Virus record (IMG/VR): IMGVR_UViG_3300031772_000205
Span: 1-28,997 of that record
Reading direction: 5' to 3' (one strand)
Length of the DNA: 28,997 bases
From: a virus
Position 1 is the first letter of the stretch. Each line of letters begins with the position of its first letter. The translations under genes and the position numbers were made by a program. Positions 1 to 28,997 of this stretch are shown here, piece after piece. The notes under the pieces were generated by a model. The model ran no database searches and had not been told where the DNA came from. It worked only from the letters and a program-made list of their open reading frames with translations.

Positions 1-524
1 TTACCGGCCGCTGTGGAGGCTAGGTCTGCGCTTTGCTCCGCGCCGGTGTTAGGAACCATCACCAGAGCAGTGGCGGTGGAGTTCACCCCGAGTGCGAAGC
101 CAGCTTGCAAGGGCGGTAGCTCCAGGTCTAGGCCAACGCTTGATACAGGCGCCACGAATGCCCTGGATATAACCTCCTTGTTCTGCTGGCTGAGCATCGT
201 CAAGTAATCCAAGGCCCGTTCGTGCGAAGCAGCCGGGAAAGGATCCCCTTCAACATATTCAGTCTGCTGTTCCTGTGGCACGTTGCGCAGAATGGCTACG
301 GTCTGGGATGCCGTGGGCGCTACGGTGCAAATGATGCTGCCGCCTGTGGGGTTCCCAGCGCCGGTCACGGTGTAGTCCGAGTTGAGCACAAGAATAGTTT
401 CGACGTACGCCTGGGTTCGGGTTACCTTCAGGTGCGTGTCATCCAGGAAGTAGAAAGGCACAGCCAAGGTGGCCACCCCGCTACCAACGTAATCGACTCG
501 GGCTAGTTCGTTCTGGACAGCCAT
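1..524 (-). CDS. Tail fibre protein, N-terminal part (cut by the left window edge)
   Basis: An open frame starts at ATG 524-522 and runs off the left edge with no stop, giving 174 visible residues. A Shine-Dalgarno GGAGA lies 5-6 bases upstream. Residues about 1-125 have the pattern of the virion-attachment domain of T7 gp17-like fibres and podoviral tailspikes: an early FYFLDDTHLKV strand, then YTVTGAGNPTGG, TVAILRNVPQEQQTEY and HERALDYLTMLSQQ, after which a repetitive stalk normally begins. By family knowledge this domain docks the fibre onto the tail, and the missing C-terminal part would bind the host receptor. It follows the internal virion genes, the usual place for the fibre gene. Whether the missing part is a fibre or an enzymatic spike cannot be seen. 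Confidence 0.82.
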   Translation of the reverse strand, partial: MAVQNELARVDYVGSGVATLAVPFYFLDDTHLKVTRTQAYVETILVLNSDYTVTGAGNPTGGSIICTVAPTASQTVAILRNVPQEQQTEYVEGDPFPAASHERALDYLTMLSQQNKEVISRAFVAPVSSVGLDLELPPLQAGFALGVNSTATALVMVPNTGAEQSADLASTAAG

Positions 525-599
525 GTGATTCTCCATCGACTGGCCAGGTTATCCGATGGGGCCTGGGTACGTTAAAAGTGTAGGCTTTACTAGGTGCTT

Positions 600-3500
600 T
601 TACAAGCCGCTGGGTCTGCCTAGTTTGACGTTAATCTCTTGCTGCATCTTGGCAATCGCGGCCCTGCGTTCTTCATCGGTGAGGGCTTTGTATTTGCCGT
701 AGCCGTTGCTGATTTCGAACACGTTCTTGAAGGCAATGCGCTGGAAAGCCTCTGGCATTTTATCCCAGCCAGGAGAGTTGACCATCCGCGTCAGTTGCTG
801 GTGCGCCATCTTGCCTGCCTCTTCGCCGAAGATATCGCGTTGCTCGGGAGTGAGAACGACCTTACCCACGCCTAAGCCCTCGGATCCAAGTTCGATATCC
901 TTGGGCGCCTTGGCCGCGCCCACACCGAGCCGCGCCGCTTCAAGCCGAACCTTGTCGGTGCTCACGTCTTTGGTAGTGACAGGGGAAACGAAGCCAACAC
1001 GATCTGGGCTTTCGATCTTCTCGCCGAAGGGATCACGCTTGGGCATAAGCTCTTGGCGCACGCCGGGGATTCGGTTAATGACGGCTTCCCGAACGCTGGA
1101 AACTTCCCGAGCGTAAGGGTCTAAGAGTCCGGCAGTTTGCGACACGAGGGCGGGGACAAGGCTGCCCGCCAAGCTCTGAGCGTATGCGGGAGCGAAGCGC
1201 TGTGGATCCGAGATAGCGTTCACCAGATTGGTGAAGCCCTGTAGGAACGTCTGATTGGTGACTGAGTTGGCGAATGCGGTTCCGACCATCTTGGGCAGCC
1301 GGTCTGATTCCCCGGCTTCCAGGTGCTGCCACACTTCGGCCATATCGGCGGCCATGCCGAGCAGGGTTCCGATAGGCTGGACACGCTGATAGCTGTACCA
1401 CTTGCCGTCAATCTTCACGCTGTATGGCTGCCATCCTGCGGCCACCTGGATACGCCGCTTGGCCGGATCTGGATCCCCCGAGCCCGAGAGATGGCCCGAG
1501 AGCGCAAGGCTTGTGGCCGCGGTTGAGAGCCCGACGCCTAACGTCATCTCAGCGATAGCCTTTTGTGCTTCCGGGGTCTTCATCCCTTTGGCGAACGCGG
1601 CCCGATACTCCTGAAGGAAGGGCGCGGCAGGGGTAAGCCGAATCATTTCCTTGAAGATGTTGATGGGGGTCATCACGAAAGGGACGGCCCATTCAAGGTG
1701 GTTCGTCTTTACGAACTTGGACACGGACTTGCCGTGCTCTCCGAGTGGAGCCTGGAACGTGAAGCGCGCGCCAGCCTCTTCCACTGCTTTCGCCATGTTG
1801 TTCGGCATGTTCTCAACCGTCTGGGCCACGGCTGTGTTGAACTCATGGGTGCCAGGGTTGAAGCCTTCCTTGACAGCCTTTCGAGACGCAAGCGCATAGG
1901 CTTCGCCACGTTCGGCTGAGGTTCGGGCCAGCACGTCCATGGCTGAGAGCATCCGGAACGGTGTTCGAACGGCATAGCCAAACTTGCCTTCGTTGGCGAT
2001 CATGTGAAGATCGCCCTTCGTGGTGGGCGCATCGTTCAAGAAGGTTTCCCGAACAAGCTTCAAGCTGTCCTTAGCGCCTTCGATGTTGCCCATGATTCGG
2101 GCCAAGGGCTCGGAGAAAGACACTCGGTTTTCAGCCCCGGTCATCGCGCCGATGGTAGCGCCCACCAAGTCCACGACTGGACGCATGGCGGTAAACGTGG
2201 TGTTGCCGATGATATTGGCGATCTGGGTGAAGGGGCCGGAGACTAGGCCAGCCTTGTAGACTTCCATAATCTTCTGCCAGTTCGTGGCTTTGTTGAGCCC
2301 ACGGGAGAACTTGGCCAGGGCATCGGGGGTCTTCATATCCATGGCCATGCGGAGCACCGTATCGATGTTGCCCTTGGAGCCTTCCCAGAGTTGCACCATC
2401 TCAGAGCTTTGGTTAAGCAGGTCGTTCGTTTTCTTCATGTAGTTGAGCGCTCGGCCCACTTCGGCCTTGGCACCGATCGTCTCGCCCTGAACAAGCTGAA
2501 GAATCGTGAGCGCTCTGGCAGCATCGGCCTTCATCTGCGCCGTAGCGTTAGGCCCGGCTTCCTGGAGAATCTTGAGCGCTGCCCCTGCGTCGTTGATAGC
2601 GCCCGCTATCTGGGCGCCCTTCACATGGACCTGAACATCCAGCGGAATCTCGGGCCCGAAGTGTGCCTTGAGCCCTTCCACCAATTCGGTTCGGCTTACG
2701 CCAGTCGCGGAAGCTAGAGCATTGGCCTTGGCTTCCGTTTCGGCCCAAGGAACCGTACCGGCTTTCGCGTCGAACTCTTCCTTGAACACTTCGGACATTC
2801 GCATGGTTAGCTGCTGAAGCGATTCAGGCCCAGTCTGATACCTCATATGAATTTCGTGGGTCTGCTTAACGATTTGATCCGCGCCGAAAGGGTTATCGAT
2901 CACCGCTTGAATCTTCGACCCTGGGAAGGAGTCTACCGCTGCCTGCTTGTAGCTCAGTTCCTCATAGACCTTGGGCAGTCCGGTAGGAGCCGGTTCGCCT
3001 TCGGCCACCTTGGGAGTCTCGGCCTTCAGTTCTTCCATGATCTTCGGTTCGATCAACGAATCCTTGTAGACTTCGGCAGGCGTTTTCCCGGTCTTCTCGT
3101 AAATCTTCTGGAGCTTGGCTTCGATCCTGGCAGCGTTCAGCTTGGTCGCCGCTGCCCCTGCCACCTTCATGCCGCCAATCAGGATGGCCGCATTGGCGAA
3201 GTCTTCAGCTTCAGGCAATCGACCTTGAAGCGCTGCCGGAGCCACGACCATCGTTCCGTATTCGCCTAGCCCTGAAGCCGCTGCCACGATCCGAGCCTCG
3301 CCCCGAGTCATAGCCGTGGCCGCGCCCTTGGTGATGGCGTTGGTGGCCAGTTTGCCTGCTGCCGCGCCCACGCCTGCGGTAGCGCCGCCAACCAAAGCGT
3401 CTTTGCCTGTGGCCTTGAGCACGATGCCCACACGATCCAGAAAGTCGAGCGTGCTTCCGCCCTGCTGGGATTGGTAATACTGCATCAAGCTTTCGCGCAC

Positions 3501-3911
3501 CAGAGTGGGGGCCGCAAACGCCCCGGCTCCACCGCCCACCGCTGCGCCTACCACGTTGCCGATAACCGGAACCGCTGTGCCTGCTGCGCCGCCAGCCGCA
3601 CCACCCACGAATGCGCCCGCGACCATCTCCGGAATTTCAGACACAAGCCCTGCTGCGCTTGAGGTGAGACGCTGTGCCCAGGTGGAATGGTGGGGATCTA
3701 GCACGATGTCTGGTAATTTCCCTCTGCCTATAAGACCTGTGGCCGAGCCCTGCAACCCGGCTTGAACGGCATCGGACAGACCTTTGGCAAACCTTGGGGC
3801 CTTCCCCCGGTAAACCGGAACACGCGATCCTGCGGGCTTCTCGTCATCGAAAACGAAACCGCCGGGTGCTGCGGGGGCCTTCTCGTCATCAAAGATGAAC
3901 GGATCCGGCAT
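600..3911 (-). CDS. Very large internal virion protein (T7 gp16-like position)
   Basis: This 1103-residue protein is the largest in the window and follows the 705-residue core protein, the place of T7 gp16, so it is probably an internal protein ejected with the DNA. Two starts are possible: GTG 3914 overlaps the upstream stop as GTGA, and ATG 3911 overlaps it by one base. ATG lies 6 bases after GGGGG and is preferred. The first 25 residues carry a tandem motif, FIFDDEK then FVFDDEK. Residues about 85-145 are very rich in Gly and Ala (GAFVGGAAGGAAG, GNVVGAAVGGGAGAF), compatible with membrane insertion. The rest looks mostly helical. I see no lytic transglycosylase motif of the kind found in T7 gp16, so the enzymatic function may be absent or elsewhere. 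The role is inferred from position and size. Confidence 0.78.
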   Translation of the reverse strand: MPDPFIFDDEKAPAAPGGFVFDDEKPAGSRVPVYRGKAPRFAKGLSDAVQAGLQGSATGLIGRGKLPDIVLDPHHSTWAQRLTSSAAGLVSEIPEMVAGAFVGGAAGGAAGTAVPVIGNVVGAAVGGGAGAFAAPTLVRESLMQYYQSQQGGSTLDFLDRVGIVLKATGKDALVGGATAGVGAAAGKLATNAITKGAATAMTRGEARIVAAASGLGEYGTMVVAPAALQGRLPEAEDFANAAILIGGMKVAGAAATKLNAARIEAKLQKIYEKTGKTPAEVYKDSLIEPKIMEELKAETPKVAEGEPAPTGLPKVYEELSYKQAAVDSFPGSKIQAVIDNPFGADQIVKQTHEIHMRYQTGPESLQQLTMRMSEVFKEEFDAKAGTVPWAETEAKANALASATGVSRTELVEGLKAHFGPEIPLDVQVHVKGAQIAGAINDAGAALKILQEAGPNATAQMKADAARALTILQLVQGETIGAKAEVGRALNYMKKTNDLLNQSSEMVQLWEGSKGNIDTVLRMAMDMKTPDALAKFSRGLNKATNWQKIMEVYKAGLVSGPFTQIANIIGNTTFTAMRPVVDLVGATIGAMTGAENRVSFSEPLARIMGNIEGAKDSLKLVRETFLNDAPTTKGDLHMIANEGKFGYAVRTPFRMLSAMDVLARTSAERGEAYALASRKAVKEGFNPGTHEFNTAVAQTVENMPNNMAKAVEEAGARFTFQAPLGEHGKSVSKFVKTNHLEWAVPFVMTPINIFKEMIRLTPAAPFLQEYRAAFAKGMKTPEAQKAIAEMTLGVGLSTAATSLALSGHLSGSGDPDPAKRRIQVAAGWQPYSVKIDGKWYSYQRVQPIGTLLGMAADMAEVWQHLEAGESDRLPKMVGTAFANSVTNQTFLQGFTNLVNAISDPQRFAPAYAQSLAGSLVPALVSQTAGLLDPYAREVSSVREAVINRIPGVRQELMPKRDPFGEKIESPDRVGFVSPVTTKDVSTDKVRLEAARLGVGAAKAPKDIELGSEGLGVGKVVLTPEQRDIFGEEAGKMAHQQLTRMVNSPGWDKMPEAFQRIAFKNVFEISNGYGKYKALTDEERRAAIAKMQQEINVKLGRPSGL

Positions 3912-6028
3912 CACTTACCCCCAGTCCAAAACTTGCGTAGCGTCCTGCTCACTTGCTTAGTCACTACCGACTGTGGGCCTGAAGGTGCGGGAGCCGTAGG
4001 AATTACCACCTGGGTAACGTCCGCGCCTTTTGCGCTCCAACTTGCGCTAACCCTCGGGTTTCCGCCTAAGTAAACCTGCGGCCCGTGGCCGAGGCTGTAA
4101 ACCGAACCGACGGTAAGAGCTTCTCCGGTCTGCGGGTGAACGGGCTTAGCGGCTGCCTGTTCGTCGGCTTTGTTCACCGCTTCGACCTGGGCCCCTCCCA
4201 CTTCGTTCATGGCCTGCTTCACGGCGGCTTCAGAACGTGCGTCGGAGAACATGTATTCCTTGGACATGGGGTCCACCAAAGGGCCGTCGGGCTTGCCCGC
4301 TTTCTCATATTCGTACTTCTTAGCCTCGTAGGCATCGTAAACAATGCCTTTGGCTTTCTCCATAATCGGAACACCCTGGATACGATCGAAGCTCGCTATA
4401 CCTCTTTCGATGGTTCTTTCGGCCCCACGGGTCGCCTTCTTGAAAGCAAGCCCGAACGAAGTTGAAGCGTCGTTTTGGATGTAAGCGGCTGCACTCTGAA
4501 GCCATTTGTGGGATTCAGGGGATAGCTTCCCGGCCATCACAGAGTCATTGGCCGCCCGCATATTAGGCGAGTTGTTTTCCCGCGCCTGGCGAACGAAGTC
4601 TTGGTACAACCTTCGGCGTTCGTCCTGGTCATTCAAAGACACGCCCGCTTTCCGGCGCTCTTGATCGGCCATGAAACGCATGTAAACGGCGTACTTGGTG
4701 TCGCCATCCATGGTTTCGTCACTCGCCAGGGCTTTCACGTCCATTCGCCCGAACTTGTTGGCGTTAATAAGCATCTGCATAGCCCGGTTAACCGAAGCGT
4801 CGGAAGACTCTTTCTTCTGCCTCTCAACTTCTTGACGTGTCCACGATTGCATCATCCGGCTGCGTTCCATAGAACGAAGCCCATAGGTGACAGCTTCTTC
4901 TTGCTGGTCGGCAGTAAGCAAGTTGAAGCGCTCGTCTTCCGTTCGCACGGGCTGTGTGCTCGGGGGAACGGGGGTGTTGTTGCTCGGGATCTGCCCCGCA
5001 TTCGCCATGACAGTTTCCACATGGGCTTTGGTTGCTTCAGGAAGGTAGTCTCCCCAGTAGTCGCCACCCATGCCCACGGCAAAGTCCACCAATTCGGTGC
5101 CGCCCTGGTAGGCAGCCACGGCTTTCGCCACGTCGTTGTATTTCACGCTCAAGTTCGCCATGATGCCGCCTTGAGCTTCAGGCGTGTTGTTCGGCAGCGC
5201 ATCGTGCTGGGCCATAAGGACATTGGCCAGAATGTTTTTGCTGGCAGCCACGGCTGCGAACTCTGGAGCCTGGGCCATGGTGGCTTCGGATATCTTGATG
5301 GCGCCACCGGGAACTGAGCGCTTATCCATCACAGATTCGTAGGCTCTCAAATCCTTGAGCACGTTCCCCTTGAACACTACCGGGCTGAATTGGTTCCTAT
5401 CGGCTTGGGCCTTGATGTCCGCCAGCGACGCCACCCGCTGGACTTCCAACTTCATGGCGTCCCTGTGGGCCTGATTCACTTTCCAAAAAATCGTTGTCTT
5501 GTCGTTAAACGTGTCGTCGATCTCGCGGAACGCCGAGTTAACGTCTCTCTTGGCCCTATCCGCAACGGAGGACTTCAGCGTGCCCAGCATGTTCACTGCG
5601 GCTTCGCTGTTTAGCTGAGCCTGCATCGCCATGGCGCGGCCATTGTATTCCGTGGCCATGTTGGCGGCCATGGACTTGAACAGGTTCGCGCCCGTCCGAG
5701 TCTTCACCGATGCCGAGGCATCCTTCGTCCACTTCTCAACGTCGGCCATGACCCTGGGCGCAAACGTATCATCGCCCGGCTGGGCTTCGCGCCTACGTTC
5801 TTCCAGGTTCTTATCCCATTCAGCCCGAGCCTTGGCGAAGGTGACATGCACGTTGGTGGTATCCATGGCGGTATCCGCTGCCTGGATCGCATCACCCATC
5901 TTGTCTACTTGATACCCGAGTCTTTGCGCGGCTTCGCCGATTCCAGCGCCGAAGGCGTCGGGGTTCGCCTGAGTATTTAGCCCTCCTTGGGCGATGACCT
6001 TTTCTTCATAGCCTTGAATCTGGGGCAT
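3911..6028 (-). CDS. Internal virion (core) protein, T7 gp15-like position
   Basis: This 705-residue, mostly helical, charged and glutamine-rich protein sits between the gp14-like and gp16-like genes, as T7 gp15 does. No catalytic motif is recognised. The N-terminus (MPQIQGYEEKVIAQGG) and the following AADTAMDTTNVHVTFAKARAEW stretch suggest long amphipathic helices, as expected for a component of the internal core or ejected periplasmic tube. A moderate site (AAAGGAA) precedes ATG 6028, twelve bases after the stop of the upstream gene. The stop overlaps the next gene, suggesting coupled translation and matched stoichiometry. The gp15 assignment comes from synteny, size and composition; I cannot show sequence homology. 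Confidence 0.75.
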   Translation of the reverse strand: MPQIQGYEEKVIAQGGLNTQANPDAFGAGIGEAAQRLGYQVDKMGDAIQAADTAMDTTNVHVTFAKARAEWDKNLEERRREAQPGDDTFAPRVMADVEKWTKDASASVKTRTGANLFKSMAANMATEYNGRAMAMQAQLNSEAAVNMLGTLKSSVADRAKRDVNSAFREIDDTFNDKTTIFWKVNQAHRDAMKLEVQRVASLADIKAQADRNQFSPVVFKGNVLKDLRAYESVMDKRSVPGGAIKISEATMAQAPEFAAVAASKNILANVLMAQHDALPNNTPEAQGGIMANLSVKYNDVAKAVAAYQGGTELVDFAVGMGGDYWGDYLPEATKAHVETVMANAGQIPSNNTPVPPSTQPVRTEDERFNLLTADQQEEAVTYGLRSMERSRMMQSWTRQEVERQKKESSDASVNRAMQMLINANKFGRMDVKALASDETMDGDTKYAVYMRFMADQERRKAGVSLNDQDERRRLYQDFVRQARENNSPNMRAANDSVMAGKLSPESHKWLQSAAAYIQNDASTSFGLAFKKATRGAERTIERGIASFDRIQGVPIMEKAKGIVYDAYEAKKYEYEKAGKPDGPLVDPMSKEYMFSDARSEAAVKQAMNEVGGAQVEAVNKADEQAAAKPVHPQTGEALTVGSVYSLGHGPQVYLGGNPRVSASWSAKGADVTQVVIPTAPAPSGPQSVVTKQVSRTLRKFWTGGK

Positions 6029-6040
6029 GTTGCTGTTCCT

Positions 6041-6499
6041 TTATCTGCCGAACGAAGGCACCGAACTTCCATAGGCTTGGCCGTAGCCCTTGGCAATCGA
6101 GCCCGCCGCGTCAAAATAGCTCGAAGTCTTGGCGTTGCTGGCACTCATCATGTTGAGCCCAGCTTGATCCGAGAACCCCATGGCCTTCAAGTCGTAGTTG
6201 TATTTGAGCGTGAGCGCATCAAGGGTCGAGTTTCGCACGCTCTCAGCCAAGACATCGGTGGGGGATCCCACGCCAACGTCCACACCAGAGGCACCGAAGG
6301 AAGCAATGGCCGCGCCCATACGTCGCTGCGCATCCCGCGACTGCATCTCGGCAGCCGCTGCCCCTTGAGCCCTGGCGATCTGCGCGTTTTTATCCGCCAC
6401 CTGCGCGTTGTATGTGGCCGAGGCTGCTTGGGCCTGCCCCTGCTGAACTGCCCCTGCTGCGGATATCGCCGCAGCAATCCATGGAATCGCCGCTGCCAT
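6041..6499 (-). CDS. Internal virion protein, T7 gp14-like
   Basis: The 152-residue protein begins with a hydrophobic Ala-rich helix (AAAIPWIAAAISAAGAV), followed by an Ala/Gln-rich helix. Next comes the motif FGASGVDVGVGSPTDVLAES, typical of gp14-like internal virion proteins of podophages, and then a helical C-terminus. T7 gp14 is ejected first and forms a pore in the outer membrane; the hydrophobic N-terminus fits such a role. The start shares one base with the stop of the gp13-like gene (TAATG), so translation is probably coupled. Family assignment is fairly secure from the motif and gene order (gp12, gp13, gp14, large core proteins). Confidence 0.8.
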   Translation of the reverse strand: MAAAIPWIAAAISAAGAVQQGQAQAASATYNAQVADKNAQIARAQGAAAAEMQSRDAQRRMGAAIASFGASGVDVGVGSPTDVLAESVRNSTLDALTLKYNYDLKAMGFSDQAGLNMMSASNAKTSSYFDAAGSIAKGYGQAYGSSVPSFGR

Positions 6500-6924
6500 T
6501 AGCGCACCCTCGCGTAAAGAGCGCTGTCGCCACCGTCAATCCGGTGGGCCTTCATGCACTCAGCTTCTAAGGTGAACCCGAGCATTTTCAGCCAACGGTG
6601 GCCGGGCTCAAATTCGCAAGGGGTATCTGCTTCGATGCGCCGGTAAGGAACGATGTCGAGCATCCGCTTTACTGCCCGGTGCAGAGCCACAAAATGGGCG
6701 CCCGCGTCGATATCGATCATCATCCAGGCCAAGCCACGATCCGCCCAAAGTTCCACCACCCCGCCCACGGCCAGAATCTTTCCGTGGTAAAACGCTGTGA
6801 AGGCAAACTCACCTTCCAATCGGCAAGCGTAATCGGGAGTTATGGCCTGTGTGCTGTACGCCTGGCCCTTCTGAATACGAAGATCCAGAAGATGCGTGGC
6901 GCGATAGGGCACGATGGAAATCAT
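6499..6924 (-). CDS. T7 gp13-like protein, GNAT-fold-like (DUF2833 type)
   Basis: I choose the inner ATG at 6924, which overlaps the stop of the nozzle gene as ATGA, over the upstream ATG at 6972. This gives a 141-residue protein starting MISIVPYRATHLLDL. The pattern resembles the phage gp13/DUF2833 family, with an acetyltransferase-like layout: a central strand FTAFYHGKILAVGGV and a C-terminal HRWLKMLGFTLE resembling the acetyl-CoA-binding end of GNAT folds. In T7, gp13 is needed for virion maturation and its enzymatic activity is unproven. Placement between gp12-like and gp14-like genes matches T7 order. Whether it is an active acetyltransferase cannot be judged from sequence alone. Confidence 0.75.
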   Translation of the reverse strand: MISIVPYRATHLLDLRIQKGQAYSTQAITPDYACRLEGEFAFTAFYHGKILAVGGVVELWADRGLAWMMIDIDAGAHFVALHRAVKRMLDIVPYRRIEADTPCEFEPGHRWLKMLGFTLEAECMKAHRIDGGDSALYARVR

Positions 6925-9374
6925 GTTCGATCCGAAGATTCTAGTTGAACCATGAGCATGGTGATGTTGCAAGGAAGCGGGTCGCTCGTCTCGAAGTATA
7001 ACTGCCCATCCGTGGAAAATGTGCCCTCAACTGTCCAGCGTTTGTCGCCTGTGAACAGAGGCACCGGAGCGTCCATCGGGTCGCCATTGTTCCTGAAGGG
7101 CTCGGGGTAAGTGCTGATACCCGGGGCCGCCGAACCGAGGCTGAGCGTATTGGTCTGGAAAAGCCGGAACACGGATTGAAACAACCGCTTGAGTTTGCCT
7201 TGGGTGGGCCCATCCGTTCCGCCTGATTCAATGCAAAGCGTCTTGGCCCGGCTGGTGTATTTGAGCCCCACTTGGGCTTTGTCAGCGGTTCGGGTTAGGG
7301 CGGCCACACCGGAGGAATCGACTACGACATCAGGGTGGGTAGCGCCATCGGCCAAGATCGAAACCGTCTCGCCCTTCAGCCAGGTCAGGCCGGTGATGGA
7401 AGAGAACGCCGAGCCGGTCTGCACGCCGCTGGAATCAAGGAACACTCCATCTTCCACGGCATCACCATCTTCCCAGGACTTGGCGGAAAATTCGATGGTT
7501 CTACTTATCGCGCCATTGACGTATCGGTTGACGGCCAGCCAAAGCGTGTCGCGGGAAATGTCAGGGCTCGGGATGCAGGCCACGCTCTCAACCAAGGGCG
7601 CCGCAGTTTTCCCAGCGTTCGAATACCCACCCAGGCTGTGGCCGTGCCACGCGACGACTTCTTGATCCTTGTCGTAGGTGACGCCGATCAAGGCGCCGTC
7701 TTTCCTGGCGGCCCAGATGACCTGCTGAGGCGCAAGCTGCACCGTCATTTCCTTGATTCCGCCCTTGGTCAAGTGTTCGCCCACCAAGGAAATGTCGGGC
7801 ACCTGGAACGTGTTGTAGGTGAACTGGTAGAACAGTTCGCGCAGCTTTCGGCCCGTTCGCTGGATGAACATGGTGGCCTTGCCCACGCGCACGGGAGCCG
7901 CTGTGGAAGATCCGTAATTGCTGATCTGCTTGGCGTTTACGTTCGTTGGCGTAATGGCCTGCTGGGCGCTACTGGGCGAGATGATCCACTCGCCGCCTGC
8001 GGTCCCGGCCATCAAGCCCCACTCGTCTGAAGCCAGCCAAAGAATCGAGTTGACCGTTCCAGAGTTGAGGGAGAAAGAAAAGGCGTTGCTGTCCACCACG
8101 GTGCCGTCTTGATTGGTGGGCGAGAAGCCCTCGTAATCAGCCGTAGCCGATGCGTTTACCTGGTTAGGGGTGTTCGCCGCGCCCGCTAAGCAAAGCCGAT
8201 CCTGGTGGAACGTGACGCAACGGGGGTACCCGTCTGCCGCATTCCACAAGCCCAGACGCCAGAAGGTGGTGGTGGAAGCCACCACCCCAGCCGGAGCCGT
8301 AAAGGCAACGCCTGGGGCAGACGTGTAGCCCGACCCTGTGACAGCCACGGTGACAGCCACAACCACGCCGTTATTCAATGTCGCGTAAGCGATGGCGCCC
8401 GCGCCGCCCCCACCAGAGAAGGATACGCTGGGCGGGGCCACACCATAGCCACTGCCGCCATCCGTGACTGAAACGCTGAACACGCTGCCTGCGGAAATGT
8501 TGGCGTCTGCCGTGGCCGTGGAAGGGAGGCCCGTCCCGGTGGGCGGCTGAATTTCCCAAACAACCTGGGTTGGCGCGGTGTAGCCGACGATGATACCCCA
8601 AAGCCACACGCCGCCACATTTTATGCGCAGCAAACGGCCCACGTCATCGGGCCTAAACCCAACGCCGCCGTTTATCCCAACTATCGAACTGGCCACCACG
8701 AAAACGGTTCCGGTGGAAGCCGAAGGCGTTAGCGTGGTGGGGGAAATGTTGATGTTGTTGTATGGCCCGTCCTGAAAAGCTACGTCGCTGATCAGCCACT
8801 TGGTAGCGCTTGCCCGCTGCAATTTTCGGGGTGGGTGGTCTGGGTGCGTGATGAAAAGTGTGTCGGCTGACTGGGCGAAGTTGAGCCCCCACACGTCTGT
8901 ATCGGAATACGTTGTCGGGATATCCAAGATAGCGCCCGGCAGCGGATGCCAATAGGTTACATCGGTGGGCAGGTTCCCTGTAGTAGCAGCGATGCAGTAA
9001 TACTGCGCAGCGCTGTAAGTCACGATGTCGCCGAGAGTGTAGGGCAAAGCGTTGTTGTAGTTGTTCCCGGTGGTAGGGGCCAGCAACTGCCCTTCGTTAA
9101 CGAAAATCCGAATGTAGCCGTTGCCAAACTCTAAGACGTAAGACTGATCGATGCTAAATTCAAACTTCTGGAGCCGTGGCGCGTGGGCCTGATCCTTCAC
9201 CATGGCGGCGTAGCGGGTTCCGGCGCGGCGTGTGAGCCCACCCTGCTGAAGCGGAACGAAGTTCAAGCATTCAGCCAAGCCGTTCTTGTACTTGGCCAGG
9301 TCGTAGCGACCTTGCGCCAACGGCGACCATTCGCCGCCGTTGAAATTGCTCTGAATCCAAGTGGACTTGGCCAC
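6921..9374 (-). CDS. Tail nozzle / tail tubular protein B (T7 gp12-like)
   Basis: The N-terminus has the hallmark of gp12-like proteins: WIQSNFNGGEWSPLAQGR, then YKNGLAECLNFVPLQQGGLTRRAGTRY. The protein has 817 residues, close to T7 gp12. It forms the distal tail nozzle that holds the fibres and closes the DNA channel. Two inserted modules stand out. At about residues 113-144 a YTLGDIVTYSAAQYYC...YWHPL pattern resembles small chitin/carbohydrate-binding modules. At about 295-360 two GSGY...APxVxF units flank a Gly-rich run (SFSGGGGAGAIAY), as in repeated beta-domains of phage adhesins. It starts one base after the stop of tail tube A and ends in an ATGA overlap with gp13. Confidence 0.92.
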   Translation of the reverse strand: MAKSTWIQSNFNGGEWSPLAQGRYDLAKYKNGLAECLNFVPLQQGGLTRRAGTRYAAMVKDQAHAPRLQKFEFSIDQSYVLEFGNGYIRIFVNEGQLLAPTTGNNYNNALPYTLGDIVTYSAAQYYCIAATTGNLPTDVTYWHPLPGAILDIPTTYSDTDVWGLNFAQSADTLFITHPDHPPRKLQRASATKWLISDVAFQDGPYNNINISPTTLTPSASTGTVFVVASSIVGINGGVGFRPDDVGRLLRIKCGGVWLWGIIVGYTAPTQVVWEIQPPTGTGLPSTATADANISAGSVFSVSVTDGGSGYGVAPPSVSFSGGGGAGAIAYATLNNGVVVAVTVAVTGSGYTSAPGVAFTAPAGVVASTTTFWRLGLWNAADGYPRCVTFHQDRLCLAGAANTPNQVNASATADYEGFSPTNQDGTVVDSNAFSFSLNSGTVNSILWLASDEWGLMAGTAGGEWIISPSSAQQAITPTNVNAKQISNYGSSTAAPVRVGKATMFIQRTGRKLRELFYQFTYNTFQVPDISLVGEHLTKGGIKEMTVQLAPQQVIWAARKDGALIGVTYDKDQEVVAWHGHSLGGYSNAGKTAAPLVESVACIPSPDISRDTLWLAVNRYVNGAISRTIEFSAKSWEDGDAVEDGVFLDSSGVQTGSAFSSITGLTWLKGETVSILADGATHPDVVVDSSGVAALTRTADKAQVGLKYTSRAKTLCIESGGTDGPTQGKLKRLFQSVFRLFQTNTLSLGSAAPGISTYPEPFRNNGDPMDAPVPLFTGDKRWTVEGTFSTDGQLYFETSDPLPCNITMLMVQLESSDRT

Positions 9375-9375
9375 G

Positions 9376-9942
9376 TTAATACCTCACGAGCCAGTAAGAA
9401 TCCTCGGGTGCTTCGGCGGATCGTTGTTCGAAAGCGTTGTTGCGTCGGGCTTCGTGGATGGTGTCCTTGTAGACTTGGCCCAGCGTCGCCTTCTTGCTGT
9501 TCGAATTGGTGATGGCTTCGCACATGATGTCGGCCATGGCAACTCCTACCGCGTCATAGAACGCTGGATCCCACTGAGACACGTCGGTGATATCCGCGAT
9601 GTAGCGAAGCTTCAAGGGCCCGGCGAAGTTCGAGAGGATCTTCCTACCCTCAAGCGTCCAGTCGTTGGAAGGGTCATCGTTCGGAATCAGGACTCTAAGG
9701 CAATCCGATGGGATCTGGTAGGCGTATTGGTAATCGAAGCTGGGCGCCGTGACATCGGCGGAAAGCTGGGCCCGCTTAATGGCGAAGTTCCAACGGTGCT
9801 TGCGCAGTTCTGCGCGTCGGCAACCGTCATAGGCCAAGTTGCATTGCCTGGCTTCCCGGCTGTTATCCAGAATGTTAGCAATTCCAGGGACGCCCAAAAG
9901 CTGGAGAGCGCTACTGCAAAGATCGGTCACGCTCTGAGCCAC
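9376..9942 (-). CDS. Tail tubular protein A (T7 gp11-like head-tail adaptor)
   Basis: The 188-residue protein has the typical gp11 pattern: an N-terminal helix (VTDLCSSALQLLG), AYDGCRRAELRKHRWNFAIKRAQL, IPSDCLRVL, and a helical C-terminus ending EDSYWLVRY. In T7 a ring of this protein joins the portal to the nozzle. The start is GTG at 9942, supported by GGGGAGG located 7 bases upstream, within the last codons and stop of the small gene before it (GGG AGG TAG). The nozzle gene follows after one base, so the two tail genes are tightly coupled. Confidence 0.92.
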   Translation of the reverse strand: MAQSVTDLCSSALQLLGVPGIANILDNSREARQCNLAYDGCRRAELRKHRWNFAIKRAQLSADVTAPSFDYQYAYQIPSDCLRVLIPNDDPSNDWTLEGRKILSNFAGPLKLRYIADITDVSQWDPAFYDAVGVAMADIMCEAITNSNSKKATLGQVYKDTIHEARRNNAFEQRSAEAPEDSYWLVRY

Positions 9943-9946
9943 GGTG

Positions 9947-10096
9947 CTACCTCCCCATCAATGATCCCATGTTCGCCATCATGTAAACAATAGGCGGATT
10001 CGCGCTAGTCACTGGTGGGACAGGATCGCCTAATTTTTGGAAAACCTTCGGCTGGAAAACAACCGGCTGGAAAACGGATCCGGCAGGCGCGGGCAT
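9947..10096 (-). CDS. Small proline-rich protein with VFQ repeats
   Basis: This 49-residue frame starts at ATG 10096, four bases after the stop of the 485-residue protein, with GGGAG seven bases upstream. It has three short repeats near the N-terminus (VFQPV, VFQPK, VFQK), a Pro-rich middle, and a Met-rich end (IVYMMANMGSLMGR). Its last codons GGG AGG TAG carry the ribosome-binding site for tail tube A, so its translation may help initiate the next gene. No family is recognised. A protein wedged between appendage and tail-tube genes is probably a minor virion or assembly factor, but this is a guess. Start, spacing and tight packing argue that it is a real gene. Confidence 0.6.
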   Translation of the reverse strand: MPAPAGSVFQPVVFQPKVFQKLGDPVPPVTSANPPIVYMMANMGSLMGR

Positions 10097-10100
10097 CGGA

Positions 10101-11558
10101 CTACTCCCAGCCGTAAACCGGAGTAATCTGGCTTACGATGGTCCCAGCGGTCAACACCGTGCCGACGTGGCGTTTGCACACCTGAACGAACTCCCCTGGG
10201 TTTACAAACACCGGGGCATCGCCCAAGTCCAGGAACGTGACTTGCTGAGCGATGGCTGTGTTAACCGCCTGTGCCGCTGTGATCTGCTGCGTGAAGGGTA
10301 GCACAATTCGGACAGGGGCTTTGGTAGCTGAAGCGCCGCCAGCGTAGGCGTTGTTGAGCGACACCGTGGTATGCCCAAAAGCCAAGAACCACTCGACCGT
10401 GAGGGGCCCGCCTACCAGCACAGTCTGAACGTAGCTCGAAAGGTAAAGACCACGCAGAACTAGTCTTCGTCCTGATAAGTTGACCGTTCCCGTAGGCACC
10501 TGGAACGACATAACGATGCCATCGGTGTTGACAGCCAGCGTGGCCGTTTCCCAGAATCGCCCGCCCAGACCTGTTCCAAGTGCAGCGGTGGTGGTTGTGG
10601 GAACTGCAGGTGTTGGGTTGGCGCTGTTTCCGGTGGTGATAGTGCCTGTAAGAGACAGACTTCCGATGGTGCCGCCGGACAGCCCCTGGTAGCTTCCGTG
10701 CATCCGATTACCGAGGGACGATGCCGTGGAGGTCAAACAGCCCATTCCGCCCTGAGTGATCGTGTAATCGTTGAGGGTAAAGGAAAGGGCCGCGCCAGCC
10801 GCGCCACCTGTGATCGCGTGGCGAACACTGAAGGGAAGAGAACCCGACATAAACGGCTGACCCTGACCTGCGGGGGTGGCGATGTTACCGTATCGCGTAC
10901 CGTCGATCCAGAACTCAACTTCACGTTCACTGATGGTTATGATGAATTGGTACTTCTGGCTGTTGACGTAAACGAAAGGCGCGTAAAAGTTTACTGGGGT
11001 CTCAGTGCCGTTTGAGTTGATGACGCCGAACAGGCCGGAAGCGTTGAGCCGGAAGTAAGCGCCGTCAGTAGGTGCCCACGGGTTAGCTGCAGCCCGTGCG
11101 AACATACCGAAGTCAATAACCGAGTTGCTTGTGGGTTGGGCAGTGAACCCGCCTTCCACTTCGCAGTATAAAGAAGCCGCGCCAAATACCGGGAATAGTG
11201 CCCAGGTTCCGAAGTTGGTTCCAGTGGTGTTGGTGCTGATGTTGCCGCTGTTCGTAGTCATGCCTGCGGCGTTCCAAGCATTCGCCATCGTGGTGTTTAG
11301 GTAGAGATGCTTCGCTGTGTTTTGCGCCGTGTAGTTAAATGTCTCGGTGTCGTACATGAAATCTTGGCTGACACGCAAGCGGTAGTCATCGTCCGTTTCA
11401 GGAGACAGAAGATGTGGAGTGCCGCTGATATCGCCAGCATCCACCTCGCTGAACATGCGAACACCACTACCATTCAGAGAAGGCGCGGTGGCCAGTTCAA
11501 AAGTCGCCAGGACATTTGCTTTTCCTGCGGTGCTGCCACCTGAGTCTACAACGGCCAT
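10101..11558 (-). CDS. Virion appendage protein with lectin-like (LamG/concanavalin-like) region
   Basis: This 485-residue protein is Thr/Ser/Gly-rich and almost entirely beta, typical of phage surface structures. Residues about 120-275 look like a jelly-roll lectin: SLYCEVEGGF, GAYFRLNASGLFGVI, then KYQFIITISEREVEFWIDGTRYG, the usual strands of LamG/concanavalin-type sheets. A linker (PTPAVPTTTTAALGTG) leads to a second beta-domain ending QITPVYGWE. It lies next to another fibre-like gene and before the tail tube genes, so a head or tail decoration or glycan-binding appendage is plausible. A weak site (GGGGTGA) precedes ATG 11558. The fold is inferred from pattern; no specific family is recognised. 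Confidence 0.72.
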   Translation of the reverse strand: MAVVDSGGSTAGKANVLATFELATAPSLNGSGVRMFSEVDAGDISGTPHLLSPETDDDYRLRVSQDFMYDTETFNYTAQNTAKHLYLNTTMANAWNAAGMTTNSGNISTNTTGTNFGTWALFPVFGAASLYCEVEGGFTAQPTSNSVIDFGMFARAAANPWAPTDGAYFRLNASGLFGVINSNGTETPVNFYAPFVYVNSQKYQFIITISEREVEFWIDGTRYGNIATPAGQGQPFMSGSLPFSVRHAITGGAAGAALSFTLNDYTITQGGMGCLTSTASSLGNRMHGSYQGLSGGTIGSLSLTGTITTGNSANPTPAVPTTTTAALGTGLGGRFWETATLAVNTDGIVMSFQVPTGTVNLSGRRLVLRGLYLSSYVQTVLVGGPLTVEWFLAFGHTTVSLNNAYAGGASATKAPVRIVLPFTQQITAAQAVNTAIAQQVTFLDLGDAPVFVNPGEFVQVCKRHVGTVLTAGTIVSQITPVYGWE

Positions 11559-11561
11559 GGA

Positions 11562-12776
11562 TCACCCCACTGAGTAGTAAATTTTTCTTTTCCCGACTAC
11601 CGGGCCGGGAACCGCGACCACGTTCAAGTTAATGCTACCGGCATTTCCAGAGGCAGACATCAAAAGACCGTCCCACTCCATATCATCGTTGCCCACTCGC
11701 CCGGTAGCAGTTGACGAAGACGGACTAACGCGCACCTTAGACGCGACCGAAACCGAAGTGTCCACTATGGTGAAGCTCTTGGCGTAAACCGGCTTTGTTC
11801 CGAAATCAATCTCTGCGTCGAACAACGTGGCGCCGCTGCCGGGAGTGGCGGAAAAAGGCGTGGCGAAAGCGGTGTCAATCTGGGTAGCGGTGGCGGCGCT
11901 TTTCAAAACAATGATGCGCCCCACCAGTACGCAAGTAGCAGATATCTCTGCGGGCAGCGATGCAGGAGGAACTGCTTTTTGAGCGTCCGTTAAATTGTAG
12001 TCGCCTCGGCCAAGGATTATGTGAGCCCGGCTAACCCCGGCGTCCACCGTTCGGTAAACGAAGTTAACCGCGTATCTCGGGGGCAGCAATGCCACAAGAT
12101 CGGTTCCGTTGTCGTATTGCGTGTTGTTGTATTGCGTGGCTGGAAATTCTGTCCACACTCCGGCGACGTGCGCGTAAAGCGTAAACGTGTCAGTGGACGA
12201 ATTGAAGGCGCTAAGCGTCTGGCTGGTGGCGCCATACCAAATAACCCCTGCTTCGATAAGCACGGTTCGGGTAGCCGCTTCATCTAAGCTGAGCCCCGAT
12301 TGCCTTCGGAACCGTTCCGTTTTTACGATGCTCTGGTGTATTTTGTTGCTTAGGGCAACGCCTAGCTTGTCCCACGATAGTGTAGTTAGCTCGTTGCCCT
12401 GCCGGAACATGGTGCGCACCGGAATCACGGTGGTTTCGGTGATGACGTTCACGTTGGTGACTAGGCTGAGAACGGGAGCCCCACCATTGTAATCCGCCAC
12501 AAGATAACTGGTGACCGAATCGCCTGGGGAGAACAAGCCGCCCGCTATAACATATTTGTTGGGAAGTCCTACCCCGGCCACGTTATCCGACAACGTGTAA
12601 TCGCCGGAGCCTACCGTGAAGGTGCCGTTTCCATTGTCTGTATATGTCGGCTCCACAACCGCGCCGTTGGATAGATACGGATCGGCCAACGTGTGATCGG
12701 CGTTCCACTCGTTCGTTCCGACCGGATAATCGGGATCATCCGGTACGACAACGACAGTGCTGTGGGTGACTTTCAT
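11562..12776 (-). CDS. Fibre/appendage-like structural protein
   Basis: This 404-residue protein has the NEWNADHTL signature near residue 22, found at the start of many phage fibre and appendage proteins. A middle region reads like other podoviral fibre proteins (AHIILGRGDYNLTDAQKA followed by LVGRIIVLKSA), and the C-terminal beta-domain ends GKRKIYYSVG. The ATG at 12776 directly abuts the TAA of the coiled-coil gene (TAAATG) with only a weak site, so translation is probably coupled. It is probably a tail fibre or head fibre. Together with the lectin-like protein downstream and the gp17-like fibre at the left edge, the phage appears to carry at least three appendage genes. Confidence 0.72.
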   Translation of the reverse strand: MKVTHSTVVVVPDDPDYPVGTNEWNADHTLADPYLSNGAVVEPTYTDNGNGTFTVGSGDYTLSDNVAGVGLPNKYVIAGGLFSPGDSVTSYLVADYNGGAPVLSLVTNVNVITETTVIPVRTMFRQGNELTTLSWDKLGVALSNKIHQSIVKTERFRRQSGLSLDEAATRTVLIEAGVIWYGATSQTLSAFNSSTDTFTLYAHVAGVWTEFPATQYNNTQYDNGTDLVALLPPRYAVNFVYRTVDAGVSRAHIILGRGDYNLTDAQKAVPPASLPAEISATCVLVGRIIVLKSAATATQIDTAFATPFSATPGSGATLFDAEIDFGTKPVYAKSFTIVDTSVSVASKVRVSPSSSTATGRVGNDDMEWDGLLMSASGNAGSINLNVVAVPGPVVGKRKIYYSVG

Positions 12777-13271
12777 TTAGGCACTCAAAGCGGCTTTGAC
12801 AGCCTTGAGCTTGTCTTGCATCTCGGCTTTGATCTGGGCAGCGGCGGCCTTGTCACCTTCTGCTTCGGCCTTGGCCGCCAGCATTTGGGACTCCAACGCC
12901 TGGAGAGCGCTCGTCTTGGCTGAGTATTCGGCTTCGTGTTGCGCTTCCTTGGCCGCCATTTCAGACTGGCAAGAAACGATAAAGAGCTTGGCCTCGTCTT
13001 GCTCTTTCTTCTGAGCGTTGAGCTTGGCTTCGATGGCCGCCAGCTTCTCAGCCTTGACCGCCTGTTCTGCTTCCTGCTTGTCCAGCTTCTCGGACAGAAC
13101 CACCATCGCGCTGTTCGCTTCGGCCAGCGCTTTCAAGGCAGCCTTGTTTTCTTCGGCGGCTGCGCTAAGATCCGCCACCCACTTCTCAGCCCGTTTGATG
13201 TCGCGGAACAGAGCGATGAGATCCGACAACTGGCTGACGGCGGCTTCGGGGGGAAGATTGGGCTGAAGCAT
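12777..13271 (-). CDS. Coiled-coil protein, possible appendage assembly factor
   Basis: This 164-residue protein is almost entirely a Lys/Glu/Ala-rich helix from about residue 20 to the end, with heptad-like spacing (AAAEENKAALKALAEANSAM, KLAAIEAKLNAQKKEQDEAK). There is one Cys, near residue 110. It has no signal peptide or membrane segment. It directly abuts the fibre-like gene, so a fibre chaperone, a rod or a head-fibre shaft are reasonable ideas, but no family is recognised. AAGGAAT precedes ATG 13271. A coiled-coil tape-measure role is unlikely at this length and in a podovirus. Confidence 0.72.
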   Translation of the reverse strand: MLQPNLPPEAAVSQLSDLIALFRDIKRAEKWVADLSAAAEENKAALKALAEANSAMVVLSEKLDKQEAEQAVKAEKLAAIEAKLNAQKKEQDEAKLFIVSCQSEMAAKEAQHEAEYSAKTSALQALESQMLAAKAEAEGDKAAAAQIKAEMQDKLKAVKAALSA

Positions 13272-13283
13272 GGCGGATTCCTT

Positions 13284-13403
13284 TTAGCACATTTCCCCGA
13301 TGCCGGGGTCGCGTTCTTTTTTGATGGGATCTTTGGGCGTGGGTGGCGGTGGCTGAGGCGGTGGCTCAGCGTTGGTGCCTGCGGGCTCTTCGTTTTCGAT
13401 CAC
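13284..13403 (-). CDS. Small proline-rich protein ending in Cys
   Basis: A 39-residue frame starts at GTG 13403, which overlaps the stop of the membrane-protein gene as GTGA, with a strong AAGGAG eight bases upstream. The N-terminus is acidic (MIENEEPAG), followed by a polyproline stretch (PPPQPPPPTP), a Lys/Asp segment and the end DPGIGEMC. The Cys is the last residue, so it could form a disulfide or act as an attachment point. Short proline-rich partners of membrane proteins occur in spanin pairs, but no signal sequence or N-terminal lipobox is present, so I do not call it a spanin. Coupling and the strong start support a real gene. Confidence 0.6.
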   Translation of the reverse strand: MIENEEPAGTNAEPPPQPPPPTPKDPIKKERDPGIGEMC

Positions 13404-13645
13404 GGCTTATACTCCTTGTTCAATCTCGCTTCGATTGTCTTGATACGCTCGTCGGTTTGCGCTTGCTCTTTTTCGATTACGGCTAGGCGGGAATGGCTGT
13501 TGTAAACCACGTCCCGCATAGCGCGTAATTCGTAAGCGTTCCACCCGATCAGGAACATGGCTATGGAACCCAGTATCCCAAACGCCAATTTTGCTGCATC
13601 TTCCCAAGCCATGGTGCCGTCCGAAGTTCTTCTTGCCGGTGGCAT
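13400..13645 (-). CDS. Small membrane protein with coiled coil (holin- or spanin-like topology)
   Basis: The 81-residue frame begins at ATG 13645; a second Met at residue 12 (13612) is also possible. Residues about 18-37 form one hydrophobic segment (KLAFGILGSIAMFLIGWNAY), followed by a charged helix with heptad spacing (IEKEQAQTDERIKTIEARLN). One N-terminal membrane anchor followed by a coiled coil fits an inner-membrane spanin or an atypical holin. No endolysin lies nearby, so a lysis role is unproven; a structural membrane protein is also possible. It overlaps the next small gene as GTGA. Confidence 0.65.
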   Translation of the reverse strand: MPPARRTSDGTMAWEDAAKLAFGILGSIAMFLIGWNAYELRAMRDVVYNSHSRLAVIEKEQAQTDERIKTIEARLNKEYKP

Positions 13646-13655
13646 AGGTATCCCT

Positions 13656-13964
13656 TTAGGTATTGGTGATGTTGGCTACTTTGTAAGCAGCCCCTAAAGG
13701 GACAGCGAAATACTCAGTGGAGTTTGCGGCCAGGCGGCGCGAAGCCACGGTGGCTGAAGGGTTGGTTCCGAACTCGATGCTGCAAATAGCGTCGGTGTGG
13801 ATACGGACAAAACGCGTTAGCGCATTGAACGCTGCCGACTGGGCTGTGGATGCGCCAATGGCGACGGTCTGACTGGCCGCCGGGGGTTCGTCGGCGACAA
13901 CCATTTGAAAGCCGGAAGCGTCACGACCTTGGCGGGAATACTCGGTGATGTAGAGAACGGCCAT
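13656..13964 (-). CDS. Small beta-rich virion-region protein
   Basis: This 102-residue protein (MAVLYITEYSRQG...) has alternating hydrophobic residues and strands, e.g. SQTVAIGASTAQSAAF, then FVRIHTDAICSIEFG and FAVPLGAAYKVANI, suggesting a small beta-sandwich. Such genes are common between capsid and tail genes of podophages and are usually unannotated. A site AAGGGG precedes ATG 13964. It could be a head-decoration or connector-associated protein. I do not recognise a named family. Confidence 0.68.
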   Translation of the reverse strand: MAVLYITEYSRQGRDASGFQMVVADEPPAASQTVAIGASTAQSAAFNALTRFVRIHTDAICSIEFGTNPSATVASRRLAANSTEYFAVPLGAAYKVANITNT

Positions 13965-13975
13965 TGGCTATCCCC

Positions 13976-14164
13976 TTACAACGGAATGAAGTTCTGATTG
14001 GTGATGAAGGCTTCCAGGTTTTCGACTGCATTCAAAACCGCTTGCTTGTCGGTGACTTTGGTTCCGTCAACCACGATTTCAATGCCGGTGCTATTGGTAG
14101 AAGTTCCCACCACGGCAGTGTCGATACCCTTTCCGCCATTGATTCCGTAGTAATAAGTGACCAT
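13976..14164 (-). CDS. Small protein downstream of the capsid terminator
   Basis: The 62-residue frame starts at ATG 14164 with CGGAGG placed six bases upstream, a strong site. The sequence starts with aromatic residues (MVTYYYGINGG), has a beta-like middle (GIEIVVDGTKVTDKQAV) and a helical end (LNAVENLEAFITNQNF). It is the first gene after the strong terminator that follows the capsid genes, so it depends on read-through or an unseen promoter. No family is recognised. Confidence 0.62.
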   Translation of the reverse strand: MVTYYYGINGGKGIDTAVVGTSTNSTGIEIVVDGTKVTDKQAVLNAVENLEAFITNQNFIPL

Positions 14165-14183
14165 GTGGAACCTCCGGATGAGT

Positions 14184-14214
14184 AAAAAGGGCCGAAACCG
14201 AAGTCTCGGCCCTT
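14184..14214 (-). terminator. Intrinsic terminator after the capsid genes
   Basis: A 9-bp perfect stem (14187-14195 with 14206-14214, core GGGCCGA/TCGGCCC) with a 10-base loop is followed, on the leftward transcript, by five U (14184-14188). It lies 14 bases past the stop of the 146-residue gene, with nothing else between. By analogy T7 places its Tphi terminator just after the capsid gene 10, which lowers expression of downstream tail genes. The stem and U-run are seen directly; efficiency is inferred. Confidence 0.85.
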
Positions 14215-14227
14215 CGTTTGCAGGGAC

Positions 14228-14668
14228 TTAGTTGGGCAGCGAGTAGAAAATATCCACGCACAGATTCCCAGAGGAAGGAGCCGTAGCAGCCGCCAACGTG
14301 ACGATGACCTGTTCTTCGGCGGATAGCGGGCTAGCCACTACCGGAGCCGTCTTCCCGAAGAACGTGGGCGTGTCAGTGGCGGTGAAAGCGGCCGCAGCCT
14401 TGTACTTGGCCGTGGTCCCGGTGATACCGATGGCGATGGTGGTGGAACCGGAACTGGTGTCGGCATTCAGCACACCGTAAGCGAACGTCGCGCCAGCGGG
14501 AAGAATCCCGATAGTAAGCGTGTCGGTGATGGCTTGACTTGCGTAGGTAAAGGAAGCACGCAAGCGCTTGAGCCGCGCCTGGTAGACGGTGGCCGTGGGC
14601 TTGTAGCCCGTGGGGGCCGCGGTCTGATTGGCCGTGGAGCCCAGTTCAGTGGAGAGGTAAGCGGTCAT
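14228..14668 (-). CDS. Capsid-linked beta-rich protein, possible head decoration protein
   Basis: This 146-residue protein (MTAYLSTELGSTANQT...) follows the major capsid gene after 12 bases and lies before the strong terminator, so it is expected at capsid-like levels. Thr, Ala and Ser dominate, with strands such as DTLTIGILPAGATFAYG and EEQVIVTLAAATAP. The end is CVDIFYSLPN. A trimeric or knob-like decoration protein or an accessory capsid protein is the best guess. GGAGA precedes ATG 14668. I recognise no named family. Confidence 0.7.
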   Translation of the reverse strand: MTAYLSTELGSTANQTAAPTGYKPTATVYQARLKRLRASFTYASQAITDTLTIGILPAGATFAYGVLNADTSSGSTTIAIGITGTTAKYKAAAAFTATDTPTFFGKTAPVVASPLSAEEQVIVTLAAATAPSSGNLCVDIFYSLPN

Positions 14669-14680
14669 GGTCGTGTCTCC

Positions 14681-15619
14681 TTAGACAGTGGTGATGATGC
14701 CGCAGCGCTTCTCTTCCAAGCGTGCGCCGCCAAAGGTGCCAGTGACATAGACCTGGGTGGAATTCCGCTTGTCAGGGCGGCGATCCACGGTGGCGCTAAT
14801 GTCGTTCCAGGTGCCGAGGGCCATACCGGACTTGGCGTAGAAAGGAGCCAAGTAAAGCGAACCGGTGGTGTAGCCCGTGACCGAAGGATTGATAGCCACG
14901 TTGAAGTTGGCGGAACCGGGTGTGCGCTCGGAATGGATGAAGTTGAAGCCCATGAAGCTGGTGATCTTGCCGTCCATGAGCACAGGCTTGGTGTTGTAAT
15001 CCAGGCTTGTGGCCTGAATCTCGTTCAGCATGTTGTCGTGCTGGAGAGCGTTGATGACCACGAACAACTGATCGTTGTCCACGTCCACTTCGGACTGAAG
15101 CAGGATCTTCTTGGCAGCACGGAGCTTGGCCACGTTCAGGCCAGTAGCAGCCGAGGAACCCACGGTGGAAGCGACCACCTGAGAGCCGCTGCCATAGGCA
15201 GACAGCAAGCCGGTAGCGGTGGAGCCGTTCTCGCCCGTGTTGTTGCTGTTGAACAGGCCAGAGATGATTTCGTCATCCATGGCGCGACCCATCGACCAAA
15301 CGCCACCCATGGTGTAGGGGCCAGCGGGATCGATGAGCATTCGAAGCTTGTCCTGATCGTCAATCAAGTCGGCCCAGTCGTAATCGTTGGGGTAGATCCA
15401 ACGCTTATCCTGGGGGGTGCTGATCAAGGGGGTATCGGTGTGGCGGCCCTGGTTCCGGACAGCGCTTACGCTTCCGAACTGTTCGGCCATGGAAGCTGCC
15501 TTGCCCTGAAAAGCGTATTCCATAACGCTGGGGCGAAGGCGTGAGCCCTGCTGTTGCAGGAGCATCATGATGTTCGTGCTGTACTGTTGCACGAATGCGG
15601 TGCTTACTTGCGTGGACAT
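14681..15619 (-). CDS. Major capsid protein
   Basis: The 312-residue protein matches the short capsid family of podophages of the Bcep22/BPP-1 kind (the Phage_capsid_2 type, from memory). Diagnostic stretches are FVQQYSTNIMMLLQQQGSRL, the DWADLIDDQDKLRMLIDP block and WSMGRAMDDEIISGLF. The C-terminal part has LRAAKKILLQSEVDVDNDQL and EIQATSLDYNTKPVL. It is expected to assemble the icosahedral shell around scaffold and portal. GGAGGG lies seven bases before ATG 15619. The 104-base leader is structured (15630-15687). Placement after the scaffold and before the terminator supports high expression. Confidence 0.9.
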   Translation of the reverse strand: MSTQVSTAFVQQYSTNIMMLLQQQGSRLRPSVMEYAFQGKAASMAEQFGSVSAVRNQGRHTDTPLISTPQDKRWIYPNDYDWADLIDDQDKLRMLIDPAGPYTMGGVWSMGRAMDDEIISGLFNSNNTGENGSTATGLLSAYGSGSQVVASTVGSSAATGLNVAKLRAAKKILLQSEVDVDNDQLFVVINALQHDNMLNEIQATSLDYNTKPVLMDGKITSFMGFNFIHSERTPGSANFNVAINPSVTGYTTGSLYLAPFYAKSGMALGTWNDISATVDRRPDKRNSTQVYVTGTFGGARLEEKRCGIITTV

Positions 15620-15723
15620 ATCGTGTCCCTCCGAGGAAAAGATGAAAGGTGCAGCCCGTTGGCTACGACTCTCGGCTTGTCCTCGGAAGAGGGGCCACTA
15701 TCAAAGTGAAAAACCGTGTGGGG
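15620..15723 (-). promoter_or_regulatory. Structured leader of the capsid gene
   Basis: This is the only long untranslated leader inside the head gene cluster. It contains a perfect 8-bp inverted repeat, TCCGAGGA at 15630-15637 and TCCTCGGA at 15680-15687, with a small AGCC-CGTT-GGCT hairpin between (15652-15663). The arm at 15630-15637 overlaps the capsid ribosome-binding site, so pairing could hide it, or the leader could be an RNA processing site. No clear sigma-70 promoter is seen. Function is inference. Confidence 0.5.
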
Positions 15724-15936
15724 TCACTTGAAAATTTCAGGCGCCTTGTCCACTTTTGGCTTCCGGTTAACTTTCTCGGGTTTCGTTTCCGATTCCGTTG
15801 TGGGTTCCCCGGCAACTAGAGCATAAAACTTTTTCTGAATGTGTGCAACTCGTTCGATGTCTTGGTGGTTGCCTTCGTTTCGGGCCTGGGCCATGGCCAA
15901 CTCTAGGCACTTAACCTGAGCTTCCGAGGCGTCCAT
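15724..15936 (-). CDS. Small helical protein between scaffold and capsid
   Basis: The 70-residue protein starts at the second of two adjacent ATGs (15936), because GGAGG lies only one base from the first ATG (15939) and four from the second. The start overlaps the scaffold stop. The first half is helical (EAQVKCLELAMAQARNEGNH, then ERVAHIQKKFYALV) and the second half is Lys/Pro-rich and probably disordered (ETKPEKVNRKPKVDKAP). Basic tails like this may contact DNA or the scaffold. Similar short genes often precede the capsid gene in podophages of this kind; no function is known to me. Confidence 0.65.
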   Translation of the reverse strand: MDASEAQVKCLELAMAQARNEGNHQDIERVAHIQKKFYALVAGEPTTESETKPEKVNRKPKVDKAPEIFK

Positions 15937-16775
15937 CATTCCTCCGGATGCGCGAAAGCGTGCAGCCGCTTCATTTCAGCTACGGCTTCAGTGTCATGGC
16001 TGACATAACGCGACACGAAGTTCTTGTCCCGAGTCAGTTCCTGAATCCTGGCCTTGGCTTGGCCTGGGGTCATGGCCGAACCAAACTTGGGCGCTTTGTC
16101 TCCGGTGACGAACTCAGCTTCACCCATCTGGGCGCCGATCTTCTGGAAGAACGCCATGGTGGCTTTGTGGCCCAGGGTCTGGGAAAGCTGGTCGATCATC
16201 TCAGGGGCGACGCCCAAACCTCGGGCAGCCGTCTGGGCCTGGGTGAGATTCTGCTGGAACGCTGCACCCCATTCAGACTTCAGGGCTGCGTCATCGGCAG
16301 CGTAGGCTTGCTCAGCCTGGGCCTTCTGAGTTTCCATGAGGGTCTTAATGTGCGTGTTCCATTCAGCGGAAATGCCTTCGCCCGCCTTCTGAGACACGCC
16401 ATGCTTGTGGAACCATTCGCCCGCCTGCTTAGCGAACGCTGGGTCCGCGCCTTCGGGCATCTCGATCTTGTATCCAGCCGCGTCCGCAGGGCGGCCCAGC
16501 CGATTGAAAAAAGCGTCCATCTCCTGGGGCGAAGCATCCGGCTTCGGGAGGATGACGGCATTCCCGGCTCGATCCGCGCCAAGAAGTTTTTCCAGATTAC
16601 GATAGCCTTCCAAGACTTGCTTGGGCTCGGACCATCCTTTGTTCTGGACGTAGCCCACCAGGGTTTCATCCGCGCCATCCAGCCATGGGATGGCTGGGCC
16701 AGGGGCAGGGGTTCCGGCTCCTGCTTCAGTGCCTTGTCCGTTTGCGCCTTCGGCGCCGGGGGCCAAATCAGTCAT
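15936..16775 (-). CDS. Scaffolding / capsid assembly protein
   Basis: I choose the ATG at 16775 (MTDLAPGAEG), which has AAGGAG seven bases upstream, rather than the frame-opening GTG/ATG at 16808. This gives 279 residues. The N-terminus is disordered (Gly/Pro/Ala), followed by WLDGADETLVGYVQNKGWSEPKQVLEGYRNLEKLLG, the signature of podoviral capsid assembly proteins. Long helices follow (KAQAEQAYAADDAALKSEWG) and the basic C-terminal end has LTRDKNFVSRYVSHDTEAVAEMKRLH, which is where scaffolds contact the coat. The start overlaps the Bbp19-like stop by eight bases. It is expected to guide capsid assembly and leave before DNA packaging. Confidence 0.85.
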   Translation of the reverse strand: MTDLAPGAEGANGQGTEAGAGTPAPGPAIPWLDGADETLVGYVQNKGWSEPKQVLEGYRNLEKLLGADRAGNAVILPKPDASPQEMDAFFNRLGRPADAAGYKIEMPEGADPAFAKQAGEWFHKHGVSQKAGEGISAEWNTHIKTLMETQKAQAEQAYAADDAALKSEWGAAFQQNLTQAQTAARGLGVAPEMIDQLSQTLGHKATMAFFQKIGAQMGEAEFVTGDKAPKFGSAMTPGQAKARIQELTRDKNFVSRYVSHDTEAVAEMKRLHAFAHPEE

Positions 16776-17046
16776 TGGTGTTGCTCCTTGAAGAGGGGCC
16801 CGCACCATGCAGGGCCCAAAGTTGCTCGTCGGTCAAGTTAAGGTTCTTCTGAATCCTGAGCCAAACTTCACGTCGCCCTTCGGCGACACAGTGAGCCCGT
16901 TCGTTGGAATTGAAGGTCGTTTCCGTAGCCCGGCAGAACCGGGCCAAGTCTTCGAGAACTTCCTGGCCCATCGGATTCAGAAAGGTTTTGCAGTAGACGT
17001 TTCGGCGCCTGCTGATAAAATCTCGGACCGCTTCTATGGGGGTCAT
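16768..17046 (-). CDS. Bbp19-family small phage protein
   Basis: This 92-residue helical protein carries a pattern conserved in the family named after BPP-1 Bbp19: FLNPMGQEVLEDLARFCRA, then FNSNERAHCVAEGRREVWLRIQ and LNLTDEQL. Members lie directly downstream of the portal gene in podophages. Its molecular role is unknown to me; a head-assembly or packaging accessory is plausible. It starts at ATG 17046, overlapping the portal stop as ATGA, and overlaps the scaffold start by eight bases, so the three genes are coupled. Confidence 0.8.
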   Translation of the reverse strand: MTPIEAVRDFISRRRNVYCKTFLNPMGQEVLEDLARFCRATETTFNSNERAHCVAEGRREVWLRIQKNLNLTDEQLWALHGAGPSSRSNTND

Positions 17047-18734
17047 ACCGGCTGCCCCATCGACTGGTTGGTGCCTTCAGGCGAAGCCGCCTTCATCATC
17101 TGGGCCATGCCGGGCAATGCCTGGGTGATCTGGGCAGTAGCCGTTTCAGCTTCGCGGCCCTTGCGGCGTGCGTCCACCGTCTCAGCATCCCGCAGGAACC
17201 GGAACGGAACTGCGTTGATGTCGGCCAGTTCGGGGATGATGGTATCCACGTCGAACCAATCCATCGCGCTGGGGTCCTGGGTCTGGGCGGCCATCTCGGC
17301 GGCCCATTGCATGGTGCGCATGGTTCCCGCAGCTTCCTCGGCCCGCATGGCGCGGTTCAAGGGCGCGTCGTATTCCACGTCATACTGAGCCCCGGCATCG
17401 ATGAGGATCTGAGGCGGGGGCGGGATCAAACCCTGGAACATGAGCAAGTCAAACTCACGTTCGATCATGGGGCCCAGGGCTTCAGCCTGGAACCGCCCCA
17501 TGGTGGGCGAGAGCAGGGCGCCCTTCTCGCGGGCCCGTTCCAAAACTTCCGTGGCCGTCATCTGAGGCGTCTCGACTAAGATCTGGAACAACGTCACCAG
17601 GAAGGCATCGTTGATGACCTGACGCTCATCGTCCATCATGTCCTTGCCGATGGCCAGGTTCCCCACAGGCAGCGCATGCACCAAGGCGCGGCCATCCGAG
17701 TTAACCCCGCCATAGTTCATCGCGCCCGGCTTCATGCTGAAGCCATCCAGGATGCCGTCATCATGCGCCAGCAAGACGGGGTCAACCGCACGGTGGCCCT
17801 GCTTCAGCATGGTCTTCTTCTCTTCGTTCAAGACGTTGATGGAAGGCAGCACGTTCATGGCAGGGGATCGGCCAAACAGTTCGCCGGGTGCTGTGAGATA
17901 CCGAGCAATGCTGTAGGGCATGCACCGATAGGCGCCCGTGCCGAGCAGGACTCGGCCTTCCTTGAGAATGTAATGGGACGAAAAGCGCTTGCCCTTCGAA
18001 TCCAACCGCCCCGGTTCAAACTCGCGGTTGGGACGAACGCAATGGATAATGGTTTCTTCCTGTTCGGCGTTCACGTCGAGCTTGGCCTGCATGCCTTCGG
18101 GCATCTTGTCTCGGCCCCACTTCTGAGCGATCTGCCGAAGCGTCATCTTGAAACGGCGGAACACTTTATCGGTCTGCCCCTGGTGGTTCACCCCGAAGAA
18201 CAGTTCCCCAAGGTGGACCTGCCGATACCGCAGCCCCTTCGCCGATGGTCGGGTGGGATCGGTGTAGGCATCCACGAACATGCAGCTTGTGCCGAACGCA
18301 CCAATGGAAACGTAGTTGTCGTGAATGTTCGCCTGGAATCCCGAGTGTGGGCTGTAGCGGTAATGGAACAGGGCATCGCTCACCGTATCGAACCACGCCA
18401 TGGTCGCCCGGTCTTTCTTGAGCACGGAATCAGTGGGCCGCATCCGGTGCCACCGGCTATTCGCCGGAGTCAACATGGATTCCATCGCCGCCGCGAACTT
18501 CCACAAGGCAGCATTCGCCGTCACGTCATACTGCTCTTGACTGCGCTTCTGCCCCGGCGTTTGGTTTCCCTGGCTGAAGAACGTGGTGGAGTAGTACGGC
18601 AGCACCTTCAGCGCCACTTCCTCCCAGTGATTCTCCCAAATGCCCCGGTGCTGGGAGGCGTTGGAGAATTCCCGCAGGATATCGCCCACCAATTCTTCGG
18701 AAGCTGTGCTCTTGGGGTCCAAGGTCGTTTCCAT
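17043..18734 (-). CDS. Portal protein (head-to-tail connecting protein)
   Basis: The 563-residue protein matches the T7-type head-to-tail connector family in length and pattern. It has an early WEEVALKVLPYYSTTFF-like block preceded by HRGIWENHWE, then LWKFAAAMESMLTP and WHRMRPTD. The central part has GRSPAMNVLPSINVLNEEKK, followed by TEVLERAREKGALLSPTMGR. Twelve copies are expected to form the ring at the packaging vertex through which terminase drives DNA. A weak GGGG site lies before ATG 18734, which is one base after the stop of the previous gene. The end overlaps the Bbp19-like start. Confidence 0.93.
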   Translation of the reverse strand: METTLDPKSTASEELVGDILREFSNASQHRGIWENHWEEVALKVLPYYSTTFFSQGNQTPGQKRSQEQYDVTANAALWKFAAAMESMLTPANSRWHRMRPTDSVLKKDRATMAWFDTVSDALFHYRYSPHSGFQANIHDNYVSIGAFGTSCMFVDAYTDPTRPSAKGLRYRQVHLGELFFGVNHQGQTDKVFRRFKMTLRQIAQKWGRDKMPEGMQAKLDVNAEQEETIIHCVRPNREFEPGRLDSKGKRFSSHYILKEGRVLLGTGAYRCMPYSIARYLTAPGELFGRSPAMNVLPSINVLNEEKKTMLKQGHRAVDPVLLAHDDGILDGFSMKPGAMNYGGVNSDGRALVHALPVGNLAIGKDMMDDERQVINDAFLVTLFQILVETPQMTATEVLERAREKGALLSPTMGRFQAEALGPMIEREFDLLMFQGLIPPPPQILIDAGAQYDVEYDAPLNRAMRAEEAAGTMRTMQWAAEMAAQTQDPSAMDWFDVDTIIPELADINAVPFRFLRDAETVDARRKGREAETATAQITQALPGMAQMMKAASPEGTNQSMGQPV

Positions 18735-18735
18735 G

Positions 18736-19128
18736 TTATTGCCCCAAGAGATACTTCGATGTGCTGTCGTTTCCAGCTAGCAGCGGCTGCGCAGGCTTCG
18801 CCACGGATTGAGCGTTCGCCGGGCTGGCCATCTGGCCTGGAGCGTAAACATACTGCCCCATGTCGGGCGCGGCCTTCACTTCGTAGCCGTAGAGCCCCAT
18901 CTTCAAACCCACGGGGTCGTAGGCATAGCGCCCAGCCTTGCCACCATACACGCCGGTCATCTGGCCCAGCGGATCCCACTTGCTTACTTCAGTTCTATAT
19001 TTGCTATCGCCATAGAAGTTAAGCGCAGTCCCAGCCGGATCGAACCGGGAGATGCCATCCTTCCAGCCGCTGATTCCACCGAACTGTGCCTTGTTCAGAT
19101 CCTTGCCAGCTTGAATCAATGCGCTCAC
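18736..19128 (-). CDS. Small head-region protein with C-terminal TSKxLLG tail
   Basis: The 130-residue protein is rich in Gly, Tyr and Trp, with repeated short units: FDPAGTALNFYGDSKYR, WDPLGQMTGVYGGKAG, YDPVGLKMGLYGYEVK. Each is a DP-G turn followed by YG about ten residues later, so it probably forms three similar structural repeats. The C-terminus STSKYLLGQ resembles the end of the neighbouring 69-residue protein (TSKVLLGR). The start is GTG 19128, supported by GGGGAGG within the previous gene's last codons. It sits between terminase and portal genes, so a head or packaging accessory is plausible. No named family is recognised. Confidence 0.68.
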   Translation of the reverse strand: MSALIQAGKDLNKAQFGGISGWKDGISRFDPAGTALNFYGDSKYRTEVSKWDPLGQMTGVYGGKAGRYAYDPVGLKMGLYGYEVKAAPDMGQYVYAPGQMASPANAQSVAKPAQPLLAGNDSTSKYLLGQ

Positions 19129-19130
19129 GG

Positions 19131-19340
19131 CTACCTCCCCAAGAGCACTTTCGATGTCGGGCTTGCCTTGGTGTTCACGCCTGCCCCGCCCGTAAGCATG
19201 GTGGACGTTCGGCCACGGCCCACACGTTCGGCCATCTGCCGTGCTGCGATGTCAGATTCCATCTGGCTACTGGCTACCGTAGGCGCCGGAGGCGGGGTGG
19301 ATGGTGCCTGCACTGTCGGCTTTTGGAACATACTACCCAT
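19131..19340 (-). CDS. Small conserved podophage protein between terminase and portal
   Basis: This 69-residue protein has a Pro/Ala-rich N-terminus (PSTPPPAPTV), a helical middle (MESDIAARQMAERVGRG), then RTSTMLTGGAG and a C-terminal TSKVLLGR. The R-TS-ML-TGG plus LLG pattern is common in small proteins placed between terminase and portal genes in podophages; function is unknown to me. GGGAGG precedes ATG 19340. The last codons GGG AGG TAG carry the ribosome-binding site of the next gene. Confidence 0.7.
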   Translation of the reverse strand: MGSMFQKPTVQAPSTPPPAPTVASSQMESDIAARQMAERVGRGRTSTMLTGGAGVNTKASPTSKVLLGR

Positions 19341-19378
19341 GGCTAGCCTCCCGCTTGAAGCCTAACACATTGAAGGCT

Positions 19379-20938
19379 CTAGGAAAACATGGCGTAATCC
19401 ACGTCTTTCGCAACCCTGGCATTTCCGGTCCACGTCCTGGAAGTCCTAGCGTCGTTCCGCGCCACCGGCTGAGCGAACGTCATGGCCAGCGCATCCGCCG
19501 AATCCGGTGATGCCATGCCCCGCTTGTCTCGCATATGTTCCTTACTTTCCAACACAATCTTGTTCGTCACCGGATGGTAATCGTATTCCGGACCCACCAG
19601 GTCAGACCGAAGATCCGAGTCGCTAGGCACGGCCCCGAGTGCCAACCACTCCTTCATGAGCCCCCAGATTTCAGCGCGCTTATTCAGGTATTTGTTTCCA
19701 TCGTTGGGACTTCCACCGGCCTGAACCTCGATCACCCGGAACTTCCAGGACTTGAGCATGTCCACCACGCCACCGCCCACACCGTTGCCGTCCACGAAGA
19801 TCGCGTCAACCTTGTGCTTCTGGGCAGCCTCGGCCACCATGTTCGCCACCTTTACGGTGTCATCACATTGGACTTTGATCCACGGGATCGTCCGTGCGTC
19901 GCGGCCCTTGCGAAATGCCAGCACCGTTTTATCCCGACCGCCACGCGCCACGTCCACCCCCAGGAGCAGAGGCGCACCTGGGTCGGCGCCCACTTCCCGG
20001 GCCACTGCGTCAGCAACCACTGAGTTTGAAATGAACTGCTTCGTGGCCTGGTTCGGGAACTTCCCGTAAACTTCCACCCTCGCTTCATCCGAATCCTCCC
20101 CGAACTCCTTGATGATTGCTTTGGCTTCATCCAGCGACACGCCTTCCACGTCGCGGATATCGATCTGAAGGGGCCGCCACTGATCCCGATTCTTGTGGAA
20201 GCACTCGAAGAATGCCCCATCGTTCCGACGTGGATTGGAGAACGCCAACCAAAAACGATTCTCGGTCTGCTCGGTGAACACGCCACGGGCCACAGTCCAA
20301 ATCTTTTCGGGGATACCCGACGCTTCGTCAAAGAGATAGCACTCGCCCTTGACGTTGTGGGCACCCGCGAATGCATCCGGATTCTCTTCGCTCCAAAGCT
20401 GGGCCGCGATATACCAGTATTGCGGATCCACCTTCAACTCGTCGCGCACCTTCTCGCTCAACCACTTGGCCGGAACGATGCTCGTGGCGTTGATGTCGAA
20501 CCAATGGGAGTTGATCGCCAGGGTGATCCACTTGCTGATTTCGGGAAACGTCTTGGTCTTAAGCTGCGGTTCGCCATTGGCGGCCACCCAGACGCTGGAG
20601 CCGATGCGCGTGGACACGGCCCAGTGGGATATCCACCCGAAGAACGCCGACTTGCCTGGACCGCGCCCGCTGGAGATGGCCTTCTTGAACATCTCGGGGA
20701 ACTCGCCGTTGATATGCTTGTGCCGCTGCGCATCCTTCAGATACGCCGACATCTCGTTAAGAACATCCTTCTGCCACTGCCGTGGCCCGTGGACGTGCTC
20801 CAGAGGCGTGCCTTCCTTACCCCAGGGGTAAACGAACATCACGAACTTGAGAAGATCGTCGGCCAACTCTGGCGACCACAAGTGGGCCATTAGGTCCTGC
20901 TCACCTTGGGCTGTGTAAACCGGTTGCGATGCCGCCAT
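19379..20938 (-). CDS. terL: Terminase large subunit (packaging ATPase/nuclease)
   Basis: The 519-residue protein has both terminase domains. The ATPase has a Walker A SGRGPGKSA (about 90-98) and Walker B YLFDE (201-205). The nuclease domain has LLGVDVARGG (Asp 329), FVDGNGVGG (Asp 383) and SPDSADALAM (Asp 479, Asp 482), the expected RNase H-fold acidic residues. It is expected to cut concatemers and pump DNA through the portal. ATG 20938 has no clear ribosome-binding site. Met 17 (20890, MAHLWSPEL) has AGGA five bases upstream, and family members often begin near this point, so the true start may be 20890. Confidence 0.95.
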   Translation of the reverse strand: MAASQPVYTAQGEQDLMAHLWSPELADDLLKFVMFVYPWGKEGTPLEHVHGPRQWQKDVLNEMSAYLKDAQRHKHINGEFPEMFKKAISSGRGPGKSAFFGWISHWAVSTRIGSSVWVAANGEPQLKTKTFPEISKWITLAINSHWFDINATSIVPAKWLSEKVRDELKVDPQYWYIAAQLWSEENPDAFAGAHNVKGECYLFDEASGIPEKIWTVARGVFTEQTENRFWLAFSNPRRNDGAFFECFHKNRDQWRPLQIDIRDVEGVSLDEAKAIIKEFGEDSDEARVEVYGKFPNQATKQFISNSVVADAVAREVGADPGAPLLLGVDVARGGRDKTVLAFRKGRDARTIPWIKVQCDDTVKVANMVAEAAQKHKVDAIFVDGNGVGGGVVDMLKSWKFRVIEVQAGGSPNDGNKYLNKRAEIWGLMKEWLALGAVPSDSDLRSDLVGPEYDYHPVTNKIVLESKEHMRDKRGMASPDSADALAMTFAQPVARNDARTSRTWTGNARVAKDVDYAMFS

Positions 20939-21002
20939 GGGTGAAGTATAGCCTTTCGAATGATTTTTGTTTTAGTTATAAATAAAAAATTTTTAGGTTT
21001 GA

Positions 21003-21157
21003 AGGATGCAAAGTTTGTCGGAGCTAGGTCCCGCTATGGCGATAGCGCACGATTTCTCACCCCCACCCCCACCCCCACCCCCCTGCGATAATTTAGGCAC
21101 CCCCCACCCCCCTCTGCATATTTCCGGGTCCATTCTCAACTGGATACTTTGCATCCT
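21003..21157. repeat. 12-bp inverted repeat flanking the G-tract region
   Basis: AGGATGCAAAGT at 21003-21014 and its perfect reverse complement ACTTTGCATCCT at 21146-21157 flank the C/G-tract block. Nearby, TGGATACTTTGCA (21141-21153) and TGGATACATTGCA (21171-21183) are direct repeats with one mismatch, and a further ATTGCA lies at 21161-21166. The set resembles protein-binding iterons in both orientations. The repeats are seen directly; binding is inferred. Confidence 0.75.
21060..21112 (-). promoter_or_regulatory. G-quadruplex-type G-tracts on the leftward strand
   Basis: The plus strand has C-tracts of 5, 5, 5 and 6 separated by single A (21060-21083), then two tracts of 6 separated by A (21100-21112). 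The leftward strand and its transcript therefore carry six runs of five or six G with one-base loops in the first four, an ideal quadruplex pattern. It could impede transcription, mark a packaging cut or regulate the terL message. Confidence 0.7.
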
Positions 21158-21255
21158 GACATTGCATACATGGATACATTGCAAAGAGGCATCTTACATT
21201 GAGACGTAGGGTTACATAATAACTATTAACACAAATCCGTTATTCATATCTTAAT

Positions 21256-21756
21256 CTAAGTAAAGATATCCTCGACCTTATCATCCAGCACCACTTCAGC
21301 ATCCTCGAACATGGGCACACTGAGAGCAGGCATCGATGCGCGGGACCTGGCCTGCGTCAGTGCGTCAGTGATGGAGATGGCCGTGGATACGTTCAGGTCC
21401 ACGCGATCGCCGTAGACTCGCTGATTGTATTTCGATGCAGCCCAACGCCTAATATCGGCCATGTTGCGGCCACGCTGCGGGTCAATGTCCGGATTGTCTA
21501 CGGCTGATATGGCTTCATCAACCAAAACATCGGCTTGCATCTCACGAGCACGGCTATAAGAAACTGACAATTCTTTACTACTTGAGACGGCCACATGGAA
21601 AGCGTGCAACGTGCATCCCGCCTGAGCGCACGCTTTACGCAAGGTCAAGCCTTCCATGATCCCAGCAACTACTCTCCGCCCAGCTTCCATTTGTGCAGCT
21701 TGCCTGGCATCGGCTAAGGCTGGATTCCGGGATTTACTCAGAGTTGCCAAGTCCAT
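21256..21756 (-). CDS. terS: Terminase small subunit
   Basis: The 166-residue protein has an N-terminal helix-turn-helix-like segment (VVAGIMEGLTLRKACAQAG, then LHAFHVAVSSS) and a following helical region. The motif WAASKYNQRVYGDRVDLNV (residues about 105-123) is typical of Sf6-type small terminases. It is expected to recognise the packaging site and hand DNA to TerL. AGGAG lies eight bases before ATG 21756. It is the first leftward gene after the divergent control region, but terL starts only 317 bases later, with an unusual non-coding gap between. Confidence 0.9.
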   Translation of the reverse strand: MDLATLSKSRNPALADARQAAQMEAGRRVVAGIMEGLTLRKACAQAGCTLHAFHVAVSSSKELSVSYSRAREMQADVLVDEAISAVDNPDIDPQRGRNMADIRRWAASKYNQRVYGDRVDLNVSTAISITDALTQARSRASMPALSVPMFEDAEVVLDDKVEDIFT

Positions 21757-21905
21757 CTTTCACGCTCCTGCACAAAAATATCCTTATTTTTCAACGTTTT
21801 CCACCGGTGTGACCAAAGTCACACAACTTTTTGTAGCGAAGTCCGCTACACGCCCCATACTTGAATCACTGGCGGATGGCCGCCCTCATTGCCTCGGAGG
21901 CACAA
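21757..21905. promoter_or_regulatory. Divergent control region between late-left and early-right blocks
   Basis: Both transcription blocks begin here. It contains an AT-rich part next to terS (21774-21791), a CRP-type palindrome (21807-21824), a second 7-bp hairpin TGTAGCG-AAGTC-CGCTACA (21832-21850), and a GC hairpin GGCGG-ATGG-CCGCC (21871-21884). Promoters for both directions are expected, but I find only weak matches: for the rightward side CATACT at 21856-21861 as a possible -10 box. Assignment as control region is from gene layout. Confidence 0.7.
21807..21824. promoter_or_regulatory. Perfect CRP/Clp-type operator (TGTGA-N6-TCACA)
   Basis: The sequence GTGTGACCAAAGTCACAC contains TGTGA (21808-21812), six bases, and TCACA (21819-21823), which is the exact consensus core of the cAMP receptor protein site; Clp in Xanthomonadaceae reads the same core. 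It is also a 7-bp hairpin followed by AACTTTTT, so an intrinsic terminator on the plus strand is an alternative, though no gene upstream needs one. Confidence 0.6.
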
Positions 21906-22019
21906 ATGAATCTAGAGCTTATCCTCTCACCTTGCGAACTTGAAGATCTGGGCTACCGGCTCGAAACACTCGCCGAACTCCAGAGCCTGCTCTGCGAAAC
22001 TTTTCAGGCATCCTTCTAA
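21906..22019 (+). CDS. Small leucine-rich acidic peptide, first early gene
   Basis: A 37-residue frame starts at ATG 21906 with GGAGG five bases upstream (CTCGGAGGCACAA). The sequence is Leu- and Glu-rich, with MNLELILSPCELEDLGYRLE leading into a second helix (TLAELQSLLCETFQ). It probably folds as a helical hairpin. The stop overlaps the frame that contains the next gene. As the first rightward gene it is probably expressed earliest; small acidic first genes in phages are often host-modifying factors, but nothing specific is recognisable. Confidence 0.62.
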   Translation: MNLELILSPCELEDLGYRLETLAELQSLLCETFQASF

Positions 22020-22036
22020 TGCCAACAGGAGATGAG

Positions 22037-22261
22037 ATGGCCAAGCGAATCAACGTTGAATGCAAGGGTCACTACGACACCAACGCAACAGCCACAATCA
22101 AAGCTGAGGTGCTTCCGACTGGATACGCATTCATTTCCGAAAGGCAGTATCGGGACGCGGTGAATCGTGCGGGACTGGTGAGCGGTGACTACCTCGTGTT
22201 CTCTCCGCTCAGCGATGATACATGGTCCACCACCGATGACGGCTGGATGACGGTCATCTAA
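22037..22261 (+). CDS. Small early protein, unknown
   Basis: I choose ATG 22037 (MAKRINVEC) because AGGAG lies five bases upstream; an ATG at 22019 overlaps the previous stop but has no site. The 74-residue product has strands such as ATATIKAEVLPTGYAFIS, a helix (RQYRDAVNRAGL) and the end GWMTVI. It reads as a small alpha-beta domain. No family is recognised. Its stop shares one base with the tiny membrane peptide that follows, so translation of the pair is probably coupled. Confidence 0.62.
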   Translation: MAKRINVECKGHYDTNATATIKAEVLPTGYAFISERQYRDAVNRAGLVSGDYLVFSPLSDDTWSTTDDGWMTVI

Positions 22262-22326
22262 TGCGACGCTGGCTACTGCTCGGCTTCATCGTCTCCGGAT
22301 TCATAACCTTCCTCTCTTGTCTTTAG
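22261..22326 (+). CDS. Tiny membrane peptide (21 residues)
   Basis: ATG 22261 overlaps the stop of the previous gene by one base (TAATG). The predicted peptide starts MRRWLLLGFIVSGF and ends FLSCL, that is two Arg followed by a single hydrophobic segment and a Cys near the end. Its stop lies within the ribosome-binding site of the next gene (TAGGAG). A membrane peptide is a reasonable reading; a leader that couples translation of the two neighbours is an alternative. Confidence 0.45.
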   Translation: MRRWLLLGFIVSGFITFLSCL

Positions 22327-22334
22327 GAGCTAAC

Positions 22335-22577
22335 ATGCAATTTACATTCGAACTCACTGACACGTTCGGCGGAGAAGCAAACTATTCGTGGGTTAAGCGC
22401 CACGCCCACCAGACCAAAAACGAAAACCCCTCAGACCTTTCACTAGTTAGGGCCGCCAAAGCCTGGGCGGGATGGCAGGAGATACAATGCACCATCGAGA
22501 CTTGGGGAGAAACCATCGCCATTCACCCGGCTGGAATGTGCTTGGTGCTGTTCGTAGCGCCCTCGGACCAAGTGTAG
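22335..22577 (+). CDS. Small early protein, unknown
   Basis: The 80-residue protein starts at ATG 22335, with AGGAG placed five bases upstream (AGGAGCTAACATG). It contains FTFELTDTFGGEANYSWVKR at the N-terminus, a helix (SLVRAAKAWAGW) and a C-terminal strand (GMCLVLFVAP). It is the last gene before the 323-base repeat-rich gap. No family is recognised. Composition is like its neighbours, with no sign of recent transfer. Confidence 0.65.
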   Translation: MQFTFELTDTFGGEANYSWVKRHAHQTKNENPSDLSLVRAAKAWAGWQEIQCTIETWGETIAIHPAGMCLVLFVAPSDQV

Positions 22578-22643
22578 GCTGTTCCCCCTGTTCCCCCATC
22601 CTCTCACCATCGCAGAACAAAAAATCCTTATACAGTATATACA

Positions 22644-22694
22644 ATGTACCTATATATCTTACTTTTCTTAGATTAAAAAGATATATAGGTACAT
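22644..22694. repeat. 17-bp perfect inverted repeat
   Basis: The left arm at 22644-22660 (ATGTACCTATATATCTT) and the right arm at 22678-22694 are exact reverse complements with a 17-base spacer. The arms are AT-rich, and no U-run follows on either side, so an ordinary intrinsic terminator is unlikely. It could extrude as a cruciform, bind a dimeric regulator, or form a long RNA hairpin. Confidence 0.9.
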
Positions 22695-22780
22695 ACACTC
22701 AAAAACACCCACCGGAAAAACATATATTTTCCCCCCGTGGTTTTCCCGCCCTCACGTTTCCCCGGCGGAGTTCAAAACCA

Positions 22781-22869
22781 CTAAGAATACTAAGAACGTA
22801 AGAACATGCTACTCTCGCTAAGCGCATATCGTTCCCCGTGGCCTAGAACAACATAGAACACACGGAACA
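22781..22869 (+). repeat. Iteron-like short repeats
   Basis: TAAGAA occurs at 22782, 22791 and 22799 (spacing 9 and 8), and TAGAACA at 22844 and 22854 followed by GGAACA at 22864 (spacing 10). Regular spacing near one helical turn fits cooperative protein binding. The repeats lie within 110 bases of the start of the next gene. Confidence 0.6.
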
Positions 22870-22900
22870 AAACCCCTCAAAACAACTCTCAGGAGCTAAA

Positions 22901-23182
22901 ATGTTGCGAACTACCCAAAAAGAACTCGAAGCCTTGGTCGCCCAGATTAATGATTTTCACGGCTTCGAAGGTAAAAAAGTCTGGAATACTGTGGACGGGA
23001 AAAATTTTTCCACCGTCGGAATGTTCACCCTTTACTACGCCTATGGCGCGGTTAGCCTGCATCGCATCGCCAACCAAGGCGGAGGGGTCTCTGAGATTAT
23101 CCCGCTATCGACCAAGCGCGAACTGGCAGGAAGGCTCCGATCCCTGTACCAAGGCTTAGCCATGGTGCGCACCACTGAATGA
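22901..23182 (+). CDS. Conserved small phage protein, unknown
   Basis: The 93-residue protein starts at ATG 22901 with AGGAG five bases upstream (AGGAGCTAAAATG). It has a helix (TQKELEALVAQINDFHGF), an aromatic beta region (FTLYYAYGAVSLHRIANQGGG) and a C-terminal helix (TKRELAGRLRSLYQGL). The pattern AYG-VSLHRI-N-GGG seems familiar from small phage and prophage proteins of unknown function. It is the first gene after the candidate origin region and is followed by a repeated GGCGCC hairpin. Confidence 0.7.
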   Translation: MLRTTQKELEALVAQINDFHGFEGKKVWNTVDGKNFSTVGMFTLYYAYGAVSLHRIANQGGGVSEIIPLSTKRELAGRLRSLYQGLAMVRTTE

Positions 23183-23187
23183 TCCCT

Positions 23188-23220
23188 ATCCTTTGGCGCC
23201 TACGCGGCGCCTAAGCATGG
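23188..23220 (+). repeat. Intergenic GGCGCC hairpin element, copy 1
   Basis: ATCCTTTGGCGCC, a 5-base loop, and GGCGCCTAAGCATGG form a GC hairpin six bases after the stop of the 93-residue gene. A second hairpin ATGGGA-ATTG-TCCCAT follows (23217-23232). The same element recurs at 24043-24074. No U-run follows, so it is not a typical terminator; it may be a processing or control site. Confidence 0.75.
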
Positions 23221-23252
23221 GAATTGTCCCATCTCTCCCAATGGAGCCCGAT

Positions 23253-23564
23253 ATGCAAGTCCACTTTAACCTTTTCACCTTGACCCTAACCCTGTCAGAT
23301 GCCCAAACGGGAAGTCACCAAGGCCGATGCGACGCAGATATCTCGTACCTTCGCTGCCAGCCAAGGATCCGCCGCCAACTGGCCAAGCTTGACCCTGAAG
23401 CCGTAGCCTCCGAACTGAAAGAGTTTGGCACGTGGGACGCCACCGAGTTAGCCTGCGAGGATGACAATTTAAGCCGCATCCTCTGGATCGCATGCGGAAA
23501 TATCGTGGAAGAGGCAAGCGATAAAAAGCGGGCGCGTGAAACCGCTAAAGAATTGAACCGATAG
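23253..23564 (+). CDS. Small early protein, unknown
   Basis: I choose ATG 23253 (MQVHFNLFTLTL) since TGGAG lies six bases upstream; two in-frame ATGs at 23217 and 23241 lack good sites. The 103-residue product has an N-terminal strand (VHFNLFTLTLTLSDAQ), then helices (RIRRQLAKLDPEAVASELKE) and an acidic middle (ELACEDDNLSRILW). The end is charged (EASDKKRARETAKELNR). No family is recognised. Confidence 0.65.
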   Translation: MQVHFNLFTLTLTLSDAQTGSHQGRCDADISYLRCQPRIRRQLAKLDPEAVASELKEFGTWDATELACEDDNLSRILWIACGNIVEEASDKKRARETAKELNR

Positions 23565-23608
23565 CCTAACCCTCCCACCTTCCCCAATCATCCTTGAAAG
23601 GACCCACC

Positions 23609-24040
23609 ATGCGATGCACCAACCAAGTCCCCGAACTAAACGAAAACGGCCAGGTCAAACTTCGCCGGCCAAAGGGTTGCTACTGGGCACCATGCCAAAC
23701 GGCCATGATCCTGTCCGGTGAACCGGCGCCTCACCTTCTCAAGGGCGATGGCCGGGCACCTGTATCAATTCAGACCTACACCTGCCCGGCGTGTGGTGCT
23801 TCCCAGACCATCCAGGACTTTGGCCAGCTAGATGGCGTCAAGAAAACTCCGAAAAAAGACCTTTACAAGGTCAAGGCGCCCAGAGTTCAGCGGCTCAAGT
23901 ATTACATGCGATGGGCTACACAGGATGGCCATGGCCATGAGGAGCAATTCAGCACGGCGAAAGAGATGCGACTGGCAGAACCGCGCATCCGCTACACCGC
24001 CGATGCCATCACTTCCTCAGTCGAGATGCTTAGCCGCTGA
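23609..24040 (+). CDS. Cys-containing early protein, possible zinc ribbon
   Basis: The 143-residue protein starts at ATG 23609 after AAAGGA. It has five Cys in the first half: Cys 3, the pair in GCYWAPC, and TCPACGA, which resembles half of a zinc ribbon. The C-terminal half is basic and helical (KKDLYKVKAPRVQRLKYYMR). Nucleic-acid binding is plausible. An alternative start at TTG 23594 has no site. It is followed by the second copy of the GGCGCC hairpin element. Confidence 0.65.
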   Translation: MRCTNQVPELNENGQVKLRRPKGCYWAPCQTAMILSGEPAPHLLKGDGRAPVSIQTYTCPACGASQTIQDFGQLDGVKKTPKKDLYKVKAPRVQRLKYYMRWATQDGHGHEEQFSTAKEMRLAEPRIRYTADAITSSVEMLSR

Positions 24041-24042
24041 CC

Positions 24043-24074
24043 ATCCTTTGGCGCCACTAGGCGCCTAAGCATGG
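24043..24074 (+). repeat. Intergenic GGCGCC hairpin element, copy 2
   Basis: ATCCTTTGGCGCC, a 4-base loop (ACTA), and GGCGCCTAAGCATGG, located two bases after the stop of the previous gene. The two copies share 28 identical bases and differ in the loop only, while flanking genes differ. Both are followed by a GGAG site and GATATG start. Confidence 0.75.
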
Positions 24075-24100
24075 CCAGTGCACCATTGTCGGGAGACGAT

Positions 24101-24589
24101 ATGATTAACTTAGACTTGATTTTAGCCAGTCACGCCGGATGGCTGAAAGGTGCGCACGAAGGAAAACGCGCGAACCTCAGTGTCGCGAACCTCAGAAACG
24201 CGAACCTCAGTGTCGCGAACCTCAGAAACGCGAACCTCATTGGCGCGAACCTCAGAAGCGCGGACCTCAGTGGCGCGGACCTCAGTGGCGCGGACCTCAG
24301 TGGCGCGGACCTCAGAAACGCGAACCTCAGAGGCGCGGACCTCAGAAACGCGAACCTCAGAGGCGCGGACCTCAGAAACGCGAACCTCGATTTTGCATCC
24401 TGGCCTCTGCATTGCGGCGGAGCATTGGCTAAATTCGACACCAGGCTAGCGCTTCAACTCATCTATCACGCATTCAACCAAGATCACCAGGACCCTGAGA
24501 TATTGAAGGCCTTGGAACCTCTTCGCCCCTTGGCCCAGAGGTTTATCTCAGAGTTTAGGACCGATGCGACACCCCTCAGAACCTTGTGA
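24101..24589 (+). CDS. Pentapeptide-repeat protein
   Basis: The 162-residue protein starts at ATG 24101 with GGGAG five bases upstream; an in-frame ATG at 24071 has no site. Residues 23-97 form fifteen uninterrupted five-residue units of the A(N/D)LxX type (for example GADLS, NANLR), which should fold into a right-handed quadrilateral beta-helix. A helical C-terminal domain follows ([20 protein letters not shown], then [15 protein letters not shown]). Some pentapeptide proteins mimic DNA and protect or inhibit gyrase (Qnr, MfpA); the chain here is short, so this is only a possibility. Repeat codons are nearly identical over 225 bases, suggesting recent expansion. Confidence 0.9.
24167..24391 (+). 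repeat. 15-bp tandem repeats encoding the pentapeptides
   Basis: Fifteen 15-base units, many identical, combine into 30-base higher units (GCGGACCTCAG plus GCGAACCTCAG types). The frame is free of stops in several other frames and on the other strand, which is a by-product of the repeat. Confidence 0.9.
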
Positions 24590-24594
24590 CCAAG

Positions 24595-24615
24595 ATCACT
24601 AGACCGCTTCATTTT
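24595..24615 (+). repeat. Intergenic TAGACCGCTTC element, copy 1
   Basis: TAGACCGCTTCATTTT at 24600-24615, preceded by ATCAC, lies after the pentapeptide gene. A copy with one mismatch in 21 bases occurs at 25230-25250. Placement after a stop and before the next gene in both cases suggests a regulatory or processing element. Confidence 0.7.
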
Positions 24616-24636
24616 TATTTTCCCTTCCACCCACCA

Positions 24637-24672
24637 TTGCTTTTGTTTCACTGGACGCTACACTTACCCCTA
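24637..24672 (+). promoter_or_regulatory. Sigma-70-like promoter for a leaderless regulator message
   Basis: TTGCTT (24637-24642), a 16-base spacer and TACACT (24659-24664) match the -35 and -10 boxes reasonably. The ATG begins eight bases after the end of the -10 box, where transcription would normally start. No ribosome-binding site precedes the gene. This fits leaderless translation. Confidence 0.5.
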
Positions 24673-25016
24673 TGCGAAACATGCCCTCCGAACCCGACAA
24701 GCCAGTGAAACCACGCATCTTGCGTCCACGCTACGACCAAGCCGCCAAAATTATCAGCAAGTTCGGTGGAGAGGCACGCTTCGCTAAAATCGTGGGAGTT
24801 CATCGTGTGACTGCCTATCGGTGGAAGTCTCCGGCCCCTTGGGGCACTGATGGGCTCATCCCACATCGTCAGATTGCCAGGATCAAAGCAGTTGCTCGTG
24901 TTTACGGCGTGCTACTCACCGATGCCGACTGGGCGCCGAACCATATCGATTACTCAGGCATTCCGGATGGTGCATACCTTCCGGATCCGTTTCCTACGCT
25001 GACGTTCGGCCTATGA
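24672..25016 (+). CDS. Helix-turn-helix regulator (carph-isopro/Cro-like)
   Basis: The 114-residue protein has an N-terminal basic segment and a helix-turn-helix at about residues 24-53: AAKIISKFGGEARFAKIVGV, with recognition helix HRVTAYRWK. The following GLIPHRQIARIKAVARVYG matches the small Cro/carph-isopro domain, which binds operator DNA as a dimer. It is probably a control protein for the phage. No ribosome-binding site is seen and a promoter abuts the ATG, so its message may be leaderless, as known for lambda cI from PRM. The stop overlaps the next gene (ATGA). Confidence 0.8.
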   Translation: MRNMPSEPDKPVKPRILRPRYDQAAKIISKFGGEARFAKIVGVHRVTAYRWKSPAPWGTDGLIPHRQIARIKAVARVYGVLLTDADWAPNHIDYSGIPDGAYLPDPFPTLTFGL

Positions 25017-25222
25017 ATCCGCCGCGCTATTTCTCAGTGCATCCGTTCATAGGCGAAAAACGAGACTATACCAAAGCATCTTGGAAATCAATTTCAGGCT
25101 ATTGCCGAGCAGTTAACCGGATAATCTCAGCCGAGATGCAAAAAACCGAATTGGAAACCGAGCGATCATTCCTTGAAGTTTGCATTTACGGGCAGTCCAT
25201 CACGCGGCTGCCTAAGCCCTAG
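25013..25222 (+). CDS. Small protein coupled to the regulator gene
   Basis: The 69-residue protein starts at ATG 25013, overlapping the regulator stop as ATGA. It is mixed in charge with helices (TKASWKSISGYCRAVNRIIS, EMQKTELETERSFLEVC) and two Cys. No family is recognised. The overlap suggests joint expression with the regulator, for example as a partner, but this is only context. Confidence 0.62.
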   Translation: MNPPRYFSVHPFIGEKRDYTKASWKSISGYCRAVNRIISAEMQKTELETERSFLEVCIYGQSITRLPKP

Positions 25223-25229
25223 CCCGGTT

Positions 25230-25250
25230 ATCATTAGACCGCTTCATTTT
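25230..25250 (+). repeat. Intergenic TAGACCGCTTC element, copy 2
   Basis: The 16-base core TAGACCGCTTCATTTT (25235-25250) is identical to copy 1 and lies eight bases after the stop of the coupled gene, upstream of AAAAGGA for the next gene. Confidence 0.7.
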
Positions 25251-25264
25251 CAAAAGGACCCAGC

Positions 25265-25429
25265 ATGCTGACCTACACCGAGATGCTTCCGCACTCAACC
25301 AAGCCAATGGACCCGCAGGAAACCCGATACGAGGAAAACACTGGCGGATGCCTCGGATGCGCCTTAGCCGTGGCCGCCGTGCTGGGGGTGTTCTGTGGGC
25401 TCATGCTTGTGTGGGTGGTGCTGGGATGA
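25265..25429 (+). CDS. Small single-span membrane protein (54 residues)
   Basis: ATG 25265 follows AAAGGA. The first half is polar (MLTYTEMLPHSTKPMDPQE) and the second half is one membrane segment: GCLGCALAVAAVLGVFCGLM, then LVWVVLG at the C-terminus. Two Cys lie before the segment and one inside. The product is probably a membrane protein with a cytoplasmic N-terminus and no C-terminal domain. The stop overlaps the next start as ATGA. It could affect the host envelope; holin-like action is possible but unproven. Confidence 0.62.
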   Translation: MLTYTEMLPHSTKPMDPQETRYEENTGGCLGCALAVAAVLGVFCGLMLVWVVLG

Positions 25430-25782
25430 TCGCTAGCAAAGATCCCAAGCCGGAAGCGCCGCCGAAAGCCAAAGGCTACCAGTGCAAGCCCATCGCCCAG
25501 CATATCCACCGCCAAAAGGCGCCGGGATCCCTTCAACATGCGCAGGGCAAACAAGCCAGGATCCACATTTACATCCCCGAACCGGCCCAGGCCATCCAGG
25601 ACTTAGCCGAGCACGAAAAGACTAGACCGGATCACATTAAAGCTACCCACCCCAACGCACCTAACGCTTTGCGAAAGGCTTGGGAGAAGTGGCGCGACGA
25701 TCACCTGCACCTTCGCTGCCTGCTAACGATGGCCGAAAAGGCCGAGCATGCCGGATGGAAGCCTTTGAAAGGAAACGAATAA
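25426..25782 (+). CDS. Small basic early protein, unknown
   Basis: I choose ATG 25426, which overlaps the previous stop as ATGA; a longer in-frame start at 25348 would run through the membrane gene. The product has 118 residues, is rich in Lys, Pro and His, and has the pattern KPIAQHIHRQKAPG, YIPEPAQAIQDLAEHEKTR, and a Trp-rich helix (ALRKAWEKWRDDHLHLRCL). Basic charge suggests nucleic-acid binding. The stop overlaps the next start (TAATG). No family is recognised. Confidence 0.65.
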   Translation: MIASKDPKPEAPPKAKGYQCKPIAQHIHRQKAPGSLQHAQGKQARIHIYIPEPAQAIQDLAEHEKTRPDHIKATHPNAPNALRKAWEKWRDDHLHLRCLLTMAEKAEHAGWKPLKGNE

Positions 25783-25955
25783 TGCCTCTCTATGATTACA
25801 AATGCGCCAATGGCCACAAAGAAGAGGATGTGCGAGAGCAGCACACTGCGCCAACCGTTCACCCATGCCCAATCTGTGGCGCTGACTCCGAACGTCAAAT
25901 GTCTTTTCCGAGCCGGATCGTGTTCGTGCAATGTATCAACCGGATCCCGATTTAG
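25782..25955 (+). CDS. FmdB-type zinc ribbon protein
   Basis: The 57-residue protein begins MPLYDYKCANGHKEED, the typical start of the FmdB family, and has a second CPICG. Likely zinc ligands are Cys 8, His 12, Cys 29 and Cys 32. FmdB ribbons are small putative regulatory or nucleic-acid-binding proteins. The start overlaps the previous stop by one base, with AAAGGA upstream. The C-terminus after the ribbon is short (RIVFVQCINRIPI). An overlapping frame continues to 26032, next to a GTCCA element, so a frame disruption near residue 50 is possible. Confidence 0.8.
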   Translation: MPLYDYKCANGHKEEDVREQHTAPTVHPCPICGADSERQMSFPSRIVFVQCINRIPI

Positions 25956-26032
25956 GCGCCTGCTCTATTCCGAGAGCAGAACCAAGAAACCCAACAACAA
26001 CGCAGGACAGCGCCCATTTTGGGATTGGCTGA
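25931..26032 (+). CDS. Possible small gene or displaced FmdB C-terminus
   Basis: A 33-residue frame, MYQPDPDLGACSIPRAEPRN and so on, opens at ATG 25931 within the end of the zinc-ribbon gene and closes at TGA 26030-26032. It has no ribosome-binding site. The stop is followed, after four bases, by GTCCA, exactly as at nearby gene junctions, which suggests that this is a true gene end. It may therefore be the natural C-terminus of the FmdB-type protein in a shifted frame. Confidence 0.35.
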   Translation: MYQPDPDLGACSIPRAEPRNPTTTQDSAHFGIG

Positions 26033-26054
26033 TTCTGTCCAAGATCGGAGCGAT

Positions 26055-26180
26055 ATGAAATTCGGGAAAATAGCCAATCCGACCATGTGGGCTTTCGGTA
26101 TCACGAGCCTGATTTACCCCGAAACAGGGAAGCGCACTTTGGCGTTTCACGTTGGGAGATTCACCCTCGTCGTCTTCTAA
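26055..26180 (+). CDS. Small protein of 41 residues, unknown
   Basis: ATG 26055 follows CGGAG by four bases. The sequence starts MKFGKIANPTMWAFG, has ITSLIYPETGKRTLAFHV and ends RFTLVVF. It reads as a small beta hairpin with two basic residues between strands. No family is recognised. Strong start, short spacing to the next gene, and a GTCCA element upstream support it as real. Confidence 0.55.
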   Translation: MKFGKIANPTMWAFGITSLIYPETGKRTLAFHVGRFTLVVF

Positions 26181-26190
26181 GGAAACCTGA

Positions 26191-26514
26191 ATGAACCTCG
26201 AACATGGCAATGCCACTCGAAAACGTATTCTTAGTGCAGCTTCCTCCACAGCCATGAGACCAGCCGCTAACCCCATCCAGATTGCCGCGAAGCTCTATGA
26301 CTGTCGAGACACCATGAAATCTCTGTTTGGCGAAACCTACAGCGAAGTGACCCGCGAATACAAGGAACACCTCCAGGCATTCGCAGACCGGAACAAAGTG
26401 AGCGTTATTGATGCAGCCCTATCCATCGCCAAAGGTTTGGAAGCGAACGGGCATGGTAGGGCGATCCCCCTGCTACTCGCCTCTGCTGTCGAACTTGTCG
26501 AGCCTTCCATTTAG
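26191..26514 (+). CDS. Small helical early protein, unknown
   Basis: The 107-residue protein starts at ATG 26191, with AAGGAA overlapping the stop of the previous gene. It has a basic N-terminus (NATRKRILSAASS), then helices: IQIAAKLYDCRDTMKSLFG, EVTREYKEHLQAFADR, and VIDAALSIAKGLEANG. The composition suits a small DNA-binding or adaptor protein, but no family is recognised. Confidence 0.68.
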   Translation: MNLEHGNATRKRILSAASSTAMRPAANPIQIAAKLYDCRDTMKSLFGETYSEVTREYKEHLQAFADRNKVSVIDAALSIAKGLEANGHGRAIPLLLASAVELVEPSI

Positions 26515-26549
26515 CTCTTGTCCACATTCACGAACCATCCGGAGAATCT

Positions 26550-26948
26550 ATGACAATCGCATTTTCGACCAACGAAGAGGAATACCGGGACGAAGGAGAT
26601 TCGACCCGCGAAGATGCCATTCTTCGCTGCATCAACGAGGAAGATTTGGAAGTCGGGCAGCACTGTTGGACGGCGGTGCCAAAGCCCGTCGATCTGAAAC
26701 GGTTCTTGCCACGCGCTGAACGCCTCCTGGAAACCATCAGCGAACAAGCCTATGACGAATGCGGCGAGTGCGCCGAATCGTGGCTGGAAGGTCTGCCTAA
26801 AGAACAGGTCCAAGACCTCGAAGAGATGGTCCATGCCGCGATTGTGGCGTGGATGGAAAAGCACAACGAGCTTCCCCACTTCTGGAGCGTGGAACAGGTT
26901 CAAAAACACGAAGTCACCCAAGAACTCTTCCTTCAGGCGCAGTCCTGA
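26550..26948 (+). CDS. Acidic conserved phage protein, unknown
   Basis: The 132-residue protein is strongly acidic (e.g. FSTNEEEYRDEGDSTRED, INEEDLEVG). A C-terminal pattern ECGECAESWLEGLPKEQVQD, LEEMVHAAIVAWMEKHN and PHFWSVEQV resembles a common small phage protein of unknown function. Strong acidity is seen in DNA-mimic inhibitors, so that is one possibility. CGGAG precedes ATG 26550. The previous junction has a GTCCA element. Confidence 0.7.
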   Translation: MTIAFSTNEEEYRDEGDSTREDAILRCINEEDLEVGQHCWTAVPKPVDLKRFLPRAERLLETISEQAYDECGECAESWLEGLPKEQVQDLEEMVHAAIVAWMEKHNELPHFWSVEQVQKHEVTQELFLQAQS

Positions 26949-26967
26949 ATCTGTCCAGGAGCACGAT

Positions 26968-27276
26968 ATGACCGTCGCCCAAGAGAACCGCTGGAAGCGG
27001 AAGTGCATTGCTGATTTCAACGCGGTCAATGATCGCCAGATCGAAGCCGAGGCGTTTTCTCGGCCCAAATTCACCCGGCTCCCGGTTGCGCCCCCGTCTG
27101 CCAATCCGACCCGCCGTGAGGTGCGGAACTGGATGCGCCTGAACTGGTCAGACTACGAGACGGCGACCGCACTCGCGGAAGGCGTCAACGTCGCGCTGAA
27201 CCTCCCCAAAGAATGGCTTGATGATCCCGACCACTGGGTTTGGGACGAAGCCCTGCTTGCCCACGATGGCGAGTGA
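26968..27276 (+). CDS. Small early protein, unknown
   Basis: I choose ATG 26968 (MTVAQENRWKRKCI), with CCAGGAG upstream; an in-frame start at 26752 would run far into the previous gene. The 102-residue product has a basic helix at the start, a Pro-rich middle (FTRLPVAPPSANPTRREV), and a Trp-rich acidic end (LPKEWLDDPDHWVWDEALL). No family is recognised. Confidence 0.65.
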   Translation: MTVAQENRWKRKCIADFNAVNDRQIEAEAFSRPKFTRLPVAPPSANPTRREVRNWMRLNWSDYETATALAEGVNVALNLPKEWLDDPDHWVWDEALLAHDGE

Positions 27277-27298
27277 TGTCCAGGATAAGGAACCCTCC

Positions 27299-27511
27299 AT
27301 GCAAGTCCACAAGATTGAAATCCTCGTGATCGACTTTGATGAATGCGGAGCCGAGGGCGTGAAAGAAGTCATCGAGAACACCCGCTACCCGAATCGCTGC
27401 ATCAATCCCGAGGTCAAGAAGATCACAACCGTTGAGACGAAGTGGAGCGATGAGCACCCGCTCAACCATCTAGAAACTGCCGACGCGGCTTACCGCATCA
27501 TGTTCGGCTAA
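27299..27511 (+). CDS. Conserved small phage protein, unknown
   Basis: The 70-residue protein starts at ATG 27299 after AAGGA. The pattern IEILVIDFDECGAEGVKEVI, then ENTRYPNRCINPEV and WSDEHPLN is one I recall from small phage proteins without known function. It is predicted as a compact alpha-beta fold. An in-frame start at 27218 overlaps the previous gene and has no site. Confidence 0.72.
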   Translation: MQVHKIEILVIDFDECGAEGVKEVIENTRYPNRCINPEVKKITTVETKWSDEHPLNHLETADAAYRIMFG

Positions 27512-27529
27512 GCATGTCCAGGAGTCACG

Positions 27530-27628
27530 ATGCCTTGGGATGAAATCCGACAGAACAAAGTCGCTCTTACCCTGATGGTGATTGCCATTGTTATTTCCAT
27601 CTACGCAATCGCAACGCGCACCTTCTAA
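27530..27628 (+). CDS. Tiny membrane protein, paralogue A (32 residues)
   Basis: ATG 27530 follows TGTCCAGGAGTCACG. The sequence starts MPWDEIRQNKVALTLMVIAI and continues VISIYAIATRTF: a polar head of ten residues and one membrane segment. It is closely related to the gene at 27921 (22 of the first 25 residues identical), including the linker before it, so the pair arose by duplication. The family is not one I recognise. A small membrane effector or regulator is plausible. Confidence 0.62.
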   Translation: MPWDEIRQNKVALTLMVIAIVISIYAIATRTF

Positions 27629-27667
27629 CTCGCTGATGTCCAACCTCATCCCATTGAAAGGAATCCC

Positions 27668-27901
27668 ATGCCACCGAAACGACCAAGCCCCGCGAAGCTC
27701 CAAGCCACTTGTGATGCCTGGAACGCCAAGCATCCCGTTGGGACGCCCGTGATCCTCAACAAGGACGGGGTTGGAGACGTTGAAACCGCCACCACTTCCG
27801 TCGCACATGTATTAAGCGGTCACAGCGCCGTGATTTGGCTGGAGGGCATCAGCGGGTGTTACCTACTCTCCCACGTTCGCCCCCTACCCTTCCCCGTCTA
27901 G
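27668..27901 (+). CDS. Conserved small phage protein, unknown
   Basis: The 77-residue protein starts at ATG 27668 after AAAGGAATCCC. It has a helix (PAKLQATCDAWNAKHPVG), and a beta-rich part with VETATTSVAHVLSGHSAVIW followed by LEGISGCYLLSHVRPL, a pattern I recall from small phage proteins where a WNAKHPVGTPV-like start is followed by a GH-AV-W-EG core. No function is known to me. It lies between the two paralogous membrane genes. Confidence 0.72.
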   Translation: MPPKRPSPAKLQATCDAWNAKHPVGTPVILNKDGVGDVETATTSVAHVLSGHSAVIWLEGISGCYLLSHVRPLPFPV

Positions 27902-27920
27902 CTCTTGTCCAGGAGTCACT

Positions 27921-28025
27921 ATGCCTTGGGATGAAACCCGACAGAACAAAGTCTCTCTTACCCTGATGGTGATTGCCATTGTTGTTTCCATCAGCGCCCT
28001 CCTTCTCTCCGAACTCTGCAACTAA
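27921..28025 (+). CDS. Tiny membrane protein, paralogue B (34 residues)
   Basis: ATG 27921 follows TGTCCAGGAGTCACT. The sequence starts MPWDETRQNKVSLTLMVIAI and continues VVSISALLLSELCN. The head and first half of the membrane segment match paralogue A almost residue by residue; the C-termini differ. The DNA of the two genes is also nearly identical over the first 70 bases, so the duplication is fairly recent or is kept alike by selection. Confidence 0.62.
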   Translation: MPWDETRQNKVSLTLMVIAIVVSISALLLSELCN

Positions 28026-28070
28026 GCCTGTCCAGGCTCTGCCATGGACTCAATTTAAAGGAAACCCCAC

Positions 28071-28322
28071 ATGGTCACGATGATCACCGCCCTGACGATC
28101 CAGCAGCATGGAGACGACGAAATCCGAACATGCGCTGGGCAGGACAAGAAGACCAAGAAATGGGCTGGCTTCATCAACCTGTATCACGGGGATGACTACC
28201 ACACCCTTCTCATCAGTTCCGATCCTATTTTCGATTTGGAAAGCCTCGCCATCGACGCCATGACCAAGCTCATCCAGGAAATTCGAGGGGTGGACTTGGC
28301 TGCGAAATGCGCTGAAGCCTGA
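28071..28322 (+). CDS. Small early protein, unknown
   Basis: The 83-residue protein starts at ATG 28071 after AAAGGA, with a GTCCA element 37 bases upstream. It has strands ITALTIQQHGDDEIRTCAG and KWAGFINLYHGDDYHTLL, then a helix (LESLAIDAMTKLIQEIRG), a mixed alpha-beta layout. Two Met codons at its start (28071, 28080) leave slight doubt about the start. No family is recognised. Confidence 0.68.
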   Translation: MVTMITALTIQQHGDDEIRTCAGQDKKTKKWAGFINLYHGDDYHTLLISSDPIFDLESLAIDAMTKLIQEIRGVDLAAKCAEA

Positions 28323-28364
28323 GCACGTCCATCAACTGCATCACCCCATCGCCCAGGAGGGCAC

Positions 28365-28511
28365 GTGGACACCGAAACCCCATGCAGATACCTACGGCAT
28401 GACCTCAGCCCGGTGTCCGTATGCACGTTCGCACCCACATTCGTTCCAGTCTGCCCAGCGGACTGCCGCCGATGTGAGGCGCATGACACATTCCCATCGC
28501 AGCCCGAATGA
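28365..28511 (+). CDS. Small Cys-rich protein, possible zinc binder
   Basis: GTG 28365 follows CAGGAGG by four bases. The 48-residue product has Cys 7, 20, 30, 34 and 37 and a His at 40 (VPVCPADCRRCEAH), a spacing compatible with a zinc knuckle. The first half is Pro/Val-rich. It is the last gene before the resolvase and is too short for homology judgement. The strong site and GTCCA-flanked junctions support it. Confidence 0.6.
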   Translation: MDTETPCRYLRHDLSPVSVCTFAPTFVPVCPADCRRCEAHDTFPSQPE

Positions 28512-28531
28512 GGCTGTCCAGGAGCACACCG

Positions 28532-28997
28532 ATGCCCAACCTAATCTTAGGCTTCGACCCAGGAATGGGCGGCGCCATCGCACTTTACGACCCCAAAGAA
28601 CCGAAGCGCAGCCAAGTGTGGGATATGCCTAAGGCCATCAAAGGCATTGACGCGCCCAAGTTGTCCGACCTTTTGGGGTGCATCATGGCAGAAGACCTGG
28701 ATCGATCTTTCTCGGCTATCGTCGAAAACGTAGGCTCTCGCCCACGTCAAGCCGGAGCCTTTAACTTCGGCTTGTCCACCGGCATCATCCATGGCGTGTT
28801 GGCCACGCTCGAAATACCGTTTACCCTCGTCACCCCAACCGAGTGGAAAGGCGCGATGGGGCTTACCCGCTACCCTGAAGAGACTCAGGACCAAAACAAG
28901 CAACGGGCCCGCCTGCTGGCGATCCAGCTTTTCCCTGGACTCGCCGAAGACCTCAAGCTCATGCGCCATGATGGCCGGGCTGAAGCCTTGCTCATGG
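28532..28997 (+). CDS. RuvC-like Holliday-junction resolvase, N-terminal part (cut by the right edge)
   Basis: From ATG 28532 an open frame runs off the edge with 155 residues visible. It has the RNase H-fold pattern of RuvC: LGFDPGMGGAIAL (Asp 9), AIVENVGSRP (Glu 65), FNFGLSTGIIHGVL, TPTEWKGAMG and RHDGRAEALLM (Asp 147), all expected catalytic positions. Phage versions resolve branched intermediates so that DNA can be packaged and may assist replication. TGTCCAGGAGCACACCG precedes the start. The missing end should be about 10-30 residues. Confidence 0.9.
   Translation, partial: MPNLILGFDPGMGGAIALYDPKEPKRSQVWDMPKAIKGIDAPKLSDLLGCIMAEDLDRSFSAIVENVGSRPRQAGAFNFGLSTGIIHGVLATLEIPFTLVTPTEWKGAMGLTRYPEETQDQNKQRARLLAIQLFPGLAEDLKLMRHDGRAEALLM

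Follow-up and report, generated by a model that had tools for sequence, protein, structure and literature searches.

A candidate iteron-type replication origin with an AT-rich dyad in a BcepC6B/BPP-1-like podovirus

The origins described so far that most resemble the locus reported here are those of the P4 and PICI satellites and of pRN1. In the P4 crr, the type 1 repeats (8 bp) annotated in the record lie at 4314 and 4323 on the + strand, 9 bp apart, and at 4366 and 4384 on the - strand, and they surround an AT-rich stretch of 31 % GC; P4 has two cis regions. PICI/SaPI origins are built of two iteron sets flanking an AT-rich region. The pRN1 origin contains a hairpin and no iterons, and is located 3′ of its replication gene; passages of PMC4234260 show that pRN1 requires a 100-nt stem-loop to replicate. 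These passages also describe the replication proteins of BPP-1/BIP-1 as similar to those of pRN1 and propose a stem-loop 3′ of the replication gene. BIP-1, which is nearly identical to BPP-1, was searched for repeats in that work, and the passages do not report iterons of the type that we find in BPP-1.

Here we describe a non-coding gap at positions 22578-22900 of a 28,997-nucleotide viral contig (IMG/VR record IMGVR_UViG_3300031772_000205, referred to as the window). Judged from its sequence, this gap is probably the replication origin of a BcepC6B/BPP-1-like podovirus, of the P4/PICI-like iteron type and melted at an AT-rich dyad. We regard an origin as the best reading because most TerL relatives have an AT-rich element in the same position, a subset of them with strong iterons, and because BPP-1, BcepC6B and the P4 crr show the full layout of iterons, AT-rich stretch and inverted iterons.

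The window covers part of a BcepC6B/BPP-1-like podovirus genome and lacks its replication genes: none was found on the 28,997-bp contig, which stops before them. Portal relatives occur in named phages including MW202898 (54.7 %) and Burkholderia phage BcepC6B (39.9 %). The - strand to the left of 21.8 kb carries structural genes encoding the terminase small and large subunits, a head-tail adaptor (PHROG 332, E 3e-142) and an internal virion protein. Small early genes occupy the + strand from 22.0 kb onwards, among them genes for a Cro-like protein (weak Pfam match, E 0.0034) and for a RuvC-like resolvase truncated at the contig's right end. A pentapeptide-repeat-like protein is encoded at 24071-24589, which places it between the element and the Cro-like gene; near the corresponding position in three relatives (L006, L007 and L022) a CI-like repressor is encoded on the opposite strand; the window showed no such repressor. 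A terminator-like hairpin with a T-run lies at 21807-21824, where terS and the first + strand gene diverge; it is the one such hairpin found where 1.6 are expected by chance.

The gap itself is bordered by the stop codon of the preceding gene at 22577 and by the AGGAG-ATG that opens the next gene at 22901. Both neighbors are on the + strand and of unknown function, the upstream gene (22335-22577) encoding 80 aa of PHROG 22729 and the downstream gene (22901-23182) 93 aa of PHROG 15017. A search for relatives of the 22901 protein found none; relatives of the 22335 protein comprise 63 loci (L055-L117), which were excluded from the inverted 8-mer scan and the word-count scan described below. The open reading frames that cross the gap (22472-22801 on the + strand, 22447-22698 on the - strand) overlap a likely gene in other frames, and we consider the gap non-coding.

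Within the gap lies a perfect dyad (22644-22694) with 17-bp arms at 22644-22660 and 22678-22694 that are 100 % complementary and enclose a 17-nt loop. The next-longest perfect inverted repeat in the contig is 11 bp, with loops of up to 60 allowed, and none of 2000 first-order Markov versions of the gap contained an inverted repeat longer than 11 bp. The folding energy of the hairpin as single-stranded DNA is -13.4 kcal/mol (z -6.2). The dyad falls in the AT-richest 100 bp of the contig (22606-22705; 26 % GC versus 56.9 %, z -5.6), which is the proposed melting region. A pattern search for the dyad stem in viral_contigs and a distant BLASTN comparison of the gap with phages both returned no match.

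Short repeats stand on both sides of the dyad. At the left edge, two tandem 9-mers, CTGTTCCCC CTGTTCCCC, occupy 22579-22596 (copies at 22579 and 22588, assigned to the - strand, where they read GGGGAACAG), and the contig has no other copy on either strand. Unit length and spacing of this pair equal those of pairs in BPP-1 and BcepC6B, and the 9-bp spacing is also that of the P4 crr. On the right, TAAGAA is found three times on the + strand within 22782-22804 (at 22782, 22791 and 22799, spacing 9 and 8), followed at 22844-22869 by TAGAACA, TAGAACA and GGAACA, again on the + strand, spaced by about 10 and inverted relative to the left pair. Together with an inverted copy at 22665, TAAGAA occurs 4 times in the gap versus 0.07 expected, and TAGAACA (22844 and 22854) twice versus 0.01, expectations that flatter the result as the words were picked after inspection. 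The core of CTGTTCCCC reads GAACA on the opposite strand, and this word is found again on the + strand at 22615, 22802, 22846, 22856 and 22865; GAACA/TGTTC is present 7 times in the gap versus 1.04 expected, and the contig's densest 323-bp windows for GAACA are located here. Two further + strand stretches have counterparts in relatives when aligned by eye: the block AGAACAAAAAATCCTTATACA (22614-22634) is partly matched in L006 and L003, an alignment that carries no score, and the box CACGTTTCCCCGGCGGA (22753-22769) corresponds in place to CACGTTTCCCCAGCGGA in L136. The order of the gap is thus iteron pair, AT-rich dyad, C-rich box and phased repeats inverted versus the pair.

Most of this anatomy had been recognized in the initial annotation, and its account of 323 non-coding bases with a 17-bp perfect AT-rich inverted repeat, pyrimidine tracts, TAAGAA at a spacing of 8-9 bases and TAGAACA at a spacing of 10 is borne out in each part and in its coordinates; it had missed the tandem CTGTTCCCC pair at the left edge and the inverted GAACA core on the right. 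The repeats are short and degenerate. Exact 7-mer repetition per 600-bp tile is not special at the gap, with 78 of 91 tiles doing as well. Of 33 places tested, 7 have inverted iteron pairs of exact 7-mers, at least two on each side; the window is not one of the 7.

We compared the gap with loci that TerL scans had recovered from viral contigs and from a small number of genome contigs. Of 53 loci, 39 have their AT-richest 100 bp at 1-5 kb upstream of terL, where 15.1 are expected at random; this count covers 53 of 54 loci (L130 was dropped for masked bases) and retains the near duplicates L136/L137 and L194/L195. In L010 and L011 the AT minimum is found beside terS, and it was not taken as the same element. 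Exceptions to the 1-5 kb position number 14. For loci of at least 12 kb the corresponding count is 21 of 31, versus 7.0 expected. When placed in one orientation, the stretches from relatives show an AT-rich core that contains runs like CTATTCTTTCTAAAGAATAAATAGA in L152, and the short flanking repeats differ by phage.

The distance between the element and terL varies widely. This speaks against a packaging (cos/pac) or partition site, a reading that we consider very improbable; the start of terS only 0.8 kb to the left of the gap would agree with packaging, and partition sites are also made of iterons, but integrases occur in two relatives and no partition gene was present among the proteins scanned.

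Words repeated at the element and seldom elsewhere, different in each phage, are GAGGGAAC in L027 (10 copies), GTGTAGCA in L015 (7 copies), ATAGGGAC in L012 (6 copies), GCGTAACA in L025 (6 copies) and AAACTGGA in L009 (4 copies). Strong iterons of this kind are confined to a subset of relatives. L012 also has a second repeat family, AATACACC, which at 5224-5724 occurs in both orientations and overlaps the element beside TGTCCCTA repeats. In the core flanks of 18 sequences without strong private words, one of them the window, enrichment is highest for four 6-mers, GTAGAA, TAGAAT, CGTAGA and CTAGAA (best p 6.4e-8 over 1909 words, an optimistic value as the set was picked by eye). By its letters, TAGAACA of the window belongs to the GTAGAA/TAGAAT/CTAGAA word set.

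Dyads are also a recurrent part of the element. In 14 of 31 cores, the window's among them, the best dyad is stronger than in dinucleotide shuffles (p<=0.05), and this holds for 12 of 29 relatives when the window and the simple-repeat core of L194 are left out (pooled p 1e-9, overstated as the loci are related to each other). The close relatives whose element could be read, L003, L006 and L007, have no significant dyad (p 0.84, 0.89 and 0.31). A long perfect dyad is thus particular to the window's phage, and dyads of modest strength are common in the group.

These results bear on a pRN1-type origin, at which the initiator would recognize the stem-loop as a structure and the repeats would be incidental. 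The one strong hairpin of the window fits such an origin, as does the published proposal for BPP-1/BIP-1. However, when we folded the 150 nt located 3′ of the longest ORF, taken as PrimPol, the stretch beat its shuffles (z < -2) in only 1 of 14 relatives (in L184 the ORF is probably the wrong one). The BPP-1 stretch at 27040-27180 folds at a z of only -1.25, and a clear iteron element lies 0.5 kb from it. With strong dyads also missing from L003, L006 and L007, we consider a pRN1-type origin quite unlikely, and an iteron origin is better supported than a hairpin recognized as such.

The clearest iteron layouts were found in BPP-1 and BcepC6B by scanning for any 8-mer that occurs twice, plus twice inverted, within 320 bp. 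The scan points to exactly one place in Bordetella phage BPP-1 (L196, 26607-26710) and to one in BcepC6B, which spans the record ends; BcepC6B was scanned as a join of end and start that contains about 0.5 kb twice. Overall, the scan gave a match in 12 of 143 loci, BPP-1 and phiVC8 among them, the match of phiVC8 lying inside annotated genes near its record end. No place was found in the window or in MW202898. In BPP-1, TTGCCTCGT is repeated twice at 9-bp spacing, followed by an AT-rich core with GTTTCTCAT/ATGAGAAAC arms and by two copies of AAACGAGGC, again 9 bp apart. The BcepC6B element consists of two copies of GGGACGATA, a CCCTATCTTTTT dyad and two copies of TATCGTCCC, and is split across the ends of the linear record (L054 1-101 and the end of L197). 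Each place is also the AT-richest 100 bp, of the BPP-1 genome in one case and of the two BcepC6B pieces in the other (L054 from base 32), and both elements are located between the terminase genes and the PrimPol gene. The BPP-1 record carries no annotation at 26607-26710. Based on this layout, 26607-26710 is likely to be the origin of BPP-1. Among the papers listed by searches of the open literature we recognized none that describes the BPP-1 or BcepC6B iterons.

A candidate common initiator is encoded in most relatives. Prim-Pol was found in 18 of 22 relatives' records and DUF5906 in 17 of 22, and in L006, L007 and L022 both domains belong to a single protein of 727-746 residues. In these three, the ones examined, a family A DNA polymerase adjoins the PrimPol-DUF5906 protein, and in two of them an integrase is nearby. 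VapE was also considered as the common initiator, but just 2 of 12 records contain it, and DUF5906 and Prim-Pol are the better candidates. The last 120 residues of PrimPol are less alike than the whole protein in most pairs (the L184 row of this comparison probably represents a wrong ORF), which is only suggestive of a link between iteron word and initiator tail.

In the proposed mechanism, the initiator would combine a PrimPol, an SF3-type helicase and a DNA-binding tail in one protein, its gene expected beyond the right end of the contig. This protein would bind the short iterons on both sides, the CTGTTCCCC pair on the left and the inverted TAGAACA/GGAACA on the right, and would assemble as a ring, probably as two facing rings. 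The rings would melt the AT-rich dyad between them and then unwind, and the initiator would prime synthesis for the phage DNA polymerase A. The anatomy of the gap and the proteins of the relatives are observed directly, as is the recurring, often iteron-flanked element; the presence of this initiator in the window's phage, its binding to the repeats and every subsequent step are inferred.

A turn of the GC skew at the gap, which the initial annotation had named as support for an origin, did not appear: the turn is 4.3 kb away from the element in the window and about 1.7-5.7 kb away in five comparison genomes. Separately, the skew in the window (15900-28997) drops steadily from about 16-18 kb to the right end, passing through the coding-strand switch at 21.8 kb.

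The initial annotation had offered a master control site beside an origin, and the gap could be a control region of the early operon, with operators for a repressor or activator or an mRNA-leader hairpin of the 22901 gene. Its location between two + strand genes, the second with a Shine-Dalgarno-like sequence, agrees with this, and palindromes and phased repeats fit regulators too. However, a consensus search found no sigma-70-like promoter or terminator in the gap, and no Rfam family matches it, the sole match (mir-1277) being a chance one far under threshold. The genes flanking the element are convergent, co-directional or divergent depending on the phage, so the element is independent of transcription in one direction; in L006 and L009 it lies between convergent genes, where no leader is needed. 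CI and Cro, with a divergent intergenic region, are located elsewhere in relatives, which leaves a master control site unsupported. A control region is thus unlikely, and the AT-rich element in relatives and the iteron layout favor the origin half of the earlier proposal.

How far can the origin reading be extended to the group? There is about an even chance that BPP-1/BcepC6B-like podoviruses share a P4/PICI-style origin, with an AT-rich dyad set between inverted iterons, in which layout and position are kept and the iteron word is rewritten in each phage. If so, initiator and iterons would work as a rapidly changing lock and key by which each phage keeps its replication to itself, and this origin would replace the published stem-loop proposal for BPP-1-type phages. 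For the BPP-1/BcepC6B group, which includes model phages with an origin that has so far only been guessed at, the elements described here offer a concrete and testable candidate, together with a natural set of initiator-iteron pairs in which the evolution of replication specificity can be studied.

Compared with the known systems, the window shares with pRN1 a hairpin, and its relatives share with pRN1 a PrimPol-SF3 helicase initiator; no PrimPol gene is found in the window with the gap at its 3′ side, the location of the pRN1 origin. PICI origins likewise lie just 3′ of the initiator gene, as do the elements of BPP-1 (0.5 kb) and BcepC6B, but not that of the close relative G001, where about 12 kb separate the PrimPol gene from the element, and in the window no initiator was found beside the gap. 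The gap has the AT-rich core of the PICI layout, and its repeats on the two sides resemble that layout only loosely. Relative to the P4 crr it has an exact pair on the left and degenerate words on the right, and the exact 8-mer scan does not find the full layout in it. The direct words of the P4 crr, CTGTTCACA and CTGTTCACC, are one or two letters off the window's CTGTTCCCC, which occurs twice at 9 bp; this likeness may be chance, since the words differ widely among relatives. The P4 alpha protein is an initiator joining primase and helicase, as in the PrimPol-helicase of the relatives, although the P4 primase is of the bacterial Toprim type, according to PMC4234260, and that of the relatives is a PrimPol. 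The window's group consists of full-size tailed phages, whereas the published account describes the PICI layout as present in no other known bacterial replicon. A shared origin would thus extend a layout said to be unique to PICIs, linking tailed phages to the P4 and PICI satellites through one kind of origin.
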